Shown here piece after piece: positions 1 through 64,000 of a stretch of 64,000 bases of DNA. The DNA lies in contig JAUYSP010000040.1 of the NCBI GenBank assembly GCA_030696305.1, positions 1-64,000 of the forward strand. The letters run 5' to 3'. This stretch comes from Legionellaceae bacterium. GTDB lineage: Bacteria; Pseudomonadota; Gammaproteobacteria; Legionellales; Legionellaceae. Position 1 is the stretch's first letter; each line of letters starts with the position of its first letter. Both the position numbers and the translations under genes were made by a program. The notes beneath the pieces were generated by a model. It made no database searches. It was not told where the DNA came from and worked only from the letters and a program-made list of their open reading frames with translations.

Positions 1-172
1 AAGTAGTGTTAATCTCAGGATAAGCTTTAAGAATCTTTTGTAGCGATGACTCTCGTATAGCGAATCCAGCATTATTTACAAACCCATTCGAAAGCCCTGC
101 CTTGCTCTCGAAGGCTTTTACCTCTATTCCTAGGTGCTCTATATACGCTTTTAATCGGTTTTTAATTGACAT
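1..172 (-). CDS. Prophage repressor, XRE/CI-like HTH (partial, runs off the left edge)
   Basis: The minus strand from 172 encodes the first 57 residues of a Cro/CI-type protein, starting MSIKNRLKAYIEHLG. The pattern KAFESKAGLSNGFVNN matches the helix-turn-helix of Bacteroidota XRE/S24 phage repressors, followed by SSLQKILKAYPEINT, the usual end of that domain. The C-terminal part lies outside the window. It is read away from the early operon that starts at 325, and the 152-bp gap between them carries palindromes. This is the normal arrangement for a lysogeny repressor controlling both directions. The HTH family is confident; presence of an S24 peptidase half is only presumed. Confidence 0.75.
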   Translation of the reverse strand, partial: MSIKNRLKAYIEHLGIEVKAFESKAGLSNGFVNNAGFAIRESSLQKILKAYPEINTT

Positions 173-238
173 TAGAAAATTATTCTAATTGATAATCAGC
201 TTATTACGCTTTAATTTCTAATACTCTATTGATAATAG
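172..238. promoter_or_regulatory. Candidate repressor operators (inverted and direct repeats)
   Basis: Two perfect inverted repeats are visible. TTAGAA and TTCTAA at 172-177 and 183-188 overlap the repressor start codon. CTATT and AATAG at 226-230 and 234-238 overlap the -33 region of the rightward promoter. The 9-mer ATTGATAAT occurs at 188-196 and 228-236, 40 bp apart. Their position between two divergent genes suggests operator sites. Which protein binds them is inference. Confidence 0.5.
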
Positions 239-259
239 AAAATATCTCTATTACATTTG
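229..259 (+). promoter_or_regulatory. Rightward early promoter, Bacteroidota sigma type
   Basis: TTG at 229-231 and TACATTTG at 252-259 match the Bacteroidota -33 (TTTG/TTG) and -7 (TAnnTTTG) elements with a 20-nt spacer. It points into the early operon beginning at 325 and would start transcription near 265, inside the palindrome at 257-274. Confidence 0.65.
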
Positions 260-274
260 TATTGCGCAATACAA
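257..274. promoter_or_regulatory. Perfect 18-bp operator palindrome over the early start site
   Basis: TTGTATTGCGCAATACAA is a perfect palindrome. It overlaps the end of the -7 element and the expected transcription start, so a bound dimer would block RNA polymerase. This is the best candidate for the main operator of the repressor encoded to the left. Confidence 0.6.
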
Positions 275-324
275 CAAAGATATACTAAAGCGCAAGAAAA
301 CGGCAATAACTAATTATAACCAAA

Positions 325-819
325 ATGCACATCATTCATAAAAATATGATCCCGGGCGCAACAAATAAGGCGGTTGAGTTCTATGCAGTGAGCGAAACAG
401 AGGTTGAGGCGGTTCACAATAAGCAGTTTCTGAAATTTAATGAGCTCCCTCACTTTGCTTACGAGGTGATCAAAATACAATTGAATAATGCAAATGCGAC
501 CATGTGCGAAATGCGTGCCTACGCACTTCGTGTATGGGGAGGATTGGATCGTGAACCAGATATCGATGAAAATGGCAATCCAGGGAAACCTGAGTATGTA
601 CCTGGACTATCGAATCCAATATTTGATTCAGGTAAAGAGATATCACCTGGCAGGTTGCGGGTACTTCAGCTCATCCATTTAAGTAATGATGAGATCGCTA
701 ATATTCTATTTCTATCACCCCACACCGTTGCCCGCCATTGCCAGGATCTTTTCGATGATTCTGGGATCAACAGTAGGACTGAGCTTGGATTTTGGGCAAA
801 AAACAAAGGAATTATATGA
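325..819 (+). CDS. LuxR/GerE-type HTH regulator, first early gene
   Basis: 164 aa. Residues 105-164 form a LuxR/GerE helix-turn-helix: ISPGRLRVLQLIHLSNDEIA, then LFLSPHTVARHCQDLF and SRTELGFWA. This matches the family pattern of a start helix, NKEIA-like turn, SPHTVxxH recognition helix and RTEL ending. The N-terminal 100 residues match no receiver or autoinducer domain that I recognise. It is the first gene after the early promoter, so it may switch early to later phage transcription. Domain call is confident; role is inference. Confidence 0.7.
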   Translation: MHIIHKNMIPGATNKAVEFYAVSETEVEAVHNKQFLKFNELPHFAYEVIKIQLNNANATMCEMRAYALRVWGGLDREPDIDENGNPGKPEYVPGLSNPIFDSGKEISPGRLRVLQLIHLSNDEIANILFLSPHTVARHCQDLFDDSGINSRTELGFWAKNKGII

Positions 820-1037
820 TTAACGAAAAGCTAATTGCACCTCCAGTAGTACGGTTTTCATGGACAAATGTACTGGCCGAAATGGGTGTTGAAGAAGACC
901 TGGAGGTGTCCATAGAATATGATCGTACGATCTCCCAGCGGATCTCAAGAGAAATCAAGTTGAAATACCCAGACAGGACTTACAGAACTGACCGCAAATC
1001 TAAACCTGGAAAATTAGTAATAAGGAGGACAAAATAA
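816..1037 (+). CDS. Small basic protein, unknown
   Basis: The ATG at 816 overlaps the TGA of the preceding gene (ATGA), which favours this start (73 aa, MINEKLIAPP) over an upstream in-frame ATG at 792 that would overlap by 28 bp. The second half is rich in Arg and Lys (ISREIKLKYPDRTYRTDRK), which suggests nucleic-acid contact, but I recognise no family. It is tightly coupled to both neighbours. Confidence 0.5.
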   Translation: MINEKLIAPPVVRFSWTNVLAEMGVEEDLEVSIEYDRTISQRISREIKLKYPDRTYRTDRKSKPGKLVIRRTK

Positions 1038-1180
1038 TGAGACACGACATTGAATCGAAACATCCAAGGACCGGCAGGAGTGAGGATGAAGCAATTAGAC
1101 CAATGCTTAGACTTATGGTAATCACTGCCCTATTGCTGGCTATGGCAATATACCTGACGATAGGAGGGCACTTAAAATGA
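1037..1180 (+). CDS. 47-aa single-pass membrane protein
   Basis: Start and stop both overlap neighbours: TAATG with the gene before and ATGA with the gene after, which supports translation. Residues 1-22 are charged and the rest is one hydrophobic helix (MLRLMVITALLLAMAIY). Function is unknown; small early phage membrane proteins can act in superinfection exclusion, but nothing here shows that. Confidence 0.5.
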   Translation: MRHDIESKHPRTGRSEDEAIRPMLRLMVITALLLAMAIYLTIGGHLK

Positions 1181-1464
1181 ATGGTGTAAGCATTGTTGAA
1201 ACTAGCCTTCTCGAAGATTTAATCAATAAGGTCGAAAGATTGGACGGGTATGTCAGAACCGTTGAGAAGGAGCGCAATGAATTAAAAAAACCGCTTATGT
1301 CGGTAAAAGAGGTTTGCGAGTATCTGGGGAAAGGTTCAACGTGGTTAGACATACACAAGGCTGAGATCGGATTCACGAAAGCCGGAGGAGAGATCCGGTT
1401 CAAACGAAAAGATGTTGAAGCCTATCTGGAAGCCGGATACTATAAAAAGCAAAAAATCCGGTAG
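1177..1464 (+). CDS. Excisionase-type (HTH_17/MerR-like) DNA-binding protein
   Basis: 95 aa. Residues 1-38 look helical (ETSLLEDLINKVERLDGYV). Residues 39-87 match the helix-turn-helix of DNA-binding excisionases: LMSVKEVCEYLGKGSTWL, an aromatic turn, then GGEIRFKRKDVEAYLE. In this family the RFKRxDVExYL ending is diagnostic. It starts by ATGA overlap. It could be an excisionase working with the integrase at 51-52.5 kb or a transcription factor. Confidence 0.65.
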   Translation: MNGVSIVETSLLEDLINKVERLDGYVRTVEKERNELKKPLMSVKEVCEYLGKGSTWLDIHKAEIGFTKAGGEIRFKRKDVEAYLEAGYYKKQKIR

Positions 1465-1532
1465 GTACCACCCTACCGGACAACCACCCCGGACTAACCG
1501 GAATAATTTTAAAGCATCGCAAATATAACCTT

Positions 1533-1670
1533 ATGCAAGCAGATATCAAATATTTAATAGAAATGGCCGAAGAGAGTTTAGCTCTAGTAAAAGAGATCAG
1601 AAACGAGCTGTCAGAGGTCAAAAAGGAGCTATCAGACATTAAAGAACAATTAGAAACCAACCCGGAATAA
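1533..1670 (+). CDS. 45-aa coiled-coil protein
   Basis: Starts MQADIKYLIEMAEESL and continues as an amphipathic helix of Glu/Lys/Leu heptads to EQLETNPE. A TTTAAAGCA leader (1508-1516) shared with several other genes of this phage lies upstream. Function unknown. Confidence 0.4.
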   Translation: MQADIKYLIEMAEESLALVKEIRNELSEVKKELSDIKEQLETNPE

Positions 1671-1696
1671 ACCGGAATAATTTAAAGCAAATATAT

Positions 1697-2461
1697 ATGA
1701 GTACAGGACGTATCGCCACACGAAAAGAAGCCATGGGCGGATCTACCCTTTCAGAGATTGGGAAGATTAAAATTGGAATTAAAGCTACTTCCGCCAAGGG
1801 TAAAGAGTACCCGAAAGCGATTGACTACTTCAGGCCGACCGGCCAGTTTGCAAATGCATTCATTAAGAAATTTGGCGATCAGCCGAAAGAGCTGAAAGTT
1901 GTGTTTCTCAGTGATGATGTAAGTGAAGTATGCAACCAACGATATGAATGTTGGGAAGGCGGTAAACGATGGGGCTGGGGTGATGGTGAGACATTCACTA
2001 TCTGGGATAAGGTAAAGGGATTGTACGTTGATGGCGTGGTTAAAGGAGATCCTCGAATCAGAGCCGTTGGTAAATGGGATGAAATGCTTACTATTCGTTT
2101 CGTACTGCTTGAACTTCCCGGCATTATGGGTACCTGGAGCTTTCAGACAAAAGCGAAGGCTGTCACCATTCCTTCCATCGTCAAAGCATTTGATTTTGTT
2201 AAAGAGAAAGCCGGCACCATTATCGGCTTCCCCTTCTCACTCACTGTTGAAATGGCAAAAGGTTACAACCCAGGTGATCCTAAAGCCTATCCCGTTGTTT
2301 CACTGGTGCCCAACTTCACGGAAGACACCATAGAAATGGTGCAGAATTACATCCAGGCTGGAGGCAGCATTAACAGACTCACTTCTCGCATGATTGCGAA
2401 TAATCAACTGGATCCAAAAGTATTGGAGATCGGAACAGGGGAGGGGGTGAACAATGGATAA
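1697..2461 (+). CDS. Gp3-like recombination directionality factor
   Basis: 254 aa. The layout resembles the Gp3-like recombination directionality factors found in many phages: KIKIGIKATSAKGKEYPKAI, then DYFRPTGQFANAF, a V-F-L-S-D-D strand, an ERYE-like CNQRYECWEGG, GDGETFTIWD, and LTIRFVLLELPGIMGTWSF. In serine-integrase phages this family flips integration to excision; in tyrosine-integrase phages its job is less clear. It precedes the recombination genes. Family assignment is by pattern and moderately sure. Confidence 0.55.
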   Translation: MSTGRIATRKEAMGGSTLSEIGKIKIGIKATSAKGKEYPKAIDYFRPTGQFANAFIKKFGDQPKELKVVFLSDDVSEVCNQRYECWEGGKRWGWGDGETFTIWDKVKGLYVDGVVKGDPRIRAVGKWDEMLTIRFVLLELPGIMGTWSFQTKAKAVTIPSIVKAFDFVKEKAGTIIGFPFSLTVEMAKGYNPGDPKAYPVVSLVPNFTEDTIEMVQNYIQAGGSINRLTSRMIANNQLDPKVLEIGTGEGVNNG

Positions 2462-2786
2462 GTTTCAAGGTACACCTGGGCCATGGAGGTTCTACTTTGA
2501 TCCGATGCCGCATCCGTTTGAGAATGGGCAATGGCGTATCAAGGCCGCACACGGCGTAGAATTTCCGATTGCAACAATGGCAGAAAGCATTGGAGGTAAT
2601 AAAGACGCAAACGGGAACAATCCGACCATTAAAGCTAATATCGTTTTAGCAACAGCGGCACCTGACCTGCTTAGTGCCCTGGAGGACCTTCTTGCCGGAA
2701 TCGAAAAATGGCAGCCAGATCTAATTAAACCAGAACAAGCAAAAGCTAGGATAGCAATCGCTAAAGCATTAGGAAAGGAAATATAA
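2454..2786 (+). CDS. Phage protein with TPGPW ... APDLLSAL pattern
   Basis: 110 aa, overlapping the previous gene by 8 bp. The opening GTPGPWRFYFD and the late segment ANIVLATAAPDLLSALEDLL are the hallmark of a widespread small phage family of unknown function (TPGPW at the start, ANAxLIAAAPxLLxAL near the end). No catalytic residues are evident. Confidence 0.55.
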   Translation: MDKFQGTPGPWRFYFDPMPHPFENGQWRIKAAHGVEFPIATMAESIGGNKDANGNNPTIKANIVLATAAPDLLSALEDLLAGIEKWQPDLIKPEQAKARIAIAKALGKEI

Positions 2787-2788
2787 TC

Positions 2789-3901
2789 ATGACACACGAA
2801 ATTATAACAACAGATTGGTTTGATGCAGCAGCTCTGCGTTTGCCAAATTATAAAGTTGGCCGGGTGAACTTCGCAAAAGGCCGATCATATATCAAAATTG
2901 AAGAAGACGGTATAATCGCTAAACCATTCCGTCTGTATACCAGCCTGACAACAGCGATCGCTCAGTCTATGCCGATGCCTCAGGCGCTAGAAGACTGGAA
3001 ATTCCAGCACGGTAAAAAGGAAGCAGATCGTTTGACCAATTTGCAGGCCCATTATGGAACCATGCTGCACCTGGAGATCGGAAGATTCCTCAGGGAGCGG
3101 ATTTATGATCTGGACTCAACTGATACTGCCGTTGAGACATACACATCTGCAGAGAATTTTTGGGAAAAGGAATGCGATAACTGGCCGACTATTCTGAAAG
3201 AAGATATGCTTGCCTTTATGCAATTCTTCTTCGATTATAAGGTTGAACCACTAGGAATTGAATTCGTTCTGCTTTCCGACAATTATGGGTTCGGTACCCT
3301 AATTGATTTAGTATGCCACCTGACCATCGAAGAGCCTGGGCTTGACTACCTGGACACGTATAAGTCAGGACCACGGAATGGAGAGCCACGTGAAATCAAG
3401 GTTCCCGTTAAGAAGCGTGCTATTATCAACTTTAAGTCTGGCCGAAAAGGTTTTTATGAAACCCACGGTATACAGATAGAAGCAGAGAAACAGCTCTGGG
3501 AAGAAAACTTCCCTGATCTGCCAATTGACATGGCATGCAACTGGGCGCCAGCTGACTGGAAAACAAATCCAGGCTATAAACTGAAAACCTGGGAAGATGC
3601 GGTGTCACAAGAAGAAGTGACTGCAATTATGAAACTTGCCGAAATCAGATATCGTGATCGGGCCGAAAAGCGCAAGTACATGAAAATGTCCGGAATCGTT
3701 TCAACCCTGGATTCCCTTGTTTCTGCAATTCAATACGAAGATGTCGAAGATTATTGCAATAGGAAGTTTGGCAATACCCCTGAGGTTTCCAAAGCAGACA
3801 AGGCAAAAGCAGCTCAGGCATTAAGAACTAAGGCCTCTGAATCGAAACCAATAGCAGTTGTAGTTCCCAAGCCGATGACTTCTTTACCACTTCCTATTTA
3901 A
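2789..3901 (+). CDS. PD-(D/E)XK exonuclease-like protein
   Basis: 370 aa. A nuclease core is visible: GTMLHLEIGRFLRE near residue 90, GFGTLIDLVCH near 166-176 with the conserved Asp, and AIINFKSGRKGF near 211 where the family usually has hhDxK. This is followed by GIQIEAEKQLW (the Q-x-x-x-Y-like helix). The metal-binding Asp of the DxK motif reads Asn here (NFK), so activity is uncertain unless another acid substitutes. The gene sits with an SSB and a helicase in the recombination block, so a double-strand exonuclease role is the natural guess. Confidence 0.55.
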   Translation: MTHEIITTDWFDAAALRLPNYKVGRVNFAKGRSYIKIEEDGIIAKPFRLYTSLTTAIAQSMPMPQALEDWKFQHGKKEADRLTNLQAHYGTMLHLEIGRFLRERIYDLDSTDTAVETYTSAENFWEKECDNWPTILKEDMLAFMQFFFDYKVEPLGIEFVLLSDNYGFGTLIDLVCHLTIEEPGLDYLDTYKSGPRNGEPREIKVPVKKRAIINFKSGRKGFYETHGIQIEAEKQLWEENFPDLPIDMACNWAPADWKTNPGYKLKTWEDAVSQEEVTAIMKLAEIRYRDRAEKRKYMKMSGIVSTLDSLVSAIQYEDVEDYCNRKFGNTPEVSKADKAKAAQALRTKASESKPIAVVVPKPMTSLPLPI

Positions 3902-3944
3902 ACAGTCCCTATTTAATTTTTAATCACCTAATAATATTAAAGCA

Positions 3945-5123
3945 ATGAGTACAGCACTATCAATTATCACCCCTAAAGATCTGGTCACCGCCAATGAGAT
4001 CCTACAGGCTAACACGGGTTATGTCACTAAGTACATAGTTACATTCGACAAATTACTAATCGAGGCAAAAGCCGCCGGAGAAAAGCTTCCTCCTGAACTG
4101 GACGGCCGGATTAATAACTTCCTGGTTTCTTTGAAAACGGCTCTTAAGAAAATGGAGGAAGATCGCAAGCCATTCACTCAGAAAGCCCAGGAATTTGTAA
4201 AACTATTTACTAATGAGGAGAATATCCTTAAAAATGATCTGGCACCAGTAATGCAAACTATTCGGGACAAATCGGTGGCCATCTACGCAAAGGAGGACAA
4301 TGAGCTGCGCGAGAAGGAACAGTTAAAACTCAAGCAGGATCAGGAGCGAATCAATCTTTTCGCAGATGCGGAAGAGCAGATCCGTAACGCTTATGCCGAT
4401 CTGTTACACAAGGACAAAAACGAGCTAATGGAAGCTTTTGAGGGTACAGATGCGGATAATATTGATAAAGTTGAATTATTTCTTGCAGAAGTAAAAGGCA
4501 CTTTCGATGTTGACAGATGGAGAACAATTCTCCCAATAATATCTTCTTCAATCCTGAGCATAGAGGATTGTGCTAAGATTGCTACTCAGGCAAAAGCAGG
4601 GAAGCTCGAGAAGGTTCAACCGCATTATACTGCCGAGATCACTAATTATGCTAAGTATCTGCATTCCATGATCCCGGCTCGTCGGCAAGAAATCGCCGCA
4701 GGCAAAGCAAATGAAACACCTGAGAAGTTAAAAGAGCAGCAGCGCCAAATTGATGCGGCACAGCAGGCGGCCATTGATGAGAAAGTAGAGCAGGATAAAA
4801 TGGAGCAGTTACGAAAAGCAGAGTTGGAAGGAAAGATCGCCCAGGCTAACCGGGCACTTGATAAACCAAAAGCAATTGAAAGCTATAATATCGTGATCAA
4901 TTCCCGGGCCGGTTGGATCGACATATTCAAATTCTATTACACTCACAGCCCGGAGCAAGATCTTGGAAAGATCAAGATGGATCAAATGAAGGCATTCTGT
5001 GAAAAGTATGCTAAGTCAAACGAAACCTTCATCACTTCTGAGCACATTACATACGAACCAAAATACAAAGCTGTTGCAGTCAAAGCTTCAGCAGCAATAA
5101 AACCGGATCAGGTAGCAGCCTGA
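3945..5123 (+). CDS. Coiled-coil phage protein of the recombination block
   Basis: 392 aa, preceded directly by an ATTAAAGCA leader. It has long charged helices: residues 55-130 are Lys/Glu rich and 260-310 hold QQRQIDAAQQAAIDEKVEQD. A C-terminal globular part contains INSRAGWIDIFKFYY. Position after an exonuclease is where phages often keep an annealing or recombination mediator, but I see no RecT, Erf or Sak motif and leave the function open. Confidence 0.5.
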   Translation: MSTALSIITPKDLVTANEILQANTGYVTKYIVTFDKLLIEAKAAGEKLPPELDGRINNFLVSLKTALKKMEEDRKPFTQKAQEFVKLFTNEENILKNDLAPVMQTIRDKSVAIYAKEDNELREKEQLKLKQDQERINLFADAEEQIRNAYADLLHKDKNELMEAFEGTDADNIDKVELFLAEVKGTFDVDRWRTILPIISSSILSIEDCAKIATQAKAGKLEKVQPHYTAEITNYAKYLHSMIPARRQEIAAGKANETPEKLKEQQRQIDAAQQAAIDEKVEQDKMEQLRKAELEGKIAQANRALDKPKAIESYNIVINSRAGWIDIFKFYYTHSPEQDLGKIKMDQMKAFCEKYAKSNETFITSEHITYEPKYKAVAVKASAAIKPDQVAA

Positions 5124-5126
5124 GAG

Positions 5127-5290
5127 ACACCCTCCGGCATGAGGGTGTGAAGACAAAGCAGGCCAGTGGGAATGGGGCCTGATCCGGCATTCTGGGCAAT
5201 CATACATTTTCACAAAACAACGGCGGAGAGCCAAGGCTTAAACGGTGGTTGCTAATCATTTAACCCTATGCTTTGTGAGTGCTGACAGAT
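5127..5290 (+). ncRNA. Structured RNA leader upstream of the phage tRNA
   Basis: A non-coding stretch between the gene ending at 5123 and the tRNA at 5308. ACACCCTC (5127-5134) pairs with GAGGGTGT (5141-5148) around the loop CGGCAT. ACAAAGCA (5153-5160) can pair with TGCTTTGT (5269-5276), closing a multi-branch that contains CAGGCC/GGCCTG (5159-5164, 5176-5181). CCGGCAT occurs at 5134-5140 and 5184-5190 and is complementary to ATGCCGG at 5306-5312, the 5' acceptor strand of the tRNA. No U-tract follows, so it is not a simple terminator. Confidence 0.4.
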
Positions 5291-5307
5291 CGGAAAGACG
5301 ATCAAAT

Positions 5308-5378
5308 GCCGGTATCGTTCAATGGTAGGACAGCAGTTTTGTAATCTGCTTATCGGGGTTCAAATCCTCGTACCGGCT
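5308..5378 (+). tRNA. tRNA-Thr (anticodon TGT), phage-encoded
   Basis: A cloverleaf can be drawn: acceptor GCCGGTA / TACCGGC, D arm GTTC-AATGGTAG-GAC, anticodon stem GCAGT / TCTGC with loop TTTGTAA giving anticodon TGT, and T arm CGGGG-TTCAAAT-CCTCG. Position 31-39 is a T-T mismatch. CCA is not encoded. It would read ACA threonine codons and lies inside the phage early region just before thyX. Confidence 0.85.
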
Positions 5379-5397
5379 CAAACCAAAAATAAAGAAT

Positions 5398-6081
5398 ATG
5401 AATGTAAAAGTTGTATCCATTACTAAAAGCCTTATTGAGGGCAAAGAGTTATCGGCTGAAGATCTCATTGTCTATACAGCAAGGGTGAGCAACCCAACTA
5501 ACCAGATGAACACCGAGACATCGGATCGGCTGCTTAATTACCTTATAAAGAATAAACACTGGTCGCCATTCGATATGGTTGATCTAACACTTGAGATTAA
5601 AACTAGCCGGGCAATAGCGCAGCAAATCCTCCGACATTGGTCAGCAAGGTTTCAGGAGTTTTCCCAAAGGTACGCTGAAGCAGTAGAATTAGAGCCGATT
5701 CAAATTAGAAAAGCCGGTGCAACTACACGTCAAGGGAGTGCTGAAGAATTCGATCCGAAGATTGAGGTTGATATGGGGAATGACATTATTCCAGACAAAG
5801 CTTCTGATGCAATATCTGATTATTTACAATGGGGCGAGAACTTGTATAAGGCTCTCCTGCAAGGTGGCGTTGCCAAAGAATGCGCTCGCATGATTCTGCC
5901 ACTAACCACCCAGACTACTATCTACATGAAGGGGTCTGTAAGAACCTGGATGTTCTACCTCGCTCAGAGGCTTGATCCACACGCGCAGCTCGAACATCGT
6001 GAAGTAGCGCAAGAGGCTGAGAAGATTTTCCAAATACACTTCCCTAATGTTCACAAAGCATTTTTTCAAGATGGCCAATAA
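5398..6081 (+). CDS. thyX: Flavin-dependent thymidylate synthase ThyX
   Basis: 227 aa, the usual size for ThyX. The signature segment at residues 79-92 reads RHWSARFQEFSQRY, equivalent to the family motif RHRxxSxNExSxRY. The third Arg is Trp and the motif Ser is Arg, while E87, S89, R91 and Y92 are kept. NKHWSPFDMVDLTLEI upstream fits the flavin/nucleotide fold, and KECARMILPLTTQTTIY with WMFYLAQR near the C-terminus is typical. ThyX makes dTMP from dUMP using FAD, methylene-tetrahydrofolate and NADPH. A second, ThyA-family protein is encoded at 49.0 kb. Confidence 0.85.
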   Translation: MNVKVVSITKSLIEGKELSAEDLIVYTARVSNPTNQMNTETSDRLLNYLIKNKHWSPFDMVDLTLEIKTSRAIAQQILRHWSARFQEFSQRYAEAVELEPIQIRKAGATTRQGSAEEFDPKIEVDMGNDIIPDKASDAISDYLQWGENLYKALLQGGVAKECARMILPLTTQTTIYMKGSVRTWMFYLAQRLDPHAQLEHREVAQEAEKIFQIHFPNVHKAFFQDGQ

Positions 6082-6298
6082 TAAAACTGATCAGGTAAAC
6101 CATCCTGCGCATTACACAGATGGAAAAATTGAAGTGATCGACTTCATAGAAGATAAGAATCTCGGATTCCATTTAGGAAATACTGTAAAATATGTCGCCC
6201 GGGATGGAAAGAAAGATCCGGCAAAAACTATCGAAGATCTTGAGAAAGCGCAGTGGTACCTACAAAGAAAAATCGATAGCCTTAAAGCAAATCAATAA
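6071..6298 (+). CDS. DUF3310 small phage protein
   Basis: The ATG at 6071 (MANNKTDQVNHPAHY, 75 aa) is preferred over the in-frame ATG at 6047, which would overlap thyX by 35 bp. The pattern VNHPAHYTDGKIEVIDFIED, GFHLGNTVKYVARDGKKD and EDLEKAQWYLQRKID is the DUF3310 family, found next to nucleotide metabolism genes in many phages. Its biochemical role is not known. Confidence 0.8.
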   Translation: MANNKTDQVNHPAHYTDGKIEVIDFIEDKNLGFHLGNTVKYVARDGKKDPAKTIEDLEKAQWYLQRKIDSLKANQ

Positions 6299-6332
6299 CT
6301 AACCACACCGGCTCTGGTCACCGGCTATAATT

Positions 6333-6722
6333 ATGAGTACAGTAAAAAAACTCTCAGGAAGCATCGCACTAACCAAGCTGCAACATGTGATCCTTGAGAA
6401 AAAAGGAAAATCCGGAATGATCAAAGGGATATTTATCCCGATCGAAGCGAACCTGCTTACCGAAAAAGATGGGGCAGTTTACATGTCCGTAAATGTCCGG
6501 GTCAAACAGGAGCAGGATGAATATGGCCAAAACGGCTTCATTGCCAAGACTACCGATTCTAAAATCTGGAAAGAACTCGACGAAGCAGGGAAGAAGGAGG
6601 CCGAAAAGCTCAGTCCGATTCTTGGAAATATAAAAGATTGGTCTGGGGAAGGCGGAGGTAATGATACTTCCGGAGCTGCATCAAATAAACCTGTTAACGA
6701 CGAGGACGATCTGCCATTCTAA
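6333..6722 (+). CDS. Single-stranded DNA-binding protein-like
   Basis: 129 aa with a beta-rich N-terminal domain (IALTKLQHVILEKKGKSGMI, GAVYMSVNVRVK) and a low-complexity linker. It ends in an acidic tail, NDEDDLPF. The tail closely resembles the D-D-x-[IL]-P-F tip by which SSB proteins recruit partners. The OB fold itself is too divergent to assign by eye. Position between thyX and a helicase fits a phage SSB. Confidence 0.6.
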   Translation: MSTVKKLSGSIALTKLQHVILEKKGKSGMIKGIFIPIEANLLTEKDGAVYMSVNVRVKQEQDEYGQNGFIAKTTDSKIWKELDEAGKKEAEKLSPILGNIKDWSGEGGGNDTSGAASNKPVNDEDDLPF

Positions 6723-6762
6723 AAACCACGGCGGTGTAAAAAGCCGCCTTAATTCACTTAAC

Positions 6763-7986
6763 ATGCCTGAAGCAACTACCGAATCAGTTCAAAAAAAAGT
6801 AACCAGTTCCCCAACGCTTTCTAAAAAGCAATCCGAGTTCCTCGATGCGGTTCATGCTGGTAAAAGCGTATTCCTTACCGGAAAAGCCGGAACAGGTAAA
6901 TCATACGTTGTACAGGAAGCTATCAAATCACTAAAGCAACAACGCAAGAATGTGGTAGCCTTAGCACCAACCGGAGTGGCTGCGAACAACATTGGCGGCC
7001 AGACGGTCCACTCCATGTTCTCGCTGGACCCATTCGGTATTTTAACGTTTGAAGATTGCAGGTTTTTAAAATCCGAGAAGCGCCGAATGATGGGTCTGAT
7101 TGATACCATCTTTATTGATGAGGTTTCCATGCTTCGCCCTGATCATCTCGATGCGATAAACTGGACATTGATCAAAAACGGCTGCAAGGGATTGAAAGAT
7201 ATTCAAATCATCTTCATCGGCGACCTCAAGCAGTTGCCTCCTCCAATTGATGACAATACTAAATCTATCCTTTTCGGCACCTATGAGGGCTGCGAGTTTT
7301 ATAATGCGTTGATTTGCAAAAAACTGGATATTCAGATTATCGAACTGGACGAAGTACTTCGCCAGTCCGATCCGGATTTTATAACTGCACTCAATATAGT
7401 CCGTGAAGGAGGCAAGAGCGAATACTTTAGACAGTTCGTAACCAAGACCCCACGTGGGATCATATTAGCACCCCACAACTCAACGGTCCAGCAGTATAAT
7501 GTTAATGGCTTGGCCAAGCTGGAGGGAGAAGAATATGTATGGGATGCCGTTGTCACCGGCAATGTTAAGGCCGGTGACTTTAATCTTGAGTCACAAGTTC
7601 GCGTAAAGCAAGGCTGCAGGATTATGTATTTGGCCAACTCACAAAACAATAACCTCTTTAATGGCACCTTAGGGATATTCAAAGTTGAAGAAGGAAATTT
7701 CTTCATTGATGTAAATGGCGTGAAATATGCGCTGGAACAAATTCAGGTAACAAAAAAGGAATACGTTCTAAACGAGAGCCAGGACAAGCTTGAACTCCGA
7801 GAGATTGGAAGCATTACCCAAATGCCAATAAAGCTTGCTTATGCCCTTAGTATCCATAAATCCCAAGGTCTAACCTTTGATGAAATCACTATTGACCTCA
7901 CCCTGCCTTGCTTCAGCAAAGGGCAGATGTACACCGCTCTAAGCCGGGTAAAGACTCCAGCAGGACTTTCAATTATTACTAAATAA
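6763..7986 (+). CDS. Pif1/RecD/Dda-like SF1 helicase
   Basis: 407 aa from the ATG at 6763; an upstream in-frame start at 6661 would run through the preceding gene and is rejected. Motifs in order: GKAGTGKSY (Walker A), LAPTGVAANNIGGQTVHSMF (Ia/Pif1 signature), IFIDEVSML (Walker B), IFIGDLKQLPP (III), ELDEVLRQSD, and KLAYALSIHKSQGLTFDE with YTALSRV (V-VI). These define a 5'-3' SF1B helicase. A likely role is fork restart or recombination during phage replication. Confidence 0.85.
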   Translation: MPEATTESVQKKVTSSPTLSKKQSEFLDAVHAGKSVFLTGKAGTGKSYVVQEAIKSLKQQRKNVVALAPTGVAANNIGGQTVHSMFSLDPFGILTFEDCRFLKSEKRRMMGLIDTIFIDEVSMLRPDHLDAINWTLIKNGCKGLKDIQIIFIGDLKQLPPPIDDNTKSILFGTYEGCEFYNALICKKLDIQIIELDEVLRQSDPDFITALNIVREGGKSEYFRQFVTKTPRGIILAPHNSTVQQYNVNGLAKLEGEEYVWDAVVTGNVKAGDFNLESQVRVKQGCRIMYLANSQNNNLFNGTLGIFKVEEGNFFIDVNGVKYALEQIQVTKKEYVLNESQDKLELREIGSITQMPIKLAYALSIHKSQGLTFDEITIDLTLPCFSKGQMYTALSRVKTPAGLSIITK

Positions 7987-8008
7987 ACCACCAAATTTTT
8001 AAAGCAAA

Positions 8009-8317
8009 ATGAAAAATACAATCACCTTAGACAACCAGAAACTTGAAATCGATCCTCGACTAGCAGGATTTTCAATCAATAAAAAACCTTCTTCAAACAT
8101 TGATTTCTTTGGCCACAATCCAGAATCTGATTCTCTATTTTTTCAGTTCAGGAACGGAACAACCTACATTTTTAAAGGGGTACCAATTGATATATTAAAA
8201 GCTGCTCAGGAACACGAATCTATAGGAAGCTTTTTTCACGCACACATCAAAGGAAAATACGAAAGCGAAGGAATTTCCGAACGCTTGGTTATTATTGATA
8301 GGGAGGAAATGGTATGA
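8009..8317 (+). CDS. KTSC domain protein
   Basis: 102 aa. Residues 26-90 match the KTSC domain: PSSNIDFFGHNPESDSLFFQ, NGTTYIFKGVPIDI and SFFHAHIKGKYESEG. In the family this 60-residue domain follows lysyl-tRNA synthetases or stands alone in phages; it is thought to bind RNA or protein, but its job is unknown. A TTTAAAGCA leader (7998-8006) precedes the start and the stop overlaps the next ATG. Confidence 0.75.
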   Translation: MKNTITLDNQKLEIDPRLAGFSINKKPSSNIDFFGHNPESDSLFFQFRNGTTYIFKGVPIDILKAAQEHESIGSFFHAHIKGKYESEGISERLVIIDREEMV

Positions 8318-8529
8318 GCGAAACCCAAAAATATGCCATACTAACTCCTTCGATCAGTTCAATCTTGAACAAGGGAAAAGAAATCACCCACCAGGTTAGT
8401 GACACCCTGGCCTCAATTACTGAGGAGGTGGAAGTCTTAAGCATTAGTCAAACCACAGGTAATGCCAAAGTTCGCGACTCTCGAGGCCGGGTGTTTTATT
8501 GTTCCTGTTCTGATCTTAAAAATATATAG
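8314..8529 (+). CDS. Small unknown protein
   Basis: 71 aa, starting by ATGA overlap with the KTSC gene. The second half (VEVLSISQTTGNAKVRDSRG) looks like a small beta barrel, ending VFYCSCSDLKNI. No family recognised. Confidence 0.45.
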   Translation: MSETQKYAILTPSISSILNKGKEITHQVSDTLASITEEVEVLSISQTTGNAKVRDSRGRVFYCSCSDLKNI

Positions 8530-8533
8530 TTCG

Positions 8534-8555
8534 TAATATAAATTATATATATTTG
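8534..8555 (+). promoter_or_regulatory. Phage promoter with palindromic A/T box
   Basis: TAATATAAATTATATAT at 8534-8550 is a near-copy of the box TTATATAAATTATATAA also present at 13952, 21242 and 29240. It runs into TATATTTG (8548-8555), a perfect Bacteroidota -7 element. It drives the helicase at 8581. Confidence 0.55.
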
Positions 8556-8580
8556 AAACCCACCGAAATAATTTAAAGCA

Positions 8581-10071
8581 ATGATTGAAACCGTAAACCC
8601 TCCTGTAATTCTAAGGCCCTATCAAATAGACTTCATTTCCAATCTTAGCCTAAAGGTCCGTGAGAAAAGAAAGGTAGTCGCTTGCGCTCCAACCGGATCT
8701 GGGAAGACCAAAATGTTTATCCATATTGCCAATATTGCGAAAGCTAAACAGCGACCGGTCATTATTATTTCTGAATCCAGAAAAATATTCGACCAAATTA
8801 CCGGTGAAGCTGGAGGAATTGAAATAGCTGATGGAATGAAGCATACCCGCATCGTTCCTGGAGGTTTATACGTAGCCATGGCGCAAACATTAGCTAGGCG
8901 CCCCCTCATAGTTGAGCAGTTTAACACAATTAAACCCGCGCCGCTGATCATTGTAGATGAAGCGCATGTCGGTACCCCAAGCAACATCTTGCGGGCTCTT
9001 ACAGAAGATGGTGCTGCGATGGTGCTTGGATTCACTGCTACACCGGATGCACGGGCAGCAAAGCATCTGCCAGAGCTGTATAATGATATTGTCGTCTGCT
9101 GCCAGGTGGACGATCTAATCCAACAGGGTTTTCTCTGCACCTATAAACACCACGCGCGCACCAAAGCCGGGACCAATGTTCTGGAAATTAAAAACGGCGA
9201 ATATACTGAGGAATCCCAATCCCGGGCATTCAACAGGCCAGAGGTATACGATGGCGTATTTGAAGACCTGCACAAGTTCTCATTTAAAAAGTGCATGATA
9301 TTCGTGTCCAGCATAGAACATTGCGAGATTATGTATGAGCGGCTGTTGCATCAGGGTTTTTCTGCCTGCAGGTATCACTCAAAACTTTCCAGCCCTGCTT
9401 TTGAGTTGGCTAAATTCATGCAGCTTGACGAGGCCAATGTGTGTGTATCCGTTGCATCGCTCACAAAAGGTTTTGATTTTCCCCCGGTGGATCTTGTAGT
9501 ACTCGTCCGAAGCACTACGTCTCTTCCCCTATATCTTCAGATGATTGGCCGTGCATCCAGGCCTATCCCTGGTACTAAGGATTTCTTTCAGGTTATAGAC
9601 TACGGCGATAATTGGAAAACACATGGGTTATATTGGGACCATCGGGACTGGGAGAATATGTGGAACGATGTAAAAAAGAAGAAAAAGAGTGAACTGGGAA
9701 CTGCGCCGGTAACCATGTGCGGTGATTGTGAAGCAGTCATCAGCACTACCGTCAGAATATGCCCTTACTGCGGATGTACTCGCCCACTTACAGTAAAGGA
9801 ACTTGCCCAGGGCGAACTGATTGAAGTTACCCAGGCATACTCCAGCCTGATTGGGCGCCAGGTGTCTACCCTTAATGCCGAAGAACTTGCTACTTATGCC
9901 AAGCTAAAGTCTAAACAGCGCTTTGCCGCACGAATCGCAAAAGCGCATGAGCAAAAATTTCCGGGGTTTCTACTTGATTTTGCCCATTACATGGGTTATA
10001 AATCTACTTGGATTGACCATCAGCCAATACCATCAGAGCCAATAGAATTCGCAGACATAGTATTAAGATAG
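8581..10071 (+). CDS. DEAD/DEAH-box SF2 helicase with zinc ribbon
   Basis: 496 aa, directly preceded by TTTAAAGCA. Motifs: LRPYQIDFI (Q-like), APTGSGKTK near 35-43 (Walker A), IIVDEAHVG with DEAH at 125-128, LGFTATPDAR (III), then VASLTKGFDFPPVDLVVLVR and QMIGRASRP (V-VI). Residues about 379-400 hold CGDCEAVISTTVRICPYCGC, a four-cysteine zinc ribbon. It resembles phage ATP-dependent helicases of the UvsW/type III restriction class. It precedes the primase in one transcription unit, so a replication or recombination role is likely. Confidence 0.85.
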   Translation: MIETVNPPVILRPYQIDFISNLSLKVREKRKVVACAPTGSGKTKMFIHIANIAKAKQRPVIIISESRKIFDQITGEAGGIEIADGMKHTRIVPGGLYVAMAQTLARRPLIVEQFNTIKPAPLIIVDEAHVGTPSNILRALTEDGAAMVLGFTATPDARAAKHLPELYNDIVVCCQVDDLIQQGFLCTYKHHARTKAGTNVLEIKNGEYTEESQSRAFNRPEVYDGVFEDLHKFSFKKCMIFVSSIEHCEIMYERLLHQGFSACRYHSKLSSPAFELAKFMQLDEANVCVSVASLTKGFDFPPVDLVVLVRSTTSLPLYLQMIGRASRPIPGTKDFFQVIDYGDNWKTHGLYWDHRDWENMWNDVKKKKKSELGTAPVTMCGDCEAVISTTVRICPYCGCTRPLTVKELAQGELIEVTQAYSSLIGRQVSTLNAEELATYAKLKSKQRFAARIAKAHEQKFPGFLLDFAHYMGYKSTWIDHQPIPSEPIEFADIVLR

Positions 10072-10073
10072 AT

Positions 10074-12584
10074 ATGACGACACTGGCAAAGGTTTGGAGC
10101 CAAATAGATACTTTACTACAGGATGGGCTCTCGCTGATTCCGGTACGGGATAAACAGGAAGGCGATCGTGCACCAAAGACACCCTATAATCTTTGGAAGC
10201 GATACCAAACCGTTAGAATCACTAAAGATGAACTTTGGACGGAAATGGAGTCCAAGGAAACATCCGCAGTTGCTATTGTTTGCGGTACGATATCCGGATA
10301 CCTAGAAGTGGTTGACGTAGATGTTAAATATAATGCCGGCGTTAGCGCGGTTCTGTTTTCTCAGTTACAAAATATTTATCCTGAACTTTTCGCTAAACTG
10401 AGAATCCATAAAACTCCTTCCGGAGGTTATCATATTCTATACCGGATTGCCAACTCCCAGGGAGCATTCCCCGGGAATCTGAAACTAGCAGGCAGACCCG
10501 CTACCGAACAGGAACTGATCGAAGCACCTAAAACTAAAACCTACAACTTCCTTGAGACCAGGGGTGAGGGCGGTTATATACTTTGTCCCCCTTCAATGGG
10601 ATATGAAGTTTATGCTGATAACCCTATTCCGCTGATCAGCTGGGATGACCGCTGCAATATTATCAATATTTGCAGGTCCTTAACCGAAATAATTGAAGTA
10701 AAGGCAAGTGTAAAGCCTTCCAAATCACAGTCCGATTTCTATTCTACTAATCCATTCGACGATTTCAATCAGCGTGCCGACATCGCCTCGATCCTGGAAG
10801 AACATGGCTGGAAAGTGGCCCCATCACACAGTTCGAAATACTTATATTTTACCCGCCCGGACAAAAAAGGTGGTGTTTCCGCATCCTTTCATCAAGAGCA
10901 CCGGGTATTCTGGTCCTTCAGCACTTCTACCGAATTTCAGGAAACTAAAGGATATTCGCCTGTCGGAGTACTTCTGCAGATCCAGTTTAACGGAGATACT
11001 AAAGCCCTATACCGGCATCTGGTAAACCATGGATACGGATCAGTAAAGCCAAAAGTTGAGGAATCAGTTGTACGACGAGCTGCAGTATCCGGAAAGCCTA
11101 TCCCTCCAAACTTCTCGACCGAGGCCCAGGCTCAATACCAGCTGATCAGCCAGCAGCTTAAAGAAGACCACCCTTTCGGGATCTTTATTAAATACGATGA
11201 GGACGATAAACTTTCCGTCTCCCGGGAGTCACTGTATTACGTGGCCAATAACCTGGGGTTTCGTTTCCATCAGGGAGAATTGGTCCGAATACAAGACTTT
11301 AAAATCGCTAAAGTAAATGAACGGTACTTTCAGGATACCTTAAAGGCATACATCCGGGAAGAAGATGCGGATGAATATGAAAAGCTTTGCAACGTGTATG
11401 AGGCTTTTCTGCAGAAGAACGGATCCTTTACCATTAATCGCCTGCAGCAGCTTGATAATTCACTCATCTTATCAGATACCATAGATGCGGCTTATAAGTT
11501 CTTTCAGAACGGGTATCTTGTGATCACTGCACAGGATATTACCTTCAATAGCTATGAAAACTTTGCATACCTGGTATGGGAAGATAAAATCCAGCCCCGT
11601 AATTATAGTGAAGTAACGGGCGGAAAATTTGTAGAATATATAAAACTGGCCGTAATCGATCCTGTTCAGGCCCAGAAGGTTTTTGGATACCTAACCCATG
11701 AATATAAGGATGAAACCACTGGTTTCATTGTGGTATTGATCGAACAGTGCGCTGATCCAAAGCAAGGGGGTGGATCCGGAAAGAATGTGTTTTGTAACCT
11801 TCTTAAGCTTTCTACCACTTACACCAGCAAACCGGGTGCCCAGGCCAAGTTTGACGAGAAGTTTTTCCAGTCCTGGAATGGCCAGCGCGTTTTCGGGATT
11901 AGCGATGTCTCCAAAAACTTTAATTTTGAGTTCTTAAAAGAACCTTCTACAGGATCCTTCATACACAAGAAGCTTTTCAAGGATGAGATCGAGATTGGAG
12001 TTAACGAAGCCCCGAAATTCATCGTTCAGACTAACTATTCCTACGAGATCACAGATGGTGGTTTAAAGCGCAGAATCATCCCCCTCGAGTTTACAGACTT
12101 CTTTACCAGGTGCGGGGGACTTGACGTGCACTTCGGCTCCCATTTCCCTAACGGATGGTCCGAAGACGATTATGCCGGCTATGATAATTTCGTCGCCGAA
12201 GGCATCCAGCTCTGGCTTCAGGGCGGACGCAAGCTCCATCCAACCGGACTTACAGAAACCGGCTGGCTCAAGCAATGGGAGCAGACCTACGGTAATGCAA
12301 CTGGATTCATTCAAGAGAACTGGGAGAAGTGGATTACAGATGGCTTCATTACTCATAGCCATTTTCAAACCTCTTTGGAATCCTACTATAACGAAAACAA
12401 TATCCAGAAGCATTACTGGCCATCATCAAAAAGAATGAACGATGCGATTGAATCTTACTGCAACAAACATGGGGTAACCTATGAGAAGAATAAATCTAGG
12501 AAAGAATTCGGGGGCGTTGTTAAGGCTAGGTATTTTTATAAGAATGGGACAGATGCGCCGGAGGATGAGGAGTTTCCGTTTTGA
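10074..12584 (+). CDS. Primase-polymerase / SF3 (D5-like) helicase
   Basis: 836 aa. The N-terminal archaeo-eukaryotic primase domain shows LEVVDVDVKYN near 78-88 (catalytic DxD) and KTPSGGYHILYRI near 113-125 (sGGyH motif). The C-terminal D5/SF3 part shows GGGSGKNVF near 565-573 (Walker A), GQRVFGISDVSK (B) and FIVQTNYSYEITDGGLKRRI (C/sensor). This bifunctional layout primes and unwinds at phage and plasmid origins. Two bases separate it from the helicase gene. An iteron cluster at 13.56-13.91 kb lies downstream and may be its origin. Confidence 0.9.
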   Translation: MTTLAKVWSQIDTLLQDGLSLIPVRDKQEGDRAPKTPYNLWKRYQTVRITKDELWTEMESKETSAVAIVCGTISGYLEVVDVDVKYNAGVSAVLFSQLQNIYPELFAKLRIHKTPSGGYHILYRIANSQGAFPGNLKLAGRPATEQELIEAPKTKTYNFLETRGEGGYILCPPSMGYEVYADNPIPLISWDDRCNIINICRSLTEIIEVKASVKPSKSQSDFYSTNPFDDFNQRADIASILEEHGWKVAPSHSSKYLYFTRPDKKGGVSASFHQEHRVFWSFSTSTEFQETKGYSPVGVLLQIQFNGDTKALYRHLVNHGYGSVKPKVEESVVRRAAVSGKPIPPNFSTEAQAQYQLISQQLKEDHPFGIFIKYDEDDKLSVSRESLYYVANNLGFRFHQGELVRIQDFKIAKVNERYFQDTLKAYIREEDADEYEKLCNVYEAFLQKNGSFTINRLQQLDNSLILSDTIDAAYKFFQNGYLVITAQDITFNSYENFAYLVWEDKIQPRNYSEVTGGKFVEYIKLAVIDPVQAQKVFGYLTHEYKDETTGFIVVLIEQCADPKQGGGSGKNVFCNLLKLSTTYTSKPGAQAKFDEKFFQSWNGQRVFGISDVSKNFNFEFLKEPSTGSFIHKKLFKDEIEIGVNEAPKFIVQTNYSYEITDGGLKRRIIPLEFTDFFTRCGGLDVHFGSHFPNGWSEDDYAGYDNFVAEGIQLWLQGGRKLHPTGLTETGWLKQWEQTYGNATGFIQENWEKWITDGFITHSHFQTSLESYYNENNIQKHYWPSSKRMNDAIESYCNKHGVTYEKNKSRKEFGGVVKARYFYKNGTDAPEDEEFPF

Positions 12585-12630
12585 CGCGAAACAAGGAACA
12601 AGCATCTATTCAACGGCAGGTTTTCTGAAG

Positions 12631-13503
12631 TTATTGGACCTGCTTATTAATCTCAATTATTAGTGGCAGTACATATTTAAAATCCACGCACCCACTGATT
12701 CCATAAGTTGCATATAAGGCAGATTTAGCAAATAGATCGTTTGCGTCGCGTTGAGAAACGTTGCCCATCTTAACATCCCATCCTGGACCGGCAGATTTTA
12801 CTAAGAGTTCACTTGCACTTTTCGCGAATGGTGCCTGTATAAATGTAGTCATTCCTATAACAAGGTCGTCTTCGGGTCTACTTCCAAGTTTTATTAGAAG
12901 TCCACCCGAATTGCCCTTCGACATGGTTAAATCAGCCCATGCTACTGATCTAGAGTAACTTTTTGATGAATCGCTTGGATCCGGCAGTGTCTCTTCGTAT
13001 TTAGTCGATAGCCAACCGGTAGAAACGAACTGTTGTGATAGAAATAATGGGTACCCCGCAGTTAAAACCATATCACCCTCGTCTATATTCGCCAGCGTTC
13101 CAAGCTTAAAAGGAGCAATTTTATGTTTCACTATGCTGTCCAAGGCAATAAAAAAATAATCGTATTTTACCATGCTATCCCTGCCAGATTCACTTCGAAA
13201 TCCATTGTGAAAGCCCTTCATTTTACGTAATTCTCCCGAGTGAAGCCGCACTGTGACATTTTTAAACTCAAGGCGATCTCTTTCTATAACAATTGAAGGT
13301 TGAATAACGTGAAAATTAGTGAGCACTAAATCACCGTGAGTTAAAAATCCGGTCCCGGCTGGTTGATCATTTATTAGTATTTGCACAACCGACGTTTTCA
13401 ATCTATCTATTCGATCCTGCCCTAGATTTTGTGAATAAACTACATTAGATGTAATTAGGGAGATAAACATCAAGGCGACTTTCTTAAATAATTGCATTTG
13501 CAA
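12631..13503 (-). CDS. Secreted trypsin-like serine protease, cargo gene
   Basis: 290 aa on the minus strand inside a plus-strand replication region. An N-terminal signal peptide (KKVALMFISLITSNVVYSQ) is followed by a chymotrypsin/Deg-type fold. His65 lies in VLTNFHVIQ, Asp115 in MVKYDYFFIALD and Ser199 in MSKGNSGGLL, the complete triad. No PDZ domain or second membrane segment is visible. Orientation, isolation and export signal mark it as a lysogenic-conversion (moron) gene acting in the periplasm or outside. In-frame ATGs at 13503 and 13497 are both possible starts. Confidence 0.75.
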   Translation of the reverse strand: MQMQLFKKVALMFISLITSNVVYSQNLGQDRIDRLKTSVVQILINDQPAGTGFLTHGDLVLTNFHVIQPSIVIERDRLEFKNVTVRLHSGELRKMKGFHNGFRSESGRDSMVKYDYFFIALDSIVKHKIAPFKLGTLANIDEGDMVLTAGYPLFLSQQFVSTGWLSTKYEETLPDPSDSSKSYSRSVAWADLTMSKGNSGGLLIKLGSRPEDDLVIGMTTFIQAPFAKSASELLVKSAGPGWDVKMGNVSQRDANDLFAKSALYATYGISGCVDFKYVLPLIIEINKQVQ

Positions 13504-13561
13504 ATTTCTTAGTGAACTATAAGGTAGGAAGTTCGAAGCACATTAGTGATTCAATTAATAA

Positions 13562-13910
13562 AAGGTAACCAAAAATCCCACAGGTAACCAAAAATATTAT
13601 CAAGGTAACCAAAAGGTAACCAAAAATATTTCTCTTAAAATTACTCTCATTGCCATTTAAACCTACTTTTTTATTATAGGTAACCAAAAAACCAATAATA
13701 TTCTATTTAACGTATACTGCAAGGAAAATAATAACATATCACATCACTTTTGCCAGTACTTTTTTTATAACACTTGAAAAATGTTTTTATAAATAGGGAG
13801 CTTAAATAAGATATTTTTGGTTACCTTTTTATAAACATACTGATAATCAATATTTTAGATATTTTATTTTTGGTTACCTTTCAGTTACCAGCTTGATTTT
13901 TGGTTACCTC
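13562..13910. repeat. Iteron cluster, probable phage replication origin
   Basis: Five forward copies of AGGTAACCAAAAA (13562-13576, 13582-13595, 13602-13614, 13613-13627, 13678-13690) face three inverted copies (13812-13828, 13866-13880, 13896-13910). A half copy, CAGTTACC, lies at 13882-13889. The 120 bp between the arrays is A/T-rich. The 474-bp gap (13504-13977) has no gene. Iterons plus an A/T-rich core next to a primase/helicase is the usual look of a phage origin; a regulator or partition site is the alternative. Confidence 0.65.
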
Positions 13911-13951
13911 CCTCTTTCTTCTCGCAATTCTTTTAAAAATTATATATTTCA

Positions 13952-13973
13952 TTATATAAATTATATAATTTTG
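13952..13973 (+). promoter_or_regulatory. Phage promoter with palindromic A/T box
   Basis: TTATATAAATTATATAAT at 13952-13969 overlaps the -7 element TAATTTTG at 13966-13973. The ATG at 13978 lies only 4 bp after it, so the transcript may be leaderless or nearly so. This promoter appears to open the nuclease-terminase-head unit. Confidence 0.55.
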
Positions 13974-13977
13974 AATT

Positions 13978-14460
13978 ATGAGTGCCACAACCCTTTCTGC
14001 GCCAACTACACTTCCCATGAGTCACGATCGCATCCAGCAGGAATGCTTTAAATGGCTCTGGAATCAATATCCTAACATTCGGCGTACTTTCTTTCATTGC
14101 CCTAATGAATACGCCCCAGGAGGGGAATATATGGAGCGGGAAATTAGGGGATATCTAAAACGAGTTCAGAAGTTAGTTCCTGGCTGGTTACAAACCATAT
14201 TCAGCAGCGCAAAGAAAGATCACATCATCAAGCTTTCTCAACGGAAAGCGATCGGGCTTTTACCAGGTGTTACCGATTTGGTTTTCTATTACCAGGGAGT
14301 ACTCTATATGTTCGACATCAAAATCGGAAAGGATTCTCTTTCTGATGCACAACTCGATTTCATAGCAGCCATGGAAGACCAGGGCGGAAAGTTCTACGAG
14401 ATCGAATCCCTTATACAGTTTCAATCAATCATTCAGGAGATTATTCCAGAGATATTATGA
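13978..14460 (+). CDS. VRR-NUC domain nuclease
   Basis: 160 aa. The segment GLLPGVTDLVFYYQGVLYMF-D-I-K-I-G-K-D followed by LSDAQLDFIAAMEDQGGKFYEI matches VRR-NUC nucleases: GxxDh, then hhxhK and an AQ-helix. The catalytic set would be D, the D of FDIK (Glu in most members) and K. These act as structure-specific nucleases, for example Holliday-junction or flap cleavage in phages. It stands between the origin and the terminase. Confidence 0.75.
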   Translation: MSATTLSAPTTLPMSHDRIQQECFKWLWNQYPNIRRTFFHCPNEYAPGGEYMEREIRGYLKRVQKLVPGWLQTIFSSAKKDHIIKLSQRKAIGLLPGVTDLVFYYQGVLYMFDIKIGKDSLSDAQLDFIAAMEDQGGKFYEIESLIQFQSIIQEIIPEIL

Positions 14461-14840
14461 CATCAACTAGCATACTGAAAGTTATTGAACACACTCACCC
14501 TGAAATAGTCCGGGAAGTCTCAGCTGGATTGATTCCAGAACGAACTGACCTGTCACAAATTAGAAATCTTTATGAGCTGTACCGTTTGAAAACTTGCTAT
14601 CATAACCCAAGTGATGAGTTCGAAACTAAAATGCTATTCGTTGCCGTCGTCCTGAAACTTTACAGCCCAGCAGCCCTAATCGTTCACAATTCACTAAAAC
14701 GGGGAGTATCAAATCAGATCGCCACCTGCTTTAAATCAGGAAGGCGAAATGCATCTTATTACATCAGCCAAGCCCGTCATTACTTCCGCCATGTTAACAG
14801 CTTCCGGGAGCGTGTTACTAAACTAAGTACAGACTTATGA
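14457..14840 (+). CDS. Unknown protein preceding the terminase
   Basis: 127 aa, all helical, joined to both neighbours by ATGA overlaps. A middle region (KMLFVAVVLKLYSPAALIVH) and a basic end (YYISQARHYFRHVNSFRERV) are notable. Genes at this place often encode late regulators, but I recognise no motif. Confidence 0.5.
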   Translation: MTSTSILKVIEHTHPEIVREVSAGLIPERTDLSQIRNLYELYRLKTCYHNPSDEFETKMLFVAVVLKLYSPAALIVHNSLKRGVSNQIATCFKSGRRNASYYISQARHYFRHVNSFRERVTKLSTDL

Positions 14841-15601
14841 GTGAGGAACTGGAAGAGCAGAAGCTTAATGCTAAACAGAAAAGGTTCTGCGAGGAATATA
14901 CAATTGATTTTAACGCAACACAAGCTGCGATAAGGACTGGATATAGCGAGAAGACTGCTAAAGAGATTGGTTACGAGAACCTCACGAAACCTCACTTAAA
15001 GAAATATATTTCAGAACTGCTTGATAAAAAGACACTTGGCCCATCGGGAACCAAGAAACTAATCACCGATATCGCAACTGGAAGCCTTAATGATTTTTAT
15101 AAAACGGTATTAGTGCCTGAAAACCCTTTGATCAAGCAGCCACTAGCCGATTACATCAAAGTTCGGGAAGAAGAGATCTTCCAGGAAGAGGAATTCGCTA
15201 AACGTGCGGGACTAACCGATGATGCTCTTTCCGAACACAATTTGAGACTTAAATACCTGCAATCTGAAATTATAAAACTTCAAATTGAACTAGAACGCAA
15301 CCCTGGGGCATTCCGGATTGTACAGGGCGAGACGGAAATGGTTGAGCGTGCTGTTCTTGATATGGAAAAACTGGTGAAGGATAAAGAGCGTGGCCGGATC
15401 AAGTCTGTCAAGCATACTCAGCATGGCATACAGGTGGAATTGCAAGATGCAGGTGCAGCATTAACCAACATGGCCAGGATCCATAGCTTATTCAATGATA
15501 AGCTTGATCTAACAACCCAAGGAGAAAGTCTGAACAAGCCAATGAGCCAGGATGAGGCAAAGTCATTTCTAGAGGAGCTTAAAAAGGAGAATGGGGTTTG
15601 A
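14837..15601 (+). CDS. Terminase small subunit
   Basis: 254 aa. LNAKQKRFCEEYTIDFNATQ, then AAIRTGYSEKTAKEIGYENL and KPHLKKYISELL form the terminase_2 helix-turn-helix that recognises packaging sites. A long helical oligomerisation region follows (DALSEHNLRLKYLQSEI, REVERAVL-like segments). It overlaps the large subunit by one base (TGATG). With the large subunit it starts DNA packaging. Confidence 0.85.
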   Translation: MSEELEEQKLNAKQKRFCEEYTIDFNATQAAIRTGYSEKTAKEIGYENLTKPHLKKYISELLDKKTLGPSGTKKLITDIATGSLNDFYKTVLVPENPLIKQPLADYIKVREEEIFQEEEFAKRAGLTDDALSEHNLRLKYLQSEIIKLQIELERNPGAFRIVQGETEMVERAVLDMEKLVKDKERGRIKSVKHTQHGIQVELQDAGAALTNMARIHSLFNDKLDLTTQGESLNKPMSQDEAKSFLEELKKENGV

Positions 15602-17091
15602 TGGAACTGACTGCTAGGACCATATTGCAAAATTATTGTTTAGCGTCAACGCTGAATTTCACATGCCATTTCTTTAAGAGGCAGTACAATAAGAAGTTCG
15701 TTATTGGAGATCATCATCTGAAGATTACTGATGCTCTTGATCTTGTCCTTCAAGGGAAGATTAGGAAGCTTATTATAAATATTGCCCCCCGCTATGGGAA
15801 AACCGAATTGGCCGTAAAATCATTTATTGCGAACGGTTTAGCGATTAATCCGGCATCGAAATTCATACACCTTTCCTATTCGGATGACTTAGCATTGGAT
15901 AACTCAGAAGCCGTGAAAGATTTGGTAAGCTCACCGGATTACCAGGCTGTTTTTCCAGACGTTGTTTTAAAGCAAGGATCCGGCGCTAAGAAGAAATGGT
16001 ATACCACTCAAGGAGGTGGCGTTTACGCTACTGCTGCCGGCGGCCAGGTTACTGGATTCGGGGCTGGCCTTGTTGATCAGGAGGCAGATGAAGATGCTGA
16101 CTTGGACGAAATGATGCCTGATCCCTCTATTCCCGGGCACAAATACGTCTTTGGCGGGGCCCTGATCATCGACGACCCCATCAAGCCCGATGATGCGGAC
16201 AGCGAAACAGTTCGGGAGCGGGTTAATAATCGCTTTGACAGCACGATCGTCAATCGCGTGAATAGCAGGAATACCCCCATCATCATCATCATGCAGCGGT
16301 TACATGAGAAAGATCTCTGTGGTCATGTAATGGAGAACTACCCGGGAGAATGGACAGTGCTTTCGCTGCCTTGCATAATCACCGATCGGGATGATCAGCC
16401 GTTAAGCGAGGGCAGGGCACTTTGGGAATTTAAGCATACGCTCAATGAGTTGCTTAAAATGAATAATATCAACCCGATCAACTTTGGGCGCCAGTATCAG
16501 CAGAATCCGCAACCGAAGGAAGGCTTGCTTTACAGCGCGTTTAAAACTTATCTAATCATTCCTGCCAGCAAGAAAGTGCAGCGGAAGTCCTACACAGATA
16601 CTGCAGACGAAGGGAAAGATTTTTTGTGTTCAATCAGTTACATCGAAACTGAACTTGCCTGTTACGTGACCGACGTCATTTATACTCAGGCTCCCATGGA
16701 GGCCACTGAGCCTCTGACAGCTCAACAGTTATGCAATCAGCAGATCCAGCTGGCCAGAGTGGAGTCCAATAATGGAGGGCGCGGATTTGCCCGGGCAGTA
16801 GAAGCGCAGTGCAGGTTAATGAGAAACCTGTATACCAAGATTGAATGGTTCCACCAAAGCGATAATAAGCACGTCAGGATCTTCACCAATTCTGCTAAAG
16901 TAACTAACCTGGTGATCTTTCCGGAAGGTTGGGAAAAGAGATGGCCGGTATTTCATAAGCATGTCACCGCCTATTCTGCTATCGGTAAAAACGCCCACGA
17001 TGACGCTGAGGATTGCCTGACTGGGATCGTCGAATACTTCGGCAAAGATAATATTCACAGCAACACCAAAGCACTATCAGCATTCGGATAA
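15601..17091 (+). CDS. Terminase large subunit
   Basis: 496 aa. The ATPase has IINIAPRYGKTELAVKSF near 60-78 (Walker A variant) and GGALIIDDPIKPDDADSE near 182-199 (Walker B with DD), plus IIIIMQRLHEKDLCGHV (coupling motif). The C-terminal nuclease region includes CSISYIETELACYVTDVIY and KNAHDDAEDCLTGIVEYF with paired Asp. A TTG at 15598 is an alternative start; the ATG at 15601 is chosen. It cuts and pumps phage DNA into the capsid. Confidence 0.9.
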   Translation: MELTARTILQNYCLASTLNFTCHFFKRQYNKKFVIGDHHLKITDALDLVLQGKIRKLIINIAPRYGKTELAVKSFIANGLAINPASKFIHLSYSDDLALDNSEAVKDLVSSPDYQAVFPDVVLKQGSGAKKKWYTTQGGGVYATAAGGQVTGFGAGLVDQEADEDADLDEMMPDPSIPGHKYVFGGALIIDDPIKPDDADSETVRERVNNRFDSTIVNRVNSRNTPIIIIMQRLHEKDLCGHVMENYPGEWTVLSLPCIITDRDDQPLSEGRALWEFKHTLNELLKMNNINPINFGRQYQQNPQPKEGLLYSAFKTYLIIPASKKVQRKSYTDTADEGKDFLCSISYIETELACYVTDVIYTQAPMEATEPLTAQQLCNQQIQLARVESNNGGRGFARAVEAQCRLMRNLYTKIEWFHQSDNKHVRIFTNSAKVTNLVIFPEGWEKRWPVFHKHVTAYSAIGKNAHDDAEDCLTGIVEYFGKDNIHSNTKALSAFG

Positions 17092-17113
17092 ATCACTAAA
17101 CCAAAACTAAGCA

Positions 17114-18514
17114 ATGGCAAAGAAACTAAAATCAGAGACCCAGGACCCTACCCCGGAATTCATTAAATCAGCTGCCCGGGTTCCAGAAGGGATCGAAGAT
17201 GCAATTAAGCAGTATGATGTGCTCCAGCATGACATTTTCGATAAAACTAAGCGGAAAGATAAAGATGTCGCTAAGCCCGGGGTCGATGATAATGGCAATG
17301 AAACAGTCGTAAACTCTACTGAGCCTGTCAATCGGATTGGACTAGCTTTCCAGCAGCTGATCGTTAAGCGTAGGGCGGCATTTATGAACCTTGGCGCTTT
17401 GACATTGGTTGCTAAACCGAACGGGACAGCTGAAGAATCTCTAGTTGCTGCTACCAAAGCGGTGCTGGATGATAACAAAATGAAATTTAAGCTCAAGAAG
17501 ATTGCCCGGGGAGTAATGAGTGAAAAACAGGCCGCGGTTCTTTTCTATAGCGATATAGAAACTGGCCCGGAAGGGAAGGATACCCCACACCTAAAAGCTC
17601 GACTTCTTTCTCCAAAAATGGGCGATGAACTGCTACCGGTGTTTGACAGCTTTGGTAAGCTCCAGTATTTCGGGCGTGGGTATAAGACCAGGGCAGGGGA
17701 TAAGGAATTCGAGCATATGGACATCTATTCTTCTGAAAAGATTTTTCAATGGAGCAATGAATCCGGAGAAGTGACTCTTAATGGAACCGTGACCCATAAA
17801 TATGGAAAAATCCCAATCGCATATTTTAGTCAGGAAGAAACCGAGTGGGCTATCGTACAAGCGATCATTGAGAGACTTGAGGAGCTGCTTTCAAACTTCG
17901 GTGATACTAACGATTATAATGGTTCACCAATCCTTGTTGCACGCGGTGTGATCAAAGGTTTTAGTTCTAAGGGTGAACGAGGCAAGGTGCTTGAAATTGA
18001 AGGCGAACAGGCTGATGTGAAATATGTTAGCTGGGAACAAGCTCCGGAATCCATTAAGCTGGAGATCGAAACGCTAACCAATCTCCTCATGTCGCTTTCT
18101 CAAACACCCGATATCTCTTCTAAGGGCATGGCGGATCTCGGCCTTGATTCCGGTGTAGCATTTGATCGGGTGTTTCTCGATGCCCAGCTCGCCGCTCAAG
18201 ATAAACTGGACGAGGATTTTGGCGAGGTACTTCAGCGTATGGTCAACTTCATCAAGACCGCGATTTGTAATGTGTTCGATACCTCGTTAAAGTCGGCTAT
18301 TGGGATGAAGATTGAAGTTGAGGTTCCAACATTCCGCATCAATGAAGTAAGCGAGACTATTGATAACATGATGGCCGCAAATGGTGGGAAACCAATCATT
18401 TCACATAAGACCTCAGTTGCTATGTCAGGTTTAGTGGAAGATGCGGAAGCCGAATTTGAACTGATAGAGGCTCAGGAGGACAGCTTGGGAAGAGAAATAG
18501 AAACTGAAATCTAA
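17114..18514 (+). CDS. Portal protein, SPP1 gp6-like
   Basis: 466 aa and directly after the terminase. Features of SPP1-type portals: GKIPIAYFSQEETEWAIVQA, then IIERLEELLSNFGDTNDYNG, followed by ANGGKPIISHKTSVAMSG-like C-terminal text, and an acidic end. The portal forms the dodecameric DNA channel at one capsid vertex. The start follows an ATCACTAA ... AAGCA leader. Family call is from order plus pattern. Confidence 0.75.
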   Translation: MAKKLKSETQDPTPEFIKSAARVPEGIEDAIKQYDVLQHDIFDKTKRKDKDVAKPGVDDNGNETVVNSTEPVNRIGLAFQQLIVKRRAAFMNLGALTLVAKPNGTAEESLVAATKAVLDDNKMKFKLKKIARGVMSEKQAAVLFYSDIETGPEGKDTPHLKARLLSPKMGDELLPVFDSFGKLQYFGRGYKTRAGDKEFEHMDIYSSEKIFQWSNESGEVTLNGTVTHKYGKIPIAYFSQEETEWAIVQAIIERLEELLSNFGDTNDYNGSPILVARGVIKGFSSKGERGKVLEIEGEQADVKYVSWEQAPESIKLEIETLTNLLMSLSQTPDISSKGMADLGLDSGVAFDRVFLDAQLAAQDKLDEDFGEVLQRMVNFIKTAICNVFDTSLKSAIGMKIEVEVPTFRINEVSETIDNMMAANGGKPIISHKTSVAMSGLVEDAEAEFELIEAQEDSLGREIETEI

Positions 18515-18526
18515 ACCAAAAACCAC

Positions 18527-18877
18527 ATGACACAAAGAAGAAAAAGTTTAGGAATGATGGCCGCAGCATTTGCAATTGCAATGGCTGGAAGCTTAGGGAG
18601 TGCCCAGGTGGCGCAAACCTCGCAAGCAAACCCTATGCAATCAAGCCGCGGAGCTTCGATGCAGGAGATGAAAGCCACTACGCCGACTAAATCCACGAGG
18701 CACCGGTCAGTAGTTGCTCAGGCTGGAGGATTAGATGTAATTCGTGAGGGTGGTGTATTCGGATTAACACCCATGCAATATGGGATGCGGTTTGGTAATG
18801 GCAAGTCTCGGAAGGGAAAGACGAATATGTTGAGGGTGTCGAAGAATGCGAAATTGAGAAAACGGGGGGGGGGGTAA
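18527..18877 (+). CDS. Unknown small basic protein ending in a poly-G tract
   Basis: 116 aa. N-terminal RRKSLGMMAAAFAIAMAG is hydrophobic but Arg/Lys led; the rest is basic (KSRKGKTNMLRVSKNAKLRK). The last codons are a run of 11 G (18864-18874), coding RGGG just before the stop. A slip of one base would change only the last residues. The phage position between portal and minor head protein is conserved for small accessory proteins; no family recognised. Confidence 0.45.
   Translation: MTQRRKSLGMMAAAFAIAMAGSLGSAQVAQTSQANPMQSSRGASMQEMKATTPTKSTRHRSVVAQAGGLDVIREGGVFGLTPMQYGMRFGNGKSRKGKTNMLRVSKNAKLRKRGGG
18864..18874. repeat. Homopolymer tract of 11 G
   Basis: Eleven consecutive G at the very end of the gene 18527-18877. 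Together with the 10-G tract at 31516 these are the only long G runs noted in the prophage. Confidence 0.9.
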
Positions 18878-18880
18878 AGT

Positions 18881-19165
18881 ATGAAGGCGAATTCTATCTA
18901 TAATCTTTCCAGTAGAAAGGGAATAGTAACTGTTAAGCGTCGGATTTTAATTGACCTTCAGCCCGCTGTGCTGAAAGCCATATTCAGTAAATTTTTTCCC
19001 CTTCATATCGAAACTAACTTTTTCCGGGATGAATTAAAGTATTCTGGAATCTCGCCAGATTTTGAACCAGTTGACGAAGCTTGCGCGTGCCCAGAGTACA
19101 CGTTGACGGTTATACAGGAAGGTAATCGAATTAAAGTTGAATTTACTAAGGCAGGATTGATGTAA
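18881..19165 (+). CDS. Small unknown head-region protein
   Basis: 94 aa, MKANSIYNLSSRKGIVTVKR onward. Contains CACPEY and beta-strand-like ends (YTLTVIQEGNRIKVEFTKAG). Its stop overlaps the next start (TAATG). No family recognised. Confidence 0.45.
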   Translation: MKANSIYNLSSRKGIVTVKRRILIDLQPAVLKAIFSKFFPLHIETNFFRDELKYSGISPDFEPVDEACACPEYTLTVIQEGNRIKVEFTKAGLM

Positions 19166-19392
19166 TGCCCACCCACACCACAAAATACACCTTTGGCGAT
19201 ATCGTCTATCTGATTACTGATTGCGAGCAAGAAGAAAGGATGGTTACTGATATAAAGATATCTCCAGGACCCCAAGTAGTGTATTGCTTGACTTGTGGCA
19301 CAGCGCACACCGAGCATTACGAGATGGAGATTTCTTCCAGGCGTGATATCAATAAAGCAATGGGAATAAATGGCGGAGAGGTGATCAAATGA
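19165..19392 (+). CDS. Small unknown protein
   Basis: 75 aa with a beta-rich look: YTFGDIVYLITDCEQEERMV, then VVYCLTCGTAHTEHYEMEI. A CLTCGTAH segment could bind a metal. Overlaps both neighbours, so translation is coupled. Function unknown. Confidence 0.45.
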   Translation: MPTHTTKYTFGDIVYLITDCEQEERMVTDIKISPGPQVVYCLTCGTAHTEHYEMEISSRRDINKAMGINGGEVIK

Positions 19393-21014
19393 CCATCGAC
19401 CAAAAATATGAGCGCGAGCTGGTGAAGCTTCAGGCTGATCTAGATGCAAGGATTGCGAGGTTCTACACAATCCTTGCTCAGGAGGTAGCTCCATTGATTG
19501 CTTCAGGTATGGAACGCCGTGCATTGGAGCGGGCAATCAATGCAAAACTATCCCAGATTACCAAATCGCTTCGTGCCCAAATTGAATCCAGCGTTTCAAA
19601 AGCCTGGTATTTATCGAATAAAAAAACAGTGGCCTATCTGGATAAGCGTCTCAAAGGATTCGACTTGCCGGATTCAATCACTAAAGTATGGATTGATCCA
19701 AACGAAAAAGCATTCCGGGAATTCCTGAAGCACAAGGATTCTGGTGTTACACTGAGTAAACGTGTATTCAAACAAACCAAGCAGGCTAAGAAGATCTTGA
19801 CCGACCGCATCAAAGCTGGGATTGGCGAAGGTAAGAGTTCAGTAAAAATAGCCAGAGATCTACGCGATCAACTGGTGAACCCAACTGGATCAGAATCGCC
19901 TGGTCGCGGGGTTTATAAATCCCCTCAAAAGAATACACAGCGACTAGCCAGAACTATCACCAATAAATCTTACAGGTTGGCCGATCAGGAAGCCTGGGAG
20001 AAAAACCCGACGATCTTAGGCTACGAAATTCAATTATCAAAGACTCAAAGCAAGAAAGTAAAAGCCAGGTGCGAGATCTGCAGGGCTTTGGCTGGTAAGT
20101 ATCCTGTTTCATTTGTGTTTGTCGGGTGGCACCCGCACTGCCTGTGTTATAAAACGCCGATCCTAATGAATGAAAAGCAAATGGCCGCTTATACAAAGCT
20201 GATCGCAGAGGGGAAAGATACTCCTGAGGCTATTCAGAAGGTTCGGGCAATGAAAGGCGGCGGCTTGGTTGAAGATGTTCCTGATGGGTTTAAAAACTGG
20301 GTGAGCAATAATACTGAACGGGTTCGCGGTTGGAGTTCTCAACCCTCCTGGGTACAAAATAATTTCAAGGATGGTGATATAGGATCAGGACTGAAGAACA
20401 TTAAATCTAAGCCGGTAAAGGTCAAATCATTTATTCCTGCCGGCCTTGACAGTTACGAAAAGAGGACCGGCATAAAAGTTAATCGTGAGATATTCCAATA
20501 CCTGGATAAGGATACTCCCATGGTTAACCGCGGAACAGGCGCCTTCTACGAAAGTGCAGACAATTATATCAACCTGCCAATAGATGAACGGCGCATGCAA
20601 AGCAAATGGAAAGCTGAATCCGTTGTTTACCATGAGTATGGTCATGCCGCTGACTGGCAGCGGGGTTTAAAGTTCCGGCCGGAAGTGAAAGAAACAATGG
20701 GTAAGTACCGGGCTGCTTATGATGGTCGCTTAGCAGATCTCTCGAAAAAAACCTGGGATATCGGGTTTCCCGCATTTCAATCAGGGGATTATGATATCGC
20801 TGAGCAGGCCCAAGCAGTTGCCGATACAATCATGTCACTGGATTTAAGATATGGATACGGCCATGATCAGGAATATTTTGCACGCCCGGGATTTAGCGAA
20901 GCGGAATTTATCGCTCATGCTTTCGAAAATCGTTTTTCTGGGAATGAAATATTTAAGGAGTTAATGCCGGATCTCTACGAGGATATGATCAAGCTGATCA
21001 GGAGACTAAAATGA
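19389..21014 (+). CDS. Minor head protein (SPP1 gp7/Mu F-like) with metalloprotease-like C-terminus
   Basis: 541 aa. Residues 1-260 form the head-morphogenesis domain: helical start, ARTITNKSYRLADQEAWEKN, then KARCEICRALAGKYPVSF and GWHPHCLCYKTPIL, the Cys/His cluster of Mu F/SPP1 gp7 proteins. The C-terminal 200 residues carry ESVVYHEYGHAADWQRG with HEYGH at 415-419, a zinc metallopeptidase HExxH motif. The protein would enter the capsid with DNA and may carry a protease domain into the cell or cut capsid proteins. The fused domain is the odd part. Confidence 0.75.
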   Translation: MTIDQKYERELVKLQADLDARIARFYTILAQEVAPLIASGMERRALERAINAKLSQITKSLRAQIESSVSKAWYLSNKKTVAYLDKRLKGFDLPDSITKVWIDPNEKAFREFLKHKDSGVTLSKRVFKQTKQAKKILTDRIKAGIGEGKSSVKIARDLRDQLVNPTGSESPGRGVYKSPQKNTQRLARTITNKSYRLADQEAWEKNPTILGYEIQLSKTQSKKVKARCEICRALAGKYPVSFVFVGWHPHCLCYKTPILMNEKQMAAYTKLIAEGKDTPEAIQKVRAMKGGGLVEDVPDGFKNWVSNNTERVRGWSSQPSWVQNNFKDGDIGSGLKNIKSKPVKVKSFIPAGLDSYEKRTGIKVNREIFQYLDKDTPMVNRGTGAFYESADNYINLPIDERRMQSKWKAESVVYHEYGHAADWQRGLKFRPEVKETMGKYRAAYDGRLADLSKKTWDIGFPAFQSGDYDIAEQAQAVADTIMSLDLRYGYGHDQEYFARPGFSEAEFIAHAFENRFSGNEIFKELMPDLYEDMIKLIRRLK

Positions 21015-21231
21015 TATCATCAACGACAATTTCATCAACAATGATTGAATCGGTACTCTTAGCTTTTAGATTGAGTTTTTTCCCTTCCTTATCGGCTTTC
21101 TCCAGGATCGGGTAGATACCCTCTTTAATATTTGACCAGATCGTCATTAAGAGCTGAGCGTAACGATCCTCATCGCTACCAGAATAGTCGCGTTTACTAG
21201 TAATATCCCGAAGAAGTTCCTGTCCACTCAT
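20998..21231 (-). CDS. 77-aa protein, leftward cargo gene
   Basis: Starts at 21231 (MSGQELLRDITSKRDYSGSD) and ends 17 bp into the preceding plus-strand gene. Acidic, mostly helical, with a hydrophobic-acidic end (SIIVDEIVVDDIILVS). It is divergent from the gene at 21269, with a shared A/T box between them. An in-frame upstream extension overlaps the neighbour and is not used. Function unknown; likely expressed in the lysogen. Confidence 0.45.
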   Translation of the reverse strand: MSGQELLRDITSKRDYSGSDEDRYAQLLMTIWSNIKEGIYPILEKADKEGKKLNLKAKSTDSIIVDEIVVDDIILVS

Positions 21232-21241
21232 ATATGTAAAG

Positions 21242-21259
21242 TTATATAAATTATATAAT
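21242..21259. promoter_or_regulatory. Palindromic A/T box between divergent genes
   Basis: TTATATAAATTATATAAT is identical to the box at 13952-13969. It lies in a 37-bp gap between divergent starts at 21231 and 21269. No perfect TAnnTTTG follows on the plus strand (TAATACAA); on the minus strand TAACTTTA is one mismatch away. It could serve both directions. Confidence 0.45.
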
Positions 21260-21268
21260 ACAAACCAA

Positions 21269-21682
21269 ATGAAAAATGAACGGTATGAGATTGAGCCAGT
21301 ATTTTGGGGTCGGGATAGGTGGTTCGAATCCGAGATAGGTACTTTAACCGGGCTCCCCCTTGAAGATATCCTTCCTGTTACCTCAAACATTAGCCATTGG
21401 TCGGGGGGCACGTATCGCAAGGTGATCCAGGAACTGGGCTATAATACAAATGGCAGATTCATGAAATTCGACAAGGAGACACGCTGGCCATGCCTGATGC
21501 GGTGTAAGCGCCACGACGATAAATCGCACTGGTTTGGATGGGTGTACCACCGGGGTAAGATTTACTGCGAGGGCAAGGAATATCAGTTTAGTGATTTTTA
21601 CAGAAACTTGTCCGGACAGGAGTATTTTAGTTGGGAAAACAAGGTCTACAAAATTACATCGATGCTGCAGGTGTGGATCTGA
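21269..21682 (+). CDS. Unknown phage protein with Cys/His pattern
   Basis: 137 aa. EIGTLTGLPLEDILPVTS, GTYRKVIQELGYNTNGRFMK, RWPCLMRCKRHDD and HWFGWVYHRGKIYCEG suggest a small papain-like or C39-like fold with Cys, then His in a W-x-x-WVY strand, but the order and spacing are not decisive. No membrane segment. I treat it as unknown. Confidence 0.4.
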   Translation: MKNERYEIEPVFWGRDRWFESEIGTLTGLPLEDILPVTSNISHWSGGTYRKVIQELGYNTNGRFMKFDKETRWPCLMRCKRHDDKSHWFGWVYHRGKIYCEGKEYQFSDFYRNLSGQEYFSWENKVYKITSMLQVWI

Positions 21683-21705
21683 ATAAAAAATACTAATTTG
21701 ATCCC

Positions 21706-22266
21706 ATGAATCAACTTTTTGATTTCCCATTCTACTCCGGCGTGTGGGGGACAGCGGCTGATTGGGGCCTATTCTTTATTACGACAGCTACGCTTTGGTA
21801 CTTAGTCAAGACGTTCAAATCGCAAAATAAAATTATAGAGCTTCAAGCTACCGCCAATAAAGTACAGAATGAACTTTATCGTACCTCTCACCAACCCTCT
21901 TTCACGTTCACGGCTCAAAAGTTTAGTGCCATCTCTGACGTTGAGAATTATTTTGAAATTGCTATTACACTCAATTCCAATCAGGCGAATGATGTCACTG
22001 CTGACATACAAAACTTCGGTGGGAGGATTCAAAGCTACAGAGGAACCAAGAGACACTTTCCCATGTTTCCACCTAATAATATAGCAGTTTTAAGGTTCAC
22101 TACTACAATTGAACCAAGCAATTCGGACCCATGGGCAGATTCCATTAAAATCACAGTTTTGTTTAGCGATCCTGTAGGAAATAGATATGAACAGGAATGC
22201 AATATTCGATACAACCAAAGAGATTTAGAATTGAAGCATTCCCCGGTTTCAATACTGAAATTATAA
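21706..22266 (+). CDS. Single-pass membrane protein, cargo
   Basis: 186 aa. One N-terminal membrane helix (WGLFFITTATLWYLVKTF), a short coiled segment (KIIELQATANKVQNEL), then a beta-sandwich-like soluble domain (FEIAITLNSNQANDVTADI). Codons and A+T content differ from the head genes. Located in the cargo island with two leftward genes; an exclusion or host-interaction role is possible but unproven. Confidence 0.5.
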   Translation: MNQLFDFPFYSGVWGTAADWGLFFITTATLWYLVKTFKSQNKIIELQATANKVQNELYRTSHQPSFTFTAQKFSAISDVENYFEIAITLNSNQANDVTADIQNFGGRIQSYRGTKRHFPMFPPNNIAVLRFTTTIEPSNSDPWADSIKITVLFSDPVGNRYEQECNIRYNQRDLELKHSPVSILKL

Positions 22267-22290
22267 TGGTAACACAACCGTCCAATATTA

Positions 22291-22926
22291 TCAATGCAAT
22301 CTGCTAGCCTTTGCGATGTCGATGTGTCTAAATGACTCAAGTGTTTCAAACGCTATTTGCCTGATCGATGGCGGGACGGGGTCCAGCGTCCCCTCAAAAC
22401 CATCATCATCTTTAATAACCCACCCTGACGTATCCATCCTAGTTAAATCGTAATAATCTTTGTCCATTGTGTCGGCCGCATGCGCTCCACCATCTTGGTT
22501 TGCTAATGCCTTAATTATTCGCCCTCTCGTGTAGTTGTTCCCTTTGGTGTCTACAATTATTTTTTTGCTATTCCACCAATTCTCCTGGTTAACTTCTGTC
22601 AAACGTTCAAGGCTTAAACTAGGTGCATAACTCCAACCATTTTTTCCATGATGTAAAACTATTAGTCCTAAGTGGGTCTTTATCATGTTTTTTGATTCAA
22701 ATTTACTACAACTGCACTTTAATGGGAGGTCCCTAAGTTTCAATTGTTGTATTAATGACTTGGAATCTCCGGTATGATGGAAAATCACCCTGAGTTTTAC
22801 TGCTATGTCCTGAGCAATGTATGTTTTACCCGCATCATAAATTGAGCAAAACTCCTCAATAGCTGAAAGCTGCTTTTTAAGGGAGTGAACTAATTCCTCT
22901 TTGCTTAAGGTTACTCTCTGGGCCAT
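22291..22926 (-). CDS. Unknown cargo protein (LRVIFHHT ... ANQDGGAH family)
   Basis: 211 aa. It shows the layout of a scattered bacterial family that I recall only as uncharacterised: a helical start, then AQDIAVKLRVIFHHTGDSKS, a short strand, WWNSKKIIVDTKGNNYTRGR and KALANQDGGAHAADTMDKDY. The conserved HHTGDS and NQDGGAH blocks could be active-site like. It forms a leftward unit with the genes ending at 22928 and 23197. Lysogen expression is the likely use. Confidence 0.5.
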   Translation of the reverse strand: MAQRVTLSKEELVHSLKKQLSAIEEFCSIYDAGKTYIAQDIAVKLRVIFHHTGDSKSLIQQLKLRDLPLKCSCSKFESKNMIKTHLGLIVLHHGKNGWSYAPSLSLERLTEVNQENWWNSKKIIVDTKGNNYTRGRIIKALANQDGGAHAADTMDKDYYDLTRMDTSGWVIKDDDGFEGTLDPVPPSIRQIAFETLESFRHIDIAKASRLH

Positions 22927-22927
22927 T

Positions 22928-23197
22928 TTAAAAATTTATACTATTCCGTACAATCTTATACTCCTCCCAAATCTCCGGAGCTTTAGCGAAATACTCAGCC
23001 GATCTCAACTCTCCCCTATAATCCAGTAATAAACCGATATCGAAATAAGCCACCCGATCCCGCGTCCAGATCGAATACTCTGAGGCCGGGAATGGTTTTG
23101 TGGTCAGGCAATGACAGATCTTATCCGCTTTCCGGTCATAACCGAACAGTTCTTCCAGCTCCTCAATGGTTGGGCTATGGTCGAAAATGGTTTCCAT
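22928..23197 (-). CDS. Small unknown cargo protein
   Basis: 89 aa, METIFDHSPTIEELEELFGY onward, acidic. Its ATG overlaps the stop of the 28-aa upstream reading frame (TAATG), and one base separates its stop from the next gene start. No family recognised. Confidence 0.45.
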   Translation of the reverse strand: METIFDHSPTIEELEELFGYDRKADKICHCLTTKPFPASEYSIWTRDRVAYFDIGLLLDYRGELRSAEYFAKAPEIWEEYKIVRNSINF

Positions 23198-23283
23198 TAA
23201 TCGAATATAACAATTTCCCCATTATCTAACAGGAAGTACTCACACTTTCCCAAATTATCTTGCCGGGTTACTTTCGCTAACAT
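23197..23283 (-). CDS. 28-aa peptide, coupled to the cargo operon
   Basis: Starts at 23283, MLAKVTRQDNLGKCEYFLLD, ends GEIVIFD. Stop and next start overlap as TAATG, typical of coupled genes. It reads like a small beta hairpin protein. Possibly the first gene of the leftward unit. Confidence 0.35.
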   Translation of the reverse strand: MLAKVTRQDNLGKCEYFLLDNGEIVIFD

Positions 23284-23351
23284 TCAAATAAACGAACCGC
23301 AAGGTGTATACGAGTAATTAACGGCTACAACTTAGCAAAACCAAAAAACAC

Positions 23352-24026
23352 ATGTCACTAAACGAAAGAATTGAAGCACGACTGAAGGCATTGTTCTCAG
23401 GCGTAGGCTTAGCGAAAAAGTCCGTTCAAGCTGAGGTCGCAAGACTTGCACCGCTGCTAAAAGAGGAATCAACAGACGAGGAAATCGATGCAAAATTAAA
23501 TGAACGTAATGCAATTCTGCCATATGCAGATCAAAAGAAGCATGACGATTATTTAGCTGGTAAGGAAGCTAAAGAGAAGGCAGACAAAGAAGCTAAGCGA
23601 TTAGCTGATCTGGCCGCCGGTAAAAAGCCTGAACCCGATGAACTTCCTGCTGATACTCCTGACTGGGCAAAAGCTTTTATGAAGGCTCAAACTGAAAAGG
23701 CTGAGGCTCTCGAAGCGCAAATTGCTAAACTTCAAGGAGACAAAGTGACAACATCCCGCCGGGAGGCGCTTGAGGCTAAACTAAAAGACGCACCGGAGTC
23801 ATTCCGAAATGCTGAGCTGAGAAGGTTTGCACGCATGAAGTTCGAAACTGATGAGGAGTTTAACGAATACCTCACGGAAACCGAAACCGACGCTGCTGGA
23901 GCTGTTCAGGCTGACGCATCTTCAGAAGTTGGTAACGATCGTCCTATTATTGGTGTTAGTCCAACTGGCGGAAAAGTTAAACCAGCAACCGAAGCAGAAT
24001 TGGATGCTGTAATGGAAAATCTTTAA
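23352..24026 (+). CDS. Capsid scaffolding protein
   Basis: 224 aa, almost wholly charged helix: KKHDDYLAGKEAKEKADKEA, then EALEAQIAKLQGD and a short C-terminal ELRRFARMKFETDEEF. It stands immediately before the decoration and major capsid genes, the normal scaffold place. The C-terminal basic/acidic helix is the usual capsid-binding part. Confidence 0.7.
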   Translation: MSLNERIEARLKALFSGVGLAKKSVQAEVARLAPLLKEESTDEEIDAKLNERNAILPYADQKKHDDYLAGKEAKEKADKEAKRLADLAAGKKPEPDELPADTPDWAKAFMKAQTEKAEALEAQIAKLQGDKVTTSRREALEAKLKDAPESFRNAELRRFARMKFETDEEFNEYLTETETDAAGAVQADASSEVGNDRPIIGVSPTGGKVKPATEAELDAVMENL

Positions 24027-24038
24027 CCCACAGAAACA

Positions 24039-24698
24039 ATGTCAGAAGTAAATTTAAACAACGACAGCGTACAGGTGGATACCGGTAAGGACAATGTAGC
24101 CATTGTTCTCGTACTGGACACTGTGCGAGGTGGTAGGTCATTGAACGTCGAGGGCTTTGCCCCGAAAGTTATCAATGCGGGCCACCCAATAATTAAGGAT
24201 ACCGTATCCAAGGACTTTAAACCCCTACCTGTAAAAGGTGGCGGCGGTATTCAAGCACTTGGAGTAGTTGTACCTGGATCAGGTTACACCAATAACGGAA
24301 CATATACGAGTGTTCCACTAACTGGTGGATCTGGTACCGGGGCTATCGCAACTATTGTGGTTGCTGCAAATGCAGTTTCTTCAGTTGTTATAACTACCCC
24401 GGGAGCAGGATACAAATCAGGAGACATCCTGTCTGCAGCAGCAGCTAATATTGGAACCAGTGGATCTGGTTTTGCAGTTGCCGCTTCTACAGTAGATAGC
24501 GAAGCCAGCGCTTACGATTCGCTTCCAGCTAATCATGAGTATGCGGGCGCCCTGATCGCAAGTATCCCAACAGACACAGCCTTTGCGGCAATTCTGACGC
24601 AAGGAACTATTAACCCGGCAGCCTGCCCTTACGATTTCGCGACTATCGCGGCCGCGTTTAAGACAGCTAAGCCATTAATCGACCAATTGGAGGACTAA
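24039..24698 (+). CDS. Head decoration protein with Gly-rich beta insertion
   Basis: 219 aa. The outer parts (DTVRGGRSLNVEGFAPKVIN, HEYAGALIASIPTDTAFAAI) resemble lambda D-like head decoration proteins. Between about residues 70 and 145 lies a Gly-rich insertion with two turns of a repeat: VVVPGSGYTNNGTYTSVPL and VVITTPGAGYKSGDIL, with GSGTGAIATI in between. Such GxGY repeats occur as add-on display domains in phage structural proteins. It would be exposed on the capsid. Confidence 0.65.
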   Translation: MSEVNLNNDSVQVDTGKDNVAIVLVLDTVRGGRSLNVEGFAPKVINAGHPIIKDTVSKDFKPLPVKGGGGIQALGVVVPGSGYTNNGTYTSVPLTGGSGTGAIATIVVAANAVSSVVITTPGAGYKSGDILSAAAANIGTSGSGFAVAASTVDSEASAYDSLPANHEYAGALIASIPTDTAFAAILTQGTINPAACPYDFATIAAAFKTAKPLIDQLED

Positions 24699-24701
24699 GA
24701 A

Positions 24702-25778
24702 ATGGAAACTTCAGCATTTGTAAATTATATTAAAAGGTTCCATCCCGGAATAGTTCTTAGGATTACTAAGTCCCTGAACGGTGATGATAACCCAAACCCG
24801 TACTTGTTTAAGACGCTATTGCGCCCTAAGTACTCCCCAGATGGGAACTGGGAAGCCCTTTCACAGTCTAACATTTACGTGTCTGCGGATTATGTAGCCA
24901 TGGACAGTAAGTCGCCACTTAAAATGCGTGACTCGGGTGGGAAAGCCAGCGGAAAGATTCCTAAGCAGATGATGGAATTATGGTTGAATGAGAATCAACT
25001 GACTGCCATTGATACGATGATAGCTCAGAAGATTCCGGAAGCCTTGATTCTGGCCGAATTGTTCCAGGACGACAAAAGAGTGATCGCGGGTGCTTACGAA
25101 TTGAACGAATCCACATTCCTGGAAGGCTTTTCAACCGGGCTATGTGTTGTTACTGACGCGGAAAATGTAGGCACCGGAATTCGTCTTGATTATGGCTACA
25201 AAGCAGCTAATAAGTTTGCGGTGGATAAACTTTTAACAGACCCTACTGCTAAAATATTTGACCGGATCGGTGCTGTTATGAAAAAGGGCAAGGCCAAGGG
25301 TGTTCGCGTTGCGTACACCGACAGCGATACCATTGCAGCGATAGCAAGTACTAACCAGGCAAAGGAAATGTATGCTTTTAGCCAGAATTTCGTAGGCGGG
25401 AACATTCCGGAACCAGACTTGGAGCAAATGAACGCTGTCTTCTCTAAAAGATTAGGTATCACGTTCTTCCCAATTGATCGTGTGATTACTCGTGAGAAAA
25501 ATGCCACTCGTACAGAGTATTCTCCTTGGAAAGCAGGTATGATCACTTTTGCACCTTCTGGCCCTGTTGGAGATCTCGTATGGTCACGTTTAGCTGAGAT
25601 GGGTAGACCGGTTGCAGGGGTGGAATACCAAACAGTAGATCAATACATGCTGGTCTCAAAGTATCGCAAAAACGATCCTGCTGTTTCCGAGTGGACTAAA
25701 ATGCAGGCCCGCGTTGCTCCGGTTATTTCGAATATCGATGCAATTTTTCAATTGGACACCACTCTTGTAGAAGAGTAG
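24702..25778 (+). CDS. Major capsid protein
   Basis: 358 aa, between decoration protein and connectors. Pattern of the E-type HK97-fold capsids: PKQMMELWLNENQLTAIDTM, LEGFSTGLCVVTDAEN, RIGAVMKKGKAKGVRVAYTD and TFFPIDRVITREKNATRTEY, then a long C-terminal strand region. No cleavage site or protease gene apart from the fused metalloprotease domain at 20.6 kb is evident. Confidence 0.75.
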   Translation: METSAFVNYIKRFHPGIVLRITKSLNGDDNPNPYLFKTLLRPKYSPDGNWEALSQSNIYVSADYVAMDSKSPLKMRDSGGKASGKIPKQMMELWLNENQLTAIDTMIAQKIPEALILAELFQDDKRVIAGAYELNESTFLEGFSTGLCVVTDAENVGTGIRLDYGYKAANKFAVDKLLTDPTAKIFDRIGAVMKKGKAKGVRVAYTDSDTIAAIASTNQAKEMYAFSQNFVGGNIPEPDLEQMNAVFSKRLGITFFPIDRVITREKNATRTEYSPWKAGMITFAPSGPVGDLVWSRLAEMGRPVAGVEYQTVDQYMLVSKYRKNDPAVSEWTKMQARVAPVISNIDAIFQLDTTLVEE

Positions 25779-25794
25779 AAAGGAGATCACTAAA

Positions 25795-26250
25795 ATGAGT
25801 AACACACAAACTCCCGAGCAAAAAGCCGCAGAAGCTGCTGCTAAAGCTCAGGCTGCTGAAGAAGCGAAAGCTAAAGCTGAAGCCGAAAAGAAAGCTACAG
25901 CCGATGCACAAGCTGATAAGGAGGCTGCCGAGAAAGCTAGGTTAGAGGTAGAGGCCGAAATGGCTAAAGCGAAAGCAGAAGCACAAGCCAAAGCAGACGC
26001 GGAAGCTGCAGCTGCTGCGCAGGTCAAAGCCGACGAGGAATTATCCCGTTTAGCAGACCAAAAGGCCGCTGAGGATGCGAAAGCCGCAGAAGCTGCTGCT
26101 AAAGCTCAGGCTGAAGGGAAAAGCTTCATTGTTGCTCAACGATTCACTTCTCCAGATAAGAAGATCTGGGAAAAAGGTGAAGACGTTAGCCACTTTGATG
26201 CTGGCCGGATTAGTAAGTTGGTGGATCGTGGACTAGTAAAGCAAGGATAA
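25795..26250 (+). CDS. Ala/Lys/Glu-rich coiled-coil protein with short C-terminal domain
   Basis: 151 aa. Residues 8-105 are a single helix of AKAEAE-type repeats (TolA-like composition). The last 45 residues (FIVAQRFTSPDKKIWEKGED, DAGRISKLVDRGLVKQG) form a compact domain seen at the end of several small phage head proteins. Probably a head-tail connector accessory. The start follows ATCACTAAA. Confidence 0.5.
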   Translation: MSNTQTPEQKAAEAAAKAQAAEEAKAKAEAEKKATADAQADKEAAEKARLEVEAEMAKAKAEAQAKADAEAAAAAQVKADEELSRLADQKAAEDAKAAEAAAKAQAEGKSFIVAQRFTSPDKKIWEKGEDVSHFDAGRISKLVDRGLVKQG

Positions 26251-26251
26251 A

Positions 26252-26575
26252 ATGACAAACGAGGAAGCCCTGAAAGCACAGTTTTCAAGCCTTAACAAGG
26301 TAAAGCCCATGAGTATTCAGTTCCATTTAATGGAGCAGTCGCTAAATGCATCAGACGAATATACTTTAGGTAACCGTAAAGCGCTGGATCTTGCACTGGC
26401 AGGGCTTCTCTTTGTACTTGCAACCAATCCGAAATCAATTAGCGAACTGGACTTTTCGATCACCTCACACGATCCTAAGGAGTTACTACAGATGCGCGAA
26501 GGCTTGCTGAACAAGTGGAACGTTAAAGACACCATGTCAACTGGTCCAACCATAACTGGGAAATCGCCATGGTAG
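26252..26575 (+). CDS. Head-tail connector-like protein
   Basis: 107 aa, helical. LALAGLLFVLATNPKSISEL and HDPKELLQMREGLLNKWNV resemble the DUF6706-type connector placed after the capsid gene in Bacteroidota phages. Call relies mainly on order. Confidence 0.45.
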   Translation: MTNEEALKAQFSSLNKVKPMSIQFHLMEQSLNASDEYTLGNRKALDLALAGLLFVLATNPKSISELDFSITSHDPKELLQMREGLLNKWNVKDTMSTGPTITGKSPW

Positions 26576-26901
26576 ATCACTATATCCATACGCTCACATT
26601 TAAGACTGGTGGAACTCCATCGGTTTATAATGAGAGTACTGGGGTGTATACTCAGGCTATACCAGGTGAGGATCTTACGATCGAATGCCGGGCAAACCCA
26701 AGCGGTGCCGGTAAAATGGTTCGGAAGGAAGATGGGGCGGAAACGAGCTATGCTTTTGATTTGGGTTTTCCTGATGAAACTGCGGTTCTTCCGGTCGCAA
26801 ATCAATTAGTGATTTTGAAAGGCGTAGATAAGGAGACGCTATGGAGCGGACCGTTGATCAGGATCCAGCGAGGAGATCTTTCAATTCGAGGCTGGCTATG
26901 A
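26569..26901 (+). CDS. Head-tail adaptor protein
   Basis: 110 aa of beta structure: DHYIHTLTFKTGGTPSVYNE, then SGAGKMVRKEDGAETSYAFD and LVILKGVDKETLWSGPLIRI. Size and order fit the stopper/adaptor of siphophage necks. Overlaps the genes on both sides. Confidence 0.5.
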   Translation: MVDHYIHTLTFKTGGTPSVYNESTGVYTQAIPGEDLTIECRANPSGAGKMVRKEDGAETSYAFDLGFPDETAVLPVANQLVILKGVDKETLWSGPLIRIQRGDLSIRGWL

Positions 26902-27440
26902 TCAAGGTGCAAGCAAATTATTCTCAGAAGGATATTGAGAGAGATCTGAAAGACTGGTATGATAAGGCCTGGAAGATTACCCTCGTTGAATTCAGAAAGA
27001 TTGCACTTGAAGCTGTAACTGAAGCCAGGAACAAGGAGGCTAATGACAGCTACCGTGAAGCGATTAACAGTCTGGCAAATGCCAGGGGAGTTGCCAGAGC
27101 AATTATTGGGCCAGAAACACCTGGTTTTAACGACCAGACGGCAAACCTCCGGGCATCGATCGGTTTCATCATCATGTATGATGGCAAGCAGGTCGAGCAG
27201 GATTTTCAAGGCGGAGGGGGATCTACAGTTGGAAAAACGTTTGCGGGCAAAATCGCTAAAGACTATCCGAAGGGTTGGGCAATCATAATCGTTGCGGGAA
27301 TGGAGTATTCAAGTTGGGTTGAAGCACTAGGTTACGACGTCATCACCGGTAGCACGCTGGGGGTAAACCTGAAAGTTGATCAGGCATTGAAAAATGTTGA
27401 AAAGGCAATGAAATCCTACAAATCACTAAAACGGAAGTAA
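26898..27440 (+). CDS. Neck/tail completion protein (HK97 gp10-like)
   Basis: 180 aa from the ATG at 26898, which overlaps the previous stop (ATGA); an in-frame start at 26841 would overlap by 61 bp. Helical start, then a beta region: TANLRASIGFIIMYDGKQVE and GWAIIIVAGMEYSSWVEALG, the Y-x-x-x-VE pattern typical of HK97 gp10-like proteins. Confidence 0.6.
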   Translation: MIKVQANYSQKDIERDLKDWYDKAWKITLVEFRKIALEAVTEARNKEANDSYREAINSLANARGVARAIIGPETPGFNDQTANLRASIGFIIMYDGKQVEQDFQGGGGSTVGKTFAGKIAKDYPKGWAIIIVAGMEYSSWVEALGYDVITGSTLGVNLKVDQALKNVEKAMKSYKSLKRK

Positions 27441-27868
27441 TGGCACTGGAGAGAACCATAAAAACAGCAGACGATGCGGCAGACGATGTCTTCACTGCAC
27501 TTGTCACCGCTGGAGTGAAAACAGCTGTAAACCTTACAGGCGCAATTCACTTATGGAACGAGCCACTAAATTCAGATCTGGAAAACATTGTTGTGAAAAC
27601 TCTGGGTTTGTCAGCTGATCAAATGCAAGAGGGGGTTATTAATGTGAATATTCATGTTCCTAACCTCAATTTGACTGATGATAATTCGCAGCCTAACCGG
27701 CCACGATTCAACACTATTGGCGCTTCATGCATTCAGGCTCTGGATAGTTTTTTTGGCGTCAATTTCAATTTTTCGATTGAATCTCCGGGGGTGCTGGTTC
27801 CTGACGGGAAGGATTGGTTTATGAACATTCGGCTTCGTTATTATTCGGTAAGAGAAGATATTAATTAA
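27440..27868 (+). CDS. Tail terminator-like protein
   Basis: 142 aa following the gp10-like gene. GAIHLWNEPLNSDLENIVVK, INVNIHVPNLNLTDDN and WFMNIRLRYYSVRED resemble tail terminator (minor capsid) proteins that cap the tail tube. Assigned chiefly by order and size. Confidence 0.5.
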   Translation: MALERTIKTADDAADDVFTALVTAGVKTAVNLTGAIHLWNEPLNSDLENIVVKTLGLSADQMQEGVINVNIHVPNLNLTDDNSQPNRPRFNTIGASCIQALDSFFGVNFNFSIESPGVLVPDGKDWFMNIRLRYYSVREDIN

Positions 27869-27896
27869 CACGCCCTCGGGCATAATTTAAAAGAAA

Positions 27897-28460
27897 ATGG
27901 CTATAAGAGCATATGGAGTAGAATCCGTAGAATTCGCGCCGATTGGCGTAGATGGCGCATTACCCACCACTGGTTGGGTAAAGATTACTAACATTGATGA
28001 AGGGAGCGTCACCTTTAATGTACCTGAGGTTACACAAAACAATATTCGCGTAGAAGATGTGGATGGAATTGTAGATGTTCTTCCAGGTGAGACCGAGCCG
28101 GCTGAAATTTCAGTTGCCTCACTTGATATTGATGGTGATAAGGTTGCAGATCTAATCGGAGGTGTCTACACTCCAGGTGTACCTGCGGTTGAAGAGCCAC
28201 CAACACCAGCAGTACCGGCAGCATATGATGCACCCGCTGTAAGTGAAATAAAACATCTGGCAATCCGGGTTACATCCAGACCACACAGAGGTAAGAAGTT
28301 TCAGTTTCACCTGGTTGATGCGGCTGTCGTTAGCAATATTTCGGCAACTTTTACCAGAAATCAAATGGTGTCACTTGGCTTTACGGCCCGCAGTACCACT
28401 CCATTCGACGGGGACGGGCTTCCTGTTTCTCCTTGGGGATGGAAAGTTATTGAAGTATAA
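27897..28460 (+). CDS. Major tail tube protein
   Basis: 187 aa. AIRAYGVESVEFAPIGVDGA, WVKITNIDEGSVTFNVPEVT and HLAIRVTSRPHRGKKFQFHL read as the beta-barrel of siphophage tube subunits. A Pro/Ala-rich loop (EEPPTPAVPAAYDAP) sits in the middle. It directly precedes the tail assembly chaperones, as in lambda. Confidence 0.7.
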   Translation: MAIRAYGVESVEFAPIGVDGALPTTGWVKITNIDEGSVTFNVPEVTQNNIRVEDVDGIVDVLPGETEPAEISVASLDIDGDKVADLIGGVYTPGVPAVEEPPTPAVPAAYDAPAVSEIKHLAIRVTSRPHRGKKFQFHLVDAAVVSNISATFTRNQMVSLGFTARSTTPFDGDGLPVSPWGWKVIEV

Positions 28461-28520
28461 TAATTTACAACATTTATTAAATGGCCCGGCAAATTGTCTG
28501 GCCATTTTTATTCAAATACT

Positions 28521-29015
28521 ATGAAGAAACAAGAAATAAATTCAATACTGGACGAACCCATTGATCTTGGAACTGTTGAAGTGCCATGCAGGGGGTGGAA
28601 GAGGTTGCTGGAGGTTTTAGGAATTTTAAAGCCTCGTACCGAACGATTGATATTAAAAGGTGCTACCGCATCAACTATGCTTCGTATCACTTCTATGATT
28701 GAGGATTTAGTGGTAGAGTCTAAACGCAAAGGCGGAGATCTGCAGATGTACCACTTGATAAATGCCAACATCGTCACAATATGCGAGATCATTGCCGTGG
28801 CTATTCATAACAGACCCGGGCCACCTCCGCAATGGATGTCTGACGCCATCCTTAACCAAATGCCGCAAGCCAGGATCCGAATAATAATGAAAGACGTCTA
28901 TGGGAGGTTAGGCGTGGAAGATTTTTTCGACACTTTGGGCTTGATAAGAAACCTGAACAACCCCGAGAACGATACCCCGGAGATAGCTCCAAATACGCCA
29001 GCATTGGAGGAATAG
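28521..29015 (+). CDS. Tail assembly chaperone (gpG-like)
   Basis: 164 aa from the ATG at 28521 (MKKQEINSILDEP); an in-frame ATG at 28494 lies further upstream with no better context. Helical with LEVLGILKPRTERLILKGAT and QMYHLINANIVTICEIIAVA. The place between tube and tape measure, and the frameshift signal at 28922, identify it as a gpG-type chaperone that keeps the tape measure soluble. Confidence 0.75.
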   Translation: MKKQEINSILDEPIDLGTVEVPCRGWKRLLEVLGILKPRTERLILKGATASTMLRITSMIEDLVVESKRKGGDLQMYHLINANIVTICEIIAVAIHNRPGPPPQWMSDAILNQMPQARIRIIMKDVYGRLGVEDFFDTLGLIRNLNNPENDTPEIAPNTPALEE

Positions 29016-29194
29016 CCAAGTACTGGAATACAACCCCGTTAGTGATCCTTCATACAGACACTTGGCAAAACTGGGTAATGTATAATTCTGTAATCTATAC
29101 TCCGGAACTCAATACCGGGGATGAATCACCAAAGCCGAAAGCCATGAACCTATGGGATATTGGCCAGCTTATTGCCCAAAATAAGGCGGTTTAG
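28521..29194 (+). CDS. gpGT-like frameshift fusion of the tail chaperone
   Basis: At T_TTT_TTC (28922-28928, codons Phe-Phe) a -1 slip enters a frame that stays open from far upstream to the TAG at 29192-29194. The extra C-terminal part reads GDSSKYASIGGIAKYWNTTP and MNLWDIGQLIAQNKAV, natural protein text without its own good start. In lambda and many siphophages such a fusion is made in small amounts and is needed for tail assembly. The extra segment has no start codon context of its own. Confidence 0.75.
28922..28928 (+). promoter_or_regulatory. Slippery heptamer for -1 ribosomal frameshift
   Basis: T TTT TTC in the zero frame, a classic X XXY YYZ sequence on which both Phe tRNAs can re-pair one base back. 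Confidence 0.75.
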
Positions 29195-29239
29195 TAAATT
29201 GTTATGTGCGGTTTAGTGAAAAAATGAATATATATTTTG

Positions 29240-29266
29240 TTATATAAAATATATAATATACTTTTG
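29240..29266 (+). promoter_or_regulatory. Promoter of the PRTRC operon, palindromic A/T box
   Basis: TTATATAAAATATATAAT at 29240-29257 is one base from the box at 13952 and 21242. TACTTTTG at 29259-29266 is a perfect -7 element. It sits just before the TTTAAAGCA leader (29279-29287) of the gene at 29290. Confidence 0.6.
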
Positions 29267-29289
29267 ATCACCACTAATTTTAAAGCACA

Positions 29290-29484
29290 ATGAAAAACCC
29301 AAACAAACAACTCGCTATTCGGCGAACAGTTATTCCTATCGCTTACGATCGCCAGGATCCAAACGGATTTAATAAATGGCAAGATCACATCCGTTTTGAA
29401 AACTATTTATCCATGGGGTTGCCTCTGATGTTGCCCACCCAAGAGCGGCTAATGCTTGTCAAATCTGATAGATATGGCGGTTAA
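29290..29484 (+). CDS. 64-aa protein, first gene of the PRTRC operon
   Basis: MKNPNKQLAIRRTVIPIAYD onward; basic, soluble. It follows the phage promoter and a TTTAAAGCA leader. The next start overlaps its end. No family recognised. Confidence 0.45.
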   Translation: MKNPNKQLAIRRTVIPIAYDRQDPNGFNKWQDHIRFENYLSMGLPLMLPTQERLMLVKSDRYGG

Positions 29485-29689
29485 TCCTTTGAACTGGACT
29501 ACTGCATTTCTGGATGAAATGGAGATAGGTTCTACTATGTCTGTAGCAGAGGTTCAAGTACACGATAAAGCCATTCTTGTACAATGCATCAAGCAATACA
29601 TAGACTGGTACGGCGGTGTTGAATTCTCCTCTGATTATGCTGCGTTCCGAAGGATACCAAAATGGTCTGAGTTAGTTGCTGAAGCATGA
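29474..29689 (+). CDS. 71-aa acidic protein
   Basis: ATG at 29474 (MAVNPLNWTTAF) is preferred to an upstream TTG at 29456. VAEVQVHDKAILVQCIKQYI and FRRIPKWSELVAEA give a helical protein. Its end overlaps the start of protein E by 4 bp. Function unknown. Confidence 0.45.
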   Translation: MAVNPLNWTTAFLDEMEIGSTMSVAEVQVHDKAILVQCIKQYIDWYGGVEFSSDYAAFRRIPKWSELVAEA

Positions 29690-31272
29690 ACTATTCAGAT
29701 TATGGATTAGATGAGAAGAAAATCTCCCAGGATCCTGACTCCAATGTTCGTGCATGGTCATGCCTTTGGTGCAATGAAACAGTCAAGGCCGGCTTTAACC
29801 TATGTTTCTCAAACTGGGTGATTTGCCGGGACTGTGTGGAGACCGCACATGAATCTGAACGATGGGCAGACGGCGTTGAGTGCTGGAAATGCAACGCAAA
29901 GGATATTAAAGCACTGGGTTGTGATCATGCATGGGGCGGCGGAGAATTTTATATCTGCCAATCCTGTATAGACTGGGCCAAAGAGACTTTTACTAAACAA
30001 GATGAATTTATTAATAAAGAAAGGGAACAAATGACAACAGAAGAAATTTTACTAAAGTGCTATGTAAAAGGAAATAATATCAAGCTTCCGGACGATATCC
30101 AGCTTGACTATAAATCCGAATATGCACCAGTCAAAAAGAAAATAGAAAAAGCTGGTGGCCGCTGGATCGGAAGAGACGTGTCAGCTTTCGTCTTTAAAGA
30201 AGATCCGAATGATATATTGGTCGCTCTGCAGGCAGGTGAAAGCCCAAAGCTAATTAAGGATACACCGGTTACTAAAGAGCCTTCCATTCCCGCAACTCAA
30301 ATAGTCCCGGAAGACAATCAGGTAAGAATCGAACAACTGAAACAACTGCCGGACTCGAGTGTCCGCCCGAGGGCCTTTCTGGACCTGACCAACCAGACCC
30401 TGGGCCAGGCTATCAACCATCTACTTCAACCATCTAAAAAACCAACCAATCCATCAAACACAGAAATGAGCTTCTTCATTCAACTAGCAGCGTTACTTGG
30501 CCAGGCCGAGATTTCGTTGACCGTCAAGGCTAAGGACGAAAACTTAACCGTAATGATCATGCCAAAGGGTGCAACCCAGTTGGAGAAAATGAAACCTTTA
30601 ATTCTTTCAGGGTCTGCTGCAGATCTCGACCAGGAATTCTTTAGTACAGTTTCCACCTCCATTCAGAAAATGTCCGGCATTGTGAGCAATGTCGCAGAAT
30701 ATGAAAAAAGCCTTAATGAGGCTATTGTGAAAACAGCAGCCAATCAGGATGCAAAGCCTGTCAAGTCTCGTTCCAAAAAGGATCCTGTGGAAGAGGCGAA
30801 GCCTGACCTGGTTATTGAGGGTGAAACCCATGAACAAGCACCTGCAGCAGAAGAAGCTTCAGAAGAAACTAAAGTTGATCAGGCGGAACTTGACAGGATT
30901 GCTGCTGAAGAGCGCAAGGGAATGTATGATGGGATTGTTCAAAGAGCGGGTGAATCTTTCGTTGCGAAGGATTATTCTACCGCATTAGAGCTTTTCGAAT
31001 CAGCTAAAGAATATGCTGGGGAAGATGCATCAGGACTAGATGAGCCTATCAATACCTGTAAGCAAGAGATTGAGCGCAAGTCTAAGTGCGCGACCCTGAT
31101 CACCAAATCGGAAGAGTTTGCCTCCGCGAAGGACTGGAAAAACGCTGCCGGTGCAATGAAGCAAGCCCGCACGCTTTCAGACGCCCCGGAAGAAATGGAC
31201 GATCAGATTAAAGAATATATGCAAAAGGCTTTGGAGGCAGAAATGGCTACTGAAGCCCAAAGTTATTTATAA
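29686..31272 (+). CDS. PRTRC protein E with N-terminal zinc module and TPR-like end
   Basis: 528 aa, far longer than the core E domain. Four parts can be seen. Residues 26-94 hold two CxxC...CxxC units (C26/C29 with C47/C50, C66/C69 with C91/C94), a double zinc-ribbon or treble-clef-like module. Residues 115-185 read like a small domain with AGGRWIGRDVSAFVFKEDP. About residues 260-345 form the PRTRC E core: FFIQLAALLGQAEISLTVKA, LTVMIMPKG, and MKPLILSGSAADLDQEFFST. After an acidic linker, residues 405-515 resemble TPR helices (FVAKDYSTALELFESAKEYA). The domain order makes it a likely scaffold of the cassette; activity is unknown. Confidence 0.7.
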   Translation: MNYSDYGLDEKKISQDPDSNVRAWSCLWCNETVKAGFNLCFSNWVICRDCVETAHESERWADGVECWKCNAKDIKALGCDHAWGGGEFYICQSCIDWAKETFTKQDEFINKEREQMTTEEILLKCYVKGNNIKLPDDIQLDYKSEYAPVKKKIEKAGGRWIGRDVSAFVFKEDPNDILVALQAGESPKLIKDTPVTKEPSIPATQIVPEDNQVRIEQLKQLPDSSVRPRAFLDLTNQTLGQAINHLLQPSKKPTNPSNTEMSFFIQLAALLGQAEISLTVKAKDENLTVMIMPKGATQLEKMKPLILSGSAADLDQEFFSTVSTSIQKMSGIVSNVAEYEKSLNEAIVKTAANQDAKPVKSRSKKDPVEEAKPDLVIEGETHEQAPAAEEASEETKVDQAELDRIAAEERKGMYDGIVQRAGESFVAKDYSTALELFESAKEYAGEDASGLDEPINTCKQEIERKSKCATLITKSEEFASAKDWKNAAGAMKQARTLSDAPEEMDDQIKEYMQKALEAEMATEAQSYL

Positions 31273-31281
31273 AACATTGCT

Positions 31282-31605
31282 ATGGAACAGACCATAAAAA
31301 AAATGTCGCTGGTGGAGGCTATGAATCAGGCCTTCACCTTCAGGAAATACTATTTGATCAGGAGGATTAAGCCATTCTGCAAGGTGAAACCATACAACAT
31401 GCAAGTACTATTGGATGCGGATAAAGCTGATCGGATTCCAGCTGAACAGAAGGGGTACATTCAAGAGCTGTGTGATGATCATGGCTACTCTTTACAATTA
31501 GTAATCCCGGATGCAGGGGGGGGGGGTAATTTACAAATCACTAATCCCATCCCATGGACAGAGTTAAAAACGATTGCACAAAAAGCAAATTATGAAAGAA
31601 ATTAA
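31282..31605 (+). CDS. Unknown PRTRC-operon protein carrying a 10-G tract
   Basis: 107 aa. MSLVEAMNQAFTFRKYYLIR and GYIQELCDDHGYSLQLVIPD precede DAGGGGN, encoded across ten G (31516-31525). One base less or more would truncate the last 25 residues. It overlaps the ParB-like gene by 14 bp. No family recognised; its place inside the cassette suggests a linked role. Confidence 0.45.
   Translation: MEQTIKKMSLVEAMNQAFTFRKYYLIRRIKPFCKVKPYNMQVLLDADKADRIPAEQKGYIQELCDDHGYSLQLVIPDAGGGGNLQITNPIPWTELKTIAQKANYERN
31516..31525. repeat. Homopolymer tract of 10 G inside a coding region
   Basis: Ten consecutive G within the gene 31282-31605, in a place where a slip changes the reading frame. Confidence 0.9.
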
Positions 31606-32311
31606 AAGCACAACCGACTACGCAATCTTTAAACAGATCGTAAGCAACCGGGAGGTGGATCCCCGTCACGTTAAAAGACTTGTAAAATCCATCGAAAAAA
31701 ATAACATGCTACACCTGAACGCAATTATTGTCAATGATGCAATGGAGGTGGTAGATGGACAGCACAGACTAGAAGCGGCAGAAGAACTTGGGGTGCCGGT
31801 TTATTATGTGGTCGATAGCGAAGTAGGAAAAGCCCAGATCAGTCAGCTAAACTCCGTTAAAAAAGACTGGAGCATGATGGACTATGTTAACTACTGGACT
31901 ATTGAAAAGGCACCAGGATTCGACGTGTTAAGCAGGTTCGTTTCTGAACATTCATATCTGCCCGTATCAACCATTTTACTTCTGCTTTCTACGGACGCCA
32001 GTAGAAACACAGCCGCTCTCCGCGAAGGAAAGGTAGATGTATCCAACCTGGAACAAGCTAACGAAGTACTTGGCTATGTAAGAGACTTCCGGAACATAAT
32101 CGATTATGCGTTCAGCAGAAACTTTATGCTGGCCGTATTCCATATGGTTAAATCAGGCAAATATGATCACGCTCGGATGATGCAGAAACTAGAATTACAG
32201 AGCAGGTCCCTGGTGAAATGCGTTAACACGCGCCAGTATCGAGACCTGCTCGAAGAGATCTACAACTTCCGTGCTCACGATCAGAACAAAGTTTCTTTCC
32301 GTTACGGATAA
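31592..32311 (+). CDS. ParB-like protein of the PRTRC cassette
   Basis: 239 aa from the ATG at 31592 (MKEIKSTTDYAIF); an in-frame ATG at 31574 overlaps more. The ParB/Srx fold is clear: VDPRHVKRLVKSIEKNNMLH, NAIIVNDAMEVVDGQHRLEA with DGQHR at 55-59, and PVYYVVDSEVGKAQI. ParB-fold proteins can bind DNA, hydrolyse CTP or act as nucleases. The rest is helical. Three 21-bp-phased repeats lie 30 bp beyond its end. No ParA is seen, so partition is not supported. Confidence 0.8.
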   Translation: MKEIKSTTDYAIFKQIVSNREVDPRHVKRLVKSIEKNNMLHLNAIIVNDAMEVVDGQHRLEAAEELGVPVYYVVDSEVGKAQISQLNSVKKDWSMMDYVNYWTIEKAPGFDVLSRFVSEHSYLPVSTILLLLSTDASRNTAALREGKVDVSNLEQANEVLGYVRDFRNIIDYAFSRNFMLAVFHMVKSGKYDHARMMQKLELQSRSLVKCVNTRQYRDLLEEIYNFRAHDQNKVSFRYG

Positions 32312-32340
32312 TCACTAAACGCGTTCATCACAGTTAATTA

Positions 32341-32391
32341 TTACACAAACGCCCGGAATCGTTACACGAACCCGGGATATTGTTACACGAA
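32341..32391 (+). repeat. Three phased TTACACRAA repeats beside the parB-like gene
   Basis: TTACACAAA (32341-32349), TTACACGAA (32362-32370) and TTACACGAA (32383-32391) are exactly 21 bp apart, two helical turns, each inside a longer unit with CCCGG. They lie in the 94-bp gap between the ParB-like gene and protein C, so a protein could bind one DNA face here. Confidence 0.6.
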
Positions 32392-32405
32392 AAAAAATTA
32401 AAACT

Positions 32406-32627
32406 ATGGCACTTATTATAACAAACATCGAACGAGAGTTTAAAATGAAAAAATCAGGTAATCCGACAACCCTTGCGGATCCTAACCCCGCACTCACTCC
32501 TGAGGAAGTCTTGAGCTTCTATTCCAACGCTCACCCGGAGCTTACCACTGCTACCGTTGCGCCAATGAAAATGGAGAATGATAAAGCGGTATTTGAGTTC
32601 GTGACTACGGTCGGAACAAAAGGCTGA
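32406..32627 (+). CDS. PRTRC protein C, ubiquitin-sized, C-terminal Gly
   Basis: 73 aa. MALIITNIEREFKMKKSGNP, TTLADPNPALTPEEVLSFYS and NAHPELTTATVAPMKMENDK match the PRTRC C pattern (x-R-x-F, LxDPxPxLTPEEV, YPELT). It ends TTVGTKG, with Gly as the last residue. Size, mixed strand-helix order and a terminal glycine are what a ubiquitin-like modifier needs for adenylation by an E1-like enzyme, which this operon also encodes. Whether it is conjugated is inference. Confidence 0.75.
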   Translation: MALIITNIEREFKMKKSGNPTTLADPNPALTPEEVLSFYSNAHPELTTATVAPMKMENDKAVFEFVTTVGTKG

Positions 32628-32668
32628 TAAATCTGCGTGGGGTTTTGGCCCTGCGCTAAATTAAGATT

Positions 32669-32944
32669 ATGGCAAAGAAGAAGAAACAATCATTTAAGAA
32701 GCACAGCTGCCCTCAAAGCCCCTATCTGCTGAATATCGTGAATGATGAACCACCAACGCCCGAACCACCATGCGCACCAAAACCAGAAAAAACCCTCTTA
32801 AAAGAGTTACCGATAAACTTCAACTTTCACAACCAAATCGGATCCGTGCTGTTCAGAGAGATCGAAAGCCGAGACGCTTCGATAGAATCCAGGCATGTTC
32901 TGGAGCCCCGGTTACTTTGCTGCCAAATCGATTTCTTTCCGTAA
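32669..32944 (+). CDS. 91-aa reading frame, possible N-terminal part of PRTRC F
   Basis: MAKKKKQSFKKHSCPQSPYL onward, with a Pro-rich linker and LLKELPINFNFHNQIGSVLF. Natural-looking protein text up to near its stop at 32944, 17 bp before an ATG (32962) in the other frame. Read with the next gene it would give an F protein with a basic N-terminus, split by a -1 shift; otherwise it is a separate small gene. The overlapping part of the neighbouring frame is Arg-rich and looks out of frame. Confidence 0.45.
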   Translation: MAKKKKQSFKKHSCPQSPYLLNIVNDEPPTPEPPCAPKPEKTLLKELPINFNFHNQIGSVLFREIESRDASIESRHVLEPRLLCCQIDFFP

Positions 32945-33936
32945 AACTGGAATCGATTCCGTACATGAATTTGAAGCCTTCGCGGTACAGTGACGATTTT
33001 GGAGACATCCTTAAACTTAAAGCAGCTACCGGTTGGCTGACATCCGATCTGGATTCGGAGGATGTTGGTATGCTTGGATTAGAAATGGCAAAGCGATTCT
33101 CGGAAATAGCAGATGCTGCAGGCTTCATGTGGATGGTTGCCGGGATCAATGATAAAGATGTGGCGCTGGTTTTTTATGACACGCTTCCCAGTACAGGGTC
33201 ATGGCTTGCCCCACAACTATCATTTCTTCCGATTATTAAGCGAAGATCAGTGAGGATGTATGAAACGGTGATGAATAGTTTGCAGCATATCAGCGGAGCT
33301 TTTTGCATCGGGAATTTTCTAAACTCCATGGAGTGTATCGAATGGGCACTCGAAGAACTCGATAGCGACGCCTATGATATAGAAGACATCAAGGAGCGAA
33401 ACGAAACCTGGAAATCGGTCCAGTCACATACAGAGGGCAAGGCAGCTAAATCGCTAAAGGAAGTTACGCACGGAACTCCGACACTATCTCCTGAAGAATG
33501 TATATGTCGGCTTTATAAGCTTCCGAATGATCTTCAAGATCTTCGATCATCTCTAATTTATTTGCTCTGCCTTAGTGATCGGGGTAAGGACCTGACAGAT
33601 TTTGATCTGAATTGCGCCGGCCTTAACAGACTGGATGAAATGGACAACATTTATCTAACACTTGACTTGCAGTATGCTTGGATTTACGATTCTGACGACC
33701 CAGTCACAGCAAAAGCAGAAGAGTACTTAGATTCTCTGTCCAATGAAGGACAGCAGGAGCCTTGCGCATGGCTAATTATAGGTGACGGATTCCTCTTTCC
33801 GAAGGATAGCAAGAGCTTAATCGAAGAGCTCAAGAACTTACGCAAAGATGATTTCACAACGCAGTTCTTTAAAGGTATGCGAGAACTGTGCGAAGCCATA
33901 GTGGATTTAAAGAAAAGAAATAAAAGAAACAAATGA
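32770..33936 (+). CDS. PRTRC protein F-like
   Basis: The open frame runs from 32770; the convincing part begins near 32940 (FLSVKLESIPYMNLKPSRYS), so a start at the ATG 32962 (324 aa) or a frameshift from 32669 are both likelier than 32770. It includes AKRFSEIADAAGFMWMVAGI, AFCIGNFLNSMECIEWALEE and EPCAWLIIGDGFLFP. Identification as F rests on its place between C and B, size and mixed fold; no catalytic motif is visible. It overlaps protein B by 4 bp. Confidence 0.5.
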   Translation: MRTKTRKNPLKRVTDKLQLSQPNRIRAVQRDRKPRRFDRIQACSGAPVTLLPNRFLSVKLESIPYMNLKPSRYSDDFGDILKLKAATGWLTSDLDSEDVGMLGLEMAKRFSEIADAAGFMWMVAGINDKDVALVFYDTLPSTGSWLAPQLSFLPIIKRRSVRMYETVMNSLQHISGAFCIGNFLNSMECIEWALEELDSDAYDIEDIKERNETWKSVQSHTEGKAAKSLKEVTHGTPTLSPEECICRLYKLPNDLQDLRSSLIYLLCLSDRGKDLTDFDLNCAGLNRLDEMDNIYLTLDLQYAWIYDSDDPVTAKAEEYLDSLSNEGQQEPCAWLIIGDGFLFPKDSKSLIEELKNLRKDDFTTQFFKGMRELCEAIVDLKKRNKRNK

Positions 33937-34637
33937 ACGAGCTGACAGAAAATATGCAATTGGCTTACCAGCCAGAACTTGCAATTGTAGTTTATAAACG
34001 CAAAGAATATTCAGACTATTACTTGGAAAGCCGTCCGATCGTTGCCGGGCAAATGGGAGCTGGCGCACCATTGCAGGAGAAAACCCTGCAGGGTATTATA
34101 AAGGCGATGGAGTCTAAAAATGATGATAAGCCGAAAGAGATCGGCGGAGTTGTTCCATCTAACCTGCTTTACTTCAAAAATATAAATGGAAACCTTGAAA
34201 TGTTCTGGTACCGAAAAGCGGAGAAACGACCGATGTACTTTGTCGAGCACCTGAACATACCGGACGGTGTGGCGATGGTGCCACCATTGCTCTATATAAC
34301 AAAAGGTAATGGGCTAACAATTTTTGCTTTGAGAGAAAACAAGCGTCCGGACGAAAAATCAGAACTATTCCAACCCCCGTTTCACAACTGCTCAGGTCTC
34401 GGTAGCGTCTGCCTAGGATCAGCAAAAGTAAAGTACCCAGCCAGCGTAACCTACCAAAACTTGATGGAATATTACGAAAAACTTTTCTGGGGATCAGCTT
34501 TCACTCATAACGGCGCAGCTAGTGCAACTGGGAATTTAAACCTGATCTGGAAAGACCAAATCACTAATCCTAAAAAACCTTTTGATCTGAGCCTACTGAT
34601 CAAAGCAAGTAAAACATATAAAGACCTTTTAAGATGA
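33933..34637 (+). CDS. PRTRC protein B, E2-like pattern
   Basis: 234 aa. LAIVVYKRKEYSDYYLESRP, VPSNLLYFKNINGNLEMFWY, then MYFVEHLNIPDGVAMVPPLL and LTIFALRENKRPDEKSELFQ are the strand-rich PRTRC B pattern. Residues 150-162 read FHNCSGLGSVCLG. H151-N152 followed by VCL at 159-161 recalls the HPN...G.(I/V)CL signature around the catalytic Cys of E2 ubiquitin-conjugating enzymes, which would make C160 the acceptor. WGSAFTHNG ends the core. It is coupled to ThiF by a 4-bp overlap. The E2 reading is inference from this motif and context. Confidence 0.7.
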   Translation: MNELTENMQLAYQPELAIVVYKRKEYSDYYLESRPIVAGQMGAGAPLQEKTLQGIIKAMESKNDDKPKEIGGVVPSNLLYFKNINGNLEMFWYRKAEKRPMYFVEHLNIPDGVAMVPPLLYITKGNGLTIFALRENKRPDEKSELFQPPFHNCSGLGSVCLGSAKVKYPASVTYQNLMEYYEKLFWGSAFTHNGAASATGNLNLIWKDQITNPKKPFDLSLLIKASKTYKDLLR

Positions 34638-35413
34638 GAGTACATTTTCCGCCTTCTTATTTCACTAATCCACCGCATCCAATATCGGTACACTTAATCG
34701 GATGCGGTGGTACCGGTTCCCAGGTACTAAATGGACTTGCCCGGATCAATCACACGATGAAAGCTTTAGACCATCCCGGACTTCACATTACAGCTTTTGA
34801 TCCGGATACAGTCAGTGAGACGAATATCGGACGCCAGTTGTTCAGCCCAATCGATATCAATCAGAATAAAGCAACCGTCCTGGTAACCCGGGTGAACAAC
34901 TTCTACGGTACCGGGTGGATTAGCAGGCCACAAACATATACTGAATATATAAAACAGCAAGGCAAATCGGCGCCGTATGACCTGGCTAATATTATCATTA
35001 CTTGCGTAGATACCATTGCCGCCAGAAGAGAGCTTGATGGGGTGTTGATTGAGGCGGAAAGAGATTACACAAAGCCTTACTACTGGATGGACTTCGGTAA
35101 TTCACACCGATCTGGACAGGTGATTCTTGGAACGGCTGGAAACGTGAAACAGCCGGAATCAAAATTTGAAACCGTGGGTCAATTGCCGAATCTCTGGGAA
35201 CAATTTCCCGAACTGAAGGGTTCAAAGGAGGCGGACCAAGGGCCGAGCTGCTCCCTCGCGCAAGCTCTAGGCAGACAGGATCTCTTTATCAACTCTGCAT
35301 TGGCACAACTTGGATGCGGCCTTCTTTGGAAACTTTTGTCCGATGTGAAAATAGATGTCCGGGGTTTCTTTCTGAACCTGGAAACAATGAACGTAAACCC
35401 GATAAAGATCTGA
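34634..35413 (+). CDS. PRTRC ThiF-family E1-like adenylyltransferase
   Basis: 259 aa. VHLIGCGGTGSQVLNGLARI has the Rossmann ATP loop (G23-S29). FDPDTVSETNIGRQLF at 55-70 holds the DxD...N..RQ set that binds Mg-ATP and the modifier tail. IIITCVDTIAARRELD at 120-135 gives the conserved Asp126 with Cys124 beside it, and GPSCSLAQALGRQDLFIN has Cys206. E1/ThiF/MoeB enzymes adenylate the C-terminal Gly of ubiquitin-like proteins; protein C of this operon ends in Gly. Which Cys, if any, forms a thioester cannot be told. Confidence 0.8.
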   Translation: MRVHFPPSYFTNPPHPISVHLIGCGGTGSQVLNGLARINHTMKALDHPGLHITAFDPDTVSETNIGRQLFSPIDINQNKATVLVTRVNNFYGTGWISRPQTYTEYIKQQGKSAPYDLANIIITCVDTIAARRELDGVLIEAERDYTKPYYWMDFGNSHRSGQVILGTAGNVKQPESKFETVGQLPNLWEQFPELKGSKEADQGPSCSLAQALGRQDLFINSALAQLGCGLLWKLLSDVKIDVRGFFLNLETMNVNPIKI

Positions 35414-35700
35414 TGGAAGAGTATTTGCCTCAGGAATGGAGCGATAGTGGGAAAAGGTTGCTGGAAACCATTCAGAAGATCATAAAAGAGCAAGGGGGCG
35501 TTGAGCAAATGCACAAACTAGTTATGCTGGAACTGCATCCGAATCGATATCAACGGGATAAAATCATTTTAGAATATCGTTATAAATTAGTCCATGGTAA
35601 GGTTAAAATGAAAGATATTCCTGAAATACTAGGTATAACTGAGACTGAATTTAAAAAACTTAAACAGGAGGTTAATGAGTCAGAAAATGAAAAATATTGA
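35413..35700 (+). CDS. Unknown protein at the end of the PRTRC operon
   Basis: 95 aa from the ATG at 35413, overlapping the thiF stop (TGATG). Helical; the end (MKDIPEILGITETEFKKLKQ) looks like a helix-turn-helix. The tight overlap suggests it belongs to the cassette. Confidence 0.5.
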   Translation: MEEYLPQEWSDSGKRLLETIQKIIKEQGGVEQMHKLVMLELHPNRYQRDKIILEYRYKLVHGKVKMKDIPEILGITETEFKKLKQEVNESENEKY

Positions 35701-35905
35701 ATTTGAAGTAATACCTGGCAATGTTATCCCTGAAAAATCTGACAATGAATCAAGTAGAACATTCAATGTATCCGATCCTTTTTTCGGTAAATGTGAAACT
35801 GTAAGCGGCAACATTAGCAAATACGTGATCATATATGACTTCCATAATAGTAATTGGATTTCTGCAGGTGCTGGGCTAAAACGAGTGATTGAATATTATA
35901 GATAA
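35675..35905 (+). CDS. Small unknown protein
   Basis: 76 aa. The start at 35675 is preceded by AGGAGG (35667-35672), a full Shine-Dalgarno sequence unusual for this host and perhaps a hint of foreign origin; an in-frame ATG lies at 35687. KYVIIYDFHNSNWISAGAGL suggests a small beta protein. Confidence 0.4.
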   Translation: MSQKMKNIEFEVIPGNVIPEKSDNESSRTFNVSDPFFGKCETVSGNISKYVIIYDFHNSNWISAGAGLKRVIEYYR

Positions 35906-35955
35906 CAATAAACATTACCTAGTACTACAAAAATTATAAAACTAAACTCAAAAAG

Positions 35956-36189
35956 ATGTTAATACATTCAGAAAAACTTAATCCGTGTAAATGTGGAGCA
36001 AAGGAAACGCCCGATTTGGATAGCGATGATATGGTTCCATGTTGGGGGGTAAAATGCTATGCTTGTAAGCAATTTCAACATGATGACAGTTGGTCAATGG
36101 GTGGCGCAGTTAAGGCTTGGAACAACGCTAATCCTGTAAAAACTGGGGCTGTTCAGAATTTAACGGGTAAAGAAATAGAAAAGTTATGA
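35956..36189 (+). CDS. Lar-like restriction alleviation protein
   Basis: 77 aa. KLNPCKCGAKETPDLDSDDM, WGVKCYACKQFQHDD and GGAVKAWNNANP match the Lar zinc-finger family: PCxxCG, then VxCxxC and a final AVxxWN. Lar of Rac prophage relieves type I restriction by modulating methylation. The first Cys pair is C-K-C rather than CxxC. Family call is fair; activity is inference. Confidence 0.6.
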   Translation: MLIHSEKLNPCKCGAKETPDLDSDDMVPCWGVKCYACKQFQHDDSWSMGGAVKAWNNANPVKTGAVQNLTGKEIEKL

Positions 36190-36497
36190 AAACACTATGC
36201 ACCTGCCTATCCGGCAAAACAAATTGCGATTGCCATAATATTGAATCAATTGCAACGGATGGAACAAACATTAATCGAAAGGATATGACAAAGGACACAA
36301 CCGATTACAAGCAATTGGCTTATAAATTACAAGGAGATATTGAAATGAGGGCGTGGGAGGATGCTCAAAAGAATATTCCATTTTTGAAGGAAATGAAACA
36401 ACGGATCGAAAAGTTTCAAAACAATAAAGATGTTACAGAGATTGAAATGGTATATAATATGATTGACCATTGGATTTTAGAATTAGAAAGGATATGA
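36186..36497 (+). CDS. Unknown small protein
   Basis: 103 aa. A Cys-rich start (LCTCLSGKTNCDCHN) precedes a helical, charged part from the ATG at 36284 (MTKDTTDYKQ). It starts by ATGA overlap and ends by overlap with the DUF551 gene. No family recognised. Confidence 0.4.
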   Translation: MKTLCTCLSGKTNCDCHNIESIATDGTNINRKDMTKDTTDYKQLAYKLQGDIEMRAWEDAQKNIPFLKEMKQRIEKFQNNKDVTEIEMVYNMIDHWILELERI

Positions 36498-36790
36498 CAA
36501 AGGAAGAAAAAGAACTAATCCGAAAGCTAATATCTGCTGAAACAAGAATCGTTCACTTAGAAAAGGAAAACGAAAGGCTGAAAGCGGAGAGGGAGTGGAT
36601 AAGTGTGGAGGATAGGTTGCCGGAGGAAAGCGGACAGGTATTGGGTATAATGAAAGATACGTTTGCCATATACGTTTGCCATTATAGTTTATCACGTAAA
36701 TTGTTTCTCGTTTACGGTGCAGGATCAGACTCAATATCAGATATGAGAGTTACCCATTGGATGCCATTACCATCACCCCCTAAACAATAA
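36494..36790 (+). CDS. DUF551 protein
   Basis: 98 aa from the ATG at 36494, overlapping the previous stop (ATGA). A coiled start (EKELIRKLISAETRIVHLEK) is followed by the DUF551 signature WISVEDRLPEESGQVLG and VTHWMPLPSPP. This domain is common in phages; its role is unknown. Confidence 0.75.
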   Translation: MTKEEKELIRKLISAETRIVHLEKENERLKAEREWISVEDRLPEESGQVLGIMKDTFAIYVCHYSLSRKLFLVYGAGSDSISDMRVTHWMPLPSPPKQ

Positions 36791-36794
36791 TTAT

Positions 36795-37109
36795 ATGCCG
36801 GTTTTAACAGATAAAAAAGTAATAGCCAGAAAGGAACATTATGATAGTTGTAGAGATCATTTAGATTTCGGAATTGTACGATATTCCGATGGCAAATTTT
36901 ATGTAAATCAAAAAGAAATAGATGATTTACAAATATCAAAAGAAGATGCAGAAATGCTTCAAAGATATTGCGATAAGAATTTCAAAATTCTGAAAGGAGA
37001 GCTGCATAGGTATCAATCTGGTACTTATGACGGAGATTTTTATTCGGTTCACTGTTCAATTGAACTATCCGATTTCCTGACAAAATATGATTTATGGTAT
37101 GAAGAATAA
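36795..37109 (+). CDS. Unknown small protein
   Basis: 104 aa, MPVLTDKKVIARKEHYDSCR onward, with LDFGIVRYSDGKFYVNQKEI and an acidic end. A+T-rich, like its neighbours in this accessory block. No family recognised. Confidence 0.4.
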   Translation: MPVLTDKKVIARKEHYDSCRDHLDFGIVRYSDGKFYVNQKEIDDLQISKEDAEMLQRYCDKNFKILKGELHRYQSGTYDGDFYSVHCSIELSDFLTKYDLWYEE

Positions 37110-37124
37110 CCCTAAACAATAATT

Positions 37125-37322
37125 ATGAAAGCGGAAGAAGACGAATGCCCCTCAAATGACTTTAAGCAAGGTGAGCCAAATGGTAAATGCTTTGGTGACG
37201 GCCATTATAGATGCAAGGACTGCACACATTACAGAGCCGATTTTAAGAGAAATGGGCAGGACTTTATAGACTTTGTTCACACATACAAAAACGGGATAAC
37301 AATGGAATTTAAACTTTTATAG
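37125..37322 (+). CDS. Small Cys-containing protein
   Basis: 65 aa. CPSNDFKQGEPNGKCFGDGH and YRCKDCTHYRADF give four Cys that could hold one zinc. Ends one base before the ASCH gene. Function unknown. Confidence 0.4.
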   Translation: MKAEEDECPSNDFKQGEPNGKCFGDGHYRCKDCTHYRADFKRNGQDFIDFVHTYKNGITMEFKLL

Positions 37323-37323
37323 C

Positions 37324-37713
37324 GTGAAAGCATTAACCATAAAACAGCCTTGGGCATCACTGATCGCCCAGGGAATTAAGGACATCGAGAATCGAACCTG
37401 GAGAACAAATTTCAGAGGAAGGATTTACATTCATGCAGCCGGTAGGTCAGTCCAAGGCAACATAAAAGCCATGTTTACTGAAAATCAGTACCCTCATGTA
37501 AAAAACACTGTTTTTGGTTATTGGCAAACATCGGCTATAATCGGTGAAGTCGAAATAGTCGATTGCGTTCAGAACCACCCGTCCATCTGGGCTGAGCATG
37601 GCGTTTGGAATTGGGTCTTAGCAAATCCGGTTTTATATAAAAACCCAATCTTGAATGTAAAGGGCAAATTAAGCTTCTGGGATTACCGAAGAGATGGATC
37701 AAAACAGGTTTAG
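37324..37713 (+). CDS. ASCH-domain protein
   Basis: 129 aa with a GTG start at 37324. ALTIKQPWASLIAQGIKDIE, NRTWRTNFRGRIYIHAAG and SAIIGEVEIVDCVQ are the full ASCH signature (PWAxLIxxGxKxxExR, RGxxxIHA). ASCH folds bind RNA or modified nucleosides; a few hydrolyse N4-acetylcytidine. In phages they may protect or sense modified bases. Confidence 0.8.
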   Translation: MKALTIKQPWASLIAQGIKDIENRTWRTNFRGRIYIHAAGRSVQGNIKAMFTENQYPHVKNTVFGYWQTSAIIGEVEIVDCVQNHPSIWAEHGVWNWVLANPVLYKNPILNVKGKLSFWDYRRDGSKQV

Positions 37714-37738
37714 TGAAAAACGGATCAGGGCCGGTATT

Positions 37739-38047
37739 TTACTTTTTCCTCTTCAAATCGTAATAATCCAGCACCCGGGATGTAAACTCTCTTAATTCTT
37801 GCTGCAAGTTTTCAATCCTCTGAAGTTTCTCTATTATCCCGGCACGTGGATCACGGACCTTGAATCGATCTGCATTGTCCTTTCCGTGGTGCATTCCAAC
37901 GGTTTCAGCAGATTTCATAAACTCCTCTGGAGAATACCATTTATCCCGTTCGGGTACATAGATCCAGCAACCGGCATGAAAAGCATCAATAGCTTTAGCC
38001 CGTTTTGCTTGATCTCCCGGATTTGGTTTGTTTTCCCAAGCATTCAT
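37739..38047 (-). CDS. Unknown leftward gene before the tape measure
   Basis: 102 aa from the ATG at 38047 (MNAWENKPNPGDQAKRAKAI); an in-frame upstream ATG at 38089 adds a hydrophobic stretch with no clear purpose. AFHAGCWIYVPERDKWYSPE and a C-terminal coiled coil (KLQRIENLQQELREFTSRVL) are seen. It is the only minus gene in this part, so perhaps cargo. Confidence 0.5.
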   Translation of the reverse strand: MNAWENKPNPGDQAKRAKAIDAFHAGCWIYVPERDKWYSPEEFMKSAETVGMHHGKDNADRFKVRDPRAGIIEKLQRIENLQQELREFTSRVLDYYDLKRKK

Positions 38048-38180
38048 ATCTTCCAGACAAATATACAATATTACTAATATTGTTAGCAATTATATTTGGG
38101 TAGCTGAAAATCCTTTCCTCATTACCTATTAGGACAATCAAAAACTTTCCCCGCATCGACTCCAAAGATATTTTCGCATT

Positions 38181-41100
38181 ATGCCGGAGTTAAAATATGT
38201 CATTTCAGGAGATGAGAAAGGAATAAACCAATCTTTTAAAAAGGTTGAGCAGGCATCTGCAAAAACAGCTTCACAGGTTGAAAGCGATTTTGCAAGAGCC
38301 CGGGACGCATCGGCTAAATCTACGGCAGGAATATTATCAGATATTAAAAAGGTTGAACAGGCAAAAGGTGTTAGAACATCTTCACTTTCAGATATCGATT
38401 TAGCATATATTGAGAGTAGAAAAAAGGTCGCCGAATTTGATAAGCAGATTATTGAAACAAAAAAAGAACTTGAAAAGGTTGGATCTGCCGGCGTTGACAA
38501 TTTCGATAAAATTGATAAATCTGTTCAAAAATCTTCTAAATCAACATCAAAAGCAGGGGGATTGCTAAAGCTTTTGTCCGGATTAATTCCAGGGCTAGGT
38601 CTTGCAACTATTGCCGCTTTCGCAATTGAACCTATTATCAAGTACGTCAAGTCACTAGATCTACTCGGCACCAAAACAAAGGAAATATCCGCCAAAAAGT
38701 TCGATGCCCCTGATTACAAAGAAGCGGTACTAGATACCCAAACTTTGGCCACCAATATCGAAGCTGCAAAAAATGGGTATATCTCTAAACAAAAGGTAGT
38801 CGATCAATACAATGAGACCATAGGCAAATCTGCAGGGCTTCTAAAATCATTTAATGATGTTGAGCAATGGCAGAAAGATAATGTAGGAGCCTATCTGAAA
38901 ATGATGGAGATGAAAGCCGAAGCCCAGGCATTCCTTGCTGTTGCCACAGAAAAAGCTACTGAAGCAGCTAAGCGGCAAACTGTAGGGGCTAATATTATGG
39001 ATTATGGTTTAGCAATTGCTAATCAGTTGGGAAGAGGTCAGTTCGATTGGGATGGGATAAAAAGCTCCGCAGGTTTGAATGCATTAAACGATGCGGCAGA
39101 TTCAAAGAAGGAAAGCGATAAGGCTTTTGCGATTTACAGGAAGCGGATGGCAGAGGCGCAAAAATTTGCCAAGGATAACAAGCTGAATATTTTCGGCGAT
39201 ACAAAGGAAGATTCCAATCAGGCATCAGTCAACGCCTATGATTCATTACTAAAGAAAATCAGAGATCTGAAAAATGAATACAACCGAAAATCATTGTCTG
39301 ATGATGAAGCGGAACTGCAATCGGTTAGGGACAAATTTGCATCCATTGCTGAAGAAGTCAAAAAGTACAATGCTAACCCTAAGAATAAAATTAAAGTAGT
39401 ATCTGGCGAGTTAGACGGTATCCGGGATGCGGCCATCGCAGACCTCACCTTTAAGCAGGAAACTGCCAAATTAGGTAAGGAACTTGAAGCTCAGAAGCAG
39501 CTGTACCATGATTACGAAAAGTTCAAATCCGACTTTGGGGAAACAGCAGCGAAGGAGCGATTTGGCAAGGAGGTTAATTTCCTTAAATATCTGGAGCAGG
39601 AGCATGGAAACATGTATGCAGGAATTAATGGTGCATCTGAAGCTTCAATTAAAGAGCGTGATGCATTAATTGAAAAGTATAGGTCATCTACAGTAAGAGA
39701 AGAGCAGCAGTCGCAGCTTGCTTTACTCAAGGATTTTATGACATACACTGAGCAGAGAAATCTAATATTGGAGCAAGCTCAGGCAAAGGCAAAAAAGTTG
39801 ACAGGGGAGGCTGCAAAGCTCGCTATTGAAGAAGGGGAAAAGGAGGTTATAGCCCTTGACCAGGTGAATATAAAAAAATGGAAATCCTATAAATACCTGT
39901 TTGAGAATCTTCAGACCCTAAGCAGAAAACAAACAGAGGATGGAATCGCCCGACTGAAGAAAGATCTTGCAGCGTTCACTGGATCCGCTGAAGCAAAGAC
40001 AGAGACACTTAAAGCAATCGCTAAACTAGAGGAAGGGTTAAAAAAAGATAACACTAAAGACATTCTCAAGTCTGCGGAAGCCTTGCGCGATATCGCGTCC
40101 TCGGTGGGAGAGGTGAATAACTCAATGGGGCAGCTGCTTCATACCATTGCAAATGTTGTCACCTCCTATGCCCGGTTGACTAAAGCTTCGAAGGTTCTGG
40201 CCGATGTGAATGCCTCTGGCGCTGCCAAGCAGGCGGCTATGCTGGATGTAATTACTCAGGGCGTGGCAGGTTTGGTCCAAGTGATTAGCACAATTGCCAA
40301 CGCAACCAAACAAAGGCGCGATGCTGAAGAGGCCTACTACCGCTCAGTTATAGAAGGCCAACGGGAATACAATCTTTCCCTAAACGATGAGATCAGATTA
40401 CGGGCAGAACTTGAAGAAAGTGTGTTCCTGAAAGATAGCAAAGGGCGGATACTCTCCGGAACGAATGCACTGGTGGATGCGAACAAGAAGTATCTGCAGT
40501 CTCTTCAGGATCTGGCAAAGGGCGAGGCAAAGGTCGGCCAGCGGAATGCTGTTGATTGGAATAGCGTTGGAAAAGCTGCAGGCGGTGGAGCTGCAGTTGG
40601 TGCCGCGATTGGGTCAATCGTTCCTGTGATTGGAACAGCTATTGGTGCTGCTGTTGGCGCTGTGGCTGGGGCAATTGCCGGGCTATTCGGAGGTAAGAAG
40701 AAAAAAGATGTTTTCAGCGGTTTACTCCAAGAGTATCCAGAGCTAATCACTAAAGCGAAAGACGGAACTATAGGCATCAACAAAGAGTTGGCGAAATCAC
40801 TAATCAACCAAAACTTGGTTAATGAAGCCACAAAAGATCTTATTAATAATACGCTGGAGTGGGCTGATAAAGTTAAAGCTGCCGAGGAGCAGATCAAAAG
40901 CGTAATCGCGGATCTGGCCGGAGGTCTTGGAAACGATCTGCGAAATTCTTTAGTCCAGGCCTTCAAGGATGGCTCCGACGCGGCTAAAGCGTTCGGCGAT
41001 GATGTGAGTAAGGTTGTTGAAGATATCGTTTCACAGTTTCTCTTCAATGAACTCTTTTCGAAAAACTTTGAGCAGCTTCAGAAAGAAATGCAAGCGAGTT

Positions 41101-41591
41101 ATGGGCTTGGGGGTGATCAGTCTTTGGTTGATGATTTGTCTAGGTTCTATTCGGATGCGGGCCCGAAAATAGAGGAGTTTCAGGCCGCTCTTGAAGCTGC
41201 CCGGACCGAAGCTGAAAAAATGGGCTTTGATATTTTTAAGAAGACTACCACTCAGGGGGGCTCGCAGGATTCAACTGGTAACACAATGGCAGGAGCTGTA
41301 ACAAAGATCCGCGCCGATCAGGCCGATCTTATTGGCGCGAGATTGGGCGGTATTCAGGTCTCAGGGCTTGAATCGTTGGCCCAGTTGAAATTACAAACCG
41401 GATTCAATGCCCAGTGCGTAGATCTTGCTATGCAGAACCTCAATGTCGCACTCAAAATCGAGCAAAACACATTTAGGACGGCCAATAACACCGAAGCCCT
41501 AAAGGATATCCGGACAGGTATTCAAAGTATGGATAAAAAAATAAGTGCCAGCGTGAATGCCGGCGTTGGATTAAACGGATTTGGAGGGTAA
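38181..41591 (+). CDS. Tape measure protein
   Basis: 1136 aa, the longest gene, between the chaperones and Dit as expected. Long coiled coils (residues 1-130, 330-620) flank hydrophobic helices near 125-155 (LLKLLSGLIPGLGLATIAAF) and a Gly/Ala stretch near 800-840 (AAIGSIVPVIGTAIGAAVGA). Such segments let the protein cross the host membrane after DNA ejection. Length would set a tail of about 170 nm by the usual 1.5 Angstrom per residue. Confidence 0.85.
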   Translation: MPELKYVISGDEKGINQSFKKVEQASAKTASQVESDFARARDASAKSTAGILSDIKKVEQAKGVRTSSLSDIDLAYIESRKKVAEFDKQIIETKKELEKVGSAGVDNFDKIDKSVQKSSKSTSKAGGLLKLLSGLIPGLGLATIAAFAIEPIIKYVKSLDLLGTKTKEISAKKFDAPDYKEAVLDTQTLATNIEAAKNGYISKQKVVDQYNETIGKSAGLLKSFNDVEQWQKDNVGAYLKMMEMKAEAQAFLAVATEKATEAAKRQTVGANIMDYGLAIANQLGRGQFDWDGIKSSAGLNALNDAADSKKESDKAFAIYRKRMAEAQKFAKDNKLNIFGDTKEDSNQASVNAYDSLLKKIRDLKNEYNRKSLSDDEAELQSVRDKFASIAEEVKKYNANPKNKIKVVSGELDGIRDAAIADLTFKQETAKLGKELEAQKQLYHDYEKFKSDFGETAAKERFGKEVNFLKYLEQEHGNMYAGINGASEASIKERDALIEKYRSSTVREEQQSQLALLKDFMTYTEQRNLILEQAQAKAKKLTGEAAKLAIEEGEKEVIALDQVNIKKWKSYKYLFENLQTLSRKQTEDGIARLKKDLAAFTGSAEAKTETLKAIAKLEEGLKKDNTKDILKSAEALRDIASSVGEVNNSMGQLLHTIANVVTSYARLTKASKVLADVNASGAAKQAAMLDVITQGVAGLVQVISTIANATKQRRDAEEAYYRSVIEGQREYNLSLNDEIRLRAELEESVFLKDSKGRILSGTNALVDANKKYLQSLQDLAKGEAKVGQRNAVDWNSVGKAAGGGAAVGAAIGSIVPVIGTAIGAAVGAVAGAIAGLFGGKKKKDVFSGLLQEYPELITKAKDGTIGINKELAKSLINQNLVNEATKDLINNTLEWADKVKAAEEQIKSVIADLAGGLGNDLRNSLVQAFKDGSDAAKAFGDDVSKVVEDIVSQFLFNELFSKNFEQLQKEMQASYGLGGDQSLVDDLSRFYSDAGPKIEEFQAALEAARTEAEKMGFDIFKKTTTQGGSQDSTGNTMAGAVTKIRADQADLIGARLGGIQVSGLESLAQLKLQTGFNAQCVDLAMQNLNVALKIEQNTFRTANNTEALKDIRTGIQSMDKKISASVNAGVGLNGFGG

Positions 41592-41593
41592 TT

Positions 41594-42019
41594 ATGACAG
41601 GCAAATATAAAATAGCAAGTCAGGATATCTACACAGCTTTCAGGATGGTGATTCAGGAGGGGAGCAATCCTATCCTCCAATTCAGGAAGCCGAAGCCTCG
41701 ATTCACTAATAACTGGAAAGAGGAAGACGGATTAGAGTATGATTTGACCGAAACTCCAAAGTATGAGGATCGTACTTTCCTAATCCGGTCGGTCATCATC
41801 GCCGATTCTGAGGCTGACTTTAACACTCGGTACAATGCACTTTACACGGCTTTAAACGTAGCGGGAACTGTCATTCTGGAAAGTCTGGAACTCAGTAAGA
41901 CCGTTAGGGTGATTTATAGCGATATGCCCTCTCTTGACAGGCTCACCAGGATGAAGCACGGCGGTAAGGTGGTAGTAAGGTTTGATCTTGAATTGAAGGA
42001 GGTTCAGCAGTATGTATAA
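41594..42019 (+). CDS. Distal tail protein (Dit-like)
   Basis: 141 aa following the tape measure. FRMVIQEGSNPILQFRKPKP, TFLIRSVIIADSEADFNTRY and KVVVRFDLELKEVQQYV are compatible with the Dit beta domain at the tail tip. Overlaps the hub gene by 8 bp. Call depends largely on order. Confidence 0.55.
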   Translation: MTGKYKIASQDIYTAFRMVIQEGSNPILQFRKPKPRFTNNWKEEDGLEYDLTETPKYEDRTFLIRSVIIADSEADFNTRYNALYTALNVAGTVILESLELSKTVRVIYSDMPSLDRLTRMKHGGKVVVRFDLELKEVQQYV

Positions 42020-43856
42020 CATCAAACGGGGTGTAACGACAATTGCCACGGTTCGGCCTGAATCCGGATCCCAGATCAAAAAGATCATGGGAGAAAACCT
42101 GGTGGATATGACTTTTACGCTAACCGACCCCGTGACATTTGAGATAGGTGACTGGGTTGAGGTTTTCGGGGAAAATTACACGCTAAATGCATTACCTCCG
42201 CTCGATAAAAAGAGCGAAAGCGAATATATATACAGCTGCCAATTTCAGGGGATGCAGTATGAGCTTGCCAAGTTCAACTATATGATGCTTGATTCAAGCA
42301 ATGTTCCTACTGAGCCAGATTTCTCGATTATGGGCAATGCTGAAACTTTCATTGACCTATTAATATTAAATGCAAATAGAGAGGGTTCTGGATGGAGCAA
42401 AGGGGATGTTGATGCAACTGATATGAAATCTATTGCCTTTTCAACTGCGAACTGTTGGTCAGCTTTAAACCAGTTGGCAGTTGAATTTGAGAACGAGTTC
42501 TGGATAGTTGGGAAAGTAATTCATTTCACCAAAAAAGGTGTTGCTTCTGGATTAACATTCGAGTATGGTAAGGGGAAAGGTCTGTATAGCTTCAACCGAC
42601 AGAACAAAGAGGGGGCTTCTATTGTGACGAGGCTTTATGCATTTGGTTCAACCCAAAACTTGCCATCTGGTTACCGTAACTATTCACAGCGGTTGAAGCT
42701 CCCTGAGCTTACAGGAAATTACGTTGAACAGGGAGTTGCTGAATATGGAGTCATTGAAGGGATTCAGATTTTCGATGACATTAAACCTGAAAGAATAGGA
42801 ACTGTAAGTTCAATTAATGCTGGAGATGTATTTGAGTTTACAGATTCGGCAATGGACTTTGATGTCAATGCTCAAATGCTTCCAGGAGTTGCTGTGAAAG
42901 TTCATTTCTTAACTGGATTATTAGCTGGTTATGACTTCACTTTGAATAGTTATAACCACACTACAAAGCAGTTTATCCTCAATAAGAATGATAATGAAAA
43001 GGCAATAGAGATCCCGGGAGCTGTATTCAAGCCGGCTATTGGGGATACTTACTTTTTGTTTGATCTGGAAATGCCCTCAACTTATGTGTTGGCAGCTGAG
43101 AACAGGGTTCAGGATCGTGGTGAAGCATATCTAACTCAAAATGCACTTAGCCGTGTGATGTACAATGGGAACATTGATCCGCTTCATATCAAGAGGAATG
43201 CCATAACCATGACGTTGGGCAATACGGTGATCATGAAAGATACTCCTTTGGGTATCAATGATGCTATTCGAGTGATTGGACTTACTAGAGGAATTATTCT
43301 GGATGGGATTGAGCAGTACAGATATACGTTGGAGCTAAGCGAATCTGTACAACCTTCCAATATTGTAAGATCGTTTGCCCAGATTGAAAAGGTAAAGCAG
43401 GCCATCCAAATCAATGACCTGCTTAATCCGGCCAGAGCCCGAGCGAACTGGAGATCTTCTCAGGAGATGCTGCAAATGGTTTTTGATCCGGACGGGCAAT
43501 ATTACACTGAGAAGATTAAGCCGGCCAGTATTGAGACCTTACACATTGCTGTAGGTGCGAGATCTCAGGCATTTCAAACCAATGTTTTATTTCAGCCTTC
43601 TTATGGTGGAGTTGATAGCCATTTTGTAAGCAGCTCCGGAATATTGGATCATTTCAGTATAGATCCTGATGAGGTTCGGACTTGGAATATCGCAGCAAGC
43701 AACTATACAGGTTTAGGAACAGGTGCAATGTATATCTATGCCAAATGCGAGAAGGTTGGCACCAGTGGAACTATACTGCTTTCGGCAAGCCAGATCACGG
43801 TTGATCAGGATGCGGGTTATTATCACTTTTTATGCGGAGTCCTACATGCAATATAA
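42012..43856 (+). CDS. Tail hub / tail-associated protein (Tal-like)
   Basis: 614 aa. The first third (FEIGDWVEVFGENYTLNALP, YIYSCQFQGMQYELAKFNYM) reads like the gp27-type hub fold of Tal proteins; the middle has repeated strand pairs (YDFTLNSYNHTTKQFILNKN). It ends flush with the fibre gene. It would form the tail tip with Dit. Confidence 0.65.
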   Translation: MYNIKRGVTTIATVRPESGSQIKKIMGENLVDMTFTLTDPVTFEIGDWVEVFGENYTLNALPPLDKKSESEYIYSCQFQGMQYELAKFNYMMLDSSNVPTEPDFSIMGNAETFIDLLILNANREGSGWSKGDVDATDMKSIAFSTANCWSALNQLAVEFENEFWIVGKVIHFTKKGVASGLTFEYGKGKGLYSFNRQNKEGASIVTRLYAFGSTQNLPSGYRNYSQRLKLPELTGNYVEQGVAEYGVIEGIQIFDDIKPERIGTVSSINAGDVFEFTDSAMDFDVNAQMLPGVAVKVHFLTGLLAGYDFTLNSYNHTTKQFILNKNDNEKAIEIPGAVFKPAIGDTYFLFDLEMPSTYVLAAENRVQDRGEAYLTQNALSRVMYNGNIDPLHIKRNAITMTLGNTVIMKDTPLGINDAIRVIGLTRGIILDGIEQYRYTLELSESVQPSNIVRSFAQIEKVKQAIQINDLLNPARARANWRSSQEMLQMVFDPDGQYYTEKIKPASIETLHIAVGARSQAFQTNVLFQPSYGGVDSHFVSSSGILDHFSIDPDEVRTWNIAASNYTGLGTGAMYIYAKCEKVGTSGTILLSASQITVDQDAGYYHFLCGVLHAI

Positions 43857-46298
43857 ATGAGAGGTATTTCACTAACATACGGCCAAACAACTATTGACGG
43901 TGGATTCATCCGGACTGGTGAAATCTCCAGTCTGGATAATGCTACTAAGTTCAATCTGAATACTGGCTATATAAGCGGGCGGATCACTTTTGCAGCAGGA
44001 TCTTCAGGATATGCAAATATTTCAGATAAGCCTGCCCTTGGAAGCTTATCCGGTTTAAATATTGTGGAACTGGCTCAGCTTGGTACGACTGTAATTACAG
44101 GAGGATACTTGGCCACTTCACTTATTGATGCCAACTATATCAGAACCATTGATCTGATCGCAACTAAGGTAACTACCGGTAAGCTGCAGTCTGTCAATAC
44201 GCTGAATTACTTTGATCTGGACAATAATCAGTTCAAGCTTGGTAACGCAACTAATTACATGGACTGGAACGTGACCACTCCAAACGTTTTAACGATCAAA
44301 GGTCATATCACAGCGGATTCGGGAACGATATCCGGGGTGACCATCAACGCCAATGATCAGTTCAGCTTGAACGGCAGCAAGGTTGAGATTTTCCCAAATG
44401 CCGGGATTCGGGTGTTCGGGAGCGGCTATGCAGATTTCACTAATTCAACTTTAAAAGTTCCAACGGTAGCAGCTTCCGGGCTTGCCAGTGGTGAAGCGGC
44501 TCTATGGATCGGATCACTAAGCGGTGTTGCTTCAGGTGCATCAGGCGGAAGTGTGGCCACGCTTTCGGATGTGGCTCTGTCAAGTCTTGCAACCGGGCAA
44601 ATATTAGTCTGGAACGGTGCTACTTGGGTAAATCAAAACAATGTCGCAGCCGTTGACCTTTCAGCCTATTACACCAAAACCGAAACGCAGAATTTCTTTT
44701 CAGGGGCTTCGGCCATGTCCGGGTATAATAAAAGTAATTGGGATAGTGCCTATGCCTACTCCACTACTCCACGGCTGGCATTGACAGGGGGAACGCTTAC
44801 GGGGCCTTTGAGTGGGACGAGTGCCTCTTTTGGCTCTGCTACGCCTGACAGCAAATTTAATGTATTCACTTCAGGTGTTTACGGATTAAGAATAGGCTAT
44901 TCCGGTGGCACTGATAATTATTTAGACGGGGCTACTAATTATATCCGGGATGAAGTTGGTACTACAAGATTGCAAATTGGAACAACAGCTATTTTATCAA
45001 TCCACCTAACTGGAACAACTGCTACATTCTCAGGAACGGTAACTGCCCCAACGTTCTCAGGGGCACTTTCAGGGACTGCCTCAAATGCAACAAGCTGGAA
45101 TGGAACTACGCATTACTTTGGCTCGGGAATATACAGCTCAACGTCAGGCTATAGCGTAGTAATTCATGATGGTTCTCAGCTTGCGAGAGTTAATGCAGCG
45201 GGAATACAAGGGTTCTTAGGGCTGGGTTCAGCGGCTTACACAGCTTCCTCGGCATACTATGCAGCAAGCTCAACTGTTGCAAATAGCACTCTTTGGCTTG
45301 GGATGGCTTATGTTGGGTCAGATACTACGGTCAATACCTACATGCTTGGTTATGGATCAGATGGATCTTGGCATCCAATTGGGGTAGCAAATCTTCGTTC
45401 ATTCCTTGGTATTCCAAGCGGTGGAGACACCTTGGCATCAGTAACAGGAAGGGGGGCATCAACAAGCACAATGGCTACTTTTAGCGGAGGAATAACTGTA
45501 CCAACTTGGATTTACCAATCAGGCTTCTACGGACTATATAATAGCTCCTATACTGGGCATTTCTATCAGAGGAATACTGCCTATTGGGCAGTGACAGGAA
45601 GCGCCTCAACAACTTACGGTGGCATCCAAATGATGCAAACGCACGAATCCGGATCAAAGGGTTATTTATACTGGGATTCGGCTGGTATTGGACTTTTGAA
45701 CGATGCCGGAGGGTGGACGATCAGGGGGAACTATGGAACTGGATACGGCGGAACGCTTTACGGATCGTGGAATATTCAAACAGCGGCATCTATTGGAACA
45801 GGCACAGCGGACAGTAAACTGAACGTATTTACATCGGGCGTTTATGGCCTACGAATAGGTTATTCCGGTGGCACTGATAACTATTATGATGGAGCTAACC
45901 ATTATTTCCGCTCAGCATCAGGAGCAAGCTATATGGAGGTAAACGGATCTCGATTGCTTGTAAATAGTGTAATTCATTCATTAGGTGACGTAATTGCCTA
46001 TTACACCTCCGATAAGTTCCTAAAGGACAACATCCGACCAATCGCTAAAGCACTTTCAAAGGTCAATCAGCTTTCTGGCAACTACTTTGAGTGGAACGCT
46101 TTACAAGACACCTATGAAGTAGGTTCTACAGATATCGGAGTAATTGCTCAAGAAGTCGAAGCGGTTTTCCCTGAATTAGTGATTACTCGTGATAACGGAT
46201 TCAAGGCGGTGAAGTACGAAAAGCTTGTGCCTGTTTTAATTGAGGCTATAAAGGAGCTGTCAACCAAGGTTAGACGGTTAGAAGGGAGGATTAACTAA
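43857..46298 (+). CDS. Tail fibre with S74 intramolecular chaperone
   Basis: 813 aa, beta-rich, low-complexity fibre. The C-terminal 95 residues are an S74 auto-cleaving chaperone: TSDKFLKDNIRPIAKALSKV, then GVIAQEVEAVFPELV and KAVKYEKLVPVLIEAIKELS, with the Ser of TSDK as cleavage nucleophile. This domain aids trimer folding and is then released. Two near-copies of a block (NVFTSGVYGLRIGYSGGTDN) lie at about 44843-44940 and 45801-45905, an internal duplication. It is the likely receptor-binding fibre. Confidence 0.85.
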   Translation: MRGISLTYGQTTIDGGFIRTGEISSLDNATKFNLNTGYISGRITFAAGSSGYANISDKPALGSLSGLNIVELAQLGTTVITGGYLATSLIDANYIRTIDLIATKVTTGKLQSVNTLNYFDLDNNQFKLGNATNYMDWNVTTPNVLTIKGHITADSGTISGVTINANDQFSLNGSKVEIFPNAGIRVFGSGYADFTNSTLKVPTVAASGLASGEAALWIGSLSGVASGASGGSVATLSDVALSSLATGQILVWNGATWVNQNNVAAVDLSAYYTKTETQNFFSGASAMSGYNKSNWDSAYAYSTTPRLALTGGTLTGPLSGTSASFGSATPDSKFNVFTSGVYGLRIGYSGGTDNYLDGATNYIRDEVGTTRLQIGTTAILSIHLTGTTATFSGTVTAPTFSGALSGTASNATSWNGTTHYFGSGIYSSTSGYSVVIHDGSQLARVNAAGIQGFLGLGSAAYTASSAYYAASSTVANSTLWLGMAYVGSDTTVNTYMLGYGSDGSWHPIGVANLRSFLGIPSGGDTLASVTGRGASTSTMATFSGGITVPTWIYQSGFYGLYNSSYTGHFYQRNTAYWAVTGSASTTYGGIQMMQTHESGSKGYLYWDSAGIGLLNDAGGWTIRGNYGTGYGGTLYGSWNIQTAASIGTGTADSKLNVFTSGVYGLRIGYSGGTDNYYDGANHYFRSASGASYMEVNGSRLLVNSVIHSLGDVIAYYTSDKFLKDNIRPIAKALSKVNQLSGNYFEWNALQDTYEVGSTDIGVIAQEVEAVFPELVITRDNGFKAVKYEKLVPVLIEAIKELSTKVRRLEGRIN
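44843..45905 (+). repeat. Duplicated fibre block (two copies, about 100 bp each)
   Basis: Copies at about 44843-44940 and 45801-45905 encode D-S-K-[FL]-N-V-F-T-S-G-V-Y-G-L-R-I-G-Y-S-G-G-T-D-N-Y with only a few changes, separated by about 860 bp. Recombination between them could shorten the fibre in frame. Confidence 0.7.
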
Positions 46299-46828
46299 TG
46301 CCAGGAGCACCAATCGAAGGCGGACCACAACCACCGCTACCAACATCAGGACCGATCGGGATTAGTGATATTAACAATCAGTTTGAACGGGCGTACAATG
46401 CCGAAATGGCTTTGCGTTTAGCTGAAACGGGATACTATGCCGGAGTGAATCCTTGGAGTACCTACAAACCAAACGCAGCAGCTCCGGCAGCTCTGAGTGA
46501 ATGGTACGGCTACCATCATACCCAACCCATGCCAACGCATAACGTATCATCCTCAGCCACTTTAAACTCTTATATCACGGATGGGGTGAAAATAGCTATT
46601 TCCATCGCAGAAGCGGCAGCAGCTTCAGTAACATTCAACTTCCGGGTATACTGGATTGACGATTTTACATCAGAGATCACAGACAGCCTGCATAATGGAA
46701 CGATAACGGCCAGCAACACTTCTGTACTGGTGGACTGTTACGCTCCTGCCTTTGGGGTAAGCTATTCCTCTGTGGCCATTGTTTCGGCTACTCCGAATCC
46801 TAATTACGATCAGCAATACGTTTGGTAA
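46298..46828 (+). CDS. Tail-tip structural protein
   Basis: 176 aa, TAATG overlap with the fibre gene. A Pro/Gly-rich start (GAPIEGGPQPPLPTSG) and GISDINNQFERAYNAEMALR precede a beta domain. The SISDINxEFxR-like opening is common in phage tail-tip proteins. Probably attached to the fibre. Confidence 0.5.
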   Translation: MPGAPIEGGPQPPLPTSGPIGISDINNQFERAYNAEMALRLAETGYYAGVNPWSTYKPNAAAPAALSEWYGYHHTQPMPTHNVSSSATLNSYITDGVKIAISIAEAAAASVTFNFRVYWIDDFTSEITDSLHNGTITASNTSVLVDCYAPAFGVSYSSVAIVSATPNPNYDQQYVW

Positions 46829-48021
46829 TGGCAGCACCTATCACAGCATATCTCACTATTGACGCCAAATTCAGAGGCTCAAATGACGTATTGATGTCAG
46901 TCAACCCGGCACGCAGCATGTATGGAAGTTCGGGAGATCTGGCAGCTGCTTTGGCATTCATTAAGGAGAGGTTTTACCTCGATGATGTCATTGGGATAAC
47001 TGTGAAATATTCGGGTGTAAATTATTTCGGCTTTTGGGGAACCTGTATTGTGGATAGCGCAAATTATAACATGCACAATGCTTCTCGCAGATTGAATATC
47101 GGAGGTAATACCCCCTCAGCAGATAAGCGCACTTTTAATGATGCCGGCTTAAATACCTTGGGCTTTGCAGGTTCTCCATCATGCACAAACAAACAGTCGG
47201 GTGCTCATGTCTTTTCCGGCCTGTTCCGCTCTGCTTATTACGTACCAACCAGTGCGCACTATATCGAAGTGCAGCGTATAGTGGGAGGATCTGCAGACTT
47301 TCTGCAAAATGTCAATTTTGGAGGAATGGCAGAGGGGGCAGAGGCGACACGGTCAGGAACTCCATTAGCGAGCACCTTTGACTTCACAGCTGGCGATTAT
47401 ATCGAGATGCACTCAAAGATTGTTAATGCTGAGGGCACATTTATTTCAGCGATGGTATCGTTCATTGTGGAGCCTCGGATCTATACTGCCAAATTCAACG
47501 CCACTCATGCCAGCTGGGCTTGTAATAATACCGATGGAACTACTGAGGTGACGATCTATGTAAGCAACTGGAAGTTAAATAACGGAGTGGTGCTTTATTC
47601 TGATGTGGAAATGACCACCAATGTTTCACCTGGTTACTATTCAATCTCCGGACGTTGGTATAAGGTAGAACCAGACTTCATGATCGGAGCCTACATCGCT
47701 GATCAGGATACTTGCGGAACGTGGCGTTCAACTGATCCGGCATACGTTCCACCTTATGAAACCAAGAACTGGACACATTATGAAACCATGCTGTCAGGTA
47801 GCGATGCAGGGTGCTTTGTTTATTACGCTTCCGGTACCTACAATCCACAAACCACTTACCGGAATATCAACAACAATAAACACTATGGAACGTCTGCTGC
47901 AGCAATTGCGGAGGGGACTTCTGGCTATGCCACTGACGGGTACTACTTCGAGGCAAGCGGAGGAGTAATGAATTGGTATGAAATTCAAAACGGTGTAATA
48001 ACCGATTCAGGGATATGCTAA
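46828..48021 (+). CDS. Tail-tip/fibre protein
   Basis: 397 aa from the ATG at 46828, overlapping the previous stop (TAATG). Beta-rich with an Asp/Gly/Tyr-rich C-terminal third (NPQTTYRNINNNKHYGTSAA) that resembles the DUF5977-like strand repeats of surface proteins. No enzyme motif. Likely part of the adsorption apparatus. Confidence 0.5.
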   Translation: MAAPITAYLTIDAKFRGSNDVLMSVNPARSMYGSSGDLAAALAFIKERFYLDDVIGITVKYSGVNYFGFWGTCIVDSANYNMHNASRRLNIGGNTPSADKRTFNDAGLNTLGFAGSPSCTNKQSGAHVFSGLFRSAYYVPTSAHYIEVQRIVGGSADFLQNVNFGGMAEGAEATRSGTPLASTFDFTAGDYIEMHSKIVNAEGTFISAMVSFIVEPRIYTAKFNATHASWACNNTDGTTEVTIYVSNWKLNNGVVLYSDVEMTTNVSPGYYSISGRWYKVEPDFMIGAYIADQDTCGTWRSTDPAYVPPYETKNWTHYETMLSGSDAGCFVYYASGTYNPQTTYRNINNNKHYGTSAAAIAEGTSGYATDGYYFEASGGVMNWYEIQNGVITDSGIC

Positions 48022-48032
48022 AAATTAAAATT

Positions 48033-48191
48033 ATGGAATATATCATCGCAGCATTTGTGGTCATAGTGATCGCAGTGCTAATCATCAGAAAGCAGACCAA
48101 GTCTGAAACAAAGTCACAACCGCAAGGCGGCTACGGTGTGAATGAAGAAGAAAAACAGCCGGGTAAGCAAAATAAAATCAAGGAGGATTAA
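48033..48191 (+). CDS. 52-aa single-pass membrane protein
   Basis: Starts MEYIIAAFVVIVIAVLIIRK, one membrane helix, then a polar tail. It lies 3 bp before the next gene. Short proteins of this kind often belong to phage lysis or tail-tip groups; nothing more can be said. Confidence 0.5.
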   Translation: MEYIIAAFVVIVIAVLIIRKQTKSETKSQPQGGYGVNEEEKQPGKQNKIKED

Positions 48192-48194
48192 TCA

Positions 48195-48491
48195 ATGGAA
48201 AGATCACTAACATCAACAACTGTCCGCAAGGTGTGGACAGCAGCAGTAACAGGCTGGAACCTAACCTTTACGCATGAATCGAACGGAACTGCAGGTACCA
48301 TTCATTGCAATGGGATTAAGCCAACTGAAGGGGGTGGCTCACCACCTATGCAATCTGCAAGCGTAAACGCACACCTTAACATTGCCAATAATGCCAGTGG
48401 AGTGAATTTCAATGGTATAGCTCATGACAGTACACTGGCAGCAGCGATCATTACCGAAATGGAAACCATAGCAACAGAGGAGGAAGCATAA
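48195..48491 (+). CDS. Small tail-region protein
   Basis: 98 aa: RKVWTAAVTGWNLTFTHESN, NAHLNIANNASGVNFNGIAH. Beta-rich, acidic end. Overlaps the next start. No family recognised. Confidence 0.45.
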   Translation: MERSLTSTTVRKVWTAAVTGWNLTFTHESNGTAGTIHCNGIKPTEGGGSPPMQSASVNAHLNIANNASGVNFNGIAHDSTLAAAIITEMETIATEEEA

Positions 48492-48871
48492 TGGGAGTAA
48501 AATTAAAAGAACAGAAACAGGTATCTGCGGCAGTAGATCCAGAAGCTCCGGCAGCAATTCAACCAATAAAGATTCCATACTACATGCTTCAGGTGATCGC
48601 AGGCCTGATTGGTAAGATTAAGTGTAATACCTATGAATCATTTGATTTGATTCGCGGAAAGACGGAGGCTCTCCATACAGAGCTGAAGAATCTGAGCGAA
48701 AGGGCCGGAGGGGATCAGGAGAAAGCGAACGTTATCTGGAAAGGTGATTCGGATCTGACTAAGACTGAGTTTGCATGGTTGGAGAAAGAAAACTTCAAAG
48801 CAATGATACCAGAGCTGGGATTATCAGCTGATCAGATTGGAGTATTGGAGTTCTGGGCGGTGAAGGATTAA
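48491..48871 (+). CDS. Small tail-region protein
   Basis: 126 aa, mainly helical: IPYYMLQVIAGLIGKIKCNT, EALHTELKNLSERAGGDQEK. It is the last gene before the hairpin at 48900. No family recognised. Confidence 0.45.
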   Translation: MGVKLKEQKQVSAAVDPEAPAAIQPIKIPYYMLQVIAGLIGKIKCNTYESFDLIRGKTEALHTELKNLSERAGGDQEKANVIWKGDSDLTKTEFAWLEKENFKAMIPELGLSADQIGVLEFWAVKD

Positions 48872-48899
48872 AGTAACGCCCCGGCTCTCTTCGTAATAT

Positions 48900-48985
48900 C
48901 TCACTAAAACAAAAAGTAAAATGCACTATGTACATGACCGAGGCGTAAGTCGCGGAGTGTATATAGTGCATTTTGCTTTAGTGAG
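48900..48985 (+). ncRNA. Large imperfect hairpin between tail and lysis modules
   Basis: CTCACTAAA (48900-48908) pairs with TTTAGTGAG (48977-48985). AAAATGCACTAT (48918-48929) pairs with ATAGTGCATTTT (48963-48974), extended inward by G-T and TACA/TGTA pairs. The loop GACCGAGGCGTAAGTCGCGG is G/C-rich. No T-run follows on either strand. A 25-codon frame (MHYVHDRGVSRGVYIVHFAL) starts in the stem at 48921. RNA or DNA function is open: processing site, terminator variant or regulatory element for the genes at 49008 onward. Confidence 0.5.
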
Positions 48986-49007
48986 GATGCAAAAATAAAT
49001 ATTAAGC

Positions 49008-49643
49008 ATGAATAAGTATCATAAAATATTAGAGAAGATAATAACAAAGGGGAAAATACAGGAAAACAAAAAAGGTAAAATAACCTATTTGCTTAATCAG
49101 AAATTAGAGCTTGCAAAAGGAGACCTGCTAGATATATTTGAAGATCATTCAGTTGCAAGAAAGAAACTCAAGGATGAATTAAGCCTCTTTATAGCAGGGG
49201 AACGATCAACGGAGGCCTACAGATCCTGCGGAATTACGTGGTGGGATTACTGTGGCCCTATCCTAGTTAATAGCTACCCGACCTATTTTGAGCAGCTTCC
49301 CAAGTTACTAGATAAGATTAACAATGAGAAGCGAAGCTCTAAAAACTACGTGCAGTTTCTGGGAAGCAATAACACTGAGAGCAATCAGCAGCCCTGCCTT
49401 TCTCTAATTCAATTCCAAATTGAGAATAATAAATTAGTGATTACAGCATATCAAAGGAGTTCTGACGCAAGTTTGGGACTTCCTTCGGATCTGTACCACC
49501 TTTTTCTGATCGCTAAGCACATAGATCTACCGTTAAAGTCCATTACCATGTTTCTTGGTAATGTTCATATTTATCAGAACAATATAAAAAGCACTGGAGA
49601 ACTATTGAGGGGTCAGTCGGTAAGGTTCAACCTAAATGTATAA
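49008..49643 (+). CDS. ThyA-family protein, possible pyrimidine hydroxymethylase or methylase
   Basis: 211 aa, shorter than ThyA (about 264). Matches in order: LSLFIAGERSTEAYRSCGIT with WWDYC, PCLSLIQFQI with catalytic Cys130, YQRSSDASLGLPSDLYHL and GNVHIYQNN. R150, D153, H187 and Y189 are kept. Asp161 stands where ThyA has the Asn that selects dUMP, as in dCMP hydroxymethylases such as T4 gp42. The N-terminal phosphate-binding Arg loop is not evident. It could act on dCMP or be an inactive paralogue. Preceded by the hairpin, followed by the lysis genes. Confidence 0.6.
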   Translation: MNKYHKILEKIITKGKIQENKKGKITYLLNQKLELAKGDLLDIFEDHSVARKKLKDELSLFIAGERSTEAYRSCGITWWDYCGPILVNSYPTYFEQLPKLLDKINNEKRSSKNYVQFLGSNNTESNQQPCLSLIQFQIENNKLVITAYQRSSDASLGLPSDLYHLFLIAKHIDLPLKSITMFLGNVHIYQNNIKSTGELLRGQSVRFNLNV

Positions 49644-49739
49644 TCTTTGATAATTCCTTCCTCTTTCCCAATCGGGAAATACAAGAGCTCCATATTGGCC
49701 TGCAGTGCTTCTACTTTTGAAGACAGCAGGAGGTAAATT

Positions 49740-50309
49740 ATGGTATCAGAGACATTATTAAAAGAAATTTCCAGGAATAACAATATTGAATACGCTGCAC
49801 TCCGAGCATTCATTGCCGTCGAAACCGGGGGCATCGGATTTGCCAAAGACACCGGCAAGATCATTATCCAATTTGAACCGGTATGGTTCAGAAGGAAAGC
49901 GCCCTATGCCCCTTCTGGTGCATGGTCTGTCAACAAAGTGGATGTCCAATCAAAAGAATGGATCGCGTTCAATGATGCTTTCAGAAAAAACCCCAATGCT
50001 GCCATGCAAGCTACCAGCATTGGCTTAGGCCAGATCATGGGGTTTCATTTTTCAATACTTGGATATAAAACAGTTGGGGCAATGTGGGATGATGCTAAGG
50101 TCGGGGATTATCAACAGGTTTTGCAATTAGTGAGATTTCTAAAGGCCTACCGATCAGGTGACATTTTAAAAGCTCTTCAGCTGCGCAATTTCACCCGTGT
50201 AGCGGAATTGTTTAACGGATCAGGCTTTAGGGAGGTGGCTAAAAAGTACGGAAGAGAGCCTTATGATATCTCAATGGAAAAAGCTTTCAAAAAATACAGT
50301 GCGGTATGA
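49740..50309 (+). CDS. N-acetylmuramidase endolysin (DUF3380)
   Basis: 189 aa. AAFIAVETGGIGF-like text (LRAFIAVETGGIGFAKDTGK), IIIQFEPVWFRRKAPYAPSG, NKVDVQSKEWIAFNDAFRKN, and TSIGLGQIMGFHFSILGYKT are the N-acetylmuramidase/DUF3380 signature; Glu28 of VETGG is the probable catalytic acid. No signal peptide, so release depends on the holin downstream. It hydrolyses peptidoglycan at the end of the lytic cycle. Confidence 0.85.
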   Translation: MVSETLLKEISRNNNIEYAALRAFIAVETGGIGFAKDTGKIIIQFEPVWFRRKAPYAPSGAWSVNKVDVQSKEWIAFNDAFRKNPNAAMQATSIGLGQIMGFHFSILGYKTVGAMWDDAKVGDYQQVLQLVRFLKAYRSGDILKALQLRNFTRVAELFNGSGFREVAKKYGREPYDISMEKAFKKYSAV

Positions 50310-50860
50310 AAACATTGTTAGTGCGCATCATTCTTCTAACCTATGGGGATGCTGAATTGTCCGATCGGATAAAATATCTATATGAAGCATTAATCAAATT
50401 GGCCCCGATTGTATTTGTACTTAACCTGGTGAATTGGTGGTTCACAGAAAATCAGCAGTTTGGCACGTTCATGTGTGTGGCCATGCTGATCAATATGTTT
50501 GTAGGTGTCTACATCCATTTTTTGAAGGGCACATTCTGCTTTAAACCATTTATTTTCAAGAATCTTGAAATGTGCTTTGTCGTAGTGGTGGTATATATGA
50601 TGCTGGAAATGCTACGCTATACAGCAGGTGATAATCTGGCAGGGGAGATCTTTCGGATCCTGATCCAGACTACCACCCTTCTCTATCCAACCTCCAAAGT
50701 ACTTAAGAACGTCTTCATAATCACTAAAGGAAAATATCCACCTAAATTCCTGATGGATAAGCTCTACAACTTTGAGAAAAACGGCGATTTGAAAGATTTT
50801 TTTAAGTCAAGTGCTGACGGCAATCAGTTAGATCAGAATGATAGTAACACAAATAAATAA
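50306..50860 (+). CDS. Holin-like membrane protein
   Basis: 184 aa, ATGA overlap with the endolysin. About four membrane segments: LIKLAPIVFVLNLVNWWF, FGTFMCVAMLINMFVGVYIH, MCFVVVVVYMMLEMLRY and IFRILIQTTTLLYPTS. A charged, polar tail follows. Its place between endolysin and spanin makes a holin most likely. Confidence 0.65.
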   Translation: MKTLLVRIILLTYGDAELSDRIKYLYEALIKLAPIVFVLNLVNWWFTENQQFGTFMCVAMLINMFVGVYIHFLKGTFCFKPFIFKNLEMCFVVVVVYMMLEMLRYTAGDNLAGEIFRILIQTTTLLYPTSKVLKNVFIITKGKYPPKFLMDKLYNFEKNGDLKDFFKSSADGNQLDQNDSNTNK

Positions 50861-50881
50861 ACAGTTTTCAAATCACTAATC

Positions 50882-51394
50882 ATGAAAAAATTATTCCTGT
50901 TCATCCTGATCCTAATTGTGATATCTGGATGCAAAAGCCGTAAACTGAACAAAGAATCAGTTTCAATTGTTGACAAAACCCGAACAGAAGAATCTGCACA
51001 GGTTAAAGAACAAGTCATGGATACAAAGTCCCATCAGGAAACAAGGGAAACTACAATAAGCGACCAGTCCGGAACCTGGATCTGGGAGGAATGGTACCAA
51101 CGGGACTTAAATGCTGACACAATTATTTCTCCAATTTCAAAGCACCTGCTTTATAAGCGCACCACCTTTATTAAAAACGATATCAACAAAACCGAAACGG
51201 TTCATGTTGCTGATTTTGAGAATCATTCTGAAATTAAAGACAGTACGGTCACCCGGGAGGTTCTATCCGATGTCCACATTGAAACTAAAACCAAGGAGCT
51301 CGAGGCTAAAAAGGAATCAGGCTGGATATTGCCTTTAGCCGTATTGCTCATTACCCTTTTAGTTCTGGTTTTTATAATCAGAGATCTTCGTTAA
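50882..51394 (+). CDS. Unimolecular spanin (u-spanin)
   Basis: 170 aa. LFLFILILIVISGC is a lipoprotein signal with lipobox Cys17, and the C-terminus is a membrane helix (WILPLAVLLITLLVLVFII). Anchors in the outer and inner membranes joined by a periplasmic strand-rich linker are the mark of a u-spanin, which fuses the two membranes at lysis. It completes the lysis cassette after endolysin and holin. Confidence 0.75.
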   Translation: MKKLFLFILILIVISGCKSRKLNKESVSIVDKTRTEESAQVKEQVMDTKSHQETRETTISDQSGTWIWEEWYQRDLNADTIISPISKHLLYKRTTFIKNDINKTETVHVADFENHSEIKDSTVTREVLSDVHIETKTKELEAKKESGWILPLAVLLITLLVLVFIIRDLR

Positions 51395-52566
51395 GAGAAG
51401 ATATCGTCAGCTGCCTTATCTAAATCATCGTCTTTCCGAATGTCATTCAGATATCCTTGGTGAACCGAAAGGGAGCTGTGTCCCAATAGTTCCATTGTGA
51501 CCATTGGGTTATTGATTTTATCAATAGCCATTCTAGCAAATGTATGACGAGCGATATGGGAAGATAGTGGTTTGTTAATACCGGCCATTGTGGCCAGCAC
51601 CTTAAGATTTGCATTCACAATCGTAGTGCATACTTCCTTATGTTTCAAACGTTTTCTTTGGTTTTCAAAATCACTAAACTGTTTATTGGGCTCCCAGCGG
51701 AAAATCGGAAATAATGTTTCATTCTTTTTTTTTCCTGAGCTATAGCGAAGAAATATATCATTTGCCTGAGAGATTACTTTAATCCCCTGGCTTTTGCCGG
51801 TCTTATCCGCCTCATATACGAATCTTCCGTCTCTAAACTGGTCGATGGTGGCTTGCAAGATATCTCCAATCCGGATGCCTCTGAGATATACCTGCATTAA
51901 AAACATATCTCTAACAACTTCAAGACTTGAGCCTGAAGGCAGTATAAGATTCTCCAGGCTATCAAACTCCTTCGGGGTTAATTTTTGCTTTAAGGGTTTT
52001 AGTACAGGGATTGAATAATTTGCAACTTCTTTCGAGATCTGTTTAGTAGAATATCTTGAAAGCAGTCCCCTCAGGATGACTATTTTTTTTCTGATAGTAG
52101 TCCCCGTATTACCAGCTTTAATTCGAGAGGACACAAATATATCAAACCATTTTTCGTCAATATGTTCCAGGATCGTATCCCCATCAATCTGCTTTTGAAG
52201 AGCCAATACCTTATCGTAAGATCCTGATTTATATTCTGCCTCCAACCTGGTCAGTTCCTCCTGCAGCGCCTGGCCGAGTGTTATGGAATTTGCATTGTTT
52301 AATATTGTCGAAATCGATCTGGATCCAGACTTGACTTCCAGTAATTCTCTTTCGGCTTTAGAGAAGGCATCGGATATAAAGGAGTTGAGAAAGTCGGCAT
52401 TATTTACCCTTCCTCTTACCCGGTTATTTTTTGCATCCCAGTCTTTAGGATGGACATCGATAAGCACCCGCTTTTTGGTCTTCCCATTAATAGTATACTT
52501 TAGTATAACAGGGTGATTCCCGTTCTTATAAGTTTTGCCCTTAAATAAATGTATTCTAACTTTCAT
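51391..52566 (-). CDS. Tyrosine recombinase integrase
   Basis: 391 aa, leftward, overlapping the spanin end by 4 bp. It starts MKVRIHLFKGKTYKNGNHPV (arm-binding domain of Bacteroidota integrases). Catalytic residues: YLRGIRIGDIL (Arg), SHIARHTFARM (H-x-x-R), LLGHSSLSVHQGYLN (His and nucleophile Tyr). Its start is 158 bp from the tmRNA 3' end, the expected attachment gene. It inserts and, with a directionality factor, excises the prophage. Confidence 0.9.
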   Translation of the reverse strand: MKVRIHLFKGKTYKNGNHPVILKYTINGKTKKRVLIDVHPKDWDAKNNRVRGRVNNADFLNSFISDAFSKAERELLEVKSGSRSISTILNNANSITLGQALQEELTRLEAEYKSGSYDKVLALQKQIDGDTILEHIDEKWFDIFVSSRIKAGNTGTTIRKKIVILRGLLSRYSTKQISKEVANYSIPVLKPLKQKLTPKEFDSLENLILPSGSSLEVVRDMFLMQVYLRGIRIGDILQATIDQFRDGRFVYEADKTGKSQGIKVISQANDIFLRYSSGKKKNETLFPIFRWEPNKQFSDFENQRKRLKHKEVCTTIVNANLKVLATMAGINKPLSSHIARHTFARMAIDKINNPMVTMELLGHSSLSVHQGYLNDIRKDDDLDKAADDIFS

Positions 52567-52723
52567 CTGGTGTCCAGTTATAAAATGACCCGGTGTCTGA
52601 TAGGTGTCTGAAATATTAAAGAAAGGTCGGTAAAATTCGGTAAAGTCAAAAATAGAAAAGTATGATTAAACGAAAAGAGCGGATACATTTCTTACAAAGT
52701 TATCCGCCCTGATTCGCTTATAG
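52567..52723. other. attR-side region with candidate integrase arm sites
   Basis: Between the integrase start and the tmRNA end. GGTGTCTGA occurs at 52592-52600 and 52603-52611 with a related GGTGTCCAG at 52569-52577; TCGGTAAA occurs at 52627-52634 and 52637-52644. Paired direct repeats beside an integrase gene are typical arm-type sites. The exact crossover cannot be fixed because attL is outside the window. Confidence 0.5.
52666..52707 (-). terminator. Terminator of the tmRNA
   Basis: GCGGATA (52679-52685) pairs with TATCCGC (52701-52707); on the minus strand the stem is followed by TCTTTTCGTTT. It lies just past the tmRNA 3' end. Confidence 0.6.
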
Positions 52724-53089
52724 TGGAGCCGGAGGGATTCGAACCCTCGTCCAAACATGGGACATGTTACGCTTTCTACATGCTTAGCAGTTGTTTAATT
52801 GTCGGGAAGGGGAAGGTCAACCGCTTACCTGTACCTTCTTCCGTAGATGTCTTGTCTTACCGGATTATCACATCATTAAACCCTGGCCAGTCCTGTTGTT
52901 CGATGCTCCTGATGTCAGACTTCAGAACAGAATCTGACGGAACAAAAGCTTACTTAATTCTAAATTAAGCAGCTAAGGCGTAGTTATTTTCGCCAATTGT
53001 GGTTTGAAAGTTCAGATTTGAGCGCTAATACTTACAATGCGCTGCATGCTTACATACCTGCCTCCATCCTGTCAATTCCGGTCGGCCCC
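52724..53089 (-). ncRNA. ssrA: tmRNA (transfer-messenger RNA)
   Basis: 366 nt. The 5' end GGGGCCG pairs with the 3' end CGGCTCC(A), and the tRNA-like T arm contains GAGGGTTCGAATCCCTC. The tag frame at 52994-52965 encodes GENNYALAA then stop. tmRNA rescues stalled ribosomes and tags proteins for degradation. CCA is not encoded. The prophage is inserted at its 3' end, a common phage attachment place. Confidence 0.9.
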
Positions 53090-53157
53090 AGAATTTGGTA
53101 GAATAAAGTATGAATACAAAGATACGAAATATTACAATAGCATCCCTGCTAAAGCCA

Positions 53158-54354
53158 CTATACCCGGCCCGGATACACTTTTAATGCCTCCTTAAGGCAG
53201 GTCATTGCGGCTTCCATATCTTCCTTGTTCAAAACGTATGCCAAACGTACTTCATTGGTTCCAGCCCCTGCTGTGCTGTAAAATCCTGTGGCAGGTGCCA
53301 TCATTACTGTCGTATTTTCATATTCAAACTCTTCCAGCATCCACTGGCAGAATTTATCAGCATTGTCGATCGGGAATTTTGCAACAACATAAAATGCACC
53401 ACCCGGGTTCGGACAAAATACACCTTCAATTTGGTTAAGCCGTTCAACTAGCGTATTTCTACGAATGGTATATTCCTTATTTACCTGTTCAAAATAGCTA
53501 TCAGGTGTGTCAACTGCAGCACTAGCTGCAATCTGTTCAACCATACCCGGACTAAGACGCGCCTGCGCAAATTTTAATCCCGCGGCAATTACCTCCTTGT
53601 TTTTCGTAATCAGGCATCCCAAACGGGCGCCACAGGCACTGTATCGTTTGGAAACAGTATCCAGTACAATCACATGCTGGTCAAGTCCGTCGAGGTGCAT
53701 GGGAGAAATGAACTCCTTGCCGTCATAACAGAACTCACGATAGGCCTCATCAGAGAAGAGAAACAGATTGTATTTCAGGCATAATTCCCTGAGGGCCTCC
53801 AATTCTTGTTTTGAATATAAGTATCCGGTTGGATTATTAGGATTACAGATGATGATTGCTTTTGTCTTTGAACTAATCAGTTTTTCAAATTCACTGATTG
53901 GAGGCAGGGCAAATCCATTTTCTATGACAGACAGGATGGGCTTTACCACCACATTGCTCATGCAGGCAAATCCATTGTAATTAGCATAAAAAGGTTCAGG
54001 AATAATGATTTCATCCCCTTCATCGACACAGGCCTGCATCGCGATAGTTATGGCTTCAGAACCACCTACTGTCACCAGAATCTGAGTGGGATCAATATTA
54101 TATCCAAGCTTATTATAATATTCTGTCAATTTGGTACGGTAGACCAGCGTTCCTTCTGAAGGGGTATATGCCCAGACCTTAAAATCTATATTTTTTACTG
54201 CATCGAGCATACCCTGAGGGGTCTCAATATCCGGCTGACCGATATTTAAATGGTAAACTTTTTTTCCTTCCCGTTTTGCCTGATCAGCAAAAGGAGTAAG
54301 CTTTCGAATTGGAGAAGCAGGCATTTGCCTGCCTTTACTTGAAATTTCTGGCAT
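53158..54354 (-). CDS. Class I/II PLP aminotransferase (aspartate-type)
   Basis: 398 aa. RKLTPFADQAKREGKKVYHL, NIGQPDIETPQGMLDAV, CNPNNPTGYLYSKQELEALR, SDEAYREFCY and VSKRYSACGARLGCLI follow the fold-type I order; Lys of SKRYS binds PLP and NNPTG plus DEAY are the usual cofactor contacts. Closest by pattern to aspartate aminotransferases; exact substrate is not fixed by sequence. Chromosomal, immediately beyond the tmRNA. Confidence 0.8.
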   Translation of the reverse strand: MPEISSKGRQMPASPIRKLTPFADQAKREGKKVYHLNIGQPDIETPQGMLDAVKNIDFKVWAYTPSEGTLVYRTKLTEYYNKLGYNIDPTQILVTVGGSEAITIAMQACVDEGDEIIIPEPFYANYNGFACMSNVVVKPILSVIENGFALPPISEFEKLISSKTKAIIICNPNNPTGYLYSKQELEALRELCLKYNLFLFSDEAYREFCYDGKEFISPMHLDGLDQHVIVLDTVSKRYSACGARLGCLITKNKEVIAAGLKFAQARLSPGMVEQIAASAAVDTPDSYFEQVNKEYTIRRNTLVERLNQIEGVFCPNPGGAFYVVAKFPIDNADKFCQWMLEEFEYENTTVMMAPATGFYSTAGAGTNEVRLAYVLNKEDMEAAMTCLKEALKVYPGRV

Positions 54355-54366
54355 GGTACAAAATTA

Positions 54367-54397
54367 AAAAACCTCTCCGAATGGGAGAGGCTTTTTA
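54367..54397. terminator. Bidirectional intrinsic terminator
   Basis: CCTCTCC (54372-54378) pairs with GGAGAGG (54384-54390), flanked by A-run on the left and T-run on the right. It separates the DUF1573 gene from the aminotransferase. Confidence 0.75.
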
Positions 54398-54412
54398 ATT
54401 TTTAATTATTTA

Positions 54413-54802
54413 TCAACCGGCACTTCGAACCTCACCTTTGACATAAAGTACTTTAATTGGTGTCCTGGCATTAGATTTAATTCTTACTGCTTGTGTAAAT
54501 CCTGCCTTTTGGGTAGCTGCATCATAAGTAATTGTAATTATCCCTTTCCCACCTTCTAAAATTGGCTCTCTTGTGAATTTGGCCATGATACAGTCGCAGC
54601 TTGATTCAATTGATGTAATGATCAGTTGTTCACCACCTGTATTGATAAAGGTAAACACAGCACTAACTGGTGTGCCTTGTGGTATCTGCCCGAAATCATG
54701 AGTTTCTTTATCAAATTTAAATTCTGCTTTATTCTGGGTCTGCATTGACTTAAAAACCACAATTATAATTACGGCAGCTAAGAGGATTAATATTTTTTTC
54801 AT
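54413..54802 (-). CDS. DUF1573 exported protein
   Basis: 129 aa. A membrane/signal helix (ILILLAAVIIIVVFKSMQ) is followed by the DUF1573 Ig-like domain: FKFDKETHDFGQIPQGTPVS, FTFINTGGEQLIITSIESSC-D-C, and GKGIITITYDAATQKAGFTQ. The family is abundant in Bacteroidota periplasms and surfaces; role unknown. The CDC pair is conserved. Confidence 0.8.
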   Translation of the reverse strand: MKKILILLAAVIIIVVFKSMQTQNKAEFKFDKETHDFGQIPQGTPVSAVFTFINTGGEQLIITSIESSCDCIMAKFTREPILEGGKGIITITYDAATQKAGFTQAVRIKSNARTPIKVLYVKGEVRSAG

Positions 54803-54988
54803 TTTTAATTTATTTTAGCAATATCAAACCGAATCATTCAAATATCATTCCAAATCAGGTGATTACATTTATTTATTAATCATCCGGATGTTATTATTTG
54901 GCTAATTCCTGAAAAAACGAATTATTATTTTGCATCAGGATTATCAATTCCTGCACTCTTTTCTTATTTTTGGCCATAAAGCAATCCT

Positions 54989-57406
54989 ATGATAGAAACC
55001 GGGTTAAACGAAAATACTTTGCAGGAAAAAGAGGAATTAAGCTTTGAGGCATTTAAAAGTATAATCGTTAATGATTATAAAATAGCTTTTGAAAGCAGGC
55101 AGGCGAGTCTTTTGGGCCGCAAGGAAGTTCTGACCGGTAAAGCCAAATTCGGGATCTTCGGTGATGGTAAAGAGGTAGCGCAACTGGCTATGGCAAAGGT
55201 ATTTATGGCCGGAGACTGGCGCTCGGGCTATTACCGGGATCAAACCTTTATGCTTGCCGCGGGCATGCTTACGATGCCTGAATTCTTTGCTCAGCTTTAT
55301 GCCAATACAGAGCCTGATGCAGACCCGGGTTCGGGAGGCAGACAGATGAATTGCCATTTTGCAAGCCGCCTTTTAAATGAAGATGGTACTTGGATGGATC
55401 TGACTAAAACCAAGAATTCATCTTCTGATATTTCGCCTACCGGCGGACAAATGGGTCGCCTTGTTGGTTTAGCACTGGCCTCCAAGCTATATAAAAACAA
55501 TCAGGATCTTGCTTACTTAAAGAGTTTCTCAGTAAATGGTAATGAGGTTGCTTTTGGAACCATAGGGAATGCTTCGACTTCAGAAGGTATTTTCTTTGAA
55601 GCCATCAATGCAGCCGGAGTACTGCAGATTCCAATGGCAATTTCTATATGGGATGATGCTTATGGTATTTCTGTCCCTGCCGAATATCAGACCACTAAAC
55701 AGGATATTTCTGAAATTCTGAAAGGATTTCAGCGCGATGATAAGGGTGAAGGGTATGAAATATTTAAAGTAAGGGGCTGGGACTATCCGGGTTTATGTGA
55801 GACTTATGAAAAGGCAATCAAAATTTGCCGGGAGCATCATATTCCGGTTATGATCCATGTTACTGAAATGACACAGCCTCAGGGGCATTCGACTTCAGGT
55901 TCACACGAACGCTATAAAAATAAGGATAGGATAGCCTGGGAAAATGAATACGATTGCATGTTGCAGATGCGGAAATGGATGATCGAATCAGCTATATCCT
56001 CAGAAGAGGAATTGAATGAGATCGAAGAAAATGCTAAAATATATATTCGCAATTGTCAGAAAAAGGCCTGGGCAGAGTTCAATGCTGGGATGAAATCTGA
56101 GCTCGAAATAGCTATTAAACTTGTTGAGGATACGCAGAAGCCTGAACTAATTCAAATAGCTAAGCAGCTTAAAATAAGTATAGACCCATCCCGTAAGGAT
56201 GTGATAGCAATGGTTAGAAATGCAATAAGATTATTGCGTAATGATCATTCAGAGCCTAAAAAAGCATTACAGGATTGGTATAGTGAACAACATGACCAGA
56301 TTTTTGACCGTTATAATTCCAAACTTTTTACAGGGTCAAAAGATTCTCCTTTAAACCTTGGCGGACTGAAACCTGAATATTCGGAAAGTTCAAAATTGGT
56401 TGATGGCCGGGAAATTCTGAATGCATGTTTTGATGCAAATTTCGCGCGTGATGCCCGTGTTCTTGCCTTTGGTGAGGATGTTGGAGCTATTGGGGATGTG
56501 AACCAGGGTTTTGCCGGTTTGCAGGCCAAATACGGTAAAAGGAGGATTACGGATACCGGTATCCGTGAAATGACCATTATTGGACAGGGAATAGGTTTAG
56601 CATTGCGTGGTTTAAGGCCCATTGCTGAAATACAATACCTGGACTATTTGCTGTTTGCATTAAATATTCTGAGTGATGATCTTGCAACGCTAAGTTACCG
56701 TACAAAAGGGAGACAAAAAGCGCCACTTATTGTCAGAACAAGAGGGCACCGTTTGGAAGGGATCTGGCATTCAGGTTCTCCAATGGGAGTGATTATCAAT
56801 TCTCTAAGGGGCGTGCATGTTTGTGTGCCCAGAAATATGACCCAGGCCGCAGGTATGTACAATACCCTCCTTCGTGGGGATGAGCCTGCTTTGGTTATTG
56901 AATGTCTTAACGGTTACCGACTGAAAGAAACTATGCCAGATAATGTTGGTGAATTCAGAGTGGAACTGGGTAAAGCAGAGATTATTCGTGAAGGAAAGGA
57001 TATCACCGTTATTTCATATGGTTCAACCTTGCGGGTTGTTGAACAGGCTGCTGAAGAACTTGAAAATTTAGGTATCGATGTGGAAATTGTAGACCCACAG
57101 ACCTTTTTGCCCTTTGATCTTGGCAATCTGTGCTCAGAATCTTTGAGAAAGACCAATAAATTGCTTGTTGTTGGTGAAGATGTTCCGGGAGGTTCATCTG
57201 CTTTTATTATGCAGCAGGTACTTGAGCGTCAAAATGGATATCAGTATTTAGACGGGCAACCCCATACCCTTACTGCCAAACCTCACCGTACCCCATATGG
57301 ATCGGATGGGGATTATTTCACTAAACCTTCTGTAGATGATGTGGTTGAAATGGTTTATGCAATGATGAACGACAGTTCCCCGGATAAGTTTCCAAAATTG
57401 TTTTAA
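54989..57406 (+). CDS. 2-oxoacid dehydrogenase E1, fused alpha and beta subunits
   Basis: 805 aa. The alpha half has GSGGRQMNCHFASRLLN, PTGGQMGRLVGLALASKLYK, FGTIGNASTSEGIFFEAINA (ThDP motif variant) and QPQGHSTSGSHERYK (phospholoop His/Ser). The beta half, from about residue 470, has RVLAFGEDVGAIGDVNQGFA, ITDTGIREMTIIGQGIGLAL and VVGEDVPGGSSAFIMQQVLE. Fusions of this kind occur in Bacteroidota as branched-chain or pyruvate dehydrogenase E1. A -7 element TATTTTTG (54965-54972) precedes it. Confidence 0.85.
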   Translation: MIETGLNENTLQEKEELSFEAFKSIIVNDYKIAFESRQASLLGRKEVLTGKAKFGIFGDGKEVAQLAMAKVFMAGDWRSGYYRDQTFMLAAGMLTMPEFFAQLYANTEPDADPGSGGRQMNCHFASRLLNEDGTWMDLTKTKNSSSDISPTGGQMGRLVGLALASKLYKNNQDLAYLKSFSVNGNEVAFGTIGNASTSEGIFFEAINAAGVLQIPMAISIWDDAYGISVPAEYQTTKQDISEILKGFQRDDKGEGYEIFKVRGWDYPGLCETYEKAIKICREHHIPVMIHVTEMTQPQGHSTSGSHERYKNKDRIAWENEYDCMLQMRKWMIESAISSEEELNEIEENAKIYIRNCQKKAWAEFNAGMKSELEIAIKLVEDTQKPELIQIAKQLKISIDPSRKDVIAMVRNAIRLLRNDHSEPKKALQDWYSEQHDQIFDRYNSKLFTGSKDSPLNLGGLKPEYSESSKLVDGREILNACFDANFARDARVLAFGEDVGAIGDVNQGFAGLQAKYGKRRITDTGIREMTIIGQGIGLALRGLRPIAEIQYLDYLLFALNILSDDLATLSYRTKGRQKAPLIVRTRGHRLEGIWHSGSPMGVIINSLRGVHVCVPRNMTQAAGMYNTLLRGDEPALVIECLNGYRLKETMPDNVGEFRVELGKAEIIREGKDITVISYGSTLRVVEQAAEELENLGIDVEIVDPQTFLPFDLGNLCSESLRKTNKLLVVGEDVPGGSSAFIMQQVLERQNGYQYLDGQPHTLTAKPHRTPYGSDGDYFTKPSVDDVVEMVYAMMNDSSPDKFPKLF

Positions 57407-57424
57407 GGGCTAAGAACAACATCG

Positions 57425-57569
57425 CGTCATTTCGACGAGCGAGCCAAAATTTTTGAATTCAGATGATTTTCAACGCGGGGAGAAATCTGTTGAATAAGGC
57501 TGTGCCATGAGTTCGAGATTTCACTTCGTGCCTGCCCGTCCGGTCAGGCAGGCCTCCTTCTAAATGACG
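57425..57569. repeat. REP/MITE-like intergenic repeat
   Basis: CGTCATTT (57425-57432) and AAATGACG (57562-57569) are terminal inverted repeats; inside lie GAGAAATCTGTTGAA and GAGATTTCACTTCGT and a palindrome GCCTGCC/GGCAGGC. This layout recurs in Bacteroidota genomes as an interspersed element between converging genes. It separates the E1 gene from aroC. Confidence 0.6.
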
Positions 57570-57575
57570 GGATCC

Positions 57576-58679
57576 CTATAGCCTGATCACCCTATTCCTC
57601 AACAAATGATCAGCCAGAACCAGTGCTGCCATAGCTTCAACAATCGCTACCGCACGGGGCACCACGCATGGATCATGCCTGCCCTTGCCCTGAACATTGG
57701 CTGCATTACCGGAAGAATCTAGGCTGGCCTGATTTTGCATGATGGTTGCGACCGGTTTGAATGCCACCCTGAAGGTAATATCCATTCCGTTTGATATTCC
57801 ACCCTGAATGCCACCTGAATAGTTAGTCAGTGTACTGAAAGTGCTATTTTCCTGTCCCTCGGAGGGAGCTACAAAAAGATCATTATGCTCAGAACCTCTC
57901 ATCTCAGAACCTGCAAATCCGGACCCGTAATCAAAGCCATGCACGGCATTGATACTTAGCATTGCTTTGCCTAAATCGGCATGCAGTTTGTCAAAAACAG
58001 GCTCTCCCAATCCAACCGGACAGTTTTTAACAATGCATGAAATTTTTCCACCTATAGTATCACCATCTTTTCTGACTCCATCGATCAAATCGATCATCTG
58101 ATTTGCTGTTGCCGGATCTGCGCAGCGCACAATATTACTTTCCCGGATTTCAAGCAGTTCTGGTATCGAATTTATAGAAAGGAGAGGTGCTTCGATCGTA
58201 CCTGCAGCAGAAACATGTGCAAATATTTCAATTCCTGATTGTTGCAATAAAAGTTTAGCAATTGCTCCCGCTGCAACCCTGGCTGCTGTTTCTCTTGCTG
58301 ATGATCTGCCACCACCGCGGTGATCACGGTGACCATATTTGGCATCGTAGGTATAATCAGCGTGTGAAGGACGATAGGCATCTTTGATATGTGAATAATC
58401 TTTTGAACGCTGATCTTCATTCGGGATGATCATTGCGATAGGAGTGCCGGTGGTTTTGCCCTCAAATACTCCGGACAGGATCTGTACGGTATCACTTTCC
58501 TTGCGTTGGGTTGTAATCTTTGATTGTCCGGGTTTACGCTTATCGAGCTCAGACTGGATGAAATCCATATCGACCACCAGATTAGAAGGACAGCCATCGA
58601 TAATCACACCAATAGCTTCACCATGTGATTCTCCAAAAGTTGTGATGCGGAATAGTTGACCGAATGAATTACCTGCCAT
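57576..58679 (-). CDS. aroC: Chorismate synthase
   Basis: 367 aa. [39 protein letters not shown]-like [57 protein letters not shown] and [20 protein letters not shown] are the full AroC signature. It forms chorismate from EPSP with reduced FMN, the last step of the shared aromatic pathway. It ends the pheA-aroA-aroC gene group, 127 bp after aroA. Confidence 0.95.
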
Positions 58680-58691
58680 TTTTGAGTTATT

Positions 58692-58726
58692 AGTATTGAG
58701 TATTGAGTATTAAGTATTGAGTATTA
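58692..58726. repeat. Five tandem heptamers AGTATT(G/A)
   Basis: AGTATTG, AGTATTG, AGTATTA, AGTATTG, AGTATTA in a row, in the aroA-aroC gap. A short slippage-prone repeat without obvious function. Confidence 0.8.
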
Positions 58727-58806
58727 ATTATTGTTATTAAAGATGAAAATTTGTTCTCTAATTTAGATTTCTTCATTGTCAATGGTCAACTATCAATTGT
58801 CAATTC

Positions 58807-60039
58807 TCAACTAATATTGAACCCTGCTATTTCAAGGTGTTTCCAGAAATCCGGATATGATTTTTCAACAACCAGATGATCTTCAATTTCAAGCTCGGGC
58901 ATAACTAAGGCTAGTGGTGCAAATGCCATGGCCATTCTATGATCGTCGTATGTTGCTATCTTGATTTTTTTATTCAGATCAAGCCCTGAGCAATCCAGCT
59001 TATAGGTTTGATTCTTTTCAATCAGTTTTACTCCGATCTTAACCAGTTCTGTCTGCAGGGCATTAACCCGGTCTGTTTCCTTGATTTTTAAAGTCTCCAA
59101 ACCGGTGAAGGTAGCATCATGTCCTAATGCAGCACAACAAACAATTACTGTCTGGGCCAGATCAGGGCATTCCTTAAAATCAAAGATCTTTCGTTCCAAT
59201 TTCTTTGCTTCCTTGAATAAATAGACACCACCATCTTTGAATTGTGAACTTATGCCAAAATTCGCCATGATCTCAGTAATCATACTGTCTCCTTGCAGAC
59301 TATAACCATTTAATCCCGGTAGGAAAAGACGGGCTTCTTCAGATAATGCCGCAATAGCATACCAGTAAGAGGCCGCACTCCAGTCGGGCTCCACATTGAT
59401 TACAGACTTATTGAAAGCTTGCTTTTCAATGCTGATCACATTTTCTTTCCAGGTATGTCTGATGCCAGCTTGTTCCATCATGGCCAGGGTCATCTGAACG
59501 TATGGTTTTGAGGTTAATTCCCCCTCAATCACCAGATTCAAGCCCTGTTCTAATTTTGGAGCAATCAGCAATAAAGCAGAGATATACTGACTGCTGATAT
59601 TGCCTTTAATACTCACTTGATTCGTTTTTTGCTGAAGCGGGCCCTTGATTTTTAAAGGCGGGAATCCTTCTTTATCTGCATATTGAATATCAGCGCCGAG
59701 TGTTCTTAAAGCATCAACCAGAATTCCGACAGGACGCTGTTTCATGCGCTCAGATCCGGTTAAAAATACTTCTGTTTTCTGTAAAGAGTAAAATGCAGTT
59801 AAAAAACGCATTGCAGTGCCTGCCGGGCCGATATCAACCAATTTTGGTGTATCAGCCTTGAGGATATTATCTAAAGTTACAGTATCAGCAGCTTCAGAAA
59901 TATTTTCCACCTGAACAGCACCATCACTCAGTGCCTGCATGATCAATGCGCGGTTACACTCGCTTTTTGATCCTGTCAGAGGAATAGTGCAGTCCAGTTT
60001 TTTAGTTGCTGTTGATATTATTATGCTTGCTGAACCCAT
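58807..60039 (-). CDS. aroA: 3-phosphoshikimate 1-carboxyvinyltransferase (EPSP synthase)
   Basis: 410 aa. IPLTGSKSECNRALIMQALS, DIGPAGTAMRFLTAF, GSERMKQRPVGILVDALRTL, GNISSQYISALLLIAPKL, EPDWSAASYWYAIAAL and DHRMAMAFAPLAL are the EPSP synthase motifs in order. It joins shikimate-3-phosphate and PEP. Two bases separate it from the DAHP synthase gene, so they are co-transcribed. Confidence 0.95.
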   Translation of the reverse strand: MGSASIIISTATKKLDCTIPLTGSKSECNRALIMQALSDGAVQVENISEAADTVTLDNILKADTPKLVDIGPAGTAMRFLTAFYSLQKTEVFLTGSERMKQRPVGILVDALRTLGADIQYADKEGFPPLKIKGPLQQKTNQVSIKGNISSQYISALLLIAPKLEQGLNLVIEGELTSKPYVQMTLAMMEQAGIRHTWKENVISIEKQAFNKSVINVEPDWSAASYWYAIAALSEEARLFLPGLNGYSLQGDSMITEIMANFGISSQFKDGGVYLFKEAKKLERKIFDFKECPDLAQTVIVCCAALGHDATFTGLETLKIKETDRVNALQTELVKIGVKLIEKNQTYKLDCSGLDLNKKIKIATYDDHRMAMAFAPLALVMPELEIEDHLVVEKSYPDFWKHLEIAGFNIS

Positions 60040-60041
60040 TG

Positions 60042-61145
60042 TTATTCAACATTCACTTTATCGTTCATGATTTCAGTTTGCTTACGGATAGATTCGCTGT
60101 GTATCAATTCCAAAAGTTTGCCTGTAAAGTTAAGATCCAGCTTTAAAGCCTTTGCAAATGCACTGCGTTTGTTCATGATTTGATCCCAACGGTTTACCTG
60201 AAGGATAGTTACTCCGTTATCACGTTTGAATTCACCAATTTTCTGAACAACCTGCATTCGTTCGGCTATTTTCTGAATGATCTGGTCATCAATTTTGTCA
60301 ATACTGCTTCGTAAATCAGCCAGTTTATCAGTAAATTCTTTGTCTTTACTTTCCGGCTTACGCAATGTAAGCAGTTCCATTAATTCTGATAAAGCCGCCG
60401 GCGTTAACTGTTGTTTGGCATCGGTCCATGCAACAGAAGGATCCAGGTGCGATTCGATCATTAATCCCTGCATATCCAAATCAAGGGCTTTTTGAGCAAC
60501 ATATTGAATTAATTCTCGGTTTCCGCAAATATGGCTTGGGTCATTGATGATCGGAAGATCAGGACATAAAGTTTTTAGCTGAATGGCTAGTTCCCACATG
60601 GGTTCATTTCTGAATGCGGTTTTTTCATAAGAGGAGAAACCTCTGTGAATAGCTGCAAGTTTGGTTATTCCAGCATTATTGATACGCTCCAATGCTCCTG
60701 CCCATAATTGAATATCAGGATTGACCGGGTTTTTAACCATTACCGGAATATCAACACCTTTAAGAGCATCGGCAATTTCCTGTACTGTAAAAGGATTAAC
60801 TGTTGAACGTGCGCCTACCCAAAGAATATCAACTCCTGATGCCAGAGCCTCTTCCACATGTTTTGCATTGGCTACCTCTACGGCTATAGGTAAGCCGGTT
60901 TCTTCCTTGGCTCTTTTTAACCAGGTTAAGCCAATACTTCCAATACCTTCAAACTCTCCGGGACGGGTACGCGGTTTCCAGATTCCTGCTCTTAGAACAG
61001 AAACCTTTCCAGTTTTTGCCAGTAAATGTGCGGTAGCCATCAGCTGATCTTCTGTTTCAGCACTACATGGCCCTGCAATCAATAAAGGCTCATTTTTTGT
61101 TTTTACCCAGGTATTTAAGGGCTGTAAATTTAAATTTAATTTCAT
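60042..61145 (-). CDS. DAHP synthase-chorismate mutase fusion
   Basis: 367 aa. The N-terminal 260 residues form a KDO8P-type DAHP synthase: LLIAGPCSAETEDQLMATA, VLRAGIWKPRTRPGEFEG, KNPVNPDIQLWAGALERI and NDPSHICGNRELIQ. The C-terminal 90 residues are an AroQ chorismate mutase: LADLRSSIDKIDDQIIQKIA and RMQVVQKIGEFKRDNG. The fusion lets prephenate inhibit the first pathway step in many Bacteroidota. First and branch-point reactions are thus in one protein, downstream of pheA. Confidence 0.9.
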   Translation of the reverse strand: MKLNLNLQPLNTWVKTKNEPLLIAGPCSAETEDQLMATAHLLAKTGKVSVLRAGIWKPRTRPGEFEGIGSIGLTWLKRAKEETGLPIAVEVANAKHVEEALASGVDILWVGARSTVNPFTVQEIADALKGVDIPVMVKNPVNPDIQLWAGALERINNAGITKLAAIHRGFSSYEKTAFRNEPMWELAIQLKTLCPDLPIINDPSHICGNRELIQYVAQKALDLDMQGLMIESHLDPSVAWTDAKQQLTPAALSELMELLTLRKPESKDKEFTDKLADLRSSIDKIDDQIIQKIAERMQVVQKIGEFKRDNGVTILQVNRWDQIMNKRSAFAKALKLDLNFTGKLLELIHSESIRKQTEIMNDKVNVE

Positions 61146-61224
61146 CGTTTTAGTTTTGTCCGGAACTAGCCGGGAATTGATTTTAGTGTCGTTTTTAATT
61201 GTTATTTGCTTTTTTCTTTTCAGG

Positions 61225-62052
61225 TTAAACTTTATCGTTTTTTAAGTATTCACCCATAATTGTAAAGTTAATCGTGTGTTTCAAAACCTGACGGATTGCT
61301 GAATCATAATCGGCCTGGTTTTTCCATTCTATATCTACATAAAAATTGTATTCATTTCGTTTTCCAAGGACAGGCATCGACTGAATTTTGCTCAGATTAA
61401 TCTTGTGGGATGCAAAGATGTTCAGCACGTCGGCCAGGGACCCAACGGAGTTTCCAACCTGAAAACTCAGTGAAGCTTTATTGACTTCAACATTTTCGAG
61501 TGGTTTATTTGCAAGGATCAGAAATCGTGTATAGTTTTTCTTATTCGATTCAATCCTTCTTTCCATGACCTCCAGATCATATAGTTTAGCAGCCAGCAGA
61601 TTGGCAATAGCTACTGTATCAGTTAGGTTTTCTTCTCTGATTTTCTTGGCACATGCTGCGGTATCACTGCTTTCAACTACTTGTAAATGAGGAAATTCTT
61701 CAAAAAAATCGCTGCACTGACGGATGGCTATCGGATGCGACTGTACATACTTCACATCCTCGAATTTTACACCTGGGAGTGCAAGCAAATGAAGTTGTAT
61801 TGCTAGATATACCTCACCGACAATTGAGAAGTTGTATTCCCTGAGCAGGGTATAATTGGGCAGAAGACTTCCGGCAATTGAATTTTCAATAGCCATGACC
61901 ACATAATCTGCCTGCTTATTTTTCAAAACCTCACAGGTTTTTTTAAATGATTCGCATTCAATTGTATCGATATCAGTTCCGAAGAATTTAAATGCTGCCT
62001 CTTCGTGAAATGATGCCCGAATTCCCTGAATTGCTACTCGTTTTTTTTGCAT
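61225..62052 (-). CDS. pheA: Prephenate dehydratase with ACT domain
   Basis: 275 aa. VAIQGIRASFHEEAAFKFFG, ADYVVMAIENSIAGSLLPNY, VQSHPIAIRQCSDFFEEFP and NKKNYTRFLILANKPLENVE (catalytic T-R-F) make the dehydratase; residues 192-275 are an ACT domain that binds Phe. It makes phenylpyruvate from prephenate. An attenuator with a Tyr/Phe-rich leader precedes it. No tyrA (prephenate dehydrogenase) is seen in the window. Confidence 0.95.
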   Translation of the reverse strand: MQKKRVAIQGIRASFHEEAAFKFFGTDIDTIECESFKKTCEVLKNKQADYVVMAIENSIAGSLLPNYTLLREYNFSIVGEVYLAIQLHLLALPGVKFEDVKYVQSHPIAIRQCSDFFEEFPHLQVVESSDTAACAKKIREENLTDTVAIANLLAAKLYDLEVMERRIESNKKNYTRFLILANKPLENVEVNKASLSFQVGNSVGSLADVLNIFASHKINLSKIQSMPVLGKRNEYNFYVDIEWKNQADYDSAIRQVLKHTINFTIMGEYLKNDKV

Positions 62053-62064
62053 TTGATTTTAAAT

Positions 62065-62098
62065 AAAAAAAGTCCCTGCTTGTAGGCAGGGACTTTTT
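62065..62098 (-). terminator. Attenuator terminator before pheA
   Basis: On the minus strand AAAAAGTCCCTGC pairs with GCAGGGACTTTTT (GTCCCTGC/GCAGGGAC at 62072-62079 and 62086-62093 on the plus strand), followed by a T-run. It lies 20 bp downstream of the leader peptide and 13 bp before the pheA start. Confidence 0.85.
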
Positions 62099-62118
62099 GC
62101 TAATTTCTATATTAAGAT

Positions 62119-62190
62119 CTATTGCATATTTTCCCCGCTCTTACCTGGATAGTAAAAATAAGCGAAGTAATATGTAGTTGAATTTTTCAT
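62119..62190 (-). CDS. pheA leader peptide (attenuation), 23 aa
   Basis: The peptide reads MKNSTTYYFAYFYYPGKSGE then NMQ. Residues 7-14 are YYFAYFYY, seven aromatic codons of eight, the mark of Phe/Tyr attenuation. The AGCGGGGA of the Lys-Ser-Gly-Glu codons (62132-62138 core) can pair with TCCCTGC of the terminator's 5' arm to form an antiterminator. A ribosome stalled at the aromatic run would free this segment and let transcription enter pheA; a ribosome reaching the stop would hide it. Confidence 0.8.
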   Translation of the reverse strand: MKNSTTYYFAYFYYPGKSGENMQ

Positions 62191-62202
62191 CCTTATGTTT
62201 TC

Positions 62203-62232
62203 CAAATGTAGCACAAAATTTAATTCTGTCAA
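62203..62232 (-). promoter_or_regulatory. Promoter of the pheA leader
   Basis: On the minus strand TTG (62232-62230) and TACATTTG (62210-62203) have a 19-nt spacer, a consensus Bacteroidota promoter. Transcription would start near 62197, a few bases before the leader ATG at 62190. Confidence 0.7.
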
Positions 62233-62465
62233 TAGAAAAAAAAATATTTTTTTAAGAAAATGGATTTTTGACCGGATTGGTATTGGGTATAAAATCAATA
62301 ATTTCTGAATTCTGAATGTCGATTTACGAATTTACCTGGGCGTTATACCGGTTAAATTTGTCAATCGCGTATCTATCAAGTGAAGGCGAAATCAACTTTC
62401 TAGTCGCCTATGTGATTTCAAGTCGTGTAATATTTACGAAATCTAATTCCGCTCGTTTAGGTGAT

Positions 62466-63521
62466 TTAACAAGTAGAGTAATAATCCAAACTCTCAAATA
62501 TCTCTTCTTCTGTGCAATAAATGTCGTATCCGCATTTTCCAATTTCACTCAATAAAGAGAAACTTATCTGGCCGGCATTGTTCTTTTTATCATTCTTCAT
62601 AATCTCCAGAAGGTCAGCATAGCTGGCTTTATTTAATTTATAAGCAGGGTAAATGTTCTGGATAGCTTTTACAATTTCAGAAAGCTCTTCTTTTTTTAGT
62701 CCGTTTTTCTTTTCAGAAAGGAAGGCTTCGCAAATGAAACCGATCGCAATTGCTTCGCCATGCAATAATGGACTTTTATCGTGTTTCAAAGAGTAACTTT
62801 CAATAGCATGGCCAATCGTATGTCCGTAATTCAGAATTTTTCTTAATCCTTTTTCAAATGGATCTGTAATGACAACTTCATTTTTAATTTCAATGGAACG
62901 GTAGATAATTTCATCACTGATATCCTTTGGAGCAATTCCCTTTAATTTTTTGAACAGGGAAGCATCGTAAATGAGTCCGTGTTTAATTACTTCAGCATAT
63001 CCCGAACGAAGTTCCCTGTCACTTAATGTCTTCAGGAAAGGGGTATGGATAAAGACCGCCTTTGGCTGGGTAAAGGTGCCGATGATGTTCTTTACATTTT
63101 CCATATCAACACCGGTTTTGCCGCCAACTGAAGCATCAACCTGTGATAAAAGTGTAGTAGGTACCTGCACAAAATCTATCCCCCGCTTAAAGGTAGAAGC
63201 TGCAAAACCACCCATATCGGTGATCACCCCACCACCAAGGTTAATCATGATACTGTTGCGGTCGGCTCCAAAGTCCAGCAACATTCTCCAGATACCGATG
63301 CAAAAATCAATATTTTTATTTTCTTCACCCGGAGTAACTTCAATCAGGTCAAATTCAATGGATCCTAATGCTTCCTGCAGTGCCGGCAGGCAATGGATCT
63401 CTGTATTACTATCAACCAGAACAAAAACCTTACTGTATTTATTTTTATTTAAAAATGCAGCTAATTCCTGCAGACTGTTCTCAAAAAAAACGGGATAACT
63501 TATACTCTCAATCGGTTTCAT
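62466..63521 (-). CDS. aroB: 3-dehydroquinate synthase
   Basis: 351 aa. VFVLVDSNTEIHCLPALQEA, EENKNIDFCIGIWRMLL, NLGGGVITDMGGFAASTFKR, DFVQVPTTLLSQVDASVGGK-T-G and ILNYGHTIGHAIESY are the AroB NAD- and metal-binding motifs. It converts DAHP to 3-dehydroquinate, step two of the pathway. It overlaps the S4-domain gene upstream by 4 bp. Confidence 0.95.
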   Translation of the reverse strand: MKPIESISYPVFFENSLQELAAFLNKNKYSKVFVLVDSNTEIHCLPALQEALGSIEFDLIEVTPGEENKNIDFCIGIWRMLLDFGADRNSIMINLGGGVITDMGGFAASTFKRGIDFVQVPTTLLSQVDASVGGKTGVDMENVKNIIGTFTQPKAVFIHTPFLKTLSDRELRSGYAEVIKHGLIYDASLFKKLKGIAPKDISDEIIYRSIEIKNEVVITDPFEKGLRKILNYGHTIGHAIESYSLKHDKSPLLHGEAIAIGFICEAFLSEKKNGLKKEELSEIVKAIQNIYPAYKLNKASYADLLEIMKNDKKNNAGQISFSLLSEIGKCGYDIYCTEEEIFESLDYYSTC

Positions 63522-63724
63522 TTAACTTTTATTTTTTGTCCTTTGAATTCAATAATATCACCACTTCTCACTTTCAGGCGTTTGCGTAGATCCACTTCTC
63601 CGTTATACTTAACTAGTCCCGCCTCTACCACAATTTGTGCCTCTCCTCCGCTTTGGACCAGGTTCATCGCCTTCAGCAGCTGGATCATCGGAATGAATTC
63701 CCCTTCTAATTTAAATTCGAGCAT
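63518..63724 (-). CDS. S4-domain RNA-binding protein (YbcJ/RlbA-like)
   Basis: 68 aa: EFIPMIQLLKAMNLVQSGGE, AQIVVEAGLVKYNGEVDLRK and RLKVRSGDIIEF. This is a stand-alone S4 domain, which binds RNA, often rRNA. Coupled to aroB by an ATGA overlap. Specific target unknown. Confidence 0.8.
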   Translation of the reverse strand: MLEFKLEGEFIPMIQLLKAMNLVQSGGEAQIVVEAGLVKYNGEVDLRKRLKVRSGDIIEFKGQKIKVK

Positions 63725-63749
63725 GTAGCAAACTTACAAATTTTAGCTT

Positions 63750-63782
63750 TTGTATGTTAATATCTCAATATTTCTACCTTTG
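63750..63782 (+). promoter_or_regulatory. Promoter of the proline dehydrogenase gene
   Basis: TTTTG ending at 63752 and TACCTTTG at 63775-63782 form a -33/-7 pair with a 22-nt spacer, divergent from the S4 gene. Confidence 0.5.
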
Positions 63783-63800
63783 TGCAATAAACCAATTGTT

Positions 63801-64000
63801 TTGAAGAGCCGCCCGGCAAAAAGCCATAATTTATCATTTGACAATACTGAGATCGCTTTTCGTGGAAAATCGAATGCAGATCTTAGCCGTGCATACTGGT
63901 TATTTAAATTTATCAGTATTAATTTCCTGACGAAGATTGGTCCGCCAATAACCAATATAGCCCTTAAACTGGGCTTGCCTGTTAAATCCCTGATTAAAGC
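63801..64000 (+). CDS. Proline dehydrogenase, N-terminal part (runs off the right edge)
   Basis: From a TTG at 63801 the frame reads LKSRPAKSHNLSFDNTEIAF (first codon as Met), then RGKSNADLSRAYWLFKFISI, the N-terminal pattern of Bacteroidota FAD-linked PRODH (FDNTEIAF...K..L..AY.LF). The barrel and FAD site are outside the window. Oxidises proline to pyrroline-5-carboxylate. Confidence 0.7.
   Translation, partial: MKSRPAKSHNLSFDNTEIAFRGKSNADLSRAYWLFKFISINFLTKIGPPITNIALKLGLPVKSLIK

Follow-up and report, generated by a model that had tools for sequence, protein, structure and literature searches.

Bil and BUB are bacterial systems with E1/E2-type enzymes, which join a C-terminal Gly to lysine residues. 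The E1/E2-type enzymes of CBASS Cap2/Cap3 do likewise (PMC10097602), and their E1 domain is recognisably related to the ThiF protein described here; unlike CBASS type II, Bil and BUB, the cassette that we analysed has its E1-like and candidate E2-like enzymes as separate proteins and no cGAS-like gene, and is not known to act in defence; PADLOC matched only ThiF, weakly, through the E1 domain. Closer are the PRTRC cassettes that plasmids and ICEs carry (operon type 6d), for which a ubiquitin-like protein, E1, E2 and JAB protease were already predicted by Iyer, Burroughs and Aravind in 2006 (PMC1779556); the link between PRTRC and ubiquitin mentioned in the preliminary description is in print, and our analysis supports in part a reading that is not new. 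We found PRTRC in 348 records of sequenced plasmids, and the literature that we searched held neither an established function nor biochemical data for any PRTRC cassette. Scanning viral contigs with a single ThiF protein found nothing, so an alignment was needed; the ThiF alignment scan found 164 relatives in IMG/VR. The cultured Burkholderia phage BgVeeders33 (OK665841) and IMG/VR contigs L015-L094 carry the whole cassette in a tailed phage, but near dnaB/dnaN and outside the tail operon; BgVeeders33 also differs in having JAB and a C tail of 62 aa.

The window, by which we mean the whole 64,000-nt stretch analysed, contains a prophage whose integrase adjoins a tmRNA gene (52723-53089). We confirmed that its PRTRC cassette is intact, comprising E, a ParB-like protein, C, F, B and ThiF (Table 1); open reading frames and profile matches agree with the gene set and order first proposed. 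Curated profiles identified ThiF (TIGR03736, 261.7 bits against a cut-off of 144.75, 5.5e-78), C (TIGR03738, 58.6 against 45.95 bits; PF14454 Prok_Ub, 65 bits), E (TIGR03741, 51.5 against 37.95 bits; PF19556 also above cut-off) and B (PF14460 Prok-E2_D, 105.8 against 25 bits, 2.7e-30), although B falls under the stricter cut-off of TIGR03737 (100.8 against 131.45 bits). F matched no curated profile and was recognised by a local profile built from PRTRC F genes (4.5e-44); PF14456 alpha-hel2 is matched by a plasmid PRTRC F. The sixth protein fared differently: it had no NCBIfam match to the PRTRC-type ParB and belongs instead to a phage family (phrog_12305, 1.2e-37).

The order E-C-F-B-(A)-ThiF is kept, with E and C separated by two additional genes. 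Tight overlaps had been described throughout, but these are confined to F, B, ThiF and the next gene, which overlaps ThiF by 7 nt; 94 nt separate the ParB-like gene from C and 142 nt separate C from F. PRTRC A (DUF2016 plus JAB) was reported missing, and indeed there is no Prok-JAB anywhere in the assembly; most Bacteroidota cassettes and several on plasmids lack A as well, so that it is not obligatory for PRTRC membership. Plasmid and ICE cassettes share with the prophage the order of E, C, F, B and ThiF, the terminal Gly of C, and the Cys and a downstream His of B; the prophage cassette differs from them in lying in a tail operon without JAB, in the different ParB between E and C, and in the zinc/methylase module fused to E.

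Table 1. Features of the prophage in and around the PRTRC cassette, in window coordinates.
Feature	Position	Strand	Basis or remarks
Probable tail assembly chaperone G, probably continued by -1 frameshift to ~29194	28494..29015	+	lies ahead of the tape measure, as in L175/L176
Accessory insert, ~9 kb	29195..38180	.	missing from L175 and L176; junction comparison
AT-rich palindrome	29240..29256	.	probable operator/promoter
E	29686..31272	+	PRTRC E; aa 1-190 zinc units and methylase-type N-terminal module; aa 262-456 PRTRC_E domain
107-aa ORF	31282..31605	+	no family matched
ParB-like protein	31592..32311	+	phrog_12305; motif VDGQHR
C	32406..32627	+	73 aa, ends GTKG (Gly73); ubiquitin-like modifier candidate
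F	32770..33936	+	PRTRC F, helical protein; local profile
B	33933..34637	+	PRTRC B, E2-like candidate; PF14460
ThiF	34634..35413	+	PRTRC ThiF, E1-like; adenylation motifs and C206
97-aa gene	35407..35700	+	overlaps ThiF by 7 nt
Tail tape measure protein	38181..41591	+	phrog_9959, 1.9e-24
Tyrosine integrase	51391..52566	-	read from translation; similar ORFs in other loci

The length and GTKG end of C are as originally read, and R10, F12, D25 and G73 are invariant in 58 aligned relatives, which supports its start. Conservation of the terminal Gly, on which the modifier reading had been staked, is complete where JAB is missing: counted without regard to kinship, C stops exactly at Gly in 121 of 121 JAB-less loci, whereas it has a tail beyond GTKG in 35 of 39 JAB-bearing loci. 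One apparent terminal-Gly exception, with an in-frame stop before the normal GTKG end, was left out of the counts. It is a new observation that tails past the Gly are confined to loci with a gene for the JAB protease; it involves just three independent JAB changes on the tree, and an independent-pairs test of JAB against tail was underpowered. The tails form at least five unrelated groups plus three of 3-5 aa, their first residues are of nine kinds, and by analogy they resemble ubiquitin/SUMO precursors; this coupling rule predicts that C is matured by JAB. A fold unrelated to beta-grasp had been named as grounds for doubt, and no such fold emerged, though the structural matches are weak (best E 0.02): an AF2 model (pLDDT 80) has the strand order b-b-a-b-b, its matches include ubiquitin, SUMO and PB1, and ThiS gave no match to C by hhalign.

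The E1 motifs noted in ThiF, GCGGTGS and DxD..N..RQ, are present and invariant in the family. In our conservation survey of about 170 PRTRC relatives, with residues counted over 169-173 loci for B and ThiF, G23, G25, G26, G28, D56, N64, R67, Q68 and C206 of ThiF never vary, the candidate catalytic Cys206 being kept in 173 of 173; the ThiF profile matches eukaryotic E1s best (UBA6, 4e-11; NEDD8-E1; UBA5) and also CBASS Cap2. Invariant in B are W92, P117, N152, C160 and G162, with Cys160, whose conservation among homologues had been in question, found in 169 of 169. Both parts of the proposed catalytic signature of B can be read (H151-N152 and V159-C160-L161), and the 8 residues from N152 to C160 equal the spacing between the HPN Asn and the Cys in yeast UBC4; we nevertheless rejected H151 as the catalytic His, since this position is mostly Phe across the family and it is N152 that is invariant, while the usual family His is H192 (92%). 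Two yeast E2 sequences were used for hhalign, and one of these, UBC4, paired its cysteine with that of B at a probability of only 16%. An AlphaFold model of B (pLDDT 92) gave no significant PDB match in Foldseek, with Ubc13 at rank 48 (TM 0.23); neither Foldseek against viral models nor the B profile against the PDB found an E2. The proposed set of modifier, E1-type and E2-type proteins is supported by these residues and by the profiles; an E2 fold of B was not confirmed.

E does contain the two CxxC...CxxC units reported for it, but an E3-like role does not follow. Residues 1-190 hold the zinc units together with the N-terminal part of a phage N6-DNA methylase whose catalytic core is missing; the N-terminus shares 37% identity across 214 aa with a fusion of zinc units and methylase, and we rejected a RING-like E3 because the zinc region is of this methylase type. 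The viral contig IMGVR_UViG_3300005617_000694 (L020) has the same type of E N-terminus (37% identity) and the same ParB-like family, but its methylase core is intact, dnaN lies directly upstream and ParB lies downstream of ThiF.

The cassette lies between tail genes, of which the tape measure, named in the preliminary description, is supported by its profile match; the chaperone matched no curated profile, and its placement rests on its position and on two sister phages, L175 and L176. In both, the chaperone runs directly into the tape measure with no cassette, and tail genes of a sister phage are 85-90% identical, so the interval is an accessory insert. The phage-type promoter described in front of it stands only in part: sigma-70-like matches were not above chance, and we rejected a sigma-70 promoter, but the AT-rich palindrome, a probable operator/promoter, occurs four times in the phage (8534, 13952, 21242 and 29240) against 0.06 expected.

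Other phage cassettes are found near replication genes (dnaB/dnaN). The dnaN alignment was too diverse for scanning and a single dnaN matched itself only, so a DnaB-selected set and the phage-collection base rate (94 of 50,697 records) served as controls; dnaN was present in 14 of 47 JAB-less phage loci against 0 of 80 DnaB-selected controls that were not matched for host phylum (Fisher p 2e-7). It mostly lies 0-70 bp upstream of E, and this neighbourhood changed about 13 times on the ThiF tree; plasmid cassettes of Aeromonas, Pseudomonas, Xanthomonas and Chroococcidiopsis also have dnaN beside them. Among tripeptides in E tails SLF, a clamp-binding-like motif, ranks first (9 of 39 clusters against 0.18 expected), and Q.[SD]LF occurs in 4 against 0.04 expected, as in QTSLF of L017 and QNSLF of L015. 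The window itself has no DnaN homologue, and its E has no SLF motif.

We lean, with modest confidence, towards the cassette being a phage-borne ubiquitin-like conjugation system whose targets are DNA-bound proteins of replication or maintenance more probably than tail proteins; the family-wide patterns suggest that it makes tags, which may work at replication clamps and not on tails. Gene content, residue conservation, the joint occurrence of C tails and JAB, the insert and the dnaN neighbourhood are observed; the chemistry, the roles of E and F and the class of target we infer. ThiF would adenylate Gly73 of C with ATP and take C as a thioester on Cys206; C would then move to Cys160 of B and on to lysines of target proteins, with E and F as the putative targeting scaffold. 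Because this lineage is without JAB protease A, C would need no processing, being translated with Gly as its last residue, and the cassette would have no enzyme to take the mark off. Phage or host proteins could be the targets, the sliding clamp being the best candidate family-wide, and the cassette would lie among tail genes as an accessory insertion that has a regulatory element of its own.

The tail position might instead be functional, the phage tagging its own tail or host proteins or countering a Bil-like host conjugation defence on tails, as the preliminary description proposed. The cassette does sit between chaperone and tape measure, and Ub-like/JAB tail proteins have been published for lambdoid phages, although their TAPI/TAPK, with a Ub-like protein near tail genes, are tail assembly proteins without E1 or E2 and not a conjugation set (PMC1779556). 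With the cassette absent from sister phages that have nearly the same tail genes, no tape-measure-like ORF within 8 kb in any of 80 other phage cassettes, and relatives that adjoin dnaN/dnaB, we consider this reading very unlikely. Still less credible, and highly improbable to us, is a decaying fragment captured as inert cargo by the tail operon: E has lost its methylase core and sister phages lack the insert, but all six reading frames are intact, family-invariant residues are kept, F, B and ThiF overlap and a phage-type palindrome stands in front.

Other chemistry is conceivable if C is a ThiS-like sulfur carrier charged by ThiF, or takes part in another acyl transfer, with the Cys of B serving a non-E2 reaction. 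ThiF resembles its family (hhalign 96% to E. coli ThiF), and the structure searches left the E2 fold of B unconfirmed; against this, the commonest neighbour families, inspected by eye, include no rhodanese, desulfurase or biosynthetic gene, eukaryotic E1s score best with the ThiF profile, and the JAB-linked tails fit a protein modifier, although JAB can process carrier-type proteins too. We judge this unlikely, and view with equal doubt a partition or maintenance cassette in which the ParB-like protein and E segregate or protect the element's DNA under regulation by the Ub-like genes. PRTRC is named for ParB, a large PRTRC ParB lies upstream in most plasmid cassettes examined, and methylase fusions and dnaN neighbours would suit such a role; yet a ParB match lies near the block in just 20 of about 170 loci, most phage and ICE-type cassettes being without one, an integrated prophage has no need of partition, and its ParB-like protein is of a different family.

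Returning to conjugation, PRTRC could be a mobile-element counterpart of PCNA ubiquitination/SUMOylation, an idea that we hold tentatively and think rather unlikely: E would bind a beta sliding clamp by way of an SLF-type motif and steer C onto the clamp or the proteins bound to it, giving phages and plasmids control of their own replisome or that of the host. The prophage, whose E has no SLF motif, would then belong to a branch that has diverged and acts on the host clamp or on some other target bound to DNA. The coupling rule, the invariant candidate E1/E2 cysteines and the sliding clamp as candidate partner offer handles on PRTRC function, and Ub/E1/E2-type sets common in phages bear on the origin of ubiquitin systems and on phage control of host proteins.

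Curated profiles name E, C, B and ThiF in the gene cluster of the tail region, so the preliminary description was right to call it a PRTRC cassette; F was recognised by a profile built in this analysis. We set the start of C at the longer form because R10 and F12, invariant among its relatives, lie within it. The ParB-like gene was considered as the large PRTRC ParB of plasmids and rejected, its product being a member of the phage family phrog_12305. As had been reported, the JAB protein A is missing from the cassette, and no Prok-JAB was found in the whole 2.56-Mb assembly.

A ubiquitin-type reading of this cassette is probable, and it is not new: a 2006 paper predicted a ubiquitin-like system for this operon type, with a small protein bearing a terminal Gly, an E1, a JAB, a helical protein and an E2-like protein that has a Cys and a downstream His replacing the usual one (PMC1779556). 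The present data agree with that prediction. In an alignment of 169 B proteins, the Asn and Cys of the proposed HN...VCL signature (N152 and C160) are invariant and H192 is His in 156, while the position of H151 is usually Phe, so that this part of the signature falls away. N152 and C160 lie 8 residues apart, just as the HPN Asn and the Cys do in yeast UBC4; hhalign aligns the two Cys residues, with a probability of only 16%. ThiF C206 is invariant (n=173), and the ThiF profile matches UBA6, NEDD8-E1, UBA5 and Cap2. The AlphaFold model of B, although confident (pLDDT 92), had no significant PDB match, so B is assigned as an E2 by its sequence profiles and the pattern of its active site; the C model gave weak beta-grasp matches only.

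Searching with the ThiF alignment yielded 164 relatives from IMG/VR and no fewer than 394 from GTDB contigs. Across the loci read, 80 from each set, the gene order E-C-F-B-(A)-ThiF is almost constant; in the cultured Burkholderia phage BgVeeders33, the genes for C, F, B, A and ThiF stand in that same order, most of them labelled hypothetical. C terminates exactly at Gly in 121/121 loci without JAB, whereas it runs past GTKG in 35 of the 39 with JAB (Fisher p 3e-31, which ignores kinship). There are only ~3 JAB changes on the tree; the strength therefore lies not in the count but in the tails, which fall into five or more unrelated groups and three more of 3-5 residues, with nine different kinds of residue directly after the Gly. 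HxH...SxxD motifs occur in nearly all JAB proteins, and DUF2016 and Prok-JAB domains in those tested. Ubiquitin-type precursors with a processing protease would look like this, a testable family-wide pattern that is new relative to the papers searched. In one compared locus (L093) the C tail bears a CxxC...CxxC-like zinc motif, possibly a functional fusion to the modifier; in another (L125) an in-frame stop lies ten residues ahead of the GTKG end, marking a pseudogene or a sequencing error.

In the window's E, residues 1-190 align with the N-terminal region of a 709-aa protein from locus L020 (37% over 214 aa); there the zinc units are succeeded by the phage methylase module, then by an intact NPPF-type DNA methylase and finally by PRTRC_E. 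The methylase-E fusion of locus L096 starts without zinc units. By this comparison, the window's E has retained the zinc units and the N-terminal module of the methylase, whereas the methylase core has been lost. We considered E as a RING-type E3 and rejected this, since the retained modules point to DNA-related work.

When neighbours of the cassette were clustered without supervision, DnaB helicase (31 loci) and the DnaN sliding clamp (19 loci) came out as two of the most frequent families. The end of dnaN usually lies 0-70 bp upstream of E, and the gene occurs in 14/47 JAB-less phage loci versus 0/80 loci picked by a DnaB query (p 2e-7); in phage records overall, DnaN matches number only 94 of 50,697. 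It also adjoins plasmid cassettes of Aeromonas, Pseudomonas, Xanthomonas and Chroococcidiopsis, and in the Aeromonas plasmid pAER-f909 (L262) it sits within the PRTRC block, with ParB just ahead of it and the E/C region behind. Its presence requires ~13 changes on the ThiF tree. No tripeptide is more enriched than SLF in the E tails that follow the PRTRC_E domain (9 of 39 clusters, 0.18 expected), and Q.[SD]LF occurs in 4 (0.04 expected). In bacteria, the partners of the clamp bind it through QLxLF-like peptides, and among clamps PCNA is the textbook substrate of ubiquitin and SUMO. Together these make clamp-directed conjugation by PRTRC cassettes a concrete hypothesis, and the clamp association a testable family-wide pattern, likewise new relative to the papers searched. 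The hypothesis is not directly transferable to the window's prophage, which lacks dnaN and whose E lacks the SLF motif.

That element is a prophage: early genes, terminase (phrog_38), portal (phrog_64), major head protein (phrog_29), tail genes and tape measure (phrog_9959) follow from left to right, and right of the tail region a minus-strand integrase adjoins a tmRNA gene with the tag GENNYALAA. The window begins at base 1 of its contig (C27), and the left end may lie off it. The cassette most likely arrived with the phage, because a Prok-E2_D protein is absent from 53/53 related genomes searched. The earlier suggestion that it tags tail proteins is unsupported: in two sister phages (L175, from IMG/VR, with tail genes 85-90% identical to the window's, and the likewise arranged L176) the insert is missing between the same neighbours. 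Copies of a palindrome, probably a phage operator/promoter, precede separate gene blocks (8.5, 14.0 and 21.2 kb) and the start of the insert, with 0.06 matches expected. The ASCH family is present in 6 other PRTRC loci or the window. Given the sister phages, the insert's own palindrome and its other accessory genes, the simplest account of the tail location is that an accessory block under separate control was inserted there.

Positions of features in the window and in compared loci
Sequence	Position	Feature
Window	8534-8550, 13952-13968, 21242-21258, 29240-29256	AT-rich palindrome TTATATAAATTATATAA
Window	19389-21014	Mu F-like head protein
Window	29195-38180	Insert separating chaperone-like gene from tape measure
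Window	29686-35413 (+)	PRTRC cassette
Window	32406	Start of C
Window	36470-36790	DUF551 protein, accessory gene of insert
Window	37324-37713	ASCH-domain protein, accessory gene of insert
Window	49008-49643	Thymidylate synthase-like protein (PF00303, 5e-22)
L175	4560-5060	Chaperone-like gene
L175	from 5293	Tape measure
L262	863-2017	dnaN
L093	~7.0 kb	C with zinc-motif tail
L125	~7.9 kb	C with in-frame stop

The thymidylate synthase-like protein is encoded in the prophage's late region. The Mu F-like head protein has a C-terminal HExxH zincin-like region, with a weak PF18818 match, that resembles polyvalent-protein peptidases.
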